Positions 1 through 64,000 of a stretch of 64,000 nt of DNA are shown piece after piece. The notes beneath the pieces were generated by a model. The model worked only from the letters and a program-made list of their open reading frames with translations, searched no databases and was not told where the DNA came from. The translations under genes and the position numbers were made by a program. How positions within the stretch are numbered: the first letter of the stretch is position 1; each line of letters starts with the position of its first letter. This DNA comes from an uncultured Clostridia bacterium (GTDB taxonomy: Bacteria > Bacillota > Clostridia > Oscillospirales > Acutalibacteraceae). Where the stretch lies: NCBI GenBank assembly GCA_947632045.1, contig CANRNQ010000008.1, forward strand, positions 18,342 to 82,341, read 5' to 3'.

Positions 1-956
1 TTTCTGTCGTCCTCAAAGAAAGGAAGATAGGTCGGCGCATTATTTGTCAGACAATCTTCACCCAGATAATACTTAATCATCTTAGGCACAAAATAATAGA
101 TACCCTTATCATCAGCAATACCGTTACCGGGGGCATTCAGCAGAGCTACATTGCCCTTTTTGTAGGCGGTAAATATGTGTGGGATACCAATCAAGCTATC
201 CTCCTGAAAAGTCATTGGATCAAGGTATTCGTCACTGATTCTTCTGTAAACAGCTCCAACTCTCTGTTTTTTACCATTGTATCCCAGATGGTAAAGATTA
301 TCATTTTCAACCACGAGGTCACTTCCTGTACACAGAACAGCACCTGTTTGCTCCGCAAGGTAGCTATGCTCAAAGAATGCGGCATTGTATCTGCCGGGTG
401 TAAGAATGACATTAATTCCACCCTTGTTTACATAGTTCATTGTTTCCCGAAGCAAATCTGCGTAATCTCGGTTATCCTCGATTGAATTTCTGATAAAGGT
501 TTCCGGTGAGCTTCTGCGGCAAAATTTTCTGGCAATCATAGGATATGATGCACCGGAAGGTACTCTTAAATTATCCTCTAAAATATACCACTTACCATCC
601 TTGCCCTCTACCAAATCTATTCCGGAGATATGACTAAAAATATCTTTTGGCGGACATATCCCATCGCACTGCTTCAAAAATCCCTTTGCTGAATACACAA
701 ACTCCTCCGGAATAATTCCATCCCTTACAATACTTTTCGCTCCATAAATATCCTTTAAAAACAGGTTGAGTGCAGTTACTCTTTGTTGCAGTCCCTTTTC
801 AAGCATATCAAAATCTGATTTTGTAATTACTCTCGGTACAGGGTCAAACGGAAAAAGTTGTTCGTTAAATATTCCGTTTTTATAAATGCCAAACTTTACT
901 CCATAACGAGCCAAAAGCTCATTTACGGTATCGGCGTAACTGTACAAAGCTTCCAT
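1..956 (-). CDS. Circularly permuted ATP-grasp family protein (COG2308/DUF404-DUF407-like), 3' end cut by window start
   Basis: Absent from the ORF track because its stop lies outside the window. Minus-strand translation from ATG at 956 reads MEALYSYADTVNELLARYGVKFGIYKNGIFNEQLFPFDPVPRVI...LEDNLRVPSGASYPMIARKF...; RBS GGAGGAAG just upstream (961-968). Confidence 0.8.
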   Translation of the reverse strand, partial: MEALYSYADTVNELLARYGVKFGIYKNGIFNEQLFPFDPVPRVITKSDFDMLEKGLQQRVTALNLFLKDIYGAKSIVRDGIIPEEFVYSAKGFLKQCDGICPPKDIFSHISGIDLVEGKDGKWYILEDNLRVPSGASYPMIARKFCRRSSPETFIRNSIEDNRDYADLLRETMNYVNKGGINVILTPGRYNAAFFEHSYLAEQTGAVLCTGSDLVVENDNLYHLGYNGKKQRVGAVYRRISDEYLDPMTFQEDSLIGIPHIFTAYKKGNVALLNAPGNGIADDKGIYYFVPKMIKYYLGEDCLTNNAPTYLPFFEDDR

Positions 957-989
957 AATTCTTCCTCCTTTTCACATATAAATAAAAAG

Positions 990-1027
990 GCGACGGACAA
1001 GAAAGTATGAACATCCTTGTCCGTCGT
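990..1027 (-). terminator. Intrinsic-terminator-like hairpin in the 5' UTR of the ATP-grasp gene
   Basis: Minus strand: AACGACGGACAAGG...CTTGTCCGTCGCCTTTTTATTT. Confidence 0.6.
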
Positions 1028-1036
1028 TATGTAAGT

Positions 1037-1065
1037 ATAATATCATTTCGCAGATGAAAAGTCAA
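1037..1065 (-). promoter_or_regulatory. SigA-type promoter TTGACT-N17-TATTAT
   Basis: AGTCAA at 1060-1065 and ATAATA at 1037-1042 on plus strand, 17 bp apart. Confidence 0.6.
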
Positions 1066-1329
1066 GAAATTTGCAAGATTTATATCGTTTCCTGCAACGC
1101 TCAAAAGAATTATTAAGATTATCTCAATTATAATATGAATTATTGCATGATTTTCATTATATTCTTGCATATTTTGATGCTTGTTGATAATGCAGGTTAT
1201 TCTGTTTCATTAATATGGATTTGAAGCTTTTGTTCTTTTCTTTTACTATAATTTCATTAATCAGCAGTCTTATATTTGCATCACTTATAGCCCCTCTTCA
1301 ATGATTTGTTCAATAAGTTCAATGATACT

Positions 1330-1441
1330 CTTTCATTGCTCACAGCGAATATTGTCAGCCCGGCAAAGATAATAATGCTAACGAGGAAACATTAAGCAAG
1401 CTGACAAAAGAAAGCCTTGAAAAAAGCACGACGGCAAGGTG
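1330..1441 (+). pseudogene. Short ORF remnant (…IAHSEYCQPGKDNNANEETLSKLTKESLEKSTTAR*)
   Basis: Coding-like stretch without a plausible start; stop codon lies inside a terminator hairpin (ACGACGGCAAGG…CCTTGCCGTCGCTCTTT). Confidence 0.3.
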
Positions 1442-1472
1442 AGTGAAAATTCTCCTTGCCGTCGCTCTTTAA
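1413..1472 (+). terminator. Intrinsic terminator
   Basis: GACGGCAAGG TGAGTGAAAATTCT CCTTGCCGTC then CTCTTTAAA. Confidence 0.55.
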
Positions 1473-1665
1473 AATTGAGGCAAATGTAATATCTGTATCT
1501 TATTTGTAATTCTCCCTTATGCTATTATTCTACGAAGAAATTAAAAGAATCACAAATGTGCGAGTGAGAAATGTGTGTAACTGCCGATAAAACCTATATG
1601 AAAATAAGTCCGTTATTGACACTCGTACAAAAAAGAAATCGGCCGCGCTGCGGTCGTTTTTTTCA

Positions 1666-2400
1666 TTAAATTACAAAACCGCCGTTTACACCGAGCACCT
1701 GCCCCGTTATAAACGAGGCGCGCTCGCCTGCCAAAAACACTGCGGCGTTCGCTATATCCTCCGGAGAGCCGAGCCGCTGAATGGGGGTTTCCTCCTTCAG
1801 AGCCTCAAGCTCCTCCTCGGTGTACTCCCCGAGCATATCTGTTTTTATCACTCCGGGAGCTATCGCGTTCACCCTTATGCCGCTCAGAGAAACCTCCTTT
1901 GCAAGCGCCTTTGTCAAGCCGATAACGCCCGCCTTTGCCGCCGAATAAGCGACCTCGCAGCTCGCGCCGATTTGCCCCCACATGGAGCTTATGTTTATTA
2001 TACAGCCCTTGTGCCGTCTTATCATATGGGGCAAAACGGTTCGGCAGTAATTGTAGCAGCCGGTGAGATTTGTCGATATTATTTTATTCCAATCTTCGGG
2101 CGACACGTCGGTAAAAAGCGCGGTTGAGGAAATCGCCGCGTTATTTACAAGAATGTCTATTTGTTTGAAGCGCCTCATAACGCTATCGACGACATTTACC
2201 GCACCGTCATAGCTTTTAACGTCCGCCTTAAAGGAAACGGCGCTTGCGCCGAGCCGCTTTGCGCGGCTTACTACGTCCTCGGCACAGTCTGTGCGCTCGT
2301 TATATGTTATAGCTAAGTCATAGCCCTCCTCAGCAAGAGCAAGAGCCACAGCCGCTCCTATTCCCCGTGAGCCACCCGTTACTATCGCGCATTTTGACAT
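1666..2400 (-). CDS. SDR-family oxidoreductase (FabG-like)
   Basis: MSKCAIVTGGSRGIGAAVALAL…NNAA…YSAAKAGVIGLTKALAKE; start at 2400 with RBS AAAGGGAG preferred over the longer ORF start. Confidence 0.85.
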   Translation of the reverse strand: MSKCAIVTGGSRGIGAAVALALAEEGYDLAITYNERTDCAEDVVSRAKRLGASAVSFKADVKSYDGAVNVVDSVMRRFKQIDILVNNAAISSTALFTDVSPEDWNKIISTNLTGCYNYCRTVLPHMIRRHKGCIINISSMWGQIGASCEVAYSAAKAGVIGLTKALAKEVSLSGIRVNAIAPGVIKTDMLGEYTEEELEALKEETPIQRLGSPEDIANAAVFLAGERASFITGQVLGVNGGFVI

Positions 2401-2692
2401 ATTTTTTCTCTCCCTTTTAAGCGACGCGCGCCGTTTGTCTATGAGCCATGTTTTAACAGGATAAAAATAAAAGTTTTTGCCCGCCTTTTTCCAAAAGGCG
2501 GCAGAGGAGAAGGGGGCAGCGCCCCTTGTCGCAGTCCGCAGGCCGCGAAATTCCCCGCGTTTCAAAGCGCAGGAGAAGTGAGAAGCCCTCGCCGGTTGCT
2601 CCCAAAAAAGTAGAGTTCCTTGTAAAACTAATCAAGGCTGATATATCCTTTTTAAGAATTTGTGCGCGCCGCTTTAAACGGCGCGCAATTTT

Positions 2693-3421
2693 TTATTTTA
2701 CTTGCCCTCTTATCTGCCCGAGCACCTCGCCTATCGGCTCGCGTATGACGAGGTCGGCGCGACTGTCAAACGGGGTTTTCGACTTGTTTATCAGCACAAG
2801 ATGCTTTCCCCTGAAATAGTTCACAAAGCCCGCGGCGGGATATACGTTGAGCGAGGTTCCTCCGACAATTAAAAGCTCCGCGCCCATTATCGCGCTCACG
2901 CTCTCCTCTATCGTCTGCTCGCACAGGCCCTCCTCGTATAAAACCACATCGGGCTTTATCCGCCCTCCGCATTCGCACCTCGGCACTGTGCTGCTGTCTT
3001 TTATTGCCTCAAGCCCGTAGAATCTGCGGCAATCCTCGCAGTAATTTCTGAGCACCGAGCCGTGCAGCTCCAGTACACGCTTGCTGCCTGCCGCCTGATG
3101 CAGGCCGTCTATATTCTGCGTTATAACCGCCTTGAGCTTTCCTTCGCGCTCAAGTGCGGCGAGCGCAAGGTGAGCCGCGTTTGGCCTGGCGTTGGGATAG
3201 AGCATTTTATTTCGGTAAAACCTGAAAAATTCCTCCGGATTTTTTTCATAAAAGGTATGGCTGAGTATGACCTCCGGAGGAAAGTCATACTGCTGATTAT
3301 AGAGTCCGTCCGTGCTGCGGAAGTCCGGTATTCCGCTCTCAGTAGAAACACCGGCGCCGCCGAAAAAGACTATATTGTCGCTCTCGTCTATCCATTCTTT
3401 GAGCTGCTGTACTTCGTTCAT
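2693..3421 (-). CDS. cobB: Sir2-family NAD-dependent protein deacylase
   Basis: GAGVSTESGIPDFRS, TQNIDGLHQAAGS, ELHGS, Cys pairs. Confidence 0.9.
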   Translation of the reverse strand: MNEVQQLKEWIDESDNIVFFGGAGVSTESGIPDFRSTDGLYNQQYDFPPEVILSHTFYEKNPEEFFRFYRNKMLYPNARPNAAHLALAALEREGKLKAVITQNIDGLHQAAGSKRVLELHGSVLRNYCEDCRRFYGLEAIKDSSTVPRCECGGRIKPDVVLYEEGLCEQTIEESVSAIMGAELLIVGGTSLNVYPAAGFVNYFRGKHLVLINKSKTPFDSRADLVIREPIGEVLGQIRGQVK

Positions 3422-3840
3422 TCTGTTTTCGCCTCTCCTTCGTCCGACTTCTGCTCGCGCAGCCTTTTTTCTCTCTCCTTCTTTCTGAGATATTCGGCTA
3501 TTCTATCCTCGTCATATAGCACAAGGTCGCGGTAGCCCGCGAGCGTTTCGTTGTGGTGTCTAAGCTCATGCACAAGCACGCGCCTTAGCTGCTCATAGTA
3601 AAGCTCCCTTGGTCTGTTGCCGTAAATTTTAGCGAAGGAGCCGTAATATATTTTTATAAGTACGCCTATTGACGAGCGCGAGTATTCGCCCATTATGTAA
3701 AGGTCGTTGTCGACTGCCTTTGGGTGTATCTTGTACTGCGGCAGCAAAATGATGCCGCCGCTAAGCTCGCGGAACAACGGCTCCGGCAGCGTATCTGTTA
3801 TCTCGTCAAGCATTTCCTTTGTTTCGTCAATGGTAAACAT
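3418..3840 (-). CDS. Zincin-like metallopeptidase family protein
   Basis: LVHELRHHNET-type motif; 4-bp overlap with the sirtuin gene. Confidence 0.65.
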   Translation of the reverse strand: MFTIDETKEMLDEITDTLPEPLFRELSGGIILLPQYKIHPKAVDNDLYIMGEYSRSSIGVLIKIYYGSFAKIYGNRPRELYYEQLRRVLVHELRHHNETLAGYRDLVLYDEDRIAEYLRKKEREKRLREQKSDEGEAKTE

Positions 3841-3851
3841 TCAAAATCGCC

Positions 3852-4955
3852 TCAGTCCAGAAAATCCTTTAGCTTTTTGCTCCTGCTTGGGTGGCGCAGC
3901 TTTCTGAGCGCCTTCGCCTCGATCTGTCTTATTCTCTCTCTTGTAACGTCAAATTCCTTTCCTACCTCCTCGAGCGTCCTCGATCTGCCGTCCTCAAGCC
4001 CAAATCGCAGCCTCAAAACCTTTTCCTCCCTCGGCGTGAGCGTGTCCAGCACCTCGTCGAGCTGTTCCTTTAAAAGCGTATGCGAAGCCGCGTCCGCCGG
4101 CGCGGGAGCGTCGTCGTCCGGAATGAAGTCGCCGAGATGGCTGTCCTCTTCCTCGCCTATCGGCGTTTCAAGCGACACCGGCTCCTGCGCGACCCTCATT
4201 ATCTCCCTGACCTTGTCAACCGGCATATCAAGCACATCGGCGATTTCGTCGGCTGTCGGCTCATGTCCGTTTGTGTGCAAAAGCTGGCTCGACACCTTTT
4301 TCACCTTGTTTATCGTTTCAACCATATGAACCGGTATCCTTATCGTTCTCGCCTGGTCTGCTATCGCTCTTGTTATAGCCTGTCTTATCCACCATGTTGC
4401 ATAGGTGGAAAATTTAAAGCCCTTTGTGTAGTCAAATTTTTCAACGGCCTTGATAAGTCCAAGATTTCCCTCTTGAATAAGATCCAAAAACTGCATACCT
4501 CTGCCGAGATAGCGCTTAGCTATGCTGACAACGAGTCTTAAGTTGGCCTCTGACAGGCGCTTTTTCGCCGCCGAATCTCCCTGCTTTATTTTTATTGCGA
4601 GCTCGACCTCTTCATCGGGAGAAAGAAGCGGAACTCTGCCTATTTCCTTTAAGTAAACCTTTACCGGATCGTCTATTGCGACGCTGTCGGCGTTTACGTC
4701 TTCAACGGCCTCATCTTCGACCTCTTTCTCGTCAATCTTGATATCCTCGATAGGAACGTCCTCAAAATCCTCGACTATAGTCACGTTCATTTGCTCGAGG
4801 CTGTCGTAGAGCTTTTCAATTTGATCCGGTTCAAAAACCACTTCGCCCATCGCGTCAAAGATTTCCTTTGTGCTTATCTCTCCTTTTGATTTGGCAAGAT
4901 CTATTATCTCCTTAATGATAGTCTTTTTGTCCGGTGACGTCTGCAAAATAGCCAT
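3852..4955 (-). CDS. rpoD: RNA polymerase primary sigma factor RpoD/SigA
   Basis: Regions 1.1-4.2; [49 protein letters not shown]. Confidence 0.97.
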
Positions 4956-5020
4956 CTGTATCTTTCCTTTCTTTCCCCGTGGTTTTTTCTGGCAGATCGC
5001 GTATACACGGGCTTATTCCC

Positions 5021-6784
5021 TTATTTTTTCTGCTGCTTGAGCTTTTCGAGGTATTTTTCTATATCGCTTATATCGGCGCTTGCCGCGTTTTCCGCCGTTA
5101 TCCTGTCGTTTTCTGAGAGTATCACTCGTATGCAGTCGTCGCGAGCCGCGACGGAGTTTATATTCCCCCCGAAAGATGCAAGCATTCCGGCAATTTTTCC
5201 GTTTTCTTCTACGGTAAATTCCCCCGAGATATCCGAGGGCATTATATTTCTGCCGTCGAGCGCTCTCTCGGTTATTATACCGTAAACTCGCCTGTTGAAC
5301 GACGTTACAAGCTTTTCCGGCGGCAGCAGTTTTGCGATCTTTGCCGCCTCACCCGGATTATTTATGATATAAGCTATCAATGCCTCCTCCGCTCTTGCCG
5401 CCCTGAGATTTGCGGCCTTCTCGGAGTTCACCCTGTCGTCCCTGCCGGAGGCGACGGTCTGAATATCTCTAAACTGCTTTTTTGTCCTTTCTCGGACATT
5501 TTTCTTTCTGTAACCGTTTATCTGGCGCAGCACCGATTCTTTGCTAACTCCGGTTTCATCGCTAAGCCTTCCCGCGTAGACCTCCGCCTCTATCGGGTTT
5601 TCAAGCTCAGACAAAAGTCGAGAGCAATCGGTGAGATAGGCAACGACCTGGCTTTGCTCGGTCAGTATATATTTTTGCTTTATCTTCTGTATTCTGTACT
5701 CTATATCGTTTCCGCTCTTTTCAAGGAGCCGTTCAAAACGCTCGCGACCCTTGTCGCCGTTTTCCCTTATAAATTCGTCTGGGTCCTTTGCTCCCGGCAC
5801 GGATATCACCCTTATGTCAACTCCGGCGCTCCTCAAAAGCTCTATCGCTCTCTGCGCCGCCTTTTGACCCGCCTCGTCGGAGTCGTAGCAAATATATACC
5901 TCGTCGGCATAGCGCTTCATAAGCATTGCCTGCTCGCGCGTAAGCGCCGTTCCGAGCGTTGCTATTGCAGAGGTGAAGCCCGCCTGGTGCAGAGCTATTA
6001 CGTCCATATATCCCTCGCAGAGTATAAGACTGCGGTCGCCGCCCTTTGCGAAGTTCAGCGCAAAGAGATTCGTGCTTTTTTTAAAAACGGGCGTATCGGA
6101 GGTGTTGAGGTATTTCGGCTTTTGGTCCGTCATTATCCTGCCGCCGAAGGCTATGACGTTCCCCCGTAGATCTATTATGGGGAACATCACTCGGTTGTAA
6201 AACCTGTCGGATATGCTGCCGTTTTTGTTTTGATATACAAGGTTTGCCGCGACCAGCTCCTGCGGCTTGAAGCCCTTTGATTTCAAATAATCGACAAGGG
6301 CAAAGCGTTTGTCCGGGCTGAAGCCCAGTCCAAAGTGCTTTATGGTTCTCTCCGAAAGGCCTCTTCCGCGCAGATATTCGAGTCCCTCCTTGCCCTCTGA
6401 CGTATAAAGCGTCGAATAATAAAACCGCCCCGCCTCGCGGTTCGCCTCGAAGATTCTTCTCCGCAGCTCGCTCAGGCTGTTGTCGTATGAGCTTTCAGGC
6501 ATTTCCATTCCGGCTCTTTGAGCCAGCAGCTTGACAGCGTCTATATAATCGAGGTTTTCTATTTTTCGTATGAAGGTTATCACGTCGCCGCCCGCTCCGC
6601 AGCCGAAGCAGTAAAACGAGCCGTTTTCGGGATATATGTTAAACGACGGCGTTTTTTCGCTGTGGAACGGACAGAGCCCAACGAGATTGCGCCCGCGTCT
6701 TTTTAGAGTTACATACGACGAGGCTATGTCGGATATATCGCTCCTCAGCTTCAGCTCGTATAAAAAATCGTCCGGTAACGGCAA
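5021..6784 (-). CDS. dnaG: DNA primase
   Basis: CHC2 zinc finger (CPFHSEKTPSF…FYCFGCGAGGD), TOPRIM EGYMDVIAL. Confidence 0.96.
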   Translation of the reverse strand: MPLPDDFLYELKLRSDISDIASSYVTLKRRGRNLVGLCPFHSEKTPSFNIYPENGSFYCFGCGAGGDVITFIRKIENLDYIDAVKLLAQRAGMEMPESSYDNSLSELRRRIFEANREAGRFYYSTLYTSEGKEGLEYLRGRGLSERTIKHFGLGFSPDKRFALVDYLKSKGFKPQELVAANLVYQNKNGSISDRFYNRVMFPIIDLRGNVIAFGGRIMTDQKPKYLNTSDTPVFKKSTNLFALNFAKGGDRSLILCEGYMDVIALHQAGFTSAIATLGTALTREQAMLMKRYADEVYICYDSDEAGQKAAQRAIELLRSAGVDIRVISVPGAKDPDEFIRENGDKGRERFERLLEKSGNDIEYRIQKIKQKYILTEQSQVVAYLTDCSRLLSELENPIEAEVYAGRLSDETGVSKESVLRQINGYRKKNVRERTKKQFRDIQTVASGRDDRVNSEKAANLRAARAEEALIAYIINNPGEAAKIAKLLPPEKLVTSFNRRVYGIITERALDGRNIMPSDISGEFTVEENGKIAGMLASFGGNINSVAARDDCIRVILSENDRITAENAASADISDIEKYLEKLKQQKK

Positions 6785-6869
6785 AATATCGCCTCCTGTT
6801 TTGCGGCGTTTCGCCGCTTGAATAATATTCGCAAAGCACGCTCGTCTGTGGTTTTCGCCGGAATTATCA

Positions 6870-7098
6870 GCTGCCGCGCGGTATGCTTAGGCAGCTTTGA
6901 GCGTGCGTTTAAAATTCGGGCGGCGACCGGCGCGGCGCAGCCGCGCGGAAAAAACGCGGCATAACGAGAGTGTGATTTTATAAAGGGTAAACCGCCGCCG
7001 CGTTTTTTCGCACATTTCCGCCGGAGGCGGAAATGTGCCGGTCGCCGCCCGAATAAGTCTGGCTAAGGCAGATAATAAAAACGCGACGACGCGGCAGC
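6870..7098. repeat. Palindromic element copy 1 (inverted relative to copies 2-8)
   Basis: Outer GCTGCCGCG(6870-6878)/CGCGGCAGC(7090-7098); core stem TTCGGGCGGCGACCGG(6915-6930)/CCGGTCGCCGCCCGAA(7038-7053); three internal hairpins. Confidence 0.9.
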
Positions 7099-7131
7099 CG
7101 GGTATGAGCTTCAACCCCGCAGCGAACCGTC

Positions 7132-8133
7132 TTAAAGCTTTTGCCAGAATTTCGGTATAAATAAATTTTCATAGGTCTGCACCGCAAAGTGATCCGTCAT
7201 TCCCGCGATGTAATCACAAACCGCGCGTTCAACACCCTCGCTGTCGGCTATCGCTTTAAGCTCGCCGTCAAGCAGCTCCGGATGCTTTGTATAATAGTCA
7301 TAAAGGCTTTCTACAAGATGAGGCACCTTCTTTTCCTCTGATTTAGCGTATTCGCTCTTGTATACGCAGTCAAACATATATTTATGCAGGGCGTTGAAGC
7401 ACTCGAAAAAATGCTTGTCCATCTTTATCTCCCCGCCGACGCTGTTCTCGACCACGTTTACAACCATTGAATTTATTCTCTCGCTCGTCGTAGAACCAAA
7501 CGCTTCTATAAATTCCTTCGGCAGATCCTTCTCGCTTATCGCTCCTGCCCTTATAGCATCGTCTATATCGTGATTTATATAGGCTATCCTGTCGGCCGTT
7601 CTCACTATTCGTCCCTCAAGGGTGTCGGCCTCTTTTCCTTTTGTGTGGCAGAGTATACCGTTTTTGACCTCGTATGTAAGATTAAGCCCCGCACCATTCT
7701 TTTCTAGCCTCTCCACGACTCTCACGCTCTGCTCAAAATGCCTGAAGCCGCCCGGGTGCAGATCATTCAACGCCCGCTCACCGGCATGGCCAAACGGAGT
7801 GTGCCCCAGATCGTGCCCAAGAGCTATTGCCTCTGTGAGATCCTCGTTGAGATCGAGCGCACGGGCGATAGTACGAGCTATCTGCGCAACCTCAAGCGTA
7901 TGAGTGAGCCGCGTTCGGTAATGGTCGCCCTCGGGAGAAAGAAAAACCTGGGTCTTGTGCTTGAGCCTGCGGAACGATTTGCAGTGTATTATTCTGTCGC
8001 GGTCGCGCTGGAACGCTGTGCGCATAGGCGACGGCTCCTCCGGTCGCTCTCTGCCGCGGGAATTTTTCGAGAGGCAGGCAAGGCTTGAAAAACGCCTTTC
8101 TTCCCAATAACAGATTTTTTCATTTATCGTCAT
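7132..8133 (-). CDS. dgt: Deoxyguanosinetriphosphate triphosphohydrolase-like protein (HD domain)
   Basis: RDRDRIIHCKSFRRLKHKTQVF…HTLEVAQIART…LGHDLGHTPFGHAGE. Confidence 0.93.
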   Translation of the reverse strand: MTINEKICYWEERRFSSLACLSKNSRGRERPEEPSPMRTAFQRDRDRIIHCKSFRRLKHKTQVFLSPEGDHYRTRLTHTLEVAQIARTIARALDLNEDLTEAIALGHDLGHTPFGHAGERALNDLHPGGFRHFEQSVRVVERLEKNGAGLNLTYEVKNGILCHTKGKEADTLEGRIVRTADRIAYINHDIDDAIRAGAISEKDLPKEFIEAFGSTTSERINSMVVNVVENSVGGEIKMDKHFFECFNALHKYMFDCVYKSEYAKSEEKKVPHLVESLYDYYTKHPELLDGELKAIADSEGVERAVCDYIAGMTDHFAVQTYENLFIPKFWQKL

Positions 8134-8430
8134 TATACCGCTTCCTTTTGCCGTCGGCAGGCAAGATGAGGCTTTTGATAACCCTTTTTCGCCGTAAATC
8201 GTTTATTTTCGCGTAGATTTATATGCTGTCAATATAATATACCTGATTATTTAAAAATATCCTCTTATTTTTTGAATTTTTTTTGCTAAAACAAAGAAGT
8301 AGGGCAGTTTTTGATTCACCATAAAGGTCAAGCGGCGATTTAAAGCCCTGTAAAATAATTTTCCAAATCAAAAGCCCTTTACATAATATTGGACAGCCTT
8401 GGGAATTATTTATAAAAGGGGATTTGATAT

Positions 8431-9780
8431 ATGTTAAAACTCAGAAAACGACAGATTGTAAGAATAGTCAGCTTCGCCGCCGCAGTTTTATTGCTGATAA
8501 GCGCAGCGTGTGTTTCGGGCTTTTCAATAGCAAGCAGGTACCGTTCGGCAATAGAGCACGGTTATCAGATGGCACTGTCCGAATTATCAGACTATATGAC
8601 AAGCATACGGTCAACGCTTGAAAAAGGCCTGTACGCAAATACGGGCACTTCAAGGCTTTCCCTCGCGGCAAAGCTGTCAAACGACTGCACCGGAGCAAAA
8701 TCGGCTCTTGAACGGTTGCCGGTATCGGTAGACGAGGCTCAGCAGCTTCAAAAGTTTTTGTCGCAGGCGGGCGATTTTTCGGTCAGTATGATAAATTCCG
8801 CCGCAAGAGGATACGAGTTCTCGGCACAGAGCAGAGACAGTCTTGAGTCTCTGTCAAAATATGCCGACAATGTAGCGCCGATAGTTGAGGACCTCTCGGC
8901 TCGGTACGGCGACGGTGAAGTGCCGCTCGGCATTGACGAGAGCATCGCCGACAAAGCTTCAGTCAACGCCCGCCGCGAGTTCGTTCTTGACGCGGATTTC
9001 AGCGAAATAAACGAAAGCTTCACGAGCTATCCTACTCTTATTTACGACGGACCCTTTGCCGACAGCGTACAAAATCGAGAGAGTATATATCTTGAAGACT
9101 TTTCCGAGTGCGAACAGTCCGATGCAAAAGCAAAGGCGGCGGAATTTCTCTCTGTGAGGGATGAAGCGTTAAAGCCGCTTGAACCGATAGAGGGCAATCT
9201 TCCCGCCTACGCCTTTTCCTTTGGTGAAAGCGGATATATAACCGTTACGCGTAAGGGCTGCCGCGTGTTGGAAATGAGCGAGGGGCACGGAGATATAAAG
9301 GCAAGGCTTAAGTACGATTCCGCGCTTGAGCGCGCCGCCGCTTTTCTCGAAAAGCAGGGCTATAAAAATATGAGGGAGAGCTATTACGCGATAAACAATA
9401 ACGTGTGCGTTATTAATTTCGCCTATGTTCAGGACGAGGTTATTTGTTATCCGGATTTAATAAAGGTGGGCATATCGCTCGAGGACGGGAGGATACTCTC
9501 ATACAGTGCGGAAAATTACCTTATGAACCACTGCATCAGAACGTCGCAGCCATATCTTTCGCCCGCCTCGGCGCGACTCAGTCTCAGCCCGTATCTGACC
9601 GCCGGAGAGCCGCGCCTTGCGATAATTCCGGTGGAGAACGGTTATGAATATCTCTGCTATGAGTTCGTTTGCAAGGGCGTAGACGATGAAGACATTCTCG
9701 TTTATATCAACTGTGAGACGGGACTTGAGGAGCAGATACTGATACTTTTAAAATCCGATAGTGGGGAGCTGACTGTGTGA
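8431..9780 (+). CDS. ypeB: Germination protein YpeB-like (PepSY domains)
   Basis: N-terminal TM segment, YpeB-type helical region, C-terminal PepSY-like repeats; no SleB gene adjacent. Confidence 0.75.
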   Translation: MLKLRKRQIVRIVSFAAAVLLLISAACVSGFSIASRYRSAIEHGYQMALSELSDYMTSIRSTLEKGLYANTGTSRLSLAAKLSNDCTGAKSALERLPVSVDEAQQLQKFLSQAGDFSVSMINSAARGYEFSAQSRDSLESLSKYADNVAPIVEDLSARYGDGEVPLGIDESIADKASVNARREFVLDADFSEINESFTSYPTLIYDGPFADSVQNRESIYLEDFSECEQSDAKAKAAEFLSVRDEALKPLEPIEGNLPAYAFSFGESGYITVTRKGCRVLEMSEGHGDIKARLKYDSALERAAAFLEKQGYKNMRESYYAINNNVCVINFAYVQDEVICYPDLIKVGISLEDGRILSYSAENYLMNHCIRTSQPYLSPASARLSLSPYLTAGEPRLAIIPVENGYEYLCYEFVCKGVDDEDILVYINCETGLEEQILILLKSDSGELTV

Positions 9781-9782
9781 TT

Positions 9783-10011
9783 TTTGGCTGCCGCGACTGC
9801 GCCTCGCTTGTTTTGAGAGAGACTATGCGGGCGGCGACCGGCTGATTTACGCCGGTGGCGAAAATCAGCTTAAAACGCGGCGTCTGACCGTTTTTACACA
9901 GGCAGCCTTCTATTGCGCCGCGTTTTGCGCGCGGCCTGCGGCCGCGCAGGTCGCCGCCCGCCTAGGCTATGGCTAAAGCACACAGTAAAAACGAGCCGAA
10001 CGGCAGCCAAA
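9783..10011. repeat. Palindromic element copy 2
   Basis: Outer TTTGGCTGCCG(9783-9793)/CGGCAGCCAAA(10001-10011); core GCGGGCGGCGACC(9827-9839)/GGTCGCCGCCCGC(9949-9961). Confidence 0.92.
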
Positions 10012-10143
10012 TCAAGTCCTGCCATACGATGCGTGTCAAAACGCGATTTCTTAAAAATATATTAAGAAAAATCACTCAGCCGCTTTTCTATTTTTTACCT
10101 ATGTGCTATAATGAATTAAAATATTATGCAAAGGAGAATCGCG

Positions 10144-10302
10144 ATGGATAAGTATGTATGCGAGCCCTGCGGCTGGACATATGATCCGGCAGAGGGCTGC
10201 GAGGAGCAGGGCATAGCTCCCGGAACAGCGTTTGAGGATCTTCCGGACGACTTTGTCTGCCCGATATGCGGAGCAGGCAAGGAAGAGTTCACAAAGGAAT
10301 AA
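10144..10302 (+). CDS. Rubredoxin
   Basis: [52 protein letters not shown] (52 aa, below ORF-track cut-off); two CxxC. Confidence 0.93.
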
Positions 10303-10342
10303 ACCCGATAAGGCGTCGACAAACACAATCGTTTTTCAATGC

Positions 10343-10394
10343 CGCAGCAGCCTTCGGCTCCGTTCAGACGGCGACTCCGTGGGCTGCTTTTTTA
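10343..10394 (+). terminator. Probable intrinsic terminator after rubredoxin
   Basis: GCAGCC…GGGCTGC followed by TTTTTTA. Confidence 0.5.
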
Positions 10395-10577
10395 CCCTGC
10401 GCTTTGTTTAAGACCCCAACATATTTTAAAATATAAAAATTTGGTAAATTTATCAAAAAATCAATTGGCAGATACTTGCACAAAGGCAGAATATGGTATA
10501 AAATTATATGGTAAATGTTAATTTATTCACAAACCAAGAGTGGATAAATAATGCACATAGAAAGGATGTATTTTTCA

Positions 10578-11792
10578 ATGAATTTTTTAAGCAAGGTATC
10601 CGTTGACGACATCAACGTAAACGGAAAAAGAGTACTCGTGCGCTGCGACTTCAACGTTCCCCTCAAGGACGGAGTTATCACGAACGACAACAGAATCCAG
10701 GCTGCTCTTCCGACTATAAAGAAGCTCATCTCGGACGGCGGCAAGGTAATACTCTGCTCTCATCTCGGCAAGCCGAAGAATGGTCCGGAGGAAAAATTTT
10801 CCCTCGCTCCGGTAGCGGTAAGACTATCCGAGCTTCTCGGTCAGAACGTAGTATTCGCGAACGACGACGAGGTAGTCGGCGAAAATGCAAAGGCGGCTGT
10901 TGCAGCTATGAATAACAGCGACGTAGTTTTACTTCAGAACACACGCTTCAGAAAAGAGGAAACAAAGAACCTCGAGCCGTTCAGCTCAGAGCTTGCCTCC
11001 CTCGCGGACGTATATGTAATGGACGCGTTCGGCAGCGCCCACAGAGCGCACTGCTCCACCGCGGGCGTAACGGATCACATCAAGGATACGGCGGTAGGCT
11101 ATCTTATGCAGAAGGAGATAAACTACCTTGGCAACGCGGTTGAAACTCCGGTAAGGCCGTTTGTAGCTATCCTCGGCGGCGCAAAGGTTGCGGATAAGCT
11201 CAACGTAATTTCAAACCTTCTCGAAAAGTGCGACACACTCATCATAGGCGGCGGTATGGCTTATACCTTCTTAAAGGCAAAGGGCTATGAAACAGGCACG
11301 TCGCTTGTTGACGATACAAAGGTTGACTACTGCAAAGAAATGATGGATAAGGCGGAGAGCCTCGACAAGAAGCTCCTGCTCCCGATAGACACGACGATAG
11401 CCGCAAGCTTCCCCGAGCCGATTGACGCCGAGATCGCGGTTGAGAACGTACCGTCGGACGCTATTCCGGCTGACAAGATGGGACTTGACATAGGCTCCGA
11501 AACGGCTAAGCTCTATGCCGATGCGGTTAAGTCTGCCAAGACCGTCGTATGGAACGGCCCCATGGGCGTATTTGAGAACCCAATTCTCGCAAAGGGCACC
11601 TTCGCCGTTGCGCAGGCTCTTGCGGACACCGACGCAACGACTATAATTGGCGGCGGCGACAGCGCGGCAGCTGTCATCCAGCTCGGTTTTGCCGACAAGA
11701 TGAGCCACATCTCAACGGGCGGCGGCGCGTCGCTTGAGTATCTTGAGGGCAAGGTTCTCCCGGGAATTGCCTGCATAGCCGACAAGAAATAA
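10578..11792 (+). CDS. pgk: Phosphoglycerate kinase
   Basis: [38 protein letters not shown]; start [11 protein letters not shown]. Confidence 0.97.
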
Positions 11793-11807
11793 TTTCGACA
11801 GAAAAAC

Positions 11808-12037
11808 GGGCTGTCGCGTTACCCCGCTTTTACCCTGTGCGGCGGCAAACCCGTTCGGGCGGCGACCGGCACCTTCCCGCCTCCGGCGGGAAGGTGCAAA
11901 AAACGCGGCGAAAAAGTTTTTCAGACAGGGGCAGACCCTTTGCTCGCCGCGTTTTTCCGCGCGGCTGCGCCGCGCCGGTCGCCGCCCGAACTATAAATAC
12001 CGCTCAAAGCAGTCGAAAAGCACAGGCTCGACAGCCC
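11808..12037. repeat. Palindromic element copy 3 (between pgk and tpiA)
   Basis: Outer GGGCTGTCG(11808-11816)/CGACAGCCC(12029-12037); core GTTCGGGCGGCGACCGG(11853-11869)/CCGGTCGCCGCCCGAAC(11975-11991). Confidence 0.92.
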
Positions 12038-12158
12038 TGCCCCGATGCGCGTACATACAAGAAAACAGGAAAAGCGCGGAGCTCAACAACAAGCAATGAC
12101 GGGGAATAAAATATAAAAACAAGAAGAAAAAATCACTCACCGAAAGGAAGAACTAATA

Positions 12159-12926
12159 ATGAATAAGGCTGTAAGAAAGGCAGTAATTGCCGGAAACTGG
12201 AAGATGAATAAGACGCCGAAGGAGGCAAAGGAGCTTCTGAGCGCCGTTGCTCCCCTCGTAAAGGAGGCGGACTGCGAGGTTATCGCGTGCGTGCCGTTTG
12301 TAGATTTGCAGACAGCCATTGAAGCTACCGAAGGTACGAATATAAAGATAGGCGCTGAGAACTGCCACTGGGCGGAGAGCGGTGCTTTCACGGGTGAAAT
12401 TTCAGCCCCGATGCTCAAGGAGATGGGCGTAGAGTATGTAGTGCTCGGTCACAGCGAAAGAAGGCAGTATTTCGGCGAAACCGACGAAACCGTAAATAAG
12501 AGAACAAAGGCGGCGCTCAACGCGGGACTTAAGCCAATCGTCTGCGTTGGCGAGCTTCTCTGGGAGAGGGAGTGCAATATTACCGAGGAGGTAATAGCAC
12601 GTCAGATAAAGCTCGACCTTTGGAACGTTTCCGCGGAGGAGCTTAAAAATATAATAATCGCTTACGAGCCGGTATGGGCTATCGGTACGGGTAAAACCGC
12701 CACAGCGGAGCAGGCGGAGGAGGTCTGCGCCTTTATCCGCGCAACTCTTGCAAAGCTGTACGATCCCGCCGCAGCGGAGGCTGTTACAATCCAGTACGGC
12801 GGCTCAATGAACGACGGCAACGCCGACGAGCTTCTCGACAAAACGAACGTAGACGGCGGACTTATCGGCGGAGCCTCTCTCGTTGCGGAAAAATTTGCGG
12901 CTATCGTAAAGGCGGCAAGTAAATAA
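12159..12926 (+). CDS. tpiA: Triosephosphate isomerase
   Basis: VIAGNWKMNKT; LGHSERRQYF; AYEPVWAIGTGK. Confidence 0.97.
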   Translation: MNKAVRKAVIAGNWKMNKTPKEAKELLSAVAPLVKEADCEVIACVPFVDLQTAIEATEGTNIKIGAENCHWAESGAFTGEISAPMLKEMGVEYVVLGHSERRQYFGETDETVNKRTKAALNAGLKPIVCVGELLWERECNITEEVIARQIKLDLWNVSAEELKNIIIAYEPVWAIGTGKTATAEQAEEVCAFIRATLAKLYDPAAAEAVTIQYGGSMNDGNADELLDKTNVDGGLIGGASLVAEKFAAIVKAASK

Positions 12927-12951
12927 TCAAAAGAAAACGGAGATAATAAAA

Positions 12952-13476
12952 ATGACAAAAGAGCAAGTTGCAAAGAAGATTTACGAGCTTTCACACATAA
13001 CGGGCAAGTTTCTGCTACGCTCCGGACAAATCTCGAACGAGTATTTTGACAAATACCTCTTTGAGGCTGACCCCGGTACGCTCATCGAGATAGCAAAGAT
13101 AATGTCAGACCTCATTCCGGAGGAAACCGAGGTCATCGCCGGACTTGAAATGGGCGGAATACCGGTTGTAACGGCGCTCTCCCTCGATACGGGTATACCT
13201 GCGGCCTTCGTCAGAAAAAAAGCGAAGGAATACGGCACCTGCAAGCTCGCGGAGGGAGCCGACGTTGAGGGCAAAAAGGTGCTGATTATCGAAGACGTCG
13301 TTACGACGGGCGGAGCGATAATCGACGGCGTGAGAGAGCTAAGGAAAAAGGGCGCTGTTGTTGAGAATGTTTTGTGCGTTATCCAAAGAGCAGACAAGGC
13401 GACGGATATACTCGCCGCGGAGGATTTAAAGCTTATCCCCGCATTCACAATGGATTACATCAAGGCGCAAGTTTAA
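12952..13476 (+). CDS. pyrE: Orotate phosphoribosyltransferase
   Basis: PRPP-binding [25 protein letters not shown]. Confidence 0.92.
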
Positions 13477-13489
13477 GGAGAATGAGAAG

Positions 13490-15004
13490 ATGAAAAAACC
13501 CGTAGCATTGATAATAATGGACGGCTTCGGAAACGGCGAAAAAAACCGTGGCAACGCGATATACGACGCAAAAAAGCCAAATCTTGACAGGCTGTTTTCC
13601 GAAAACCCGCTCACGCAGATAGGCGCAAGCGGACTTGACGTTGGACTTCCCGACGGACAGATGGGAAACAGCGAGGTAGGACACACAAATATAGGCGCAG
13701 GCAGGATAGTGTATCAGGAGCTGACGAGAATAACCAAGGCGGTCAAGGACGGCGACTTTTTTGAAAATCCCGAATTTGCCAAAGCGGTAAAGAACGTAAA
13801 GGACAACAACTCGGCGCTTCACCTCTTCGGGCTGCTTTCCGACGGCGGCGTTCACAGCCACAACACGCACCTGTACGCGCTTTTGGAGCTTGCAAAAAGG
13901 AGCGGACTTGAAAAGGTGTACGTCCACGCATTTCTCGACGGCCGCGATGTTCCGCCGAGCAGCGGAGCCGATTATGTTGCCGATTGTCAAAGCAAGATGG
14001 ACGAGATAGGCGTGGGAAAAATAGCGACGGTTATGGGGCGCTATTACGCAATGGACAGAGATAACCGCTGGGAAAGGGTCGAAAAGGCCTACTCCGCCAT
14101 GGTATACGGCGAGGGTGTAAAGGCCGACGACGCGGTCGAGGCGGTCAGAAAGTCGTATAAAAACGAAGTGACCGACGAGTTCGTTATTCCGACTGTGTGC
14201 GAGGAAAACGCAACGATTGGTGCAAACGATTCGGTGATATTTTTCAACTTCCGTCCGGACAGAGCCAGAGAGATAACGCGTTGCTTTGTCGACCCCGACT
14301 TTTCCGGCTTTGAGAGGAAAAAGGGCTTTTTCCCGCTCACATACGTTTGTATGACCCAGTACGACGCTACTATGCCTAACGTCGAGGTCGCCTTTAAGCC
14401 TCAGTCGCTCAAGAATACAATGGGCGAGTACATCTCGGATAAGGGCATGACCCAGCTTAGGATCGCCGAAACCGAAAAATACGCTCACGTTACGTTTTTC
14501 TACAACGGCGGCGTAGAAAAGACCTACCCCGGGGAGGACAGGGTCCTTGTAAACTCCCCCAAGGTAGCGACATATGATATGCAGCCCGAGATGAGTGCAT
14601 ATGAGGTGGCGGATAAATGCGTCGAGCGCATTTTGAGCGGCGAATACGATATGATAATTCTCAACTTTGCAAACTGCGATATGGTAGGTCACACCGGAGT
14701 GCTCGACGCTGCTGTAAAGGCTGTCGAGGCGGTTGACGAGTGCGTAGGCAAAGTCACGGACGCAGTGGCAAAAATGGGCGGTGTATCGCTTATAACGGCA
14801 GACCACGGCAACGCCGATAAGATGATAGACGCCGACGGAGAACCCTTCACGGCGCATACGACGAACCTTGTTCCCTTCTGCGTGGTAGGGTATCCCTGCA
14901 AGCTGCGTTCCGGCGGCGTTCTTGCGGACATAGCTCCGACAATGCTGAAAATAATGGGACTTCCTCAGCCGGCAGAAATGACCGGAAAGAGTATTATAGA
15001 ATAA
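13490..15004 (+). CDS. gpmI: 2,3-bisphosphoglycerate-independent phosphoglycerate mutase
   Basis: [40 protein letters not shown]. Confidence 0.97.
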
Positions 15005-15033
15005 AAACAGGCTGCAAAAACAGCCGAACGGAA

Positions 15034-15080
15034 AACGACTGCAAGGAATCCAAAGGGATATTCTTGCAGTCGTTTTTATT
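15034..15080 (+). terminator. Intrinsic terminator after gpmI
   Basis: AACGACTGCAAG…CTTGCAGTCGTTTTTATT. Confidence 0.85.
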
Positions 15081-15198
15081 ATATAAATGATGAAAAGTCA
15101 ATCAAAATATATTACGCCATATCAATATTACGGGCGGAAATTTCAAAAGGGCAAGCCCTTAACCCCGCATATAGGCTTTTTGCCCCGAGAAAAGCACA

Positions 15199-15873
15199 TT
15201 ATCCGTCAAGCTGCTCATTCGCCTGTTTACAAAGCTCCCTCAACGTTTCTATCGCTATCTTTGCATCGGCCGCCTTAAACACTCCAGTTCCGGAAACAAA
15301 TACTTCGCCGCCGGCCGCTGCGGCCTCTGATATGGTCGCTTCGTTTATTCCGCCGTCAAGCTCAAGCAGCACCTTCGCGCCCTGTCTTTTTGCCTCGTTC
15401 TTTATCTCTCCTATTTTAGGCAGCATATTAGCCATAAAGGATTGGCCGCCAAAGCCGGGCTCAACGGTCATAACAAGCACCATGAATATTTCCCTTAAAT
15501 ACGGGAAAACAGCGCTTGCCGGAGTATTGGGTTTTATCACAAGTCCGGGCTTTATGCCCCGGGCTTTAATTTTTTCTATGGTTTTTTCAATATTGGAGCG
15601 GCTTTCCACATGAAAAGTAATTATGTCCGCGCCCGCATCCGCAAAGTCGTCAATATAATCTAAAGGGTTTTCGATCATAAGATGCACGTCGAAGGGCAGT
15701 GACGAATACGGTCTTATCGCTTTTATCACAGGAGCTCCGAATGTTATATTTGGGACAAAATGTCCGTCCATCACGTCGAGATGTATATAATCCGCTCCGG
15801 CGTTTTCCATACGCCGCGTTTCGCTGCCCATAACGGCAAAATCGCACGAAAGTATTGAGGGCGCTATTTTCAT
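15199..15873 (-). CDS. rpe: Ribulose-phosphate 3-epimerase
   Basis: MKIAPSILSCDFAVMG…HLDVMDGHFVPNITFG…VEPGFGGQSF. Confidence 0.95.
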   Translation of the reverse strand: MKIAPSILSCDFAVMGSETRRMENAGADYIHLDVMDGHFVPNITFGAPVIKAIRPYSSLPFDVHLMIENPLDYIDDFADAGADIITFHVESRSNIEKTIEKIKARGIKPGLVIKPNTPASAVFPYLREIFMVLVMTVEPGFGGQSFMANMLPKIGEIKNEAKRQGAKVLLELDGGINEATISEAAAAGGEVFVSGTGVFKAADAKIAIETLRELCKQANEQLDG

Positions 15874-15902
15874 ACAAATCATTCCTTTCATTTTCAGAAA
15901 TT

Positions 15903-16128
15903 TTGCGCGGCGCAGAGCATAAGGCGGCGACCGCTTTCCGCCGCCCCTTACGGGGCGACGGAAAGCAAAAAAGGCGGCGCGCAGCTTCCCTACAAAGGGA
16001 TGCCATGTTCTGCCGCGTTTTTTGCGCGCGCCCTGCGGGCGCGCACCGGTCGCCGCCCAAAGCCTTCGGCTTTGTGCCGGCCTCCGGCCGGCACAGCGCG
16101 GGCTATGCCCGCTGTATCAACGGCGCAA
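15903..16128. repeat. Palindromic element copy 4 (most divergent; right arm overlaps the 3' end of the 16103-20509 CDS)
   Basis: Core GGCGGCGACC(15923-15932)/GGTCGCCGCC(16048-16057); hairpins GCTTTCCG.CGCCCC/GGGGCG.CGGAAAGC and GCGCGCCC/GGGCGCGC; weak outer TTGCGC/GCGCAA. Confidence 0.8.
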
Positions 16129-19100
16129 TTATTGAAGCCGCAGCCCAGAATACAATGTAAAGCAGTAAATCGAGTCCGCTGAGCCCTGCCAAGCCGGCAA
16201 ACAGAGAAACTATTCCGGCTATCAGCACTCCGAGAGCTACCGCTATTATTTGAATGATTATCGCTATTGAGATATTATCCCTGATTTTTATGCAGCCGCT
16301 TATGGCTCTTGCAAGCGAATGAAGCTTGCCCTCGGTCGATATAAGGGCGCGCGCGGCCTCGTCTTTGCGCGACATCTCATCTTTACAGATGTTTCCGAGT
16401 GTTGTCGGCAGTATTTTTATGCTTCTGATAAATATTCTGAAATCCTTTGCGACCTTAAGCTGAGATACATTCGGGTCGGCGGTTCTTATTAATATAGTTA
16501 CACCGTTATTTTCGAGGCGTTTCAACTCCTCGGCAAGCCTTCTGTCCGCCTGATAATCTGTAACAAGCATGGCAACAAGCTGTCCCGCATTTGCAAGATA
16601 GGTTATGCTGTTTGTCTTGCTCTTCATTGAGCTTTCCTCAAAGTCGACGCTCGGCAGATTTATCGAATATTTTGCCATCAGCTCGCGATTGCCAAGCAAC
16701 AGGCGTTCTCCATCTACCCAGCTGACTATGCCCTTGCCGTCCTCATATTTAACGCTTTCCACCGCCGGAAGCTGCTCGCATTTTTCGCTTATAACATCTT
16801 CAAACATATAGGTCATCGGGGTGTTGGCTATCTTCATCACAGCCGCCGCATTCAGTAGGGCCTTGTCTATATTGTAGGCATTGAAGGTCTTGACCGCAAG
16901 AAGCTGAACGCTGCCCCTCGGATAAAGCTCGCGGCTGTCTATCATAACGGCTCTCGTGTCGGCAAATTGCTTAACGGCCGGATATCCTATCACCATCGCC
17001 CTGTTGGCGAGAGTATCTGAGCAAAGCTTTTTCATCGGAATATTTACCGCAAGCAGGCAGCACATGGGCACGCCCATGCACGCAACAAGCGAAAACGCCG
17101 ACAGAGCCGTGGAAACCGAGGCGGCGGATATTCCGCATATTACCGCGACAAGCACAGCGACCACGGTTGTTATGGGAGCCATAAACGACGCGGTGCGCTC
17201 GCTCGGGTCTGGCATATACGAAAAGCGCAAAAAGCCCTTTAAAAATCTCGTTCTGCTTTGCAGAGCAACAACGGGCTTGTCTGCATTTGTTTTTGAAATC
17301 ATCTGCCTTGAAATATCCTCGTCGCCGAATATTCTCGCGGCGTATTTTCTGTTTGGCGAAGATACGAATTTGAAATTGTCCCTTATTCTTCTTACAATGC
17401 AGAGCTTGCCAAGATTATTTAACAGCAACGCCGTTATAGCAAGTATGGAGTAAAGATGCAATCCGCCGTTAAAGAAGGTCTGCGGCTCAAAGAACGATAC
17501 GATTCCTTGAACAACACAGCCGGCAGTTGCAACCGCGGCCGCCGTGTCGGAGTTTCCCTTGAAGGCCAAAAGCGGCTTCAGCCCGCCAAAGACTGTGCTG
17601 TGGCAGAGCACTGCGGAAGCGACGAGCAGTATAAGGCTGACGAGGCAGGTCATAAGGTCGGAATTTGGTATGTTGTTTGTAAGGACAGACGGAGCGCAGC
17701 GCTGAATTATATGCATGGCAAGCATTATAAGAAATATTACTCCGAGCGCGGCACAGCGAAACGCGACCTTGCGATTGTCGTAATTTATTTCGGCTCTTAT
17801 CGCCCTTGCGTCCGACGGCTTTTCATAATCGTCTATCTGCTGGCCGCCCTGACGGTTTATGTTTGTCTGCTCTCTAAATTCAGAGAAATCCGCGCTGTTT
17901 TCCACCTCGCCAAACAAAACATCCTTGAGCGAACGCCTTGCGCCGGTGCTTTGGGGCTTTTTCTGCTCGCTGTTATTCTCGTTTTGAACAGCCTCTTCTC
18001 CTGTGGAAGGCAGGCCCTCCTTAACCGCCTTGGATACCTCTGAATTGACCTCGGGCGCAACTATCTCGCTCGCCTTTGGCTTGTATTTTGCCTGTCTTAT
18101 GTACTCTTCGTACTCTTTGCGCACCACGAGCTGTAAATCGTCGTTCGCAAGGCTGATTTTTTCTACGTTTGATTCATGTATATATTTAGGAATTACCTTT
18201 CCGTTTACAAGCTGTCTGCCGTCAACCTCGTCTATTTTGACGGCTGTGCTCGACGCCTCCTCAAAGGTCACGGCAGCGCCGTCCGAATTTGCTTCATTCT
18301 CAAGCGTCGCTGCGGCTGCGGCTCCTTCTTCGTTTTCTTCCGGTGCAGCAGCTTCCTCTTGGTCATTGTCCTGGCTCTGCGCATTTGCAGCCTCGTCGGT
18401 ATCGGTCTGCGGCTCGTTTTGAATTTCCGGCTTTTCCTGAGCCGCCTCTTCCTCCTTATTTTCATTTTCTCCTGTGGCCTCTACTGTATCTGATACATCA
18501 AGGTCATCGAGCTCGTCATTAGGTGATTCTCCGTTCCAAAAGCTCTTGAGTCTTCCTATGAAGCCGCGCTTTTTCCTTGGAGATTTTCTAATAATCTCTA
18601 TTGGGGCGTCCGGCCCCTCTGTGATAATGTCGGCTGCGGCTTCTTCATTGTGCAGTGCACCAAGCTCTTTGCCGTCGGCAAGCGGTTTGTCTGCGCCCGC
18701 CGCAGCGTCAGAGCTATTCGTGATATCCTCCGCTTCACGCTTTTCGACGGTATCCTCCGCTTTTTTCTCCTCACGCTCGGCATCGACTTCGGCTTTGGGA
18801 ATCTCTTCTTCATCGTATTCCCCGCCGTCGCTTTCTGCTTCTTCCTCTTTTTCGTCTTCTTCAACGCCGTTTTCGCCGTAAAACTCCCTCGAGGGATCTA
18901 TCACCGTCAGCACGGGCTTTTGCGGCTCGACATTTTCATCTTCAAAATCTGCGTCTATCGTAAGCTCGTCTTCGTCCGAGAACTCATCCTCGTCGTCATA
19001 GCTGTCGTCCTCATTCCATATGCTCTTTATCTGCTCTATCGGAGAGCTTTTTCTAAGCGGCACAATCTCTGCGTCCTCCGCGTCATCCTCCGTATAGCTT

Positions 19101-20509
19101 CCATATTCGTCCTCGTTGTCAAGCTCGTTGTCACTCTCGTGGAAAGGGGTAAAAAAGGATTTTATTCTGCCCCTCATCGCGGCGAAAAAGCCTTTGGATT
19201 TATTGTCGTCGACGGTAGCCTCATCGTGATATTCCTCGGAGCTCTCGGCTTCCTCGTCATTTATGCTCTGCATATGCTCCTTCGGGGCATAGTCTGAGAG
19301 GTCGTCATATTTAACGCTCGGCTTTATCCAGTTAGCGTTATCCGCCTTTTCCTCGGCGTTTACCTCCTCTTCCGTCACAGAGGCGTCTCCGTTTTTGATA
19401 TCGTCGCCATTCCAAAAGCTCTTTATTTTTGAGAACACAGATCCCTTACTCTTTTTGTCTGCGTCCTCCACTCTCGGTTCATCGGCTTCGGCTTGTTCCG
19501 TTTCTTCCTCATCGAAGGCTGAGTCCGTCTCGGTATCTTCGTCTATATTTTCATCAGGCGCGGTATCCGTATTTCCTTCTGTTTCTTCCTCCGCCTCAGG
19601 CTTGATTTCATCGGCGTCACGCTCAAAATTCGCCCCGCTTTTTGCCTTTTCATCAAATACAGACGGATCGAAATTTTCGTCAAAATGCTCCTCGAAATCC
19701 TCCGAGCCTGTCCAAAACGCCTTTATTTTATGCCAAAAGCCGCCCTTTAATTTTTCCTCCGGCTCTCTTTCAAGCTTTGGTTCCTCTTTGGGCTCATATG
19801 GTTCTTCTTCAGGTTCGGGCTCTTCTTCAGGTTCAGGCTCTTCTTCAGGTTCGGGTTCTTCTTCAGGTTCGGACTCTTCTTCATGTTCCGGTTCTTCTTC
19901 AAGCTCCGGCTCGACTTCAAAGTCCTCCAATTCTTCTTCGAGGTATTCCGGTTCCTCCGCAAGATCTTCCGACTTTTCTAACTGCTCATCATCGGCGGGA
20001 GAATAGCCTTCATAATCAGGCGGATAGTCAAGCTCCTCGTACCGATTGTTTTGCTCGTCATTATCATCATTATATGTATCATCGTACGACTCATCATAAG
20101 CTTCTTCCGCTTCACCGCCGTCATAATCGAAATTTTCGGCGTCGTCTGCTTCGTTGTACTCCGGCGCAGTCTGTACGTCGTTATCGTAGAAAAAGTTGTA
20201 GTTCTTATTTAAATCCGAGCCTTTGCTTTTTTTATTTTTCTTGCTCCTTTTGGTTTTTTCCGCTTTATTTTTCTTTTTTGACTTCGGCTCTTTTTTCGGC
20301 TCTTTGCCGGGCGACGCCGCCTCTTCAAGGCGTATGCTCTCCATAAGCTCGGCTATTCTTTGTGCCTCTTCGCTTTTAGCCGCTTTTGGCTGCTGTATCT
20401 GAGCCGTGAGCTGAGAAATATCTATTGCTTCCTCCTCCGCAGAATAGTTGTCCTGCGCAGATACGATTTTCTCGCCTTTATTCTTGAGAATATCCTTTTT
20501 TCGACTCAT
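16103..20509 (-). CDS. Large acidic low-complexity protein with C-terminal multi-TM, degenerate P-type-ATPase-like module
   Basis: Residues ~1-880 Asp/Glu-rich with five IKSFWNG-type motifs; C-terminal ~580 aa multi-TM with N-domain-like GKGIVSWVDGERLLLGNRELMAKYSI. Confidence 0.6.
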   Translation of the reverse strand: MSRKKDILKNKGEKIVSAQDNYSAEEEAIDISQLTAQIQQPKAAKSEEAQRIAELMESIRLEEAASPGKEPKKEPKSKKKNKAEKTKRSKKNKKSKGSDLNKNYNFFYDNDVQTAPEYNEADDAENFDYDGGEAEEAYDESYDDTYNDDNDEQNNRYEELDYPPDYEGYSPADDEQLEKSEDLAEEPEYLEEELEDFEVEPELEEEPEHEEESEPEEEPEPEEEPEPEEEPEPEEEPYEPKEEPKLEREPEEKLKGGFWHKIKAFWTGSEDFEEHFDENFDPSVFDEKAKSGANFERDADEIKPEAEEETEGNTDTAPDENIDEDTETDSAFDEEETEQAEADEPRVEDADKKSKGSVFSKIKSFWNGDDIKNGDASVTEEEVNAEEKADNANWIKPSVKYDDLSDYAPKEHMQSINDEEAESSEEYHDEATVDDNKSKGFFAAMRGRIKSFFTPFHESDNELDNEDEYGSYTEDDAEDAEIVPLRKSSPIEQIKSIWNEDDSYDDEDEFSDEDELTIDADFEDENVEPQKPVLTVIDPSREFYGENGVEEDEKEEEAESDGGEYDEEEIPKAEVDAEREEKKAEDTVEKREAEDITNSSDAAAGADKPLADGKELGALHNEEAAADIITEGPDAPIEIIRKSPRKKRGFIGRLKSFWNGESPNDELDDLDVSDTVEATGENENKEEEAAQEKPEIQNEPQTDTDEAANAQSQDNDQEEAAAPEENEEGAAAAATLENEANSDGAAVTFEEASSTAVKIDEVDGRQLVNGKVIPKYIHESNVEKISLANDDLQLVVRKEYEEYIRQAKYKPKASEIVAPEVNSEVSKAVKEGLPSTGEEAVQNENNSEQKKPQSTGARRSLKDVLFGEVENSADFSEFREQTNINRQGGQQIDDYEKPSDARAIRAEINYDNRKVAFRCAALGVIFLIMLAMHIIQRCAPSVLTNNIPNSDLMTCLVSLILLVASAVLCHSTVFGGLKPLLAFKGNSDTAAAVATAGCVVQGIVSFFEPQTFFNGGLHLYSILAITALLLNNLGKLCIVRRIRDNFKFVSSPNRKYAARIFGDEDISRQMISKTNADKPVVALQSRTRFLKGFLRFSYMPDPSERTASFMAPITTVVAVLVAVICGISAASVSTALSAFSLVACMGVPMCCLLAVNIPMKKLCSDTLANRAMVIGYPAVKQFADTRAVMIDSRELYPRGSVQLLAVKTFNAYNIDKALLNAAAVMKIANTPMTYMFEDVISEKCEQLPAVESVKYEDGKGIVSWVDGERLLLGNRELMAKYSINLPSVDFEESSMKSKTNSITYLANAGQLVAMLVTDYQADRRLAEELKRLENNGVTILIRTADPNVSQLKVAKDFRIFIRSIKILPTTLGNICKDEMSRKDEAARALISTEGKLHSLARAISGCIKIRDNISIAIIIQIIAVALGVLIAGIVSLFAGLAGLSGLDLLLYIVFWAAASIIAPLIQRA
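19801..19915 (-). repeat. ~18-bp period tandem repeat encoding EPEPEEE
   Basis: TCTTCTTCAGGTTCGGGC-type units repeated about six times on plus strand. Confidence 0.85.
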
Positions 20510-20530
20510 ATATCATCATCCCTTTCCGCG

Positions 20531-21280
20531 TTAAAAATCCTGTCTTTGCCTTGCAAATTCATACATAAGCACCCCCGCCGCAACCGAGGCGTTCAGGGAA
20601 TTTATATGTCCGCTCATCGGCAACGAAAGAATGCAGTCGCATTTTTCTCTAACAAGCCTCCCAAGGCCTCTGCCCTCGTTGCCTATCACGAGAGCCGCCG
20701 CTCCCCTCAGGTTCGCCTTATAGTAGCACTCTCCGTCCATATCCGCACCGTATATCCATACTCCGTGTTCCTTCAGCTTATCCATCGTTTGAGCTATATT
20801 TGTTACCCTCGCGACCGGAACATACTCCACAGCGCCCGCCGATGATTTATCAACGGCAAAGCTGAGCCCGACGCTGCGCCTTTTTGGAATTATCACTCCG
20901 TGCGCTCCGCTGCATTCCGCCGTTCTTATTATTGCACCGAGATTGTGTGGATCCTCTATTTCGTCTAAAATTATAATAAACGGCGGTTCGCCTCTCTCTT
21001 CTGCGACTGCGAGAATATCCTCTACGCTTGAATAGTCCTTTACTGCCGCAAAACCGACTATGCCCTGATGAGTGGCTCCCGCGCACAGGCTGTCAAGCTT
21101 TTTCGCGTCCACCTCTTTTATTACTACTCCCGCTTCCTTTGCTTTAGCTATTATCGGTCTTAAGGACGACGCGCCTTTAGCAACGAAAATCCTGTCAAGC
21201 GGTCTGCCGCTTCTGAGCGCCTCCGACACACAGTTGCGTCCTATTATAAGGTCGCTGTTATTTTTACGGTTATCTTCCAT
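20531..21280 (-). CDS. rlmB: 23S rRNA (guanosine-2'-O-)-methyltransferase RlmB / TrmH family
   Basis: SPOUT motifs ILDEIEDPHNLGAIIRTAECSG, ALVIGNEGRGLGRLV, SLPMSGHINSLNASVAAGVLMYE. Confidence 0.93.
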   Translation of the reverse strand: MEDNRKNNSDLIIGRNCVSEALRSGRPLDRIFVAKGASSLRPIIAKAKEAGVVIKEVDAKKLDSLCAGATHQGIVGFAAVKDYSSVEDILAVAEERGEPPFIIILDEIEDPHNLGAIIRTAECSGAHGVIIPKRRSVGLSFAVDKSSAGAVEYVPVARVTNIAQTMDKLKEHGVWIYGADMDGECYYKANLRGAAALVIGNEGRGLGRLVREKCDCILSLPMSGHINSLNASVAAGVLMYEFARQRQDF

Positions 21281-21646
21281 ATTCTACCCCCGCGACGGTG
21301 CTTATCTGGCGGTTTAAGCGCAAAAATTACGCAAAGTCCCAATTATTTATTATTATACCACAGTGCAGCAAAAAAGTAACTATTTTTTTAAAGAATAGTT
21401 GATTAAAATTTTAAAAACCGGCAATCTCGACATTTTACTTATGCAAAATTACCTATCTTGCGCGGCATATTTGATAATCCATTTTGGGCACGTTATGGGC
21501 GTTAATCGATTAATAGTTAGAGCAATTAAATAATTTTCAGAAATTTTGCTTTTTTTCTCTCTTGCTCTTTATATTTTCAGGAAAATAATGTATAATATAT
21601 GGGTAAATCCCAAAAGGGAAAAGAATTAGAAAACGGAGTGATAAAA

Positions 21647-22513
21647 ATGCCATTGGTAAACGCAAAAGAAATGCTCACCAAAGCAAAGGAAGGCCACTAT
21701 GCGGTCGGTCAGTTTAACATCAACAATCTTGAGTGGACAAAGGCTATTCTGCTCACAGCGCAGGAGCTCAGCTCGCCCGTAATTCTCGGTGTTTCCGAGG
21801 GCGCGGGAAAATATATGTGCGGCTACAAGACCGTGGTAGGTATGGTAAACGGTATGCTTGAAGAGCTCAACATAACGGTTCCCGTAGCGCTTCATCTCGA
21901 CCACGGCTCGTATGAGGGTGCTAAGGCTTGCATAGAGGCAGGCTTCAGCTCGATTATGTTCGACGGCTCGCATTACCCGATCGACGAGAATGTTGCAAAG
22001 ACCAAGGAGCTTGTTGCTATCTGCAACGAAAAGGGCCTTTCGATTGAGGCTGAGGTAGGCTCTATCGGCGGCGAAGAGGACGGCGTTGTAGGTATGGGCG
22101 AGTGCGCCGACCCCAAGGAGTGTAAAATGATTGCGGACCTCGGAGTTACTATGCTCGCCGCGGGCATTGGCAACATTCACGGCAAATACCCCGAGAACTG
22201 GCCGGGACTCAGCTTTGAAACGCTCGACGCAGTTCAGCAGCTCACCGGAAAGATGCCCCTCGTTCTTCACGGCGGTACGGGAATACCGGCTGATATGATA
22301 AAGAAGGCGATAAGCCTCGGCGTTTCAAAGATAAACGTAAACACAGAGTGCCAGCTCGCTTTTGCCGCCGCGACAAGGGAGTATATTGAGGCAGGCAAGG
22401 ATCAGCAGGGCAAGGGCTTTGACCCGAGAAAGCTCCTCGCGCCCGGCTTTGAGGCTATCAAGGCGACTGTAAAGGAAAAGATGGAGCTGTTCGGCTCGGT
22501 AGGCAAGGCTTGA
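21647..22513 (+). CDS. fba: Class II fructose-1,6-bisphosphate aldolase
   Basis: MPLVNAKEMLTKAKEGHYAVGQFNINN; LDHGS; GGTGIP. Confidence 0.96.
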   Translation: MPLVNAKEMLTKAKEGHYAVGQFNINNLEWTKAILLTAQELSSPVILGVSEGAGKYMCGYKTVVGMVNGMLEELNITVPVALHLDHGSYEGAKACIEAGFSSIMFDGSHYPIDENVAKTKELVAICNEKGLSIEAEVGSIGGEEDGVVGMGECADPKECKMIADLGVTMLAAGIGNIHGKYPENWPGLSFETLDAVQQLTGKMPLVLHGGTGIPADMIKKAISLGVSKINVNTECQLAFAAATREYIEAGKDQQGKGFDPRKLLAPGFEAIKATVKEKMELFGSVGKA

Positions 22514-22568
22514 TCGAGCTTGAAACGGCGGCGTCTGCCGCTTAAAGCGAAGGCTGTATTATAAAGAT

Positions 22569-22615
22569 AAACGACTGCAAGGATATCCTTTCGGATCCCT
22601 CGCGGTCGTTTTTTT
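22569..22615 (+). terminator. Intrinsic terminator after fba
   Basis: AACGACTGCAAGGATATCCTTTCGGATCCCTCGCGGTCGTTTTTTT. Confidence 0.85.
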
Positions 22616-22666
22616 AGTGCTTGTTTTTTACATTCCCTTTTTAAAACCATAAAATTATTTATCGGA

Positions 22667-23731
22667 TTAAATTTTGCTTGCCTTAATAACAAAAAGCACA
22701 GGCATTTTTCTTGCCTTGATGCTAAATTCGCTGTTTTCAGACTTGAGCAGATTTTCGTCGGAATCTTCTATTATCTTCTCTATTTTAAAACCGCTTTCAG
22801 AAAGAGTGTTGATATATGTGCTTAGCTTTCGATTTGACAGCATTATTTCTTTTCCACCCATATTTGCCGAATACCATTTTTCATCAAAGTAAGAATTTCC
22901 GAAAATATATTTGCCGTTTTGCTCATAGACGCATTTGTGAATTGGATGTGACCAACTGAAAACAAATTTGCCGTCTTTTTTTAGATAGGAGTGAATAAGC
23001 GAAAAGGTTTTTTTCAGATCGGTACTCCAACCAATTCCAAAAACAGAATATACTAAATCAAAGTAGTTGTTAGGAATTTCCCCTTTTTTCTCCATTGGTA
23101 CGCATATTAGTTTTGCCTTTATTCCTTGGGAGCTGAGAAAAATTTTGCTGCGCTTTAGTTGTTTTGGCGATATATCTATACCCCATAATTCTTTAGCGCC
23201 TTTGTCATGGACATATTTTATCGATCGACCGTTGCCGCACCCGATTTCAAGAGTCCGTTTGTTGTGTAAGTTGCCGAGCAAGCCGAGGCGATCCTCGGTA
23301 GTAAATCCTCCATAGCTTGGCAACGCTGTTGAGCCGAGAAATTCACTGCCTATCGTGTCCCAAAATTCAGTGTTTGCGCAGTGGATATTGTCAACGCAAT
23401 AGTCAACGTCAGAAGCGCTGCCGATAATTTGTCCTCCGACAATATTGTTTTTTACATTTTCCGCTTGCTGTACGAGCGAGATTATATTTTCCTCTGCCTT
23501 TAATATGTAGTCATCTCGGCTGAGCCGTGTTCCGGAAAACAATTCGTTGAGAGTAATGCCGAGGACGGAGCATAATGTCGGCATAATTGATACTTCCGGC
23601 ATACCATTGCCGCACTCCCATTTGCTTATAGTTTTATCGCTTACTCCTAAAACTTCGGCAAATTCTCGTTGAGTCATATTGCGTTCTTTTCTCAACTCAG
23701 AAATGAATTTACCTATTTTTATCTGATCCAT
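22667..23731 (-). CDS. XRE-type HTH regulator fused to class I SAM-dependent methyltransferase
   Basis: N-term ISELRKERNMTQREFAEVLGVSDKTISKWECGNGMPEV; C-term LEIGCGNGRSIKYVHDKGAKELWGIDISPKQL. Confidence 0.85.
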   Translation of the reverse strand: MDQIKIGKFISELRKERNMTQREFAEVLGVSDKTISKWECGNGMPEVSIMPTLCSVLGITLNELFSGTRLSRDDYILKAEENIISLVQQAENVKNNIVGGQIIGSASDVDYCVDNIHCANTEFWDTIGSEFLGSTALPSYGGFTTEDRLGLLGNLHNKRTLEIGCGNGRSIKYVHDKGAKELWGIDISPKQLKRSKIFLSSQGIKAKLICVPMEKKGEIPNNYFDLVYSVFGIGWSTDLKKTFSLIHSYLKKDGKFVFSWSHPIHKCVYEQNGKYIFGNSYFDEKWYSANMGGKEIMLSNRKLSTYINTLSESGFKIEKIIEDSDENLLKSENSEFSIKARKMPVLFVIKASKI

Positions 23732-23868
23732 AAATTATTCCTCCGAGAAATTTCATTGACTTAATTATATATGAACGAAAGAAAAAACTCCACCCACAGA
23801 AAGTAGAGTTTTGTTTTATTATGTATTGTACAGACGTTTTAAATTTATTAATTTTGCGCTATGACGCG

Positions 23869-24099
23869 GCTGCCGCAGTATTGGCTTTACAGGCTTGATA
23901 GGGAGCGTGAGTTCGGGCGGCGACCGCACATTTTCGCCTGCGGCGGAAATGTGCCGAAAAACGCGGCGGCGGGGCAGGGCTGTCGTTTACGCGCAAAAAA
24001 TCCTGCGCCGCCGCGTTTTTCCGCGCGGCCGCAGGCCGCGCGGGTCGCCGCCCGAGCCGCCTTATCAAGCACACAGTAAAAACGGGAGAATGCGGCAGC
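23869..24099. repeat. Palindromic element copy 5
   Basis: Outer GCTGCCGCA(23869-23877)/TGCGGCAGC(24091-24099); core TCGGGCGGCGACC(23913-23925)/GGTCGCCGCCCGA(24043-24055). Confidence 0.92.
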
Positions 24100-24190
24100 A
24101 TCAGCGAGCCGCAAAAGCAATACCCCGCGCAAAAGGAAAAGGCTCCCATATGCTCAGCATACGAAAGCCGTTTGAACTGACATCTGATTA

Positions 24191-24424
24191 TCAGTCGATC
24201 TCAACCATAACCTTTGTGTTGTTTCTGATTGCCGCGCTGCGTGCGATGGTGCGGATAGCCTTGGCAATTCTGCCCTGCTTACCGATGATTCTTCCCATGT
24301 CGTCCTCAGCAACGTGAATGTGATAAACAATAACGCCCTCTTCATTCGGCTCGTCCTTGTCAACACTAACCTGTGTCGGGTCCTCAACAAGACCCTGTGC
24401 GATAACTTTAAGCAAATCCTGCAT
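24191..24424 (-). CDS. khpA: KH-domain RNA-binding protein
   Basis: MGRIIGKQGRIAKAIRTI KH motif; next to rpsP. Confidence 0.9.
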   Translation of the reverse strand: MQDLLKVIAQGLVEDPTQVSVDKDEPNEEGVIVYHIHVAEDDMGRIIGKQGRIAKAIRTIARSAAIRNNTKVMVEID

Positions 24425-24446
24425 AAAAGCTTCTCCTTTCAATTAA

Positions 24447-24692
24447 TTATTCGATGATATTGTTTTTCTTTAAAAGAGCCTTAACGGTGTCGGTGGGCTG
24501 AGCGCCCTTTTTGATCCAGTCCTTTACCTTTTCGCCGTCAATCTTAAGCTCTATCGGCTCCTTTACCGGATTGTAGTAGCCGACCTCCTCAATAAAGCGC
24601 CCGTCTCTCGGGTATCTTGAATCCGCGACTACTATGCGGTAGAACGGAGATTTTTTTGCACCCATGCGGCGGAGTCTGATTTTAACTGCCAT
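24447..24692 (-). CDS. rpsP: 30S ribosomal protein S16
   Basis: [42 protein letters not shown]. Confidence 0.97.
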
Positions 24693-24823
24693 TTTATTCA
24701 CCTCCAAATCCAGTGATTTTATATCTTCACCAAATATCTTTATTTTTAAAAGCCGGTCGCAAGGTCTGCTCAGGAAATTCCATCAAGCCATGCCCCGATT
24801 TAAAGATTTGGCTGAATATCTGT

Positions 24824-26191
24824 TTACATTCCCATAGGGTTCATCGGGCCGCCAAGACCGGGAAGTCCGCCCTTGAACATTCTCCTTTTCTTGCCCTTGC
24901 CGTTGAACTGCTTCATCATCTTCTGCATCTGTTCAAACTGCTTTATAAGACGGTTTACGTCCTCGACCTTCATTCCGCAGCCCGAGGCAATCCTCTTTTT
25001 GCGCGAGGCGTTCATAATATCCGGCTTTTCGCGCTCCTCGCGGGTCATAGACAGGATTATTGCGGCGTTTCTGTCCATAATCCTGTCGTCTATATCAATG
25101 TCGTCGAGCTGCTTCGATATGCCGGGCAGCTTCGAAAGTATACCTTTTATAGGACCCATTTTCTTTATCTGCATAAACTGGTCGAGCAAATCGTTATAGT
25201 CGAATTTGTTTTTTGCCATCTTTGCGGCGAGCTCCTCGGCCTTTTTCTGGTCAAGCTTGCTCTCGGCCTCCTCTATAAGAGTGAGAACGTCGCCCATGCC
25301 GAGTATGCGGCTCGCCATTCTGTCAGGGTGGAAAACCTCAAGGTCGCTGAGCTTTTCACCGGTTCCGGCATACTTTATCGGCTTGCCGGTGACGGCTCTT
25401 ACCGACAGAGCCGCGCCGCCTCTTGTGTCGCCGTCGAGCTTTGTCAGTATCACGCCGGAAATTTCAAGCAGGTCGTTAAAGTTCTTCGCCACGTTTACGG
25501 CGTCCTGACCGGTCATCGCGTCAACCACGAGGAAAATCTCGTTTGGATTGACCTCTCTCTTTATATTTTCAAGCTCCTTCATTAGAGCCTCGTCTATGTG
25601 AAGTCGTCCGGCTGTGTCGAGGATAACGATGTCGTTGCCGTAATCCCTCGCGTGTCTGACCGCTTCCCTTGCGATTTTCACGGGATTTTCCGTTCCCATT
25701 TCAAAAACGGTCGCTCCCGCCTTTGAGCCGACCACCTTTAGCTGTTCGATGGCCGCGGGGCGGTAAACGTCGCAGGCGGCGAGCAATGGCCTGTGTCCCT
25801 GACCCTTGAGCATCATCGCGAGCTTTCCGGCGTGGGTCGTTTTTCCCGAGCCCTGAAGTCCGCAGAGCATTATAACCGTAGGCGGCTTCGACGCGGTCTG
25901 GAGCTTTGACTGCTGACCGCCCATTAGCTCTGTGAGCTCCTCGTTTACAATTTTTACTACCATCTGCGCGGGAGTCAGGCTCTCCATAACGTCCGAGCCG
26001 ACCGCCCTTTCTGTCACCTTAGCGGTGAAATCCTTGGCTACCTTGTAGTTTACGTCCGCCTCAAGAAGCGCAAGGCGAACCTCGCGCATGGCTTCCTTAA
26101 CATCGCCTTCGGTCAGCTTGCCCTTTGAACGCAGCTTTTTAAACGCGTTGCTTAGCTTTTCAGACAATCCTTCAAATGCCAAGAAAATCAT
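24824..26191 (-). CDS. ffh: Signal recognition particle protein Ffh
   Basis: GLQGSGKTTHAGKLA, DTAGRLHIDE, LTKLDGDTRGGAAL, Met-rich C-term. Confidence 0.97.
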   Translation of the reverse strand: MIFLAFEGLSEKLSNAFKKLRSKGKLTEGDVKEAMREVRLALLEADVNYKVAKDFTAKVTERAVGSDVMESLTPAQMVVKIVNEELTELMGGQQSKLQTASKPPTVIMLCGLQGSGKTTHAGKLAMMLKGQGHRPLLAACDVYRPAAIEQLKVVGSKAGATVFEMGTENPVKIAREAVRHARDYGNDIVILDTAGRLHIDEALMKELENIKREVNPNEIFLVVDAMTGQDAVNVAKNFNDLLEISGVILTKLDGDTRGGAALSVRAVTGKPIKYAGTGEKLSDLEVFHPDRMASRILGMGDVLTLIEEAESKLDQKKAEELAAKMAKNKFDYNDLLDQFMQIKKMGPIKGILSKLPGISKQLDDIDIDDRIMDRNAAIILSMTREEREKPDIMNASRKKRIASGCGMKVEDVNRLIKQFEQMQKMMKQFNGKGKKRRMFKGGLPGLGGPMNPMGM

Positions 26192-26198
26192 CCCTTCA

Positions 26199-26555
26199 TC
26201 ATTGTTTTTCAAGCAGGGCGTCCGCGGCGTCTATGACCTCAGCCGCCCTTATCCGTATATTCTCGCTGTCGCTCAGCTCATATATATCTGCGCCGAGCCG
26301 TTTTATCCTCTCAAGTCCGCTCATCATTCCTTCAAAGCGGCTGTAAAGTCCGAGCTTTTCCTCCATATCCAGTAAGGCGCTCTCCGTGCGCTTGATTATA
26401 TCGCGCACCGCCTGACGGGTTATATTCATTTCCTGCGCTATTTCGGCAAGAGAGCAGTCGGCGTTGTAATAGCACTCGACCGCCGTCCTCTGCTTTTCGG
26501 ATAGCAGCTCGCCGTAAAAATCGAGCAGGAGAGAGATTTTGTAGTCCTTTTCCAT
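26199..26555 (-). CDS. ylxM: YlxM/p13-like DNA-binding protein (UPF0122)
   Basis: LLDFYGELLSEKQRTAVECYYNADCSLAEIAQEMNITRQAVRD; upstream of ffh. Confidence 0.9.
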   Translation of the reverse strand: MEKDYKISLLLDFYGELLSEKQRTAVECYYNADCSLAEIAQEMNITRQAVRDIIKRTESALLDMEEKLGLYSRFEGMMSGLERIKRLGADIYELSDSENIRIRAAEVIDAADALLEKQ

Positions 26556-26669
26556 AGCACATCCGTCCTGCTGTAAAGTTTTTTCCTTTACACCTGTGTT
26601 ATTGTACTATATCCGCGCCCGATTGTCAACCTAAAATTTATTTTTCCCGTACCGAGTCATCGTAAGCGT

Positions 26670-27134
26670 TCATATGTGAATTATGTTCGTCATTATTCCC
26701 TTGTCCGTTATGTCTATTATCCCGTAGCTCGACATCCAGCCGTGAATACTGCCGGGATTCATAATGTATAAGCCGTCCTCGTACTCGTTGAGCGCATTGT
26801 GCGTGTGGCCGAACAGAAGAATGTCGGCTCCTCTACGCCGCGCCTCGTTCTTTATCATGGAATATCCGCTCTTTACGCTGTAGGCGTGTCCGTGCGTATA
26901 CATAATTTTTTTGCCGCCGAGAGTTATTGTTTCCTCAATCGGCAGAGTTGAGCCCCAGTCGCAGTTTCCCTTGACGCTGTAAACCGCCTTGTCGGGAAAG
27001 TCGCGGCGAAGATTTTCCGACTCCCGCTCTCCGTCGCCGCAGTGTATTATGACCTCCGCGTCCATATGCGCGAGCACAGCGTTTCTCACCGAGTTATAGT
27101 CGCCATGCGAATCCGAGATAACCAAAATTCTCAA
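26670..27134 (-). CDS. YfcE/MJ0936-family metallophosphoesterase
   Basis: ISDSHGD, HCGDGE, GNCD, TLGGKKIMYTHGH, FGHTHN. Confidence 0.88.
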   Translation of the reverse strand: MRILVISDSHGDYNSVRNAVLAHMDAEVIIHCGDGERESENLRRDFPDKAVYSVKGNCDWGSTLPIEETITLGGKKIMYTHGHAYSVKSGYSMIKNEARRRGADILLFGHTHNALNEYEDGLYIMNPGSIHGWMSSYGIIDITDKGIMTNIIHI

Positions 27135-27449
27135 GGCTACGCCTCCTTATTACAGCTTAAAAGTAAAATAGTATTTAATCCTAACGAAAAAGTATTTTTT
27201 CTGTCAAAATCGGGCTTATCGCGAAGCAGAATATTCATCATTATTCTACTATACAAATGAAAAAAATCAAGCGTTAATTTGTCAAAATTTTGACTGAATG
27301 TAAACAAGGATTATTGTTGCTTGTTTCAGCTCGGAGCCGATTTTTATATTATACTTGCACGCAGCTAATAAAAGACGGGGCGCGCCGTTATTTTTTTCAA
27401 TCTGCGCTCATATACATTTGTTAAAGTTCTATTTTCAGGTGGTGTTCTT

Positions 27450-27698
27450 TTGAATAATAACAACAATTTTGACGAATTACTCAGACGCGCCGGCGAAAGC
27501 ATGGGGACCTCTCCAGATAAGCTTGAACAGGCGGCAAAAGACGGCAAGCTCGGCGGCTTGCTGAAGGGTATGGACAAAAATACGCTTACACAGGTTGAAA
27601 AAATACTGAAGGACAGAGAACAGACGGAAAAAATACTTAATTCGCCGCAGGCGCAGGAGCTGATGAAAAAGCTGAAAAAGAAAAGAGGGAGCGACTAA
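27450..27698 (+). CDS. Hypothetical small protein (TTG start), first of a three-gene cluster
   Basis: 82 aa; tightly adjacent to next two ORFs. Confidence 0.65.
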   Translation: MNNNNNFDELLRRAGESMGTSPDKLEQAAKDGKLGGLLKGMDKNTLTQVEKILKDREQTEKILNSPQAQELMKKLKKKRGSD

Positions 27699-28070
27699 GT
27701 GGACGATTTTTCCGACCAAATATCAAAGATATTGAACGACCCGCAGGCAATGGAGCAAATCAAGAGTATGGCGGGAATGCTCGGCGCACAGCAAGGCCAT
27801 GAGCCGCCGCAGCCGCCTCCTCAGCCGCAGGCGCCGCAATATGGCTCTGCAAACGGCGGCAATATGATCTCGCCGGAGATGCTCGGCGCTATGAGCAGGA
27901 TTATGCCGCTTTTGTCCGAGTACAAAAGGGAGGATAACGGCACGCGGCTTTTGGCGGCGCTGCGCCCGTTTTTGAGCCGCGACAAGCAAAAGAAGCTTGA
28001 CGAGGCGACAAGAATGCTTCAAATGATGCGTTTTTTGCCGATGATAACGAAGCTCGGCGGAATGGGGTGA
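27699..28070 (+). CDS. Hypothetical protein (GTG start), second of cluster
   Basis: DDFSDQISKILNDPQAMEQIKSMAGMLG…; abuts previous ORF. Confidence 0.65.
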   Translation: MDDFSDQISKILNDPQAMEQIKSMAGMLGAQQGHEPPQPPPQPQAPQYGSANGGNMISPEMLGAMSRIMPLLSEYKREDNGTRLLAALRPFLSRDKQKKLDEATRMLQMMRFLPMITKLGGMG

Positions 28071-28071
28071 T

Positions 28072-28434
28072 ATGATGCCGCAGAATATCAGCGACCCGAT
28101 GCAGCGCGAGGCTGTCAGGCGAATGCAGGAGCTGCACGGCAGGGCGACAAAAAGGCCGCCTGAAAGGCAGCCGGAGAATAAGGAAAACGAAAGAGATGAA
28201 GCGCCTAAGGAAAACGTCGGGAAGGAGCTTGATGGTAGTCTTATCGGCGGAGGCGATATCGAGCCGAAACCGCCGCAAGGTGAGAAGCCATTTTCGCCGG
28301 GAGCTTTTCCGGCGGAGCTGAAAAATCTGCTTGAGGATCGCGACCAAGGTCTTATTCTGATACTGATAATTCTCCTTATGGGGGAGCAAAGCGATACCAG
28401 TCTTCTTATGGCTCTCGTGTATTTGATTTTGTGA
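28072..28434 (+). CDS. Hypothetical protein with C-terminal hydrophobic hairpin, third of cluster
   Basis: …LLEDRDQGLILILIILLMGEQSDTSLLMALVYLIL*. Confidence 0.65.
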   Translation: MMPQNISDPMQREAVRRMQELHGRATKRPPERQPENKENERDEAPKENVGKELDGSLIGGGDIEPKPPQGEKPFSPGAFPAELKNLLEDRDQGLILILIILLMGEQSDTSLLMALVYLIL

Positions 28435-28449
28435 GGCTCGCTTTTGGGG

Positions 28450-28671
28450 GCGGCGGCCGATTGCCCGCTCATAGTTATAGCGGGGCGGGATAGAGCCGGG
28501 CGGCGACCGTTCCGCGCCTTCGGCGCGGAACCGAAAAACGCGGCGGGCGGGGCAGCAGGCAGCATTTCTCAGGCAAATCCCTGCCCCCGCCGCGTTTTTC
28601 CGCGCGGCTGCGCCGCGCGGGTCGCCGCCCGAAACATACCTCTCAGGCACAAAGCGTAAACGAGCCGCCGC
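28450..28671. repeat. Palindromic element copy 6
   Basis: Core GGGCGGCGACC(28498-28508)/GGTCGCCGCCC(28620-28630); arms TTCCGCGCC-TTC-GGCGCGGAA, AAAAACGCGGCGGG/CCCGCCGCGTTTTT, CCGCGCGGC-TGC-GCCGCGCGG; outer GCGGCGG/CCGCCGC. Confidence 0.9.
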
Positions 28672-28768
28672 AAAGCGCCATAAATTTTTTTAAATATTCA
28701 TGCCTTTGTAATTTATTTTCTCCGAAAATGTGTTATAATATAGAAAATAAATTATCGGAGGAAGAACA

Positions 28769-29281
28769 ATGAATAGAAAAATAATCGCCCTGCTGCTTGG
28801 CGGGTTTATGCTCGCGGGATTGCTCGCGGGCTGCTCAAACACTGATAACGGATCCTCGTCGCCGGATAAGCAAGGCTCGTCTGAGAGCGAGAGCTACGAC
28901 CTTTCGGCTGAGATGAAAAAGATGACCGATCAGCTTACTAAGACGGACGATTCGGCAAACATCGACCTTGATACCCTCAACAACTTTTTCTCGTCCGTCG
29001 CAAAGGCGAAGTACACGGTGCGCGGAGTGGCGTCAAATTACAACTGCGACGAGTACAACGGCTACACAATAGCCATGGTAACTCTGACAAACAACGACGT
29101 TAAATACATGGTAAGCCTTGCGGAGAAGGACGAAACGATAAAAGACGGAGAATACTTAGAGGTTCAAGGCGTTCTCGGCACAGGCATATCGGCAGATATG
29201 CAGCAGGGATATGCGACGTTTTCGCTTTCAAAGGCGGAGATATTGGATCGCGGCGACGCGGTAAAGACAAAGATGAAATAA
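28769..29281 (+). CDS. Putative lipoprotein (possible OB-fold/tRNA_anti-like domain)
   Basis: Lipobox LAGC; YTVRGVASNYNCDEYNGYTIAMVTL…YLEVQGVL. Confidence 0.7.
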   Translation: MNRKIIALLLGGFMLAGLLAGCSNTDNGSSSPDKQGSSESESYDLSAEMKKMTDQLTKTDDSANIDLDTLNNFFSSVAKAKYTVRGVASNYNCDEYNGYTIAMVTLTNNDVKYMVSLAEKDETIKDGEYLEVQGVLGTGISADMQQGYATFSLSKAEILDRGDAVKTKMK

Positions 29282-29290
29282 ATTACATAT

Positions 29291-29318
29291 TCCCGCGCTC
29301 GGAGCGCGGGATTTTCTT
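29291..29318 (+). terminator. Intrinsic terminator
   Basis: TCCCGCGCTCGGAGCGCGGGATTTTCTT. Confidence 0.75.
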
Positions 29319-29351
29319 CGTTAATTTTCGACAAAAAACGCGCTAAAAAGG

Positions 29352-29380
29352 TTGACATTTATGCGGGCATATAATAAAAT
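29352..29380 (+). promoter_or_regulatory. SigA-type promoter TTGACA-N17-TAAAAT
   Basis: TTGACA 29352-29357, TAAAAT 29375-29380. Confidence 0.65.
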
Positions 29381-29534
29381 AATTTAGTATAATCCGGTCG
29401 TAAGCTGCAAAAAACTCTTGGGGGTAAGCGCAGTCGAGGCTTGATTAAGCGGAATTAACAAATCCCGCAGCAATAAAAAGGTGTTCAGCAAGCGGCGGCT
29501 TGCGAATACCGCAAAGGAAAGAGAGGCAGTTATT

Positions 29535-30344
29535 ATGGACGATTTTTCAAGTATAATTGAAGTATTTGAAGATCTCGGCAAGGGCAACGCTTCTTTGGGT
29601 ATAGCGATAGCCATTGTGGGAATCCTTATCTGCGTTATGGGCGTAATCGCGTTGGTAGTAAGCATCGTGCTTGGCGTAAAGTACTACAAGTACAACCGGC
29701 GTGAAAACAGCGCTCATCTCACGGGCGAGGAAACCGCAAGGAGGATCCTTGACCAAAACGGCTTGCAGAACATCAAGGTTAAGTCGGTCGGCTCAATGCT
29801 GTTCGGCAACAGCTACAGCCACTATTTTAAAAAGGTAAGGCTTAGAAGGCGCACAAAGGGAAAAACAAGCGTAGCCGCGCTCGCTATGGGCGCGCAGAAA
29901 TCCGCGCTTGCGGTTCTCGATAAAGAGGGCGATCCGGATATGAGAAAGCGCGTAAGGCTTTCCCCGTTTATAACGCTCGGACCGTTGGCGTTTATCCCGC
30001 TCATCGTAATCGGAGTCGTTGTTGACATTTTTCTTCTCAATTCTCAGGGCTGGTTCTTGATAGCGCTTATATGCATCGCGATGCTCTTCTATTTGTTTTC
30101 TCTGATTCTGTCTATTCTGACATTGAAAACCGAGAAAAAAGCCCAGCAGAGGGCATATGAGCTTCTCCGCGCCGGAGGAATGGCGACTGAGCAGGAGATA
30201 GAAGACTTAAAGAAGCTCTTTAAGCTCTATAATATCCAATACATAAACGATATTATAATCTCGGCTCTCGAACTGCTTTATTACGTTTTGCAGATAGTTG
30301 CCGCAGCTCAGGGCGGAAGCAGCAGCAGCTCGTCAAACAACTGA
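29535..30344 (+). CDS. YugP/Zn_peptidase_2-family membrane protein lacking the HExxH motif (predicted pseudopeptidase)
   Basis: YKYNRRENSAHLTGEETARRILDQNGLQNIKV… matches YugP architecture, but AAHEVGH position reads GAQKSAL. Confidence 0.65.
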   Translation: MDDFSSIIEVFEDLGKGNASLGIAIAIVGILICVMGVIALVVSIVLGVKYYKYNRRENSAHLTGEETARRILDQNGLQNIKVKSVGSMLFGNSYSHYFKKVRLRRRTKGKTSVAALAMGAQKSALAVLDKEGDPDMRKRVRLSPFITLGPLAFIPLIVIGVVVDIFLLNSQGWFLIALICIAMLFYLFSLILSILTLKTEKKAQQRAYELLRAGGMATEQEIEDLKKLFKLYNIQYINDIIISALELLYYVLQIVAAAQGGSSSSSSNN

Positions 30345-30397
30345 TGGCAGTAAAACAAACCGCTTAGAAAAAAATAAAGATAAAAAATGAAAAGCAA

Positions 30398-30437
30398 AGC
30401 TCCCGAACAGACTGAATTTCCGTTCGGGAGCTCTTTT
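30398..30437. terminator. Bidirectional terminator
   Basis: AGCTCCCGAAC…GTTCGGGAGCTCTTTTAT. Confidence 0.7.
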
Positions 30438-30469
30438 ATATTTGTGCAAGAGAGTCGCGCTGCGAACCG

Positions 30470-33217
30470 TTATGCGGCGCTCTGCCCGGAAGCTATTTCA
30501 TTGTAATCTACGGTAAACACTCTGTCCTCGGTTATCGGCCCACTATATATTTGCCGCAGCAAACCCATGGGACCGGCTGTGTCGTCCTCTATCCAGATTA
30601 TAATAGACGAAATATCCATCGGGTAAAAGTATCCTTTGGCTGTTCCGCTGTTATCGCTTGTGCTCTTACACTCTACGGTTCTTCCGGTGTCGGGATCTGT
30701 CTGAGCCACAACTCCTGCCCATACGCAGTCATCGGGCGCGTTTTGCAGGACGATATCAACCGCTATCGCTCCGTCGGGCTTTTCATAGCCGTCCCATGAG
30801 GTCGTGTCGTTGTCGAGCTGAGCCTTGTCGAAGATGGCGTTTACCGTGTCGATGTATTGCGACAGGCCGTTGCGCTTGAGCGAGTAGTCTACAAGTCCGG
30901 CAACCTCCCTGTATCTGCTTTTCGGCGTGAGAAGATACAGAGTGTCCTTCCAGACCTTGAAATTATCCGCTATGCTTATTCCGCTTTGCGACATTTGATA
31001 GCACACATAGGAGAGAACGGAATTATTCGTGTGTACTCCGCCGTGGTCGTCTACGGTCCCGCTCGGGAAGCGCGAATTCATTTCATAGAAGACGTCGCCC
31101 ACAAACTCGGGCTGAGCAAACATATGCGGATTAGCCATAGAGCGTATCGGCGTTCCCGACTGCTCGCTTATATACCAGTTTACAAAATCGGAATTGTCCG
31201 GCTCTAATTGCATCTCAATGAGATTTCCGAGTATATCGGCATATCCTTCCTCAACCGCGCCGGTGTCGTTGAGGTAAGCTCCGGAATCGTTATACGACTT
31301 TCTTATTCCGTGAGAGAACTCGTGTGCGGCAACGTCAAGAGATGTGCTTATTGGGTAGCTGCTGAACGCAAAGCAGCCAAATCCGCTGAAGGTTGACAAA
31401 AAGCCGGCGTTGTTCTGCTCCATTCCGCCTATCGAGTAACCGAAGCCTACGGCTATCGGTATACCGTTGCCGTCGAGAGAGTCGATGCCGTGAGCCTTAT
31501 AAAAGTCGTAAATCTTTCTCATGTTTTCAAAAGCGGTGACATATACCGGGTTGATATCGCCGCTGTTTTCAAAGGTGTAAACATAGAAATCGGGTACTAC
31601 GGAGCCCGGGGTGTCAAAGTAAGTCTTTTGCGAGTCTACGCACAATATCTTTCTCTCCGTATCAACAAAGTAATAGCCCGACTCGTTCCTTGCCACAGGC
31701 AGTACGACCTCTTTGCCGAAGCTGTCGGTGAAGGTCATATTCTGAGTTTCAACGTTAAAGTAAACGTCGTTGTCATATTCGCCGCTGTCGGCGTCAATGC
31801 TCGATATCGACACTATATCGAGAACGTCGCCCTGTTGAACGCTTACAAACAGCTTAAAATATTTGTTCATATCGGCGGACTGCTGGTCCTCGGTTTTGTT
31901 GCGCTGTAAATAAAACTCCCAGCATACGTTGTTATTATGTACGGATAGCTCCGACTCCTGTCCTATGTCAAGGAGAGTAAAGCCGTTCTGCTCGCTGTAA
32001 TTCGCGGCAATCTCCCTTGCCTTCTCGGAGGATACATTTATATCGTCCTCGGAAACGTCCACCATTGTCGCGGTGGGGTCTATCGAGCTTGAAAGGCAGA
32101 GTGTGTTGCCGTCCTTGTCAACGCCTATCTTTATGAACGCGTCGGACACCGTTGCAAGCCCCTGCGTTTGCGCGAAGGTGTAATATGTATCACCGTTGTC
32201 CGTAACGTCGGTTCTTACGGGATTTATCGTTATAGGATTTCCATTTACATTCAGAAGCGTCTTAACCGCTTGGAAAGAGCTTATTGCGGTCTCCCAGTTG
32301 GTGACCTTGTAGTCCGTGTATCGTCCGTTTATGAACGACACCTCGTTTGAATCTCTGTATCTGAGAACAGCCGCGTCGCCGTTGTTGAGAGCCTTTATAT
32401 CAGCCTCGGTGTTGTCGTGTATCTCCGGCTGTTCGGGGAATTCCACCGTGAGGGTAACCGTTACAGTTTCACTGCCGAGTTCAAGCTCCAGCTTGTCCTC
32501 TATAACGGTATATGCGCTCTCGTCGGCGGCTTTTGCGCTCAGCATCGGCATTGATACCGCCAAAACGGACGAGGCGAGGGTGAAGCAGAGCATAATGGAC
32601 ATCATGCGCCTGTTCTTTTTTACTATCACGAGAACCGCCGATGCGGAAACGAGAAGTACAGCGATGAGCAGTGCAATCACACCGAAGAATGAATCGTCGC
32701 CCGTGGCAATGGTGCTTTGCTGTACGGTCTTGCCGTCCGTGACGGTCGTACCGCCGGGTTTACTGTTGTCCTTGCTGTTATCCTTGCCGCTGTCGGACGG
32801 GGACGTTGAAGGCTGAGTCGGTTCGGGATTTGTCGCCGCGCTTTTCGTGGCGGGCTCCGTCGCGGCGGGAGTAGTGTCGGAGGCGGCCTCCGACTTCAGG
32901 GAAATGTTAGCCGTCAGGCTGTCGCTCTGTTCGGATTTTAGTGAAACGCCGGTTTTCTGAGTATCGCCGGAAAGCTCCGCGTTGTCGGAAACGGAGAGCT
33001 TGTAGTTTACGCCGTCTATGTCGTAATAGTTGGCGTTTTTGACCGTCGCGGTAACGGTCGCCCCGCTGTCTGTTTGAGAGTCCGCGGTGACCTCGCCGCT
33101 TATTCCGTAGGATACTGTCGCGGCGGAGGCCGTGGACATACCCGTGAAGAGCATAACGGAAACGAGAAGCAGAGAGGCTGCGAGCTTAGCCAATTTTGAT
33201 TTTGCTTTTTTCGTCAT
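30470..33217 (-). CDS. M4 (thermolysin-like) family metallopeptidase, composite N-terminus, copy A
   Basis: AAHEFSHGIRKSYN…NDTGAVEEGYADILGNLIEM…DDHGGVHTNNSVLS; signal peptide; internal TM at residues ~176-200. Confidence 0.85.
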   Translation of the reverse strand: MTKKAKSKLAKLAASLLLVSVMLFTGMSTASAATVSYGISGEVTADSQTDSGATVTATVKNANYYDIDGVNYKLSVSDNAELSGDTQKTGVSLKSEQSDSLTANISLKSEAASDTTPAATEPATKSAATNPEPTQPSTSPSDSGKDNSKDNSKPGGTTVTDGKTVQQSTIATGDDSFFGVIALLIAVLLVSASAVLVIVKKNRRMMSIMLCFTLASSVLAVSMPMLSAKAADESAYTVIEDKLELELGSETVTVTLTVEFPEQPEIHDNTEADIKALNNGDAAVLRYRDSNEVSFINGRYTDYKVTNWETAISSFQAVKTLLNVNGNPITINPVRTDVTDNGDTYYTFAQTQGLATVSDAFIKIGVDKDGNTLCLSSSIDPTATMVDVSEDDINVSSEKAREIAANYSEQNGFTLLDIGQESELSVHNNNVCWEFYLQRNKTEDQQSADMNKYFKLFVSVQQGDVLDIVSISSIDADSGEYDNDVYFNVETQNMTFTDSFGKEVVLPVARNESGYYFVDTERKILCVDSQKTYFDTPGSVVPDFYVYTFENSGDINPVYVTAFENMRKIYDFYKAHGIDSLDGNGIPIAVGFGYSIGGMEQNNAGFLSTFSGFGCFAFSSYPISTSLDVAAHEFSHGIRKSYNDSGAYLNDTGAVEEGYADILGNLIEMQLEPDNSDFVNWYISEQSGTPIRSMANPHMFAQPEFVGDVFYEMNSRFPSGTVDDHGGVHTNNSVLSYVCYQMSQSGISIADNFKVWKDTLYLLTPKSRYREVAGLVDYSLKRNGLSQYIDTVNAIFDKAQLDNDTTSWDGYEKPDGAIAVDIVLQNAPDDCVWAGVVAQTDPDTGRTVECKSTSDNSGTAKGYFYPMDISSIIIWIEDDTAGPMGLLRQIYSGPITEDRVFTVDYNEIASGQSAA

Positions 33218-33293
33218 GTTTCTTTGATCGTCCTTTCAAAATTAATGAAAATCCGCAGTATCACGGGCTTTTTGAGCGTGACGCTACGGTAAA

Positions 33294-33322
33294 ATAATAA
33301 CATAGTTTTAATATTGGGTCAA
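33294..33322 (-). promoter_or_regulatory. Promoter TTGACC-N17-TATTAT upstream of M4 copy A
   Basis: GGTCAA 33317-33322 and ATAATA 33294-33299 on plus strand. Confidence 0.6.
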
Positions 33323-33565
33323 TATTATGAAGGCTTTCGTGCTGTTTTTAGGCAGAGAAAAAATAATAGAAAAATATTGTGGATAATGAACAATATGTAG
33401 TCGTAACATTTATATATATATTGCGGTATAATATCAACCATAAGCCTTTTCTATAAGCTCCCTTGTACAACAATCCGCCCGGTAAGATTAAAAAAGACGG
33501 AGAACCGCCGCTGAAAAATAACAGCGGCGGCTCATATTGCTTTATATCTTTTACGCTAATGCCGA

Positions 33566-36262
33566 TTATGCGGCGGATGTTGTGGGAACCGTGTTAAAAT
33601 CCACGGAGAATGACATGTCCGCGCTCAATTCGTCTTCGTAGACAGCGGAAGCGCGATATTCGTCGCCGCGCTGGAACCCATATACGACCGCGACTTTTGT
33701 TCCCGGATACAGGTATCCCTGAGCGACATTGTTTTTGTCATGAGTCAGATACATTGCCGTTATACCGCCCTGTGGGGACCGCATTATTATCGTTCCCGCC
33801 CAAACGTAATCGTCCGGAACGTTTGTCGCGCTGAGAGTAAGCTTTACGGCTCCGTCGGGGCGGTCATAGCCGTCCCATGAGGTGGTGTCGTTTTCAAGAT
33901 GCGCCGCGTCAAATATAGAGTTTACGGCGTCGAGCTTGTCGGCAAAGCCGAGTCGCTTCATTGAATACCTGACCATCTCTGCGATCTCTTTAAATTCGCT
34001 TAAAGGAGCAAGCGTGTATATGGTGTTCTTCCATATTCTGAAGTTGTCCTCAAGGCTTATTCCGTTTTGAGTCATCTGATAGCAGGTGTAGGAGAGAACC
34101 GAGTTGTTTGTATGCGTACCGCCGCGGTCGTCGATATTATTGCCGTCGGTGTATAGGGAATTCATCGAGTAGTAAACATCGCCTATATACTCGGGCTGAT
34201 GATAGCTGTGCGGATTTGCCATGCAGCGCACCGGCGAGCCGGACTCCTCACCCAAAAGCCAGGTTTCCATATCCGCGTTTTCGGGGTCGATAGTCATTTC
34301 GATCAGGTTTCCGAAAATATCGCCGTATGACTCCTCGATAACTCCCGTATTATTAGCATATGTTCCCGCGCAGTTGTACGAGTTCCTTATCGCGTGTCCG
34401 TACTCGTGCGCCGCCGTATCAATGGCGATGCTGACGTCCGTTTTACCGAACTCGAAGCAGCCGAAGCCGCCCGTATTTGAAACATAGCACGCGCCCGAGC
34501 TCTCTTGTCCGGCGGCGATATAGCCGTAGCCGACGGCGAGCGGAATACCCATGCCGTCTATCGAGGTTATACCGTGCGCCTTGTAAGCGTCGTAAACCCT
34601 TCTCATGTTTTCAAAAACGGTGACGAGAATGGGGTCGGCGCTGTCGATTCCGTCAAAATGGTACGGATATACGCCAAGCAGAATATCCTTATCCGTGTCG
34701 TATGAGGTTTCGGTATCGATGCAGATTATTTTACGCTCTGTATCGACAAAGTAGTATCCGTCGCTGTCATGTGCGACAGGCAGCTCGACGGTTTTGTTAA
34801 AGCGGTCGGTGAAGGTCATATTTTGAGTTTCAACATTAAAGTAAACGTCGTTGTCATATGCGTCGCTGTCGTAGTCGTCTATGCTTGAAACGGATAACGT
34901 GTCGAACACCTCTCCCGTTTTGGCGTTTATATAAATTTTCAGATATGCGTTCTCTGTTTCCGAGGAAGCGTTTGATTTCAGGTAGAACACCCAGCAGACG
35001 GCAAGATCACCGTTTTTATGTATAACGGGATTCTGCGCGTCGTAAGCGAGATTATAGCCGTTCTGTTCGCAGTAATTTTCGGCGATTTCCTTTGCCTTAT
35101 TCTGGGATACCTTAATGTCGTCCTCCGAAAGCTCCGCCATTGTCGCGTCGGGGTCTATCGAGCTTGAAAGGCAGAGAGTGTTGCCGTCCTTGTCAACGCC
35201 TATCTTTATGAATGCGTTAGACACTACCGCAAGACCCTGAACCTGCTCGAAGGTGTAATAAGTGTCGCCGTTTTCGGCAACGTAGGTCTTTGCGGGATTT
35301 ACCGCTATACCATTTACATTCAGAAGTGTCTTAACCGCTTGGAGGGAGCTTATTGCAGTCTCCAAGTTGGTGACCTTGTAGTCAGTGTATCGCCCGTTTA
35401 TGAACGACACCTCGTTTGAATCCCTGTACCTGAGAATGGTCGCGTCGCCGTTGTTGAGAGCCTTTATATCAGCCTCCGTGTTGTCGTGTATCTCCGGCTG
35501 TTCGGGGAATTCCACCGTAAGGGTAACCGTTACCGTTTCACTGCCGAATTTAAGCTCCAGCTTGTCCTCTATAACGGTATATGCGCTTTCGTCGGCGGCT
35601 TTCGCGCTCAGCATCGGCATTGATACCGCCAAAACGGACGAGGCGAGGGTGAAGCAGAGCATAATGGACATCATGCGCCTGTTCTTTTTTACTATTACAA
35701 GGACAGCCGAGGCTGAAACGAGAAGTACGGCGATGAGCAGTGCAATCACACCGAAGAACGAATCGTCGCCCGTGTCAATGGTGCTCTGCTGTACGGTCTT
35801 GCCGTCCGTTACGGTCGTGCCGCCGGGTTTGCTGTTATCGGACGGAGACGTTGACGGCTGAGTCGGTTCGGGGTTTGTCGCCGCACCTTCCGTGGCAGGT
35901 TCCGTCGCGGCGGGTGTCGTGTCGGAGGCGGCCTCCGACTTCAGGGAAATGTTAGCCGTCAGGCTGTCGCTCTGCTCGGATTTAAGCGAAACGCCGGTTT
36001 TCTGAGTGTCGCCGGAAAGCTCCGCGTTGTCGGAAACCGAGAGCTTGTAGTTTACGCCGTCTATGTCGTAATAGTTGGCGTTCTTGACCGTTGCGGTGAC
36101 GGTCGCCCCGCTGTCGGTTTGAGAGTCTGCGGTGACCTCGCCGCTGATTCCGTAGGATACCGTCGCGGCTGACGCCGTGGACATACCCGCGAAGAGCATA
36201 ACGGAAACGAGAAGCAGAGAGGCTGTGAGCTTAGCCAGTTTTGATTTTGCTTTTTTCGTCAT
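33566..36262 (-). CDS. M4 family metallopeptidase, composite N-terminus, copy B
   Basis: AAHEYGHAIRNSYN…NNTGVIEESYGDIFGNLIEM…DDRGGTHTNNSVLS; N-terminus nearly identical to copy A. Confidence 0.85.
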   Translation of the reverse strand: MTKKAKSKLAKLTASLLLVSVMLFAGMSTASAATVSYGISGEVTADSQTDSGATVTATVKNANYYDIDGVNYKLSVSDNAELSGDTQKTGVSLKSEQSDSLTANISLKSEAASDTTPAATEPATEGAATNPEPTQPSTSPSDNSKPGGTTVTDGKTVQQSTIDTGDDSFFGVIALLIAVLLVSASAVLVIVKKNRRMMSIMLCFTLASSVLAVSMPMLSAKAADESAYTVIEDKLELKFGSETVTVTLTVEFPEQPEIHDNTEADIKALNNGDATILRYRDSNEVSFINGRYTDYKVTNLETAISSLQAVKTLLNVNGIAVNPAKTYVAENGDTYYTFEQVQGLAVVSNAFIKIGVDKDGNTLCLSSSIDPDATMAELSEDDIKVSQNKAKEIAENYCEQNGYNLAYDAQNPVIHKNGDLAVCWVFYLKSNASSETENAYLKIYINAKTGEVFDTLSVSSIDDYDSDAYDNDVYFNVETQNMTFTDRFNKTVELPVAHDSDGYYFVDTERKIICIDTETSYDTDKDILLGVYPYHFDGIDSADPILVTVFENMRRVYDAYKAHGITSIDGMGIPLAVGYGYIAAGQESSGACYVSNTGGFGCFEFGKTDVSIAIDTAAHEYGHAIRNSYNCAGTYANNTGVIEESYGDIFGNLIEMTIDPENADMETWLLGEESGSPVRCMANPHSYHQPEYIGDVYYSMNSLYTDGNNIDDRGGTHTNNSVLSYTCYQMTQNGISLEDNFRIWKNTIYTLAPLSEFKEIAEMVRYSMKRLGFADKLDAVNSIFDAAHLENDTTSWDGYDRPDGAVKLTLSATNVPDDYVWAGTIIMRSPQGGITAMYLTHDKNNVAQGYLYPGTKVAVVYGFQRGDEYRASAVYEDELSADMSFSVDFNTVPTTSAA

Positions 36263-36339
36263 GTTTCTTTGATCATCCTTTCACAGTTAATAAAAAATTC
36301 GCAGTATCACGAGCCTTTTGGACGTGACGCCACGGTAAA

Positions 36340-36368
36340 ATAATAACATAATTTTAATATTTGGTCAA
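36340..36368 (-). promoter_or_regulatory. Promoter TTGACC-N17-TATTAT upstream of M4 copy B
   Basis: GGTCAA 36363-36368 and ATAATA 36340-36345 on plus strand. Confidence 0.6.
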
Positions 36369-36596
36369 TATTATGAAGGCTTTCGTGCTGTTTTTAGGCA
36401 GAGAAAAAATAATAGAAAAATATTGTGGATAATGAACAATGTGTAGCCGTAATATATATATATATATATATTGCGGTATAATATCAACCATAAGCCTTTT
36501 CTATAAGCTCTCTTGTACAACAATCCACTCGGTAAGATTAAAAAAGCAGAGAACCGCTGCCATTATTTTTAGCGGCGATAAAAAGAATGAAAATAC

Positions 36597-36632
36597 AAAA
36601 CGGCTGCGCAATCTTAAAACAACGCAGCCGTA
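36597..36632 (-). terminator. Terminator of the nusA-infB operon
   Basis: Minus strand CGGCTGCG…CGCAGCCGTTTTGTATTTT just after infB stop. Confidence 0.7.
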
Positions 36633-36636
36633 TAGA

Positions 36637-39042
36637 TCAATCTCTGTATTCTTCGATTTCAAATACCTCAAACACGTCGCCCTCTTTAAGGTCGTTAAAG
36701 CGTTCAAGCCCGATTCCACATTCGTAGCCGGCGGCTACCTCCTTGACGGAATCCTTGAACCTTTGAAGCGAGGATATTGTGTCCTCGGCGATAACTATGC
36801 TGTCGCGCACAACGCGAACCCCGGCGTTTCTCGCAACCTTTCCGGAAAGCACATAGCTTCCGGCGATAAAGCCGACATTCTTCACCTTTATGACGTTTCT
36901 GCACTCGGCGCGGCCTATCTCTACCTCTCGCGTCTTTGGCGCGAGCATTCCCTTCATTGCGGACTCTATCTCCTCTATGCAGTCGTAGATGACCCTGTAA
37001 AGGCGCATATCAACGCCGTCACGCTTTACGTTTTCAGCCGCAACAGCGTCGGGACGCACGTTAAATCCGACGATTATCGCGGACGACGCCGACGCAAGCA
37101 TTACGTCGGACTCGTTTATCGCGCCCACTCCGCCGTGGATAATATTTACCCTTACCTCGTCGTTAGAGAGCTTTTCGAGCGACTGCTTCACGGCCTCTAC
37201 CGAGCCCTGAACGTCGGCCTTTACTATTATCTTAAGCTCCTTTATCTCGCCGAGCTTCATCTGGTCGAAAAGATTATCGAGCGTTACCTTTGTCTGCTTT
37301 GAGAACTGCTCCTCTTTAATACGGTTCTTTCTCTGCTCCACAAGCTCTCTCGCAAGGCGCTCGTCGGATACAGCGTTGAATATATCGCCGCCGACCGGCG
37401 CGTCGTCAAGTCCGGTTATCTCGACCGGTATCGAGGGGCCGGCCTCCTTTACTCTTTCGCCCTTGTCGTTAGTCATAGCCCTGACTCTGCCGACGGACGT
37501 GCCGGCAACCACTATATCGCCGACCCTGAGCGTGCCGTTTTGGACGAGCATGGTCGCTATCGGGCCTCTGCCCTTATCGAGCCTTGCCTCTATGACGGTA
37601 CCCTTTGCGCTTCTGTCGGGATTGGCCTTTAGCTCCTTCATATCGGCCACAAGGGTAACCATTTCAAGCAGCTCCGGTATGCCCTCCTTGGTCTTTGCCG
37701 AAACCGGAATACACGGCACGTCGCCGCCCCATTCCTCCGGTACAAGCTCGTACTCTGTGAGCTGCTGCTTTACGTTCTCGGGGTTTGCCCCCGGCTTATC
37801 CATTTTATTTATCGCAACTATTATAGATACATTCGCCGCTTTAGCGTGGTTTATCGCCTCTACCGTCTGCGGCATTATGCCGTCGTCCGCCGCAACTACA
37901 AGTATCGCTATATCGGTCACCTGAGCTCCTCTCGCCCTCATTGTGGTGAAGGCCTCGTGACCCGGCGTGTCAAGGAAGGTTATGTCCCTGTCGTTTACCT
38001 TCACCCGATAAGCTCCTATATGCTGAGTGATTCCTCCTGCCTCGCCCGAGGTGACGTTTGAATGTCTTATAGCGTCGAGCAGCGAGGTCTTGCCATGGTC
38101 AACGTGACCCATAACTACAACTACCGGCGCCCTTGAGATAAGGTTGTCGTCGTCGTCCTCGCTGTCGTCGATTATCCTCTCCTCGATAGTAACAACGACC
38201 TCTTTCTCGACCTTTGCGTGAAATTCCATTGAAACAAGCGCCGCCGTATCGTAGTCTATAACGTCGTTCACCGCTGCCATTGTGCCCATCATCATAAGCT
38301 TTTTAATGACCTCGGCGGCGGTCGCTTTAAGGCGCAGCGCAAGCTCGCCCACCGTTATCTCGTCGGGTATTGTAACGGTTATCGGCTTTGCCTTTCTCTC
38401 GGCGGCTATCCGCTTGAGCCTCTCCTGCTCTGTTTCCCTCTTGCCGCTCTTCTGCTTTCCGCGCCGCTGAGAGCGCTGGTTTATCTTCTGCTTTTGAACC
38501 GTGTTCTCGTTTCTTATCTTCTCTGACGCAAGACGGTCGTATTTTTCGTTGTATCTTTCGATATCAACGACGGCCGCGCGCGTGTCGATAACCCTTTTTT
38601 CTCTCTTTCTCGGCTGTATCGGCTCGGGCAGCTGCTCCTTTGCCTTGCTCTCCGGAGTCTGCGCTGCTTCCTGCTGTCTGTCCGCCTTTAATTCCCTGTT
38701 GTTTTTGCTGTCTTTGGCCTGCTTTTGCTGTTTTTTGTCGGCTTCGGCCTGCTTATTGCCATCGGCGCTGCCTTTTGTCGACTTGTTCTCGCTCTCGCGA
38801 GCCTGCTCCTTTTCAAGCCTGCTCTCTTCGATAGCCTTATCTCTTTGGGCAAAATACAGGTCAAAGCTCTCGAGCGCGTTCTTTTGAGTGTAGTAATCGA
38901 ATACTACGTCAAGCTCATCCTCGGTGAGCGCAGTCATATGCTTTTTTGTGTCGCCGAAATATTTTTTTAAAAGCTCGACAACCTCCTTGCTGGGAACATC
39001 AAAATCCTTTGCGACCTCATGAACTCTGTATTTAATTAACAT
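36637..39042 (-). CDS. infB: Translation initiation factor IF-2
   Basis: [41 protein letters not shown]. Confidence 0.97.
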
Positions 39043-39365
39043 AAAATGCATTCCTCCCCATTATCTTTGCCCGAAAGCTCCATAATCTTTTTCGCAAAGC
39101 CCGCGTCGCATATACTTAATACGGCGCAAAGCTTTCCAAGTGAAACGCCTAATTCTTCTTTGCTGTAATCAAGAGTTATCGCCCTTACGCCGCACTCATT
39201 AGCGACATTTAAAATATCTCTGCGCGTTCTTTTTGATATATCGCTCGCAAAGGCCACGAGCTTCGCCTCGCCTTTTAACACGGATTCCCTTACGGGGTCG
39301 CAGCCTATCGCCGCCTTGCCGGCTCTGCGGCACAGTCCAAGCAGAGATAAAAGTCTGTCATTCAA
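39036..39365 (-). CDS. L7Ae-family ribosomal protein (YlxQ-like)
   Basis: [37 protein letters not shown]; between ylxR and infB. Confidence 0.9.
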
Positions 39366-39660
39366 TGTGCCTCAGCTCCTCCTCTATTGCGTCAAAGACC
39401 TCGCCCGGTATTTTGCACGAAAACGCTCTTTCAAAACGCCTCGCCTTTTTTGCAAGGCGAATACAATCGGCGTTTCTGCAAACATACGCCCCTCTGCCGG
39501 CTTTTTTTCCGGTGAGGTCAAGGCTTACGCTTCCCTGAGAGATCACGTTGCCGTCGTCATCCTTGACGTCAGGCGCTTTGACCACTCTGACGAGCTCTTT
39601 TTTCGGCTTCATTTCGCCGCAGCCCGTGCATTTTCGCATGGGAATCTTTTTTTGACGCAT
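39358..39660 (-). CDS. ylxR: YlxR-family protein
   Basis: MRQKKIPMRKCTGCGEMKPKKELVRVV…GRGAYVCRNADCI. Confidence 0.92.
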   Translation of the reverse strand: MRQKKIPMRKCTGCGEMKPKKELVRVVKAPDVKDDDGNVISQGSVSLDLTGKKAGRGAYVCRNADCIRLAKKARRFERAFSCKIPGEVFDAIEEELRHIE

Positions 39661-39688
39661 ATTGTTTTCGCCCCTTTGACGTATATTA

Positions 39689-40942
39689 TTACTCGGTGAC
39701 CTCGTCTTCGTTTTCCTCAAACAGCTCGTCTTCGTCGAGCATCTCGTCCTCATAAAGCTCTTCGTCTTCGTCGAGCATCTCGTCCTCGCCGAGCTCTTCG
39801 CTCTCGACTATTTCTTCGGATATATCATCCTCGGCGTTTTCATCGTCCGGCTCTGTCGTCTTACCCTTTTCGCTAAACAGATCGTCGTCCTCTTCGCCAT
39901 AGAATCCGCTTTCGGGTCTTATGTCTATCTTCCAACCCGTGAGCCTTGCTGCGAGCCTTGCGTTTTGACCCCTGTTGCCGATAGCGAGCGAAAGCTGCCC
40001 GTCGGGCACGCTCACCCTGCACGCTCTTGAGCCGTCGTTTGCTACCGTGACGCTGACTACCGTAGCCGGTGAAAGAGCCGCCGCGATAAATTTGGCGGGG
40101 TCCTCGTCGTATTCTATTATATCTATCTTTTCGCCGCCGAGCTCGTTTACTATGGCGCCGACCCTTGCGCCCTTTGCGCCTATGCAAGCGCCGACCGCGT
40201 CAACATCCTTATCCTTGCTGCAAACCGCAAGCTTTGTTCTTGAGCCCGCCTCTCTGGAAACCGACTTGATCTCTACCGTGCCGTCGTAAATCTCCGGCAC
40301 CTCCGCCTCGAAAAGGCGCTTTACAAAATCTGGGTGGGTTCTTGAAATTATCGCCCTCGGACCCCTTTCGCTGTCCTGAACATCGGCTATATATACCTTG
40401 ATGTGGTCGCCCTCGGTAAAGGTTTCATTTCCGACCTGTTCTCCGCGCGGAAGCACCGCCTCCGCCTTGCCTATTCTAAGCGTAACAGCGCCGCTTCTTT
40501 GATCCACTCTCTCTACGACCGCAGTTACAAGCTCCTGATTTTTACTCTGGAACTCTTGAAGCATCTGTCCCTTTTCGCCGTCGCGTATTCCCTGGCGGAT
40601 TATACTTCTCGACGTGTTTATTGCTATTCTGCCAAACTCCTTTGGGTCGAGCTTAAAGCCGACCTTGTCGCCTATGTTGTAATCTGCGCTCATCTCCCGC
40701 GCCTGTTCAAGCGAGATCTCGCTGTTTGGGTCAAAGACCTCTTCGACTACCTCCTTATTGAGATAAACGTCGAAGTCCTCCTTTTCCTTGTCGATAACGA
40801 CTGTGACGTCCTCGTTTCCCCCATAGGTATTCTTGCAGGCTACAACAATAGCCCTCTGAATTTGAGAAAGCATATAGTCAACCGATATTCCTCTCTCCTT
40901 TTCAAGCTGCGTGAGAGCCGCGTATAATTCCTTCGTATCCAT
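39689..40942 (-). CDS. nusA: Transcription termination/antitermination protein NusA (acidic C-terminal tail)
   Basis: S1 and KH motifs; AICSKD-like CIGAKGARVGAIVNELGGEKIDIIEYDED. Confidence 0.96.
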   Translation of the reverse strand: MDTKELYAALTQLEKERGISVDYMLSQIQRAIVVACKNTYGGNEDVTVVIDKEKEDFDVYLNKEVVEEVFDPNSEISLEQAREMSADYNIGDKVGFKLDPKEFGRIAINTSRSIIRQGIRDGEKGQMLQEFQSKNQELVTAVVERVDQRSGAVTLRIGKAEAVLPRGEQVGNETFTEGDHIKVYIADVQDSERGPRAIISRTHPDFVKRLFEAEVPEIYDGTVEIKSVSREAGSRTKLAVCSKDKDVDAVGACIGAKGARVGAIVNELGGEKIDIIEYDEDPAKFIAAALSPATVVSVTVANDGSRACRVSVPDGQLSLAIGNRGQNARLAARLTGWKIDIRPESGFYGEEDDDLFSEKGKTTEPDDENAEDDISEEIVESEELGEDEMLDEDEELYEDEMLDEDELFEENEDEVTE

Positions 40943-40989
40943 TTTCTCATTCTCCCTTTCCGTATGAGATATAAAAGTATTGCTGTATA

Positions 40990-41463
40990 TTACATATCAA
41001 AGTCATCGAGCTTTATATATACCGTATCCTTTTTTGCTATATCATAAAGCTCGCCGTCTACGTTTATTTTCACGCTTGCCTTGTCGCTTTTCTCAAGCAC
41101 TCCGGAAAATTCCTTGCCGCAGCCCTCGATTGGTCTTATCATCTTTACAAGCACAGGGCTGCCGATAAATTCACGGAAATGCTCCTCGGTTCTGAGCTCT
41201 CTTTCCACCCCCGGAGATGAAACCTCGAGGCAGTAGCTTTGAGAGATCGGATCGGCGTCGTCGAGCGGCTGATCTATGGCTCGGCTGACCGTTTCGCAGT
41301 CGTCTATCGTTATTCCGTTTTCGCTGTCGATAAATATGCGCAGATAATACTCCGCGCCCTCCTTGACAAAGCGAACGTCCCAAAGCTTGAGCCCCAGTTC
41401 TTCTATTATGGGCTTTACGACGGCTGTTACCGTTTCGACCGTATTTCCGCCCTTTTTGGCCAT
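40990..41463 (-). CDS. rimP: Ribosome maturation factor RimP
   Basis: GLKLWDVRFVKEGAEYYLRIFIDSENGITIDDCETVSRAIDQPLDDADPISQSYCLEVSSPGVER. Confidence 0.95.
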   Translation of the reverse strand: MAKKGGNTVETVTAVVKPIIEELGLKLWDVRFVKEGAEYYLRIFIDSENGITIDDCETVSRAIDQPLDDADPISQSYCLEVSSPGVERELRTEEHFREFIGSPVLVKMIRPIEGCGKEFSGVLEKSDKASVKINVDGELYDIAKKDTVYIKLDDFDM

Positions 41464-41656
41464 AGGAAACACCTCCTTAAAGATCGTTCCAAACAGAAAG
41501 GAGCGGGTTCGTTTCCCACTCCTTAAAGATTTTGCTATACTCAACATTGCTTATTATACCACGCTGCGGAAATTTATGCAAGCATTATTTTTGTTCAGGC
41601 GAAAAGAGCTGCGATTTTAGGTTTAACAAGTCGGGCGCGGTGCTTTTGGCGGCTGA

Positions 41657-41875
41657 GCTGCCGCATTTTCCCGCTTTTGCTTTGTGCGGAAGGGGCTTGT
41701 TCGGGCGGCGACCGGCGCGTTTCCGCCGCAGGCGGAAACGCGCAAAAACGCGGCTGCGCACATACACGAGCAGAGAAAGCCCTACCCTGCCGCGTTTTTC
41801 AGCGCGGCTGCGCCGCGCGGGTCGCCGCCCGAACCCCTTCGCGCCCAATGTGACTGCGACAATCAGTGCGGCAGC
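41657..41875. repeat. Palindromic element copy 7
   Basis: Outer GCTGCCGCA(41657-41665)/TGCGGCAGC(41867-41875); core GTTCGGGCGGCGACC(41699-41713)/GGTCGCCGCCCGAAC(41820-41834). Confidence 0.92.
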
Positions 41876-41915
41876 CCCCTGTCGCGCGCTGCATACTTGC
41901 TGTATTTCCTCTATA

Positions 41916-43466
41916 TCATCTTGTCCTTAATATCACCATCGACTGCGCGCCAAGCTCTATCTTGCCGCCCACAATCGAAGCGGAGCCTATCTTAAACACG
42001 CTTTCCCCTGCACACTCAAGCGGCGTACACACAGCCTCGCCCTTCGGATTCACGGCTATAATAAACGAACCGCGCCTGTATATAAACGGATACCCTCCCT
42101 TTTCGGCATATACCACCTCAAAGTCGCCGTCTGCGCCAAGCTCCGCGTTCTCCCTGCGGAGCCTTATGAGCTCCTTTACCGTTTCGTATATCGAGTCAGG
42201 TCTGCCAGTCTGGTTTTCAACCGTCGGTGCGTCCGGAGCCGTATCTATCGGAAGGTACAGCTTGTCGCTGTCCGCGTCCGAAAAGCCGAGATTTTTGCCG
42301 CCGCTCCACTGCATGGGCGTTCTTGAGCCTGTGCGGCTGAAGCCGCCCTCCTTGCTCGGCAGATTTTCTATATATCTCATTCCTATCTCGTCGCCGTAAT
42401 ATATAAACGGCGCCCCGGGCATCGTCAGTATCGTCGCATAGGCGAGGCGTATTGCTCGGTCGTCAAGAGTTCTCGTCATTCGCGGCACATCGTGGTTTCC
42501 GGTTATAAAGCTGATGTATCCGTTGCCGCGCGTCTTTTCAAGCGCCCTTGTATACTCCTCGGTGAATACCGTTATATCGCCCCTGCCGTCCTTGCAGTAA
42601 TAGCTCTCGTCCTGCCCCGTTTCGTAGTTCATGTACCGGAACATGGTCGAATAGCCGTTGCCCCTGTGGTCAAGGTAAAAATCGCAGTGAAAGCCCGCGT
42701 CGTTTATCGCACGTTCGGGGTCGCACCATTCCGACACAAGCGCGGCTTCGGGGTATTCCGTATCGAGCATTTCCCTTATTCCGCGCCATATACGCGCGGT
42801 GGGTCTTTTGTCGTCGTCGTTCTTGACAAGGCTGTCCGCCATATCGACGCGGAAGCCATCGCAGCCGAGGTCAAGCCAGAAGCGCATTATATCCTTGAGC
42901 GCCTCTATCGTTTTCAGACAGTCGGGGTGATCCGTCGAAAGCTGCCAGTTAGGGTGGGTTACCTTTGCAAAGCCGTAGTTCAGCGCCGGCTGCGAGCTAA
43001 AATAATTGACAAGGTAGTTTCCGTCGCGCTCGCTTATGCCGCACATGAGTCTGTACTGCGGCGGAGCCTCCCACACGCTGTCCGTCCATATATAGCGGTT
43101 TGAGTATTCGTTTTGCCCGTGCCTTTGGCTCTGTTTGAACCACTCGCACTGATCCGAGGTATGACCCGGAACAAGGTCAAGGATTATTTTTATCCCCATT
43201 TCGTGCGCCGTTTTGAACAGCTCGACAAGGTCGTCGTTCGTGCCGTATCTCGGGGCAACCTTTTTGTAGTCGCGCACGTCGTAGCCGCCGTCCATAAACG
43301 GCGAGTCGTAGACGGGATTGAGCCATATCGCGTTGCAGCCGAGCTGCTTTACATATTCGAGCTTTTTTATTATTCCTTGAATGTCGCCTATACCGTCTCC
43401 GTTTGAATCATAAAAGGACTGTGGGTAAATTTCGTAAAAGATTGCGTTTTTTAGCCAATCAGGCAT
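41916..43466 (-). CDS. GH13 alpha-glucosidase / oligo-1,6-glucosidase-like
   Basis: WWKNAIFYEIYP-type start (WLKNAIFYEIYPQSF), DLVPGHTSDQ, GFRVDMADS, SEW, FITGNHDVPR. Confidence 0.93.
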   Translation of the reverse strand: MPDWLKNAIFYEIYPQSFYDSNGDGIGDIQGIIKKLEYVKQLGCNAIWLNPVYDSPFMDGGYDVRDYKKVAPRYGTNDDLVELFKTAHEMGIKIILDLVPGHTSDQCEWFKQSQRHGQNEYSNRYIWTDSVWEAPPQYRLMCGISERDGNYLVNYFSSQPALNYGFAKVTHPNWQLSTDHPDCLKTIEALKDIMRFWLDLGCDGFRVDMADSLVKNDDDKRPTARIWRGIREMLDTEYPEAALVSEWCDPERAINDAGFHCDFYLDHRGNGYSTMFRYMNYETGQDESYYCKDGRGDITVFTEEYTRALEKTRGNGYISFITGNHDVPRMTRTLDDRAIRLAYATILTMPGAPFIYYGDEIGMRYIENLPSKEGGFSRTGSRTPMQWSGGKNLGFSDADSDKLYLPIDTAPDAPTVENQTGRPDSIYETVKELIRLRRENAELGADGDFEVVYAEKGGYPFIYRRGSFIIAVNPKGEAVCTPLECAGESVFKIGSASIVGGKIELGAQSMVILRTR

Positions 43467-43583
43467 ATTGATCCCTCCGTGTTATCTTTATTTATTGCAT
43501 TGCTGGAGCTGTTTCTCGTTTTTATTCGTCCGGCAAAAATTTTTGATTGACAAAATAGTCCTTGTAAATAAAATCCGATTTAT

Positions 43584-44384
43584 TTAAAGCAGCAGCCGCT
43601 CCGCGTTTTCGTGCATCATCATTTCCTTGAGCCTGTCGGACAGCGGAAGCTCCATTATGTCGCGAATAGCCTTGGCTTGGTCGTCCCACGGCGAATCGGT
43701 CCCAAAGAGTATATGGCTCGGGTCTGTTTCCTTATATATTCTTATCAGCTTATCCTTATCCATCTGCGGCTGGCCGATGGAATAGCTCGTATCAATATAT
43801 ATTTCTTCATGACCGACAAGGTATTCAAGCACGTCGTCGTTATAGCGATAGCCGCCGGAATGTGCGCAGATTATCCTCGCGCCCTTAAGCTCCGGCAGAA
43901 CCCGCGCAAGCCGCCTTGGGGTACTTCTGTGCAGCTCGGGAAACGACACGTCCATACCGCTGTGTATTGTTATAATAAGCCCCATATCCGCCGCCGCGCG
44001 CATAAGGGCCACCGTTTCATCGTCGTCAATAAAAACTCGCTGAAAGTCGGGGTGAAGCTTTATGCCCTTCAATCCCGCCTTTTTTATCCGCTCAAGCTCC
44101 GAGATAAAATCCGTATCGTGCGGGTGCACCGAGCCGAATGATACAAGCCCCTGTATCTTATTATTCTCAAAGGCGCAGTTATTTATCGTATGGCTGTTGC
44201 CCGGCTTTACGGCAATTGGCATAAGCACGCTCTCACTGACTCCCGCCCTTTTCATTGACGACAGCAGAGCTTCATTCGTGCCGTCAAGCACCGCCTTGGC
44301 GCCGCTCGATTTTTCAAGCGAGCCTATTGCCCCGGGGGCTAACTTGTGCGGAAAGGTGTGCGTGTGGAAATCTATTATTTTCAT
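43584..44384 (-). CDS. Amidohydrolase-family protein
   Basis: IIDFHTHTFP, GIKLHPDFQ, ICAHSGG, LFGTDSPW. Confidence 0.88.
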   Translation of the reverse strand: MKIIDFHTHTFPHKLAPGAIGSLEKSSGAKAVLDGTNEALLSSMKRAGVSESVLMPIAVKPGNSHTINNCAFENNKIQGLVSFGSVHPHDTDFISELERIKKAGLKGIKLHPDFQRVFIDDDETVALMRAAADMGLIITIHSGMDVSFPELHRSTPRRLARVLPELKGARIICAHSGGYRYNDDVLEYLVGHEEIYIDTSYSIGQPQMDKDKLIRIYKETDPSHILFGTDSPWDDQAKAIRDIMELPLSDRLKEMMMHENAERLLL

Positions 44385-44629
44385 AACATCAGCTCCAAGT
44401 ATATCCTTATTGTAATATTATACCATACCGCCGCATTTACAGCAACAAGGCGCTTTGCCGTTTATTTAAAATTTCTGTGTGTCGGTTAATTTTGACTTCC
44501 AGCAAAACTTTCTTGCACACTTGACCGCAGAATAATATTATAATAACAAGAGCACCTTTGCACCCGCCCGACATTACAATTCACCCTCGACCCCCTCGGG
44601 TGCAGATTTTAGGTATCGGGAGGACAACA

Positions 44630-45208
44630 ATGATTATTGAGCAATTAAGCGGCGTCCGCCTTGTTATTACGCTGTCGCAGGACGATATGAAGGGCTTTGC
44701 CCTTGACTATACCAATATATTTTTTGAGGACGAAACATTTAAAAAGGTATTAAGGCGGCTTATAAAGCTCGCTCAGGAGCGTGTAAGTATTTCAATAAAA
44801 AATAAAACTCTGTTCGTCGAGGCCATTGAACGCTTAGGCGGGTGTATACTTGTGATAACAGTTCTGCCGAAGCGCGGAAGCTCCGGACGCAGATATAGGC
44901 TAAAATACAGCAACTGCCCCGTTATGTTCAGCTTTGAAAATACCGATTCTCTGACGGATTGTATGGCTCAATTATACAAAAACGGTTTTCGCCTGCTGCG
45001 CGGAGAGATTTTTTCAACCCAGGACGGCTATAAATTTATAGTACGGCCGTGCCAAAGCAGAATCAGCCGCGTGCTCGGAGTTTTGTCCGAATATTCCGTC
45101 GGCAAAACGGAGAACGAAATAAAAATAGCCGAGGTGCGCGAGCACGGCAGGCCGCTTGCGTCAGGGCTTCCCGTTATGAAAATCGGCAGCGTTTTCGCCG
45201 TTAAATGA
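44630..45208 (+). CDS. mecA: MecA-like adaptor protein
   Basis: MIIEQLSGVRLVITLSQDDMKGFALDY…; two-lobed MecA-like layout; family call is from pattern only. Confidence 0.6.
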   Translation: MIIEQLSGVRLVITLSQDDMKGFALDYTNIFFEDETFKKVLRRLIKLAQERVSISIKNKTLFVEAIERLGGCILVITVLPKRGSSGRRYRLKYSNCPVMFSFENTDSLTDCMAQLYKNGFRLLRGEIFSTQDGYKFIVRPCQSRISRVLGVLSEYSVGKTENEIKIAEVREHGRPLASGLPVMKIGSVFAVK

Positions 45209-45439
45209 CGATTTGTTTTTTATAATAAAGCTCCGCTATTTTTCTTTCGGGCTTAGTCGCTTAAGTCGAGCGTCTGCGCAATATGTTTGCGGTCAGCGAA
45301 ACTCAAAACAAAGGTTTTTGACAACGCGGTGAAAGAACAGGCTTCTTGTAAAAAAATTAGCGGCATATAGTTAAAAATACTTTTTTAATAAGTTGAGGCA
45401 GCTATCAGTCTGAAACTGAAAGCCGCCTCTTTTATATCT

Positions 45440-46273
45440 TTATATCTTAGTTTTTTTCTCTATTATATCAACGGTTTCGTCGAGATACGCCGCGCTGAAA
45501 AGCTCAATGGTGCCCGTGTCGGCGCATTTTGAAACCTCGGCGTCTATCGGCATTTTGCCTATAAGGTCAACTCCGAACTCCTTCGCCACACTTTCTATGC
45601 GGCTCTCGCCGTAAATACTATGCTTTGCGCCGCAGTCGGGGCAAACGTAATAGCTCATATTCTCAACAACGCCGAGTATGGGAATATTCATAAGCTGAGC
45701 CATTTTGACGGCCTTACCTACTATCATAGAAACAAGCTCCTGCGGGGAGGTCACTATAACTATGCCGTCAACGGGGATAGACTGGAACACCGTAAGCGGA
45801 ACATCGCCCGTTCCCGGCGGCATATCTATAAACATATAGTCAATATCCTTCCATATCGTCTCTCCCCAAAACTGCTTTACCGTGCCGCCTATAACCGGCC
45901 CTCTCCACACGACCGGATCGGTATCGTTCGGCAAAAGCAGGTTGACCGACATTATATCTATCCCTGTTTTGCTGCGCACGGGCAAAAGCCCGAAATCACT
46001 GCCCTTTGCCTTTTCCCTTATGCCAAACGCCTTCGGTATTGACGGGCCGGTAATATCCGCGTCGAGTATAGCCGTCTTGTAATCTCTGCGATTGAACATA
46101 ACCGCAAGCAGCGAGGTTATCATCGACTTTCCAACGCCGCCCTTGCCGCTGACAACGCCTATAACCCTTTTTACGCTTGAAGCGTCGTTAAGCTTTTCGA
46201 GAAAATCACTCGGGTTCTGCCGCGACGGACAGTTTTCACCACAGCTGCCGCAATCATGTGAACATTCCGCCAT
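45440..46273 (-). CDS. mrp: Mrp/NBP35-family Fe-S carrier ATPase
   Basis: VVSGKGGVGKSMITSLLA, DADITGPSIPK, DMPPGTGDVPLT, CPDC. Confidence 0.95.
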   Translation of the reverse strand: MAECSHDCGSCGENCPSRQNPSDFLEKLNDASSVKRVIGVVSGKGGVGKSMITSLLAVMFNRRDYKTAILDADITGPSIPKAFGIREKAKGSDFGLLPVRSKTGIDIMSVNLLLPNDTDPVVWRGPVIGGTVKQFWGETIWKDIDYMFIDMPPGTGDVPLTVFQSIPVDGIVIVTSPQELVSMIVGKAVKMAQLMNIPILGVVENMSYYVCPDCGAKHSIYGESRIESVAKEFGVDLIGKMPIDAEVSKCADTGTIELFSAAYLDETVDIIEKKTKI

Positions 46274-46407
46274 ATTAAAACTCCTCCATATTTCATATTA
46301 TACCAAGCCTCCCGAAATGCCTTTGCATCTCGGGAAGCCGTCAAGTACAATCAAGTACAATTTTAAAATATTATTTCGCAAATTCGCCTTGATAATTCGC
46401 CGAACTC

Positions 46408-47088
46408 TTACGGCTCCGCACTTTCGTCGATAAGGCTGCGTATTGTTTTCTCGGTATCGGCCGAAATTTCGTCCTTGTCCTCTTCGCCGTCCGCTGTAGG
46501 TTCCTCCGATGCCGCCTCGCCATCATCCGCCTGTGCGTCTTCGGTCGCGTCTTCATTCTCCGCGTTCTCTATCTCGCCGTCCTCGTCGAGCGCTATATCG
46601 AGCGTCTTTATCTCGGAATAATCGACCTCGTCCTCGTCGGTTTTCTCGGCGTTTGCCTCCTCGGCAGCTTCCGTCTCGGGCGCGTCGTTTATCTCGTAGC
46701 CGCTGAGGAAGGTGTAAGGCACTCCATAGCCGAGCGCCATAGCCGCGATTATCGCCGCCGTCATTCCGCCATTTTGGGCAAGCTGCTCGTGAAGCGGCAA
46801 AAACTCAAGGATATAAGCAGCTATTACATATAAGGCCGGCAGGACTATCAGTATAAGTCCCGCGGGATTGAACCTTTTGATCTGCTTTCCGTCCCCGACC
46901 CTTGTCGCGTAAAAAAGGATAAGTCCAAAGAGGACAAAAATAAGCATATAGACAAGATTTCCGAGCATACTGTTTGAAAGCGAGTTACCGGAAATTGTCG
47001 AGAAAAAGTAGGCGCATACGCCGAAGCCCAAAACAAGGAAGGCCGAAATAAAGAGATTTATATGCTCTCTCATACTTGGTTTTTTCAT
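46408..47088 (-). CDS. Hypothetical membrane protein with acidic C-terminal tail
   Basis: 4 TM-like segments then Glu/Asp-rich ~80 aa. Confidence 0.7.
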   Translation of the reverse strand: MKKPSMREHINLFISAFLVLGFGVCAYFFSTISGNSLSNSMLGNLVYMLIFVLFGLILFYATRVGDGKQIKRFNPAGLILIVLPALYVIAAYILEFLPLHEQLAQNGGMTAAIIAAMALGYGVPYTFLSGYEINDAPETEAAEEANAEKTDEDEVDYSEIKTLDIALDEDGEIENAENEDATEDAQADDGEAASEEPTADGEEDKDEISADTEKTIRSLIDESAEP

Positions 47089-47184
47089 AATATATTTTCC
47101 TCCTGTCGATTGTACCAACATATACTATCAGAGAAATGTGTCAAAACTATTACGATTTCAAAAATTTCTGTTTATCTCCGTTTA

Positions 47185-48105
47185 TTATTTTGCCCTTGCG
47201 ACAAAGCAGTACCAGCCGTTGTCGGAGTATTCCTCTATCATATTGAACGAGCCGGACAGCGCTTTTCTCACCTCGTCTGCACGGCTGTCGATTATGCCGC
47301 TCATTATATATACGGCGTCGTCCTTCATAAAGCTCCTTATATCCTCGGAGAGCAAGATTATCGCGTCGGCGACTATATTCGCCGCTATAACGTCAAATTT
47401 CCCGCTTACCCTGTCGGTCAGATTGCCGTGTATGACTTTTAGTCTTTCGTCAACGCCGTTAAGGCGGGCGTTCTCTCCTGCGGTTTTCACCGCCATTTCG
47501 TCTATATCGACTCCGACGGCGCTTTTTGCACCGAGCAGCAGCGCCGCAACCGCGAGTATTCCGCTGCCGCAGCCTACGTCAAGCATATTGCTGTCGGGCG
47601 TTATGTACTTTTCAAGCGCTTCGAGGCACAGTCTTGTCGTTTCGTGCGTTCCCGTTCCGAACGCTATGCCCGGGTCAAGATTGAGCACCACCCTGCCGTC
47701 CGCGCTGTAATCGTCGCGCCACGTCGGTCTTATTAGTATTTTTTCGCCGACCTTTATCGGGTGAAAATATTTTTTCCAGTTATTGAGCCAGTCCTCCTCC
47801 AAGCAGGAGTCGCTGTCTATCTCGAAGTCTATTTCCTCGGCGGACAGCCTTTCCGTAAGGAATGCCGTCGCCTCGGCGGGATTGTCCTCGGGGGAGATAT
47901 AGATGTGGACTATCACCCTCGACCTGTCCTTTTTGAGAAGCTCGTCGTCGATAAGGTCAATGTTCGCTATCTCGCGCACCTCCGCCTCGAGGTTCGAGTA
48001 GTCCTCTATATATATCCCGTACGGGACCGCCATATGCGCGATAGCCTCGGCGCGTTCGGCGCTTTCGCCGTCTATTTTAATTTTTATTTCCGTCCATTCA
48101 GCCAT
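47185..48105 (-). CDS. prmA: Ribosomal protein L11 methyltransferase
   Basis: LDPGIAFGTGTHETTRLCLEAL, DVGCGSGILAVAALLLGA, AANIVAD. Confidence 0.95.
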   Translation of the reverse strand: MAEWTEIKIKIDGESAERAEAIAHMAVPYGIYIEDYSNLEAEVREIANIDLIDDELLKKDRSRVIVHIYISPEDNPAEATAFLTERLSAEEIDFEIDSDSCLEEDWLNNWKKYFHPIKVGEKILIRPTWRDDYSADGRVVLNLDPGIAFGTGTHETTRLCLEALEKYITPDSNMLDVGCGSGILAVAALLLGAKSAVGVDIDEMAVKTAGENARLNGVDERLKVIHGNLTDRVSGKFDVIAANIVADAIILLSEDIRSFMKDDAVYIMSGIIDSRADEVRKALSGSFNMIEEYSDNGWYCFVARAK

Positions 48106-48175
48106 AAGCAAATCCTTTCGGTGTTCAAAGCGCAGCTTAATTTTAAATCAAATCCGCGCCGGATATGGTTCTTTT

Positions 48176-49312
48176 TTACTCGAACATTCCCTTGAGCTTA
48201 TCAAAGAAGCCCTTGCGCTTTTGATAGTTGCGCTCTCCCATTGAGCCCTCGAACTGCTTTAACAGCTCCTTTTGCTTTGAGCTCAAATTCTTCGGCACCT
48301 CGATAACGACCCTTACATACTGGTCGCCGCGCGTTTTTCCGCCGAGCCGCTGAATCCCCTTGCCCTTGAGCTTGAACACGTCGTTCGGCTGTGTGCCCTC
48401 GTGTATGCTGTAGCTGACCTTTCCGTCGAGCGTGGGGACCGTGACCTCGCCGCCGAGCGCCGCCTGTGAGAAGGTTATCGGTATTTCGCACCACACGTCG
48501 TTGCCCTTGCGCTCGAATATCGGGTGGGGTCTGACGTTCATATAAACGTGCAAATCGCCGTAGGGGCCGTTGTTCGCTCCGGCGTTTCCATGTCCGCCGA
48601 CCTTCAGCACCTGACCGTCGGCTATGCCTGCGGGAACATCTATCTCAACGCTTCTCTTTGTTCTCACTCTGCCGGAGCCGTTGCAGTTGGGGCACTTTTT
48701 GTCTATGACCTTTCCCTTGCCCCGGCAAGCGTCGCAGGCTCTTGAGGTCTGTATAACGCCGAAAGGCGTTCTCTGGTTTATCGTCACCTGTCCCGTTCCG
48801 TGGCAGGTCGGGCAGGTTTTGGGGCTTGTTCCCTTTGCCGCGCCGGAGCCGCTGCACTCGTTACAGGTGCTTACGTTGTAATAGTTTACGGTCTTGCGGC
48901 AGCCCTTTGCCGCCTCTTCAAAGCTCACGGCGACCGTCGCCTCAACGTCCGAGCCGCGCTGCGGGGCGTTAGGGTTCGCCTGTCGTCTGCCGCCGAAGCC
49001 GCCGAAAAAGCTGCTGAATATATCGCCAAAGTCCATATCCTGTCCGAACGGGCTCCCACCTGCGGCTCCCGCGCCGTAGCTCGGGTCCACTCCCGCGTGC
49101 CCGAACTGGTCGTAGCGCGCTCTTTTCTCCTTATCGGAGAGAACCTCGTACGCCTCGTTTACCTCCTTGAACTTCGCCTCGGCTTCCTTATCGCCGGGGT
49201 TCAAATCGGGGTGGTACTGCTTTGCAAGCTTTCTGAATGCCTTTTTTATTTCATCGTCAGAGGCGCTCTTTGGTACTCCCATCACCTCATAATAATCTCT
49301 TTTTTCAGCCAA
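48176..49312 (-). CDS. dnaJ: Chaperone protein DnaJ
   Basis: J domain HPD, four CxxCxGxG repeats. Confidence 0.97.
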
Positions 49313-49447
49313 AATCTCGCCTCCAAATGTATGTAGCTTTTATTCTCCAAACCGCACAAAAGCTCCCGAAACGGGAGCGCAGGCTGTCGAAGGGTTGTTT
49401 TTTCTTTTCTTTGCAGTATCTGTGCCGCGCCAAAGGCGTGGTTTTTG

Positions 49448-49672
49448 GGGCTGTCGCTTTGCCCGTTTGCGGTTTTGGTGATACGGGCGGTTTCGGGCGG
49501 CGACCGTTCCGCGCCTTTGGCGCGGAACCAAAAAACGCGGCGGGCGGAGCCCCTGCCCGATTGCAAAATATCCTTGTCCCCGCCGCGTTTTTCCGCGCGG
49601 CTGCGCCGCGCGGGTCGCCGCCCGAAAAGTGCGACTCCGCAGCAAAGCATAATCGTGCCGCCGCGACAGCCC
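49448..49672. repeat. Palindromic element copy 8 (between dnaK and dnaJ)
   Basis: Outer GGGCTGTCGC(49448-49457)/GCGACAGCCC(49663-49672); core TTTCGGGCGGCGACC(49491-49505)/GGTCGCCGCCCGAAA(49613-49627). Confidence 0.92.
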
Positions 49673-49886
49673 GCTTCCCGCCCCAAGAACCTCCCTTGCT
49701 TTGCGAAAAGCTCTCCGGAGCGGGCGGCAAAAGCCCTGATTTTTCTGCAAAAATACGTTTACCGACAAACAGCCATAGGGGAGCCTCGCTCCCCCATGGA
49801 CAGGTATTCTAAGCCGGCAAGCGCGGTGCGCGCCGTTAAATTTTTAATACTATTATATTCAATGACCCGCGTCAAGTCAACAATTA

Positions 49887-51725
49887 TCAATCTACGTCCT
49901 TGAAATCCGCGTCATATACGTTGCCATCGTTTCCGCCGGTCGGAGGAACGTCCTGCTGAGTTGCAGCGCCCTGAGCCGCCTGCTGCTGAGCTGCAGCCTG
50001 CTGATAGAGCTTTGAGCCTACGTTCTGAAGCTCCTTCTCAAGAGCCTCCTTGGCGGTCTTTACAAGCTCCATATCGTTCTTAGATATTGCCTCCTTGACT
50101 GCCGCAGACTTCGTGTTGAGGCTCGTTTTGTCCTCCTCGCTTATCTTGTCGCCGTTCTCGCTTATGAGCTTATCTACCTGATAGCAGAGATTTTCAGCCT
50201 CGTTCTTCGCGTCAACCTCCTCGCGGCGCTTCTTATCCTCGGCGGCATACTGCTCGGCCTCCTTAACGGCCTTGTCTATGTCGTCCTTGGACATATTCGT
50301 GCTGGACGAGATAGTAATCTTCTGCTCCGCGCCGGTGCCGAGATCCTTTGCCGATACGTTTACTATGCCGTTTGCGTCTATATCGAAGGTTACCTCTATC
50401 TGAGGCACGCCTCTTCTCGCCGGAGCGATTCCCGTGAGAGCGAACAAGCCGAGCTGCTTGTTGTCCCTGGCAAACTCTCTCTCTCCCTGGAGAACGTTTA
50501 TCTCAACCTGAGTCTGGTTATCGGCGGCAGTTGAGAATATCTGGCTCTTCTTTGTCGGTATGGTCGTGTTTCTGTCTATAATCTTGGTCATAACGCCGCC
50601 CATGGTTTCAACGCCGAGCGAAAGCGGAGTAACGTCGAGCAGGAGAAGACCGTCAACCTCGCCGCCGAGAACGCCGGCTTGTATGGCCGCGCCGATCGCA
50701 ACGCACTCGTCCGGATTAATGCCCTTAAACGGCTCCTTGCCGATAAAGCTCTTTACAGCCTCCTGAACCGCCGGTATTCTTGATGAACCGCCGACCATCA
50801 GCACCTTGTCGATCTGGCCGATAGAAAGTCCGCTGTCCTGAAGCGCGTTCTTTACAGGACCCATTGTCTTTTCAACAAGGTCCGCGGTAAGCTCGTTGAA
50901 CTTCGCCCTTGTGAGTGTGAGATCAAGGTGCTTCGGGCCGGACGCATCGGCAGTTATGAACGGAAGGTTTATCGCCGCCTGAGTAACGCCGGAAAGCTCT
51001 ATCTTCGCCTTTTCCGCAGACTCCTTAAGCCTCTGCATAGCCATTTTATCGTTTGTGAGGTCGACTCCCGTTTCCGCCTTGAAGCTCTGAACCATCCAGT
51101 CGATTATTCTCTGGTCGAAGTCGTCGCCGCCAAGACGGTTGTTGCCCGCCGTTGCGAGAACCTCCTGAACGCCGTCGCCCATCTCGATTATTGATACGTC
51201 GAAGGTGCCGCCGCCAAGGTCATATACCATGACCTTCTGGTCGCTCTCCTTGTCAACGCCGTATGAAAGAGCCGCAGCAGTCGGCTCGTTTATTATTCTC
51301 TTAACGTCAAGACCCGCGATTTTGCCCGCGTCCTTTGTCGCCTGACGCTGAGCGTCGGTAAAGTAAGCCGGAACGGTGATAACGGCCTGAGAAACCGTTT
51401 CGCCGAGATAAGCCTCCGCGTCCGCCTTGAGCTTTTGAAGTATCATAGCGGAGATCTCCTGAGGAGTATAGCTCTTGCCGTCGATATTTACCTTATAAGC
51501 CGAGCCCATTTCCCTCTTTATTGAGGACACGGTTCTGTCCGGATTTGTTATCGCCTGTCTTTTCGCCACCTGACCCACAAGCCTTTCGCCGGTCTTTGAA
51601 AACGCCACAACAGACGGAGTTGTTCTTGCGCCCTCCGCGTTAGCGATAACCACCGGCTCGCCGCCCTCGATAACCGCTACGCATGAATTTGTTGTACCTA
51701 AGTCTATACCTATTGTCTTTGCCAT
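49887..51725 (-). CDS. dnaK: Chaperone protein DnaK
   Basis: [27 protein letters not shown]. Confidence 0.98.
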
Positions 51726-51789
51726 AATTGATTCCTCCCGAATTTGTTTTATGTGTTTGTTCTTATAATATATATGTTAAATGACCTCG

Positions 51790-52392
51790 TCAGTCACAAT
51801 TAGCTACCTGTACCATCGCGTGGCGAATTATCTTATCGCCCGTTTTGTAGCCCTTTTGGAAAACCTGTGCAAGCACGTTTTCGCCGAGCTCCTCGCTCTC
51901 CACCTTTGACACTGCATTGTGCAGCGCGGGGTCAAACGGCTGGCCTACCTCGCCGAAGCTCTCTACATTAAGCTTTGTGAGCGCGCTGTCCATCTGGGCC
52001 GCCACAAGCTCTATCCCCTTTTTAAATTCGTCCGGCGCGTTTTCGGACGTTTTTACCGCCATTTCCAGGCTGTCGGCCACCGTAAGTATCTCCGACACAG
52101 CCTTTGCGGTCGCGTCGGCGTATATTGAAGCCTTTTCGTTTGTAGTTCTCTTGCGGTAATTGTCATACTCTGCGGCAAGCCTGAGATAATTGTTCTTCTG
52201 TGCGTCAAGCTCCTTTTTCAGCTTTTCCTCCGCGCTCTCGCCGTTTTTTTTGTCGGACGTGCTTTCTTCTTTCACGTCGGACTCGTCGCAGGCCTTTTCT
52301 TTTTCCTTTTCCTCCTTTTCACCCTCTGCTTTTTCCTCCTTTACCTCCTCGTCTTCCTTGTGCTCCTGCTTTTTCTTTTCATTTTTACTCAT
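51790..52392 (-). CDS. grpE: Nucleotide exchange factor GrpE
   Basis: RLAAEYDNYRKRTTNEK…FDPALHNAVSKVE; position in hrcA operon. Confidence 0.95.
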   Translation of the reverse strand: MSKNEKKKQEHKEDEEVKEEKAEGEKEEKEKEKACDESDVKEESTSDKKNGESAEEKLKKELDAQKNNYLRLAAEYDNYRKRTTNEKASIYADATAKAVSEILTVADSLEMAVKTSENAPDEFKKGIELVAAQMDSALTKLNVESFGEVGQPFDPALHNAVSKVESEELGENVLAQVFQKGYKTGDKIIRHAMVQVANCD

Positions 52393-52471
52393 AATTCACA
52401 CCTCGCTATATCGTTTCAATTCGCCGCCCGCTGTCGGGCTTGGCGGCTGAGGTCGCGTCATATGCCGCAGC

Positions 52472-53500
52472 TTAAGGCTCAAGCAGTTCATTTATCAGCT
52501 TTCCCACAATGCTTGAAGCATATTCCAGCATACCCATATTTTTTCTGTAATCATTCCTCATCGGGGCTATTATCCCTATCGCTCCCGCAGGCTGACCGGC
52601 GACGCAGTAGCGCCTTGACAGCACCGCGCATTTATAAAGCGCCGGTATACCCGCTTCGGTTCCCAGCAGCACTCCCCGATTCAGGTCGGCTCTGAGCAGC
52701 AGATACGCTATCTGTTCGCGTTCGCTCAAAAATTTTATTATCCCGCGCAGATCGTCAAGCTGAAAATCGTTGCAGAACAGGAGGTTCGACTCGCCGTGTT
52801 CGCGCGCGTCCATATTGTTTATCTCCGAGCATTGCTCCATTATTACGGAAAGCACGTTCGGCATCAGCATTGCAAGCTCGCCGAAGCCCGCCGCCATGCT
52901 CTGTATAAACGCCGGAGTGACCTCCTCGGGCGCAACGCCGACGAGCGCCTGATTTAAAAGTCTTTCAAAGACCTTTACAAGCTCCGCCGTCAGCATATAA
53001 TCGCACCGAAACAGCCTATATTTTATCATTCCCCCCGAGGTCACGAGCACGGTCATGGCGGTCTGCCTGCCGGTTTGGACTATCCTCAGCTTCGCTATCG
53101 TCACGTCCTCCGGCGGCGGGGTCGTCGCTATGCACACTGCTCCCGACAGCTCCGACAGCACCTTAGACGCGCAGTCGAGTATATGCTCGGGGTCGTCCGC
53201 AGACATTGAGATCCTCCTGAAAATTTCGGCTCGCTCCGCCTGCGCCGGTTCCTCCGGCGAGAACGCAGCGTCAAGATAATGGCGGTAGCCGTCCTGGGTC
53301 GGCACTCTGCCCGCCGAGGTATAAGGCTGCGCGAGAAAGCCCGCCTGAGAAAGCGCCGCCATTTCGTTTCGCACCGTTGCGGATGATACGTTCAGTCCCG
53401 TGTGCTCCAAAAGCTGTTTTGAGCCGACCGGCTCCGCAGAGCGGATATACTGCTCGACAACATAGCAAAGTATTTTACTTTTTCTCGACGCGGTATCCAA
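52472..53500 (-). CDS. hrcA: Heat-inducible transcription repressor HrcA
   Basis: N-terminal wHTH GLNVSSATVRNEMAALSQAGFLAQPYTSAGRVPTQDGYRHYLD. Confidence 0.97.
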   Translation of the reverse strand: MDTASRKSKILCYVVEQYIRSAEPVGSKQLLEHTGLNVSSATVRNEMAALSQAGFLAQPYTSAGRVPTQDGYRHYLDAAFSPEEPAQAERAEIFRRISMSADDPEHILDCASKVLSELSGAVCIATTPPPEDVTIAKLRIVQTGRQTAMTVLVTSGGMIKYRLFRCDYMLTAELVKVFERLLNQALVGVAPEEVTPAFIQSMAAGFGELAMLMPNVLSVIMEQCSEINNMDAREHGESNLLFCNDFQLDDLRGIIKFLSEREQIAYLLLRADLNRGVLLGTEAGIPALYKCAVLSRRYCVAGQPAGAIGIIAPMRNDYRKNMGMLEYASSIVGKLINELLEP

Positions 53501-53524
53501 GCCGGTTCACCTCGCTTTTTCAAA

Positions 53525-53551
53525 TTAGCACTCTTGCTCTTAGAGTGCTAA
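53525..53551. promoter_or_regulatory. CIRCE operator (HrcA binding site)
   Basis: Perfect TTAGCACTC-TTGCTCTTA-GAGTGCTAA upstream of hrcA. Confidence 0.97.
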
Positions 53552-53561
53552 CTGTAGTTAT

Positions 53562-53590
53562 AATTTACCACCTGCTCTATAAAATGTCAA
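53562..53590 (-). promoter_or_regulatory. Promoter TTGACA-N17-TAAATT of the hrcA operon
   Basis: TGTCAA 53585-53590 and AATTTA 53562-53567 on plus strand, 17 bp spacer, next to CIRCE. Confidence 0.75.
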
Positions 53591-53708
53591 GTGTATTTTT
53601 TGTAAACTAATTATTAAGACATTCCGCCTCCCCCTGCGCCGCCTAAAACCGCTTGACTAAGGCAAACTATTCTATTATACTTATTTATACAAGGACGGAG
53701 GTTTTATT

Positions 53709-54014
53709 ATGTGGATTGCGATTATTTCGGCTCTCGTTTGCTTTGCCGTGGCGGTCGTTTTATTTACGCCGCTGTTCAGGACGGTCGCGCTTTTCAGACC
53801 CGTCGCCCTTTTCTTTATTTTCGAGGGTCTTTGGGTGCTTGCAAATTATCTCGTTATTCAAATTTGGCCCGGCACAAGCATGATGCAGTGGTTCCACTAT
53901 ATTGGCATAATCATTTTCGGCGGCTATCTGCTCTTATGCCTTTTTTACAGCCGTCCGAAGAAGGCTAAGCCCGAAAAGCCCGATAAGAGAAAAAAGCGCG
54001 CGAAAAACAGGTGA
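53709..54014 (+). CDS. Small membrane protein with Lys/Arg-rich C-terminus
   Basis: Three TM-like segments; followed by next ORF 6 bp downstream. Confidence 0.7.
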   Translation: MWIAIISALVCFAVAVVLFTPLFRTVALFRPVALFFIFEGLWVLANYLVIQIWPGTSMMQWFHYIGIIIFGGYLLLCLFYSRPKKAKPEKPDKRKKRAKNR

Positions 54015-54020
54015 TGTGAT

Positions 54021-54287
54021 TTGGGTTACGTTTACGCCGCCGCCATGTTTCTGGCAGGCATTTTTATAATTTACTTCTCTCTCAAGGAAAACAAGCTGTT
54101 CTGTATAGTCGGAGTTTATTTTCTACTCGTGGGAATATACTGGCTTATAAATACGTTGATGCCGGAGCTTGGATTATTTGACGGAGCATACGGTATCGCC
54201 TTCCGCTGCGTTACCGGAGCTGTCGCGGTTATCGCGATAGCGCTGTACCTTATTCAGCGAAAGAAAAATATCAACAATCAAAAATGA
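54021..54287 (+). CDS. Small membrane protein
   Basis: Hydrophobic 88-aa ORF (TTG start), adjacent to previous. Confidence 0.65.
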   Translation: MGYVYAAAMFLAGIFIIYFSLKENKLFCIVGVYFLLVGIYWLINTLMPELGLFDGAYGIAFRCVTGAVAVIAIALYLIQRKKNINNQK

Positions 54288-54301
54288 GAGCAGTGCGCTT
54301 G

Positions 54302-54335
54302 AAGCCCGCCGGAAATTCGGCGGGCTTCAATTTTT
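54302..54335 (+). terminator. Intrinsic terminator
   Basis: AAGCCCGCCGGAAATTCGGCGGGCTTCAATTTTT. Confidence 0.75.
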
Positions 54336-54347
54336 GCGGATTGTTCA

Positions 54348-54473
54348 TTACACTTTGCCTATATCATATACATTTATAAGCTCATATATTTTACTTTCCG
54401 CCCCTTTAAACCGGCGCGGCAATTCATCATCGTACAAGCCGCAGGTAAAATCGAGCTCATTATCCTCACTCAT
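54348..54473 (-). CDS. Putative 41-aa small protein downstream of the PBP gene
   Basis: MSEDNELDFTCGLYDDELPRRFKGAESKIYELINVYDIGKV*; GGAG upstream; 32 bp after PBP stop. Confidence 0.5.
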   Translation of the reverse strand: MSEDNELDFTCGLYDDELPRRFKGAESKIYELINVYDIGKV

Positions 54474-54505
54474 ACTATAATCTCCGATTATATTATTACC
54501 AAGAC

Positions 54506-55894
54506 TTACCCATTCGCCAGCATATCCTCGGCACAGGCCTGTACCGCCGCGACAGCGACAGGTCCTGCGGTGGATATTCCGAAGGTGCCATCCTCAATCG
54601 CAACCGCAAAAGCGAGCGGAGTATCCTCGTCGCGGACAAAGCCTACCATCCATGCGTCGTTGCTCTCGCCGTCTTGAACCTCGGCGGTTCCGGTCTTGGC
54701 GCACACGGTCAAGCCGCCAAACATAGAGTCGCCGTAGTTGCTCGTCACGTTGTAGCGCATCATATCATTGAGCTTTTGTGCAATATCGCTTTCGAGCATG
54801 GCCTCGCCGTTTTTCTCAGACGGGTACTGCTTTTCAAAGTCGCCGCCGCCCATACGCTCGACGTAATAGGGCTCGGCTCTGTTGCCGCCGTTCGCTATCG
54901 CGCTCATCAATATACACATCTGCATGGGATTTGTAAGATCGGTATACTGTCCTATTCCGCTCCACGCAAGCTGATTGTCGTCGGCGTTCTTGACGTTATA
55001 ATTTCCCTTTACGGTCGGAGTGTGTCCTACGTCAAAGCTCGAATTTACGCCGAGCTTGTTCGCCGCCTCCGTCATTTTATCTCTGCCGAGCTCATAAGCG
55101 AGCTGAGCGAATACTATATTACACGACTGCGCAAGACCGTCGTGTATGTCTATCAAGCCGTGGCTCGACATACAGGTGACCTCGTTGCCGCCTATCACGG
55201 CGCTGCCGCTGCACTCAAACGTGCGGCTGTCTATATCGGGTATGTTTTCAAGCGCCGCCTCTGTGGTGATGAGCTTGAAAATAGAGCCGGGCGTGTAGGA
55301 CGAGGAGAGGACCTTGTTCAGATAAACTCCATCGTACTCGTCCTCGTTATCCTCGTTTATCTCAGGCGGATCGTTTGGGTCATAGCTCTTTGAGCTGACG
55401 GAGCAGAGCACCTCGCCGGTCTTGTAATTTATTACGACCACCGCGCCCTCCATCCCGCCGAGGGCCTCATACGCGGTCTTGCAGGCGGCGCTGTCTATCG
55501 TAAGCGTCAAATTGTTGCCTCCGCGAAACGTCTCCGGCATCTCAAGTCCCCATATATACGAAAAGCCGGTGAGCTCCGAACGGTAAACGCTTTGAACCGC
55601 TGTGGATATATTCAGGCTGTTGTCCCCGACAACGTGGAGCGTCGAGAGCCTTGTTTCGTAGTCGTCGTTGTAATACCTCTCGCCGTCGGCCGTTTGCGCG
55701 AGCACTACCCCGTTTCTGTCGAATATTTTACCCGCCTTTTCAAGTCCTCCGCTGCCGGATAGGTGTCCGTTATAGCTGTGCTGTACCCACGAGCCGGCGT
55801 TTATGCTTATGTTCGCCGTGAAGAAAATTATCCCCGCAAAGAAGAAAAGTGCAAGCACAAACACAAACATAGAGCGCGTTCTCACTCGTTTCAC
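54506..55894 (-). CDS. Penicillin-binding protein transpeptidase (PbpA/FtsI-like)
   Basis: SSSYTPGSIFKLITTEAAL (SxxK), SCN, CAKTGTAEV (KTG). Confidence 0.92.
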   Translation of the reverse strand: MKRVRTRSMFVFVLALFFFAGIIFFTANISINAGSWVQHSYNGHLSGSGGLEKAGKIFDRNGVVLAQTADGERYYNDDYETRLSTLHVVGDNSLNISTAVQSVYRSELTGFSYIWGLEMPETFRGGNNLTLTIDSAACKTAYEALGGMEGAVVVINYKTGEVLCSVSSKSYDPNDPPEINEDNEDEYDGVYLNKVLSSSYTPGSIFKLITTEAALENIPDIDSRTFECSGSAVIGGNEVTCMSSHGLIDIHDGLAQSCNIVFAQLAYELGRDKMTEAANKLGVNSSFDVGHTPTVKGNYNVKNADDNQLAWSGIGQYTDLTNPMQMCILMSAIANGGNRAEPYYVERMGGGDFEKQYPSEKNGEAMLESDIAQKLNDMMRYNVTSNYGDSMFGGLTVCAKTGTAEVQDGESNDAWMVGFVRDEDTPLAFAVAIEDGTFGISTAGPVAVAAVQACAEDMLANG

Positions 55895-55932
55895 TTACTA
55901 TCACTGTCCTTCCATTATATCGCTTATGTAAA

Positions 55933-57627
55933 TTATCTCTTTTTTATCGAATACGTCCTCTCGTCCGCCGCCTTTATAAACGCCAAAAGTCCCCAGCAGG
56001 CTATCATACTCGAACCGCCGACGCTCACAAAGGGCAGCGTAACGCCCGTGAGCGGAAGTATATCGGTCGCGCTGAAGATATTAAGCGACGTTTGCAATAT
56101 CAGCAGTCCTGCGGCGCAGCACGCCGAGATAGAGTAGAAGGTCGAGCGGCTTTTTGTCGTTATCGCCCTTGCGTAGAAGAAAAGTCCGCCTATCGCACCG
56201 GCTATCGTGAGCGCAACTATCAGCCCCAGCTCCTCGCAGGCAAGCCCGAACACGAGGTCGCTTTCCGACGCGGCGACATATTTTAAGTATCCGTTGCCAA
56301 GGCCGCAGCCGAAAAGCCCGCCGCTCGCCGCGTAGGTCAGCACCCTTGCGGTCTGGTAGCCCTTATCAGCTGAGTTTTCAAACGCCTTGCCCCAGGCCGA
56401 AAAGCGGTCGGCTATGTACGGCTTAAAGCGCAGGATAAGCAGTCCGCCGAAAATCGCGCCGACTATCGACACGACCACCGTCTTATAATCTCCCGAGCGG
56501 ACTATTGATATCATAAGGAAGGTGCCGAAGAAAATTACCGCTGTGCCGAAGTCGCTCATTATGAACAGCGCCCCGATACATATTGCGGAGAAGATGATGA
56601 ACACAATAAAGTTTTTCCTTGTTTGCAGCTGGTCGAGAGCCGAGGCTCCGACGAAGATGTACGCTATCTTTACAAATTCTGACGGCTGTATAGACATCCC
56701 GCCTATCATTATCCAGTTCGCCGCTCCTCCTCTTACGGAGCCGAAAACTATGTTTACGCCTAAAAGTATTACCGCGATTATCATTATCGCGAGCCGCCAT
56801 TTGTTGACCCTGTCGGGATTTTGCAGGAATTTTATCATAAAGCAGAACACTGCCATTCCTATCGCGCAGGCGATTATCTGAACATAGGTCTGGTGCAGCC
56901 CCTGCCTGACCGACAGCATTACGCCTATCGCCGTCAAAAACAGCGCCAGCCCCTCAAGCTCAAATCCGACTCGCTTGAACACCTGAGTGGACACGATGTA
57001 AAACGCCCATGCGACTACCATAAACACCGCGAAAATAATCAGCGGCTGAAAGTCGGTCGCCTCTATCGACAGGCAAGCCTCGGTCGCCATAAAAAGCGTA
57101 AATATCGATATGAGCATCATCAGCGCAAACGGCGCTATGCCCTCCTTGCCGCCCTCTTTTCTGTAAAACCACGAGCGATTCACGTCCGTGTAGTCCTGCG
57201 CCCTCTTTAAGACAAAGGTGTCCTTGCCTATCGTTATCTCGTCGTTTATGTATATCGGCGCTCTGCCCTCCGTTCTTTTTCCGTTCACATACGTTCCCGT
57301 CTTTGAGCCGGTGTCGCTTATGAACCAGCCCTCCTTGCGTCGGAGTATTACGCAGTGCTCCCTTGAAACGGTCAAATCGTCGCTTATTACTATGTCGTTG
57401 CCCTTTGCTCTGCCGACGGAGTTTTCCCAGCAAAGCACCGGCAGCACCTGTCCGTTAGCCGCGTTTTCAAGCATAATAAGCGGTTTTTCATCTCTGCGCT
57501 GTCTGCGCATTGACGAATAGCACTGAAACACCACTATGACGCCGAGTATCGGGATAAGTATCCTAAGCGCGACTATTGCGATATCCGTTATGACCTGTAT
57601 GTTCAAGGACTGCAAAAACGAGTCCAT
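55933..57627 (-). CDS. FHA domain fused to SEDS (FtsW/RodA/SpoVE) protein
   Basis: FHA: VGRAKGNDIVISDDLTVSREHCVI…DTGSKTGTYVNGKR; SEDS: GGMSIQPSEFVKIAYI, PLTGVTLPFVSVGGSSMIA. Confidence 0.92.
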   Translation of the reverse strand: MDSFLQSLNIQVITDIAIVALRILIPILGVIVVFQCYSSMRRQRRDEKPLIMLENAANGQVLPVLCWENSVGRAKGNDIVISDDLTVSREHCVILRRKEGWFISDTGSKTGTYVNGKRTEGRAPIYINDEITIGKDTFVLKRAQDYTDVNRSWFYRKEGGKEGIAPFALMMLISIFTLFMATEACLSIEATDFQPLIIFAVFMVVAWAFYIVSTQVFKRVGFELEGLALFLTAIGVMLSVRQGLHQTYVQIIACAIGMAVFCFMIKFLQNPDRVNKWRLAIMIIAVILLGVNIVFGSVRGGAANWIMIGGMSIQPSEFVKIAYIFVGASALDQLQTRKNFIVFIIFSAICIGALFIMSDFGTAVIFFGTFLMISIVRSGDYKTVVVSIVGAIFGGLLILRFKPYIADRFSAWGKAFENSADKGYQTARVLTYAASGGLFGCGLGNGYLKYVAASESDLVFGLACEELGLIVALTIAGAIGGLFFYARAITTKSRSTFYSISACCAAGLLILQTSLNIFSATDILPLTGVTLPFVSVGGSSMIACWGLLAFIKAADERTYSIKKR

Positions 57628-57796
57628 TCGGCAAGCCCCCTTTGCGTTTTGGTCTGAGTTTTAGTCTATGTTTTAATCGGTTTATATTATTAAACTGATA
57701 ATATAATTTATGGTGTAAAAAGTCAATAAATTTTGTGTGAACTTTGTCAATAGCGATTAAAGCAAAAACGCCCTGCGACGACCCTCAGCCCGCAGA

Positions 57797-57833
57797 AAAA
57801 CCCGAAATCCGGTATCGTCGGATTTCGGGTTTT
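57797..57833. terminator. Near-symmetric intrinsic terminator
   Basis: AAAACCCGAAATCC…GGATTTCGGGTTTT. Confidence 0.75.
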
Positions 57834-57896
57834 GAATTTTGTGGAGAAATTTTTGAAGAAAAGGCAGTCTTATCACAGGCGTTTGCCGATTTAAAA

Positions 57897-59738
57897 TCAA
57901 TCTCTTTCCTTTTCGTGCTTGATTATATCTCCGGTATAAGCGTCGATCTCGTATTCATATTCAAATCCGCCGGATTTGAATTCTATTTCATAAACGACCC
58001 TTCCCTTTTCGCGGTCAAGCTCTATCTCAAACTCTCTTACGCTGCCCGCAGAAACGCCCGCGTGAGTCAGGGCTATATCCCTTGCGCTCTGCTCGCCTAT
58101 ATAATCCCGGCTGTCGGGGTCGAATTTGTTTGTGTCGTCGCGGTAATCTCCCAGCTCCTTATAAGAGCTTATTACCTCTCCGCTCACCGCGTCTATATCA
58201 TAGTCATACTCAAAGCCGCCCGACTTGAACTCTATCTCATATACAACGACTCCTCTTTTAATGTCAAGCTCTATTTCGACCATTCTCACGCTGTCGGCTG
58301 AAACTCCCGCGTGAGCGACGGCTATATCCTTTGCCTTTTGCTCTCCGATATAACCGTTATTATTGGGGTCGATTACCGGGTCGCGGCGGTCGTCAAGCTC
58401 CTTGTAAGAGCTTACTATCTCTCCGCTGACCGCGTTTATATCATAGTCGTACTCGCAGCCGCCGTATTTAAAGTCTACCTCATAGACAACCACGCCTCTT
58501 TTGCTGTCAAGCTCTATCTCGAGTGCGCTCACCTTATCCGCGCTAAGTCCGGCGTGGCTCAATGCTATCTCCTTTGCCCTTTGCTCGCCTATATAATCGC
58601 TGCTGCTCGGAGGCGTAACATCGGTATCCTTGCGGTAATCGTCGCGCTCCTTATACGAGCCGATTATATCGCCGCTTTCGGCGTTTATATAGTAATCGTA
58701 GTCATATCCGCCGGATTTAAATTCAACCTCGTATACAATAACTCCGCCTTTGCGCTCAAGCTCCGCTTCAAGCTCCCATACATTCTCCGCGCTGAGTCCG
58801 GCATGAGCAAGAGCTATCTCCTTCGCCCTCTTTTCGCCTATATAATCTACGCTGCCCGGATCTACGCCCGGATTTGTCGTGAAATCGTTGTCGTGCTCTT
58901 TATAAGAGGTGACTATTTCTCCCGTTTCCGCATTTATATCATAATCATATTCATAGCCGCCCGACTCAAATTCTATTTCATAAACGACTACTCCTCTTTT
59001 GCGGTTCAACTCTATTTCAAGCTTTTTAAGGCTGTCGGCGGAAACTCCGGCGTGCTCATAGGCAATCTCCTTTGCCTTCTGCGCGCCGATATACGCCTTG
59101 TTGCTCGGATCGATGTCGCCAAGGCGGAAATCGTCGTCAAGCTCCTTGTACGAATGAACGATCGCGCCGCTCGTCACATCTATCTCGTATTCATACTCAT
59201 AGCCGGCGACCACAAATTCAACCTCATAGACAACCGCTCCTTTTCTGCGGTCCACCTCGATTTCAAGCCGCCTTACGTCGTCCTCTGAAACGCCGGCGTG
59301 CTCATAGGCGATGGCCTTTGCCCTTTTGCCGCCGATATAGCCGCCGCTGTTCGGATTGACCTCGGCGCTGTCGTTGTAGCTGACAATCTGTCCGCTCGTA
59401 TCAAAATAAGAATGTCTTGTAGCGTCGTCCTCGATTTTTAAAATGCTTAAGGTATGCTTTTGCACTTCAATTGCGTCGGCCACCGTTATCTCTCCGTTTT
59501 TGTCTACGTCGCAAAACGGCACGGCGTCGCTGGTAATTCCTCTTATGTTTACAACGTGTTTTTGTACCAATATTGCGTCGGCCACACTGATATCGCCGTC
59601 AAAATTAACGTCGCCGAGCCTTATTTCATAGGCTGCGGAGCTTGGCTGTGCGGCAAGCGCCGACGGCACGCAGAGCGCCGCCATAAAAGCGCTGAGGAAA
59701 AAAGCGGTCGGTTTTTTCAACAAATTTCTTTTTTTCAT
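57897..59738 (-). CDS. Secreted dockerin-containing protein with six tandem PepSY-type repeats
   Basis: Signal peptide; LGDVNFDGDISVADAILVQKHVV and FCDVDKNGEITVADAIEVQKHTL; six YIGxxxAKxIAxxHAGxS repeats. Confidence 0.88.
   Translation of the reverse strand: MKKRNLLKKPTAFFLSAFMAALCVPSALAAQPSSAAYEIRLGDVNFDGDISVADAILVQKHVVNIRGITSDAVPFCDVDKNGEITVADAIEVQKHTLSILKIEDDATRHSYFDTSGQIVSYNDSAEVNPNSGGYIGGKRAKAIAYEHAGVSEDDVRRLEIEVDRRKGAVVYEVEFVVAGYEYEYEIDVTSGAIVHSYKELDDDFRLGDIDPSNKAYIGAQKAKEIAYEHAGVSADSLKKLEIELNRKRGVVVYEIEFESGGYEYDYDINAETGEIVTSYKEHDNDFTTNPGVDPGSVDYIGEKRAKEIALAHAGLSAENVWELEAELERKGGVIVYEVEFKSGGYDYDYYINAESGDIIGSYKERDDYRKDTDVTPPSSSDYIGEQRAKEIALSHAGLSADKVSALEIELDSKRGVVVYEVDFKYGGCEYDYDINAVSGEIVSSYKELDDRRDPVIDPNNNGYIGEQKAKDIAVAHAGVSADSVRMVEIELDIKRGVVVYEIEFKSGGFEYDYDIDAVSGEVISSYKELGDYRDDTNKFDPDSRDYIGEQSARDIALTHAGVSAGSVREFEIELDREKGRVVYEIEFKSGGFEYEYEIDAYTGDIIKHEKERD
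57900..59345 (-). repeat. Six in-frame tandem repeats, period ~247 bp
   Basis: Repeat landmark C(C/G)(T/G)ATATA at ~58098, 58347, 58590, 58838, 59087, 59332. Confidence 0.88.
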
Positions 59739-59981
59739 AATGATCCTCCTCATTTTTTAATGTAAAATTATTCCAAAATAATTATACCATTCTTCCGATA
59801 TAAATAAAATAATTAAAATCGCAGAAAATTTTCCCTTAAAAATGTGAGAGGTATACAAAAAAATAAAAATCATCGGCATCTTTGAAAAGCACCGCTTTTT
59901 TAGAAAAGGCGGGCAGGAGCTTTAATTTTTCTGCCAAAATCAGGTTTAAAAACCAAGAGCCGCCTCGCGGCGGCCTGTTTA

Positions 59982-60521
59982 TCACACCCTGTTTTTTAAA
60001 GCCGAGCACAGTATAACGGCGGCGGCTATCTTTGCGGCGTCGCCGGGCAAAAACGGCACAACGCAGGTCATAAGCGCGGCGGCTAAATTCGTTCCGCTCG
60101 AGATGACAAACCACGCCGTCCCGAAGGCGTAGCACACGACAAGTCCGGCTATCATGGCGGCTATGAGCAAAATCGTCCTTTTCCGCGCTAAGCGGCACAA
60201 CAGGGCTATAACTCCGGCGGCTATTACATAGCCTATTATATACCCTCCGGTAGGCCCTGCCAAAGCCGCAAGACCTCCCTTAAAGCCCGCAAAAACCGGA
60301 GCTCCCGCCGCGCCCAGCAGGACATAAACGACCTGACTGAGCATGGCGCGTTTCAGACCGAGAAGTCCTCCGGCGACAAAAACGGCAAGAAGCCCGAGGT
60401 TGATAGGAACCGGACCTATCGGTATAGAGATTTGCGAGAACACGGCGGTCAGCGCGGCGAACAGCGCAATGAGCACCATAGAGTACACCGCTCCGGATTT
60501 GATATTATTTGTCTTTTCCAT
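59982..60521 (-). CDS. bioY: Biotin transporter BioY
   Basis: AALTAVFSQISIPIGPVPINLGLLAVFVAGGLLG…GPTGGYIIGYVIAA. Confidence 0.95.
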   Translation of the reverse strand: MEKTNNIKSGAVYSMVLIALFAALTAVFSQISIPIGPVPINLGLLAVFVAGGLLGLKRAMLSQVVYVLLGAAGAPVFAGFKGGLAALAGPTGGYIIGYVIAAGVIALLCRLARKRTILLIAAMIAGLVVCYAFGTAWFVISSGTNLAAALMTCVVPFLPGDAAKIAAAVILCSALKNRV

Positions 60522-60573
60522 TTTATCCCCCTTGAAGCGCCAAAGCCTAACTAAAGGCTTTTGATTTACCAAT

Positions 60574-60602
60574 ATTATATATCGTCAGGGGAATATTGTC
60601 AA
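60574..60602 (-). promoter_or_regulatory. Consensus promoter TTGACA-N17-TATAAT for bioY
   Basis: TGTCAA 60597-60602, ATTATA 60574-60579 on plus strand. Confidence 0.8.
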
Positions 60603-60631
60603 CCTAAATTTTATAATTTTAAGTTGACAAT
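60595..60631. promoter_or_regulatory. Inverted repeat ATTGTCAAC-N19-GTTGACAAT, possible BirA operator
   Basis: ATTGTCAAC 60595-60603 / GTTGACAAT 60623-60631, overlapping the bioY -35. Confidence 0.5.
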
Positions 60632-60638
60632 CCTATAT

Positions 60639-61658
60639 TTACGCCGCATCTCTCCCGCCCTCGTCAACTATTCTTGCGCCTATCACTATGCCGCCCTCTT
60701 CGCTCGCATCCATACACGAAAAGCTCATTGTCTTTGAGTCGGTAGTGCCGTCGTTGAAGGTCACGTCCGCCCTCACGGTAACTCTGCCGAACATTTCGTC
60801 GTATATCATTTTGAACGCCTGCATAACGTCCTCGGCATATCTCTCGTTCTCAGTGTCGTCCGAGCCTAAGGCATAGTCAGAAAAGCCGCTCGAGCCGAAG
60901 ATATAATCCGAAAACGCGCTTTTGACGTTCTCGCTTATATCGTCCTTCGACGACAGCCCCGCGACAATGTCTATCGGAAAAAGCTCCGGCATATCGGAAT
61001 AGCTCGCTATGCCGCTTTGCGCGCCGTAATCTATCGTGTAGCTTGAATACTCGCCGTAGCCCTCGGAGGTCATTCCGCTGTAAACGCTGTAAATCCATTT
61101 ATCTTTGCCGACCGCCTTTTTTGCCGAGATTGAGTCGGTTATCCTCGCCTCATTGGGATAGCTGCGCCTGTAATCGTCCTCAAATTCCTTTTTTATCGTA
61201 TCAAAGGGAAAAACAAAGCTTCCGTTCTTTATTGTGTATGTTACGGAGCTTATGTTTTTTCCCCTGCACTCGACCATAAACGGCACATTTGCCGTGACGT
61301 GCTGTTCCTCGTCTTCTCCGCTTACAGTGTTGCCGGAGGAGCCGCCCACCGGTCTGATCGCCGCCATTTCAACCGTCGCCTCGCCGCCGAGCTCCGAAGC
61401 GCTCGCCGTCAGCACAAAGCTGTTTTTTCCGCCCGTGCCGAAAATTGCCGAGCATATTATAAACACGGCAAGGCACGCGGCTACCGCCGACGCGGCTTTT
61501 ATATACGTCGCTCCCTTTCGCCTGCTCCCGCTCTTTATAGACGAGGGCTCGCTGCCCGCATTTATCACCTTTTCACGAAGTCCGTCCGACGCGTGCAGCT
61601 TATCAAAAATGCCGCCGTACATCATTTTCAGCTCATCTCTGCCTTCGCTCATATTCAC
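60639..61658 (-). CDS. Membrane protein, probable anti-sigma factor
   Basis: Single TM (AASAVAACLAVFIICSAIFG), overlaps the ECF sigma gene end. Confidence 0.65.
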   Translation of the reverse strand: MNMSEGRDELKMMYGGIFDKLHASDGLREKVINAGSEPSSIKSGSRRKGATYIKAASAVAACLAVFIICSAIFGTGGKNSFVLTASASELGGEATVEMAAIRPVGGSSGNTVSGEDEEQHVTANVPFMVECRGKNISSVTYTIKNGSFVFPFDTIKKEFEDDYRRSYPNEARITDSISAKKAVGKDKWIYSVYSGMTSEGYGEYSSYTIDYGAQSGIASYSDMPELFPIDIVAGLSSKDDISENVKSAFSDYIFGSSGFSDYALGSDDTENERYAEDVMQAFKMIYDEMFGRVTVRADVTFNDGTTDSKTMSFSCMDASEEGGIVIGARIVDEGGRDAA

Positions 61659-62125
61659 TCCTCCTTCATACGTTCTTTCAGCCTGCTCCTCGCCCTCATA
61701 AGACGGGTCTGCACGGCGCTTTCCTTAATTTTGAGTATGCCCGCTATCTCTCCGCAGGTATAGCCCTCGTAATAGTACAGGTGGATAACCGCCCTGTATT
61801 TCTGAGGAAGCCGCATTACCTCGTTAAACAGGTCGCGCTCGCTCTCGTCAAAATACTCCGCCTCGCCCTCAAGCTCGTCGAGCGATATTACGCCCCTGAT
61901 GCGCGCCGAGCGCCACACGCTTCTGCATTCGTTCATCGCGACCCTTATAAGCCATTTGCGTATATGCTCGTCGCCGTTAAACTTTGTATCCGTCTTTAAC
62001 AGCTTGTAAAACGCGTTTTGCACCGCGTCCTCCGCGTCAATTTTATTTTTTGAACAGCTCAAAACGGCTCGATACACCGCGTCGATATACCGCTCGGCTA
62101 TTCTTTCGTATTCCGCCTTATCCAC
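61655..62125 (-). CDS. ECF-type RNA polymerase sigma factor
   Basis: Region 2 and 4 motifs: DAEDAVQNAFYKLL; LPQKYRAVIHLYYYEGYTCGEIAGILKIKESAVQTRLMRARSRLKE. Confidence 0.93.
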   Translation of the reverse strand: MDKAEYERIAERYIDAVYRAVLSCSKNKIDAEDAVQNAFYKLLKTDTKFNGDEHIRKWLIRVAMNECRSVWRSARIRGVISLDELEGEAEYFDESERDLFNEVMRLPQKYRAVIHLYYYEGYTCGEIAGILKIKESAVQTRLMRARSRLKERMKEE

Positions 62126-62358
62126 GGCGTCACCCCTCTCCTCCGCCGCAATTTAAAATTTTGTCCTTTTTCCGCCCTTGCCTTTTCTTTGTTTTGCAAA
62201 CGCTTTCATATATACAACGCCCGAGATACCCAAAATATCACAATATTTTTTATATTTTATCGCTTTTCCCATTTTTGCGCACACAAAAGCGGGACCGCGA
62301 TTTAAACACGGTCCCGTAATTTTTATGCTGTGGAGTCAAATAAGGCTTTTTCGGCTTA

Positions 62359-63660
62359 TTATTCAGCGCTCTTTTCAAAGGCCTCCTGCAAGTCGAAAAG
62401 TATGTCGTCTATATGCTCTGTGCCTATGGAAAGCCTTATTGTATTTTTCTTTATGCCCTGCTCCTCAAGCTCGCGCTCGTTGAGCTGAGAATGTGTTGTT
62501 GACGCCGGATGGATGGCGAGGGATTTTACATCGGCGACATTCGCCAAAAGCGAGAACACCTGAAGGCTGTCTATAAATTTCTTAGCCGTTTCCTCGCCGC
62601 CCTTGATTTCAAATGTGAATATCGAGCCGCCGCCGTTCGGAAAATACTCATCGTAAAGCGCCTTATACGGAGAATCGGGCAGGGACGGATGGTTCACGCT
62701 CTCGACCTGCGGGTGGTTCACGAGAAATTCGAGCACCTTTTTCGTGTTTTCGGCATGGCGCTCAACGCGGAGCGAGAGCGTTTCAAGCCCTTGCAGGAAT
62801 ATAAACGCGTGGAACGGAGAAAGAGTCGCGCCTGTGTCGCGGAGCAAAATAGCGCGAACATATGTAACGAGAGCCGCCCCCGGAGCTGCCCGAGTGAACA
62901 CCGCGCCGTGATAGGACGGGTTCGGCTTTGCAAACTGCGGGAACTTGCCGGACGCTTCCCAGTCAAATTTACCGCTCTCGACTATAACTCCTCCGATAGC
63001 CGTGCCGTGGCCGCCGATAAACTTCGTTGCGGAGTGTACTACAATATCGGCTCCGTACTCAAACGGTCTTACGAGATACGGCGTTGCGAAGGTGCTGTCT
63101 ACAACGAGCGGGATATTGTGCGCGTGCGCTATATCGGCGACCTTTCTTATGTCGATTATATTTGAATTAGGATTGCCGAGCGTTTCTATATAAAGCGCCT
63201 TTGTATTTTCGTCTATCGCCGCTTCAAACGCTCCCTCCTCGTCGGGGTCAACAAAGGTAGTGCTTACGCCGTACGCCGGAAGAGTGTGCTCGAGCAGATT
63301 ATATGTACCGCCGTATATAGTCTTTGCGGCTACTATATTGTCCCCTGCGTGGGCGAGAGCCTGTATCGCGTACGTTACCGCCGCCGCTCCCGAGGCTACC
63401 GCCAGCGCCGCCGTGCCGCCCTCAAGAGCCGCTATTCTCTGCTCGAATATATCCTGAGTCGGGTTAGTCAGTCTGCCGTAAATATTCCCCGCGTCCCTCA
63501 ATGCAAAGCGATCCTCGGCGTGCTTGCTGCTGTGGAATACATACGACGTGGTTGCGTATATCGGAACCGCTCTCGCGTCGGTCGTCGGGTCCGCGCTCTC
63601 CTGTCCGACATGGAGCTGGAGCGTTTCAAAATGTAATTTTCTTTCCTTTAATGTGCTCAT
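62359..63660 (-). CDS. metY: O-acetylhomoserine aminocarboxypropyltransferase/cysteine synthase
   Basis: [43 protein letters not shown]. Confidence 0.94.
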
Positions 63661-63724
63661 TTTATTTACCTCTTTCATAGTTATTTTTTATTTAATAAAT
63701 CATACTGCCTCGGCGCAAATGCCT

Positions 63725-63781
63725 TCACATTCGTCCAAAGCGGAAATTGTGCCTGAGCAGGTCGAGAAATAATTTTTTCAT
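63725..63781 (-). CDS. Putative 18-aa leader peptide upstream of metY
   Basis: MKKLFLDLLRHNFRFGRM* with SD GGGAGG 5 nt before ATG. Confidence 0.5.
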   Translation of the reverse strand: MKKLFLDLLRHNFRFGRM

Positions 63782-63942
63782 TTTGTCCTCCCTTTGGCAA
63801 GGCGGGAATTAAGCCGGAGCTTGTAATTCCTATATTGCCGATAGGTTTTATTTGTTTATTATATTATCACAGCTTCCCGCCTTTGTCAACATCTATTTTT
63901 TATTTTTTTCTTATGCCCGCAGACGGCTCCTGTTGATATACG

Positions 63943-64000
63943 TCTGCCGCTGCGCTCGTTTTTACTTTGTGCTTTTATCGGAGCAGGCTTCGGGCGGCGA
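63943..64000. repeat. Palindromic element copy 9, truncated by window end
   Basis: TCTGCCGC…CTCGTTTTTACTTTGTGCTTT…CTTCGGGCGGCGA matches the left arm and core start of the family. Confidence 0.75.

Follow-up and report, generated by a model that had tools for sequence, protein, structure and literature searches.

C. thermocellum and C. cellulolyticum have protease inhibitors that bear a dockerin (PMC12484212), and in the RsgI proteins of C. thermocellum the C-terminal domain senses extracellular substrates, with release of the sigma factor (PMC12203970). The PepSY domain, to go by the citing passage in PMC10653890, was originally reported from the propeptides of M4 peptidases, as an inhibitor (Yeats 2004); in CopD and YpeB no contact between PepSY and the partner enzyme was found (PMC10653890). 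LanPepSY of Methylobacillus flagellatus, a lanthanide- and Ca-binding protein, binds as many as four Ln3+ as well as Ca2+ (PMC11845868). Among the open-licence papers searched we found none that joins PepSY with a dockerin or with RsgI, and no reported ligand for the type of PepSY array considered here. In the stretch of 64,000 nucleotides that we analysed (the window), from an uncultured Clostridia bacterium, one gene encodes a secreted protein in which a dockerin is followed by six PepSY modules.

The dockerin-PepSY gene and its product

The gene (57897..59738, minus strand, as are all its parts given below) was delimited by its open reading frame and Pfam matches and codes for 613 residues plus stop. 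A signal peptide, the sole strongly hydrophobic stretch, was read from the sequence at residues 1-30 (MKKRNLLKKPTAFFLSAFMAALCVPSALAA; 59649..59738). It is followed by a type I dockerin (residues 41-94; 59457..59618) recognized by Pfam PF00404 (Dockerin_1, 34.5 bits, 2.4e-8, against a cut-off of 22.9) and by phmmer, where it resembles solved dockerins (2ccl, 1ohz), those of R. bromii Amy16 and C. thermocellum Xyn10Y among them. Motif reading places the two duplicated, EF-like Ca-binding loops, both intact, at residues 43-54 (DVNFDGDISVAD; 59577..59612) and 77-88 (DVDKNGEITVAD; 59475..59510). Signal peptide and dockerin are thus both present, as in the subunits of cellulosomes and amylosomes.

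Six PepSY repeats follow at residues 134-203 (59130..59339), 216-285 (58884..59093), 299-368 (58635..58844), 382-451 (58386..58595), 463-532 (58143..58352) and 546-613 (57900..58103), each supported by Pfam, by the repeat alignment and by the AF2 fold, which for repeats 5 and 6 is that of a two-repeat model. PepSY (PF03413) matched in six stretches with a total of 164.9 bits (E 5e-49); repeat 1 taken alone reached 21.3 bits in the genome-wide scan, under the PF03413 cut-off. The spacing of 81-83 residues (243-249 bp) agrees with the ~82 residues and ~247 bp given in an earlier note on this DNA, which had also read the signal peptide, the two-repeat dockerin and the absence of an enzyme domain correctly. 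The repeats are 54-74% identical to one another and acidic, with a net charge of -53 over the 483-residue PepSY part, a mean net charge of -7.3 per repeat and a conserved acidic ladder E-Y-D/E-Y-D/E-I-D/N. Residues 108-123 (HSYFDTSGQIVSYNDS), which separate the dockerin from repeat 1, were considered as a truncated seventh PepSY, a remnant of the joining to an RsgI array; at 2.2 bits the likeness is suggestive only and the candidate was set aside.

No enzyme family was found in the protein by Pfam or NCBIfam. The same two collections gave no CAZyme or CBM module, the NCBIfam match to CelK being confined to the dockerin region. Outside the signal peptide the hydrophobicity profile has no high stretch and reveals no transmembrane (TM) helix, there is no LPXTG motif, and Pfam detected no RsgI_M domain. 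Since no hydrophobic stretch lies beyond the signal peptide and LPXTG is absent, the dockerin is the sole visible means of attachment. Against the orthologues in G004 and G005, which together with G003 are other species of the same genus as the source genome (G000), the gene shows purifying selection (dN/dS 0.11-0.14), which extends to each of the six repeats.

For repeats 5 and 6, an AF2 model based on 87 aligned relatives (pLDDT 87) gave one helix and four strands each, the PepSY fold being a helix with four antiparallel strands. In the full-length model (pLDDT 71.5), low-confidence linkers separate six alpha-beta-beta-beta-beta modules; the dockerin is also of low confidence there because only three alignment rows span this domain. 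The best two Foldseek matches are both PepSY proteins, CD1622 (4exr, 5.7e-7) and YpeB (5boi, 4.1e-5), and a sequence profile of the repeats found 4exr at 5.2e-16. The two-repeat profile matched 9vy3, 'Propeptide, PepSY amd peptidase M4', at 1.1e-13. This entry is probably LanPepSY, since its name and length of 153 residues fit the LanPepSY construct D24-E175 of 152 residues (PMC11899968). The window holds another PepSY protein, a YpeB spore-germination protein (8431-9780, plus strand; YPEB_N 5.7e-22, YPEB_PepSY1-2 4.8e-42), which is divergent and was missed by the PF03413 scan.

Upstream of the gene a TATAAT -10 box (59781..59786) lies in a context, ATGGTATAATTAT, that is conserved in G000, G004 and G005 and has the form of an extended, sigma-A-like -10; a ribosome-binding site GGAGGA (59744..59749) is likewise conserved in three species. 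The generic promoter scan did not list the TATAAT because a good -35 hexamer is absent. A terminator-like hairpin with a 17-bp stem (57797..57833) lies 3′ of the gene and a second hairpin near 59958-59975. Because hairpins flank the gene on both sides and its neighbours differ in G005, the arrangement suggests a single-gene unit. The same observations oppose an operon with BioY or with the ECF sigma/anti-sigma pair at 60639-62125, and both were rejected. Within that pair (minus strand) the ECF sigma gene (61655-62125) overlaps the putative anti-sigma gene, whose product has no Pfam family above cut-off. Elsewhere in the window, an 18-bp tandem repeat (19803-19912) codes for an EPEEEP-rich stretch in a 1468-residue acidic membrane ORF (16103-20509, minus strand).

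Kinship with RsgI-type arrays and distribution

At E<=1e-3 PF03413 is found in only two proteins of the source genome, the dockerin-PepSY protein and a 664-residue ORF on contig C4 that has a TM helix, RsgI_M (9.1e-28) and four PepSY domains. RsgI-type anti-sigma factors with PepSY-array ectodomains combine Pfam RsgI_M (PF23750) with PF03413. At this second locus (L229; G000:C4:24000-34000) the RsgI-PepSY gene occupies 4190-6181, its start overlapped by a sigma-factor gene (6109-6648), and the pair stands directly downstream of a GH13-dockerin gene encoding a dockerin-amylase (7003-9999), all three on the minus strand; the order is the same in G004.

For all 18 repeats compared, which are six in each of three orthologues and therefore not 18 independent tests, the closest non-dockerin relative is an RsgI repeat, a nearest-neighbour kinship that is weaker than a tree because PepSY repeats are short. 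The nearest match of repeat 6 is the final repeat in the RsgI protein of its own genome, at 68%. To place the array more widely, we assembled 133 distinct proteins with at least two PepSY domains from the loci of an 84,980-genome scan, 200 genomes of the family and later loci. An RsgI domain is present in 72 of them, 52 have a signal peptide, TM helix or lipobox without RsgI, three have a dockerin, and six are cut or unclear; Pfam bore this out, giving RsgI_M in 39 and a dockerin in two of the 64 proteins run. The 52 proteins without RsgI indicate that sensing is not the sole use of PepSY arrays, and the acidic ladder is common to arrays of all anchor types. Given that the nearest non-dockerin relatives of the repeats are all RsgI repeats, the simplest account, and judged from sequence kinship the most likely one, is that an RsgI-type array became joined to a signal peptide and a dockerin. 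An anti-sigma factor of RsgI type would then have supplied the array from its ectodomain, and it is this class of protein that most often bears such arrays.

In the scan of 84,980 genomes a dockerin was present at only two of 77 related loci, both of them orthologues (96% and 87% identical), and the three dockerin-PepSY proteins among the 133 are orthologues within one genus. The survey of such proteins that the earlier note had proposed thus yielded these three only; a query with the segment comprising the dockerin and PepSY repeat 1 found no other ORF with dockerin and PepSY in samples of 398 family and 391 class genomes, about 790 in all. Of 200 family genomes, 65 had a PepSY match at E<=1e-6. 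The dockerin-PepSY gene is present in three of the six species of the genus and the RsgI-PepSY gene in the same three, a co-occurrence confounded by phylogeny, which with three species against three could alone produce the pattern; the genome of one species without the gene is only 74% complete. The parts are each known, and the combination of dockerin and PepSY appears new and clade-specific, being unreported in the open-licence papers searched.

Co-regulation of the gene by the sigma factor of the RsgI-PepSY pair through a common promoter was also considered. When the upstream regions of the dockerin-PepSY gene and of the sigma/rsgI genes were aligned in three species, no motif in common was visible. 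Since the conserved promoter is sigma-A-like and no shared motif could be seen, co-regulation with the sensor is not supported and was rejected.

The cohesin-dockerin system of the genome

The source genome is a draft of 2.24 Mb in 57 contigs, 87% complete. Cohesins, on whose presence in the genome the earlier note had staked its reading beforehand, gave 11 matches, nine of them above cut-off, next to 39 dockerin matches, and cohesin matches were found in six of six genomes of the genus. Of the two observations that the earlier note had named as refuting it, repeats other than PepSY and a genome lacking cohesins, neither was made. In a genome this rich in dockerins and cohesins, display of the dockerin-PepSY protein on a cohesin scaffold is plausible, and its dockerin would dock it to a cohesin on a surface scaffold. 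Two dockerin classes can be distinguished, 'DRM..ITRHIAKW' and 'ADAI..QKHIVGI'. That of the PepSY protein belongs to the ADAI-QKH class, which is common to other secreted proteins of the genome.

Other dockerin proteins of the genome are of the BspA-type LRR, transglutaminase-like and GH13 amylase kinds. Since non-enzymatic dockerin proteins such as the BspA-type LRR ones are common, a secreted dockerin protein free of enzyme domains is ordinary here and some of the surprise that the earlier note attached to it fades; the unusual part is the PepSY array. Most of the cohesins stand singly in small proteins that have a hydrophobic anchor at the C-terminus, and there is one two-cohesin fragment. 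An unusual cohesin carrier (L007; G000:C2:49108-49479) has a zinc-ribbon-like CPKC..CPYC motif at its N-terminus and a single TM helix after it. Two further proteins (L228, 1920-5045, plus strand, and L037, G000:C3:17.3-18.8 kb) have cohesin-like modules together with a C-terminal ADAI-QKH dockerin and are candidate adaptor scaffoldins of this dockerin class. A search for GH48 as a sign of a cellulosome gave no match, but the control likewise gave none, so that the negative is uninformative.

Possible roles of the array and comparison with known systems

We tentatively favour the view that the protein is a secreted, non-catalytic accessory of the cohesin-dockerin system whose RsgI-derived, multivalent acidic array binds the same kind of ligand as the RsgI-PepSY receptor. 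With six acidic modules on flexible linkers the protein would be multivalent in its binding, and on the scaffold its array might bind the kind of ligand that the receptor reads at the membrane, for which a cation, a glycan or a protein are candidates. By analogy with C. thermocellum, the gut RsgI proteins probably bind ligands through their ectodomains, here PepSY arrays; were sensor and dockerin protein to share a ligand, this would match the use that C. thermocellum makes of carbohydrate-binding domains in its RsgI sensors. Because the same kind of PepSY sits on the outside part of anti-sigma sensors, a binding or sensing accessory is more likely than a controller of nearby peptidases. Cell-surface sensing, one of the two roles that the earlier note had envisaged, gains indirect support from the RsgI-type anti-sigma ectodomains as the nearest relatives of the repeats.

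A broader proposition, possible but rather unlikely, would be that PepSY arrays are extracellular ligand-recognition modules common to the RsgI-PepSY sensor and the dockerin-PepSY subunit, and a general sensory or binding domain in gut Clostridia, not a peptidase inhibitor. If this were true, a single recognition domain would serve at the membrane, where it detects a signal, and on the scaffold, where it captures that signal. Gut Clostridia commonly have PepSY arrays, many of them on RsgI-type anti-sigma factors, and the interest of the present protein lies chiefly in its pointing to these arrays as sensor or binding modules. A natural, soluble, dockerin-fused array would also offer a handle for finding the ligand, its six modules being producible as a soluble protein.

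The alternative that survives best, although we consider it unlikely, is a cation-binding array: the acidic beta-ladder would bind Ca2+ or other multivalent cations, buffer or bridge at the surface and perhaps aid the Ca-dependent folding of dockerins. The acidity of the repeats and their conserved ladder agree with this, as do the profile match to 9vy3, probably LanPepSY, and the binding of Ln3+ and Ca2+ by LanPepSY itself (PMC11845868). It is this ladder and this precedent that make a cation one of the ligand candidates in the reading we favour. However, the ladder is present in the PepSY arrays of all anchors, and secreted proteins are commonly acidic.

That the array is a scaffold-borne peptidase inhibitor or chaperone, restraining extracellular peptidases and shielding the subunits of the scaffold, seems distinctly unlikely. 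Dockerin-serpins and the dockerin protease inhibitor Dpi of cellulosomes provide a precedent (PMC12484212), the notion of PepSY as an inhibitor goes back to M4 propeptides (Yeats 2004, again as PMC10653890 cites it), and the window contains two M4 peptidase genes at a distance of 21.6 kb (36262 to 57897), close to the ~21 kb stated in the earlier note, with M4 also present in all three species that have the dockerin-PepSY gene. Comparison of the repeats with the window's M4 proteins, however, gave no likeness (no more than 1.3 bits in hmmsearch, blastp E values of 0.58 or higher), Pfam found no peptidase domain in the PepSY-array relatives examined, and CopD and YpeB were not seen to touch their partner enzymes with their PepSY domains. 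In the sister species G005 the genes around the dockerin-PepSY gene are different ones and M4 is encoded on other contigs, and G003 has M4 without the gene. Since the linkage is not kept in G005, M4 is also found in G003 and the repeats are unlike M4 proteins, the M4 linkage is uninformative and we rejected it as evidence; a peptidase-controlling subunit tied to these enzymes, as the earlier note had suggested, is not borne out. The M4 genes themselves (30470-33217 and 33566-36262, minus strand) are paralogues with nearly identical N-terminal parts. Their products have a signal peptide, a surface-anchor-like TG..TM..KKNRR stretch, then a second signal-like hydrophobic stretch and then the peptidase, as if an anchored protein had been joined in frame with a secreted proprotease.

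A role as spacer or structural subunit, in which the six modules merely give the dockerin protein more reach or cover the surface without a specific ligand, is quite improbable. In the models the modules are carried on flexible linkers, and repeat arrays often act as stalks, but all six repeats are strongly constrained, and because the array runs to the C-terminus with the dockerin at the N-terminus, such a stalk would be without a head and have nothing to present. Finally, it is highly improbable that the docked array acts on the RsgI-PepSY sensor, either by competing for ligand or by pairing with its ectodomain, and thereby adjusts the release of the sigma factor, for although the same repeat type is found in the same genomes and the two proteins are the only PF03413 proteins of the source genome, the regulation of the array gene and of the sensor appears separate.

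Taken as a ligand-binding accessory, which is the reading we prefer, the dockerin-PepSY protein can be set beside several described systems. CD1622 (4exr) and the C-terminal domain of YpeB (5boi) have the PepSY fold in common with the array, but they are a lipoprotein and a spore membrane protein, respectively, with fewer domains and without a dockerin. LanPepSY likewise consists of tandem acidic PepSY, a likeness that is drawn from the profile match to what is probably its chain, but it is a free periplasmic protein of two domains from a different phylum. Closer to the array are the RsgI PepSY ectodomains, which are of the same PepSY subtype and the same array form and have the C-terminal ending AYTGxIIKHEKE/REKxD in common with it; in place of the cytoplasmic N-terminus, TM helix and RsgI_M of these proteins, the dockerin-PepSY protein has a signal peptide and a dockerin. 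In this respect it resembles the non-catalytic subunits of cellulosomes and amylosomes, such as R. bromii Sas20, the dockerin serpins and C. cellulolyticum Dpi, which are likewise secreted and dockerin-bearing, and its genome, like the setting of those subunits, has dockerin-amylases; it differs from them in carrying PepSY where they carry a CBM or a serpin. Should the ligand be shared with the sensor, one domain would serve both for sensing and for capture on the scaffold, as carbohydrate-binding domains do in the regulation of cellulosomes.
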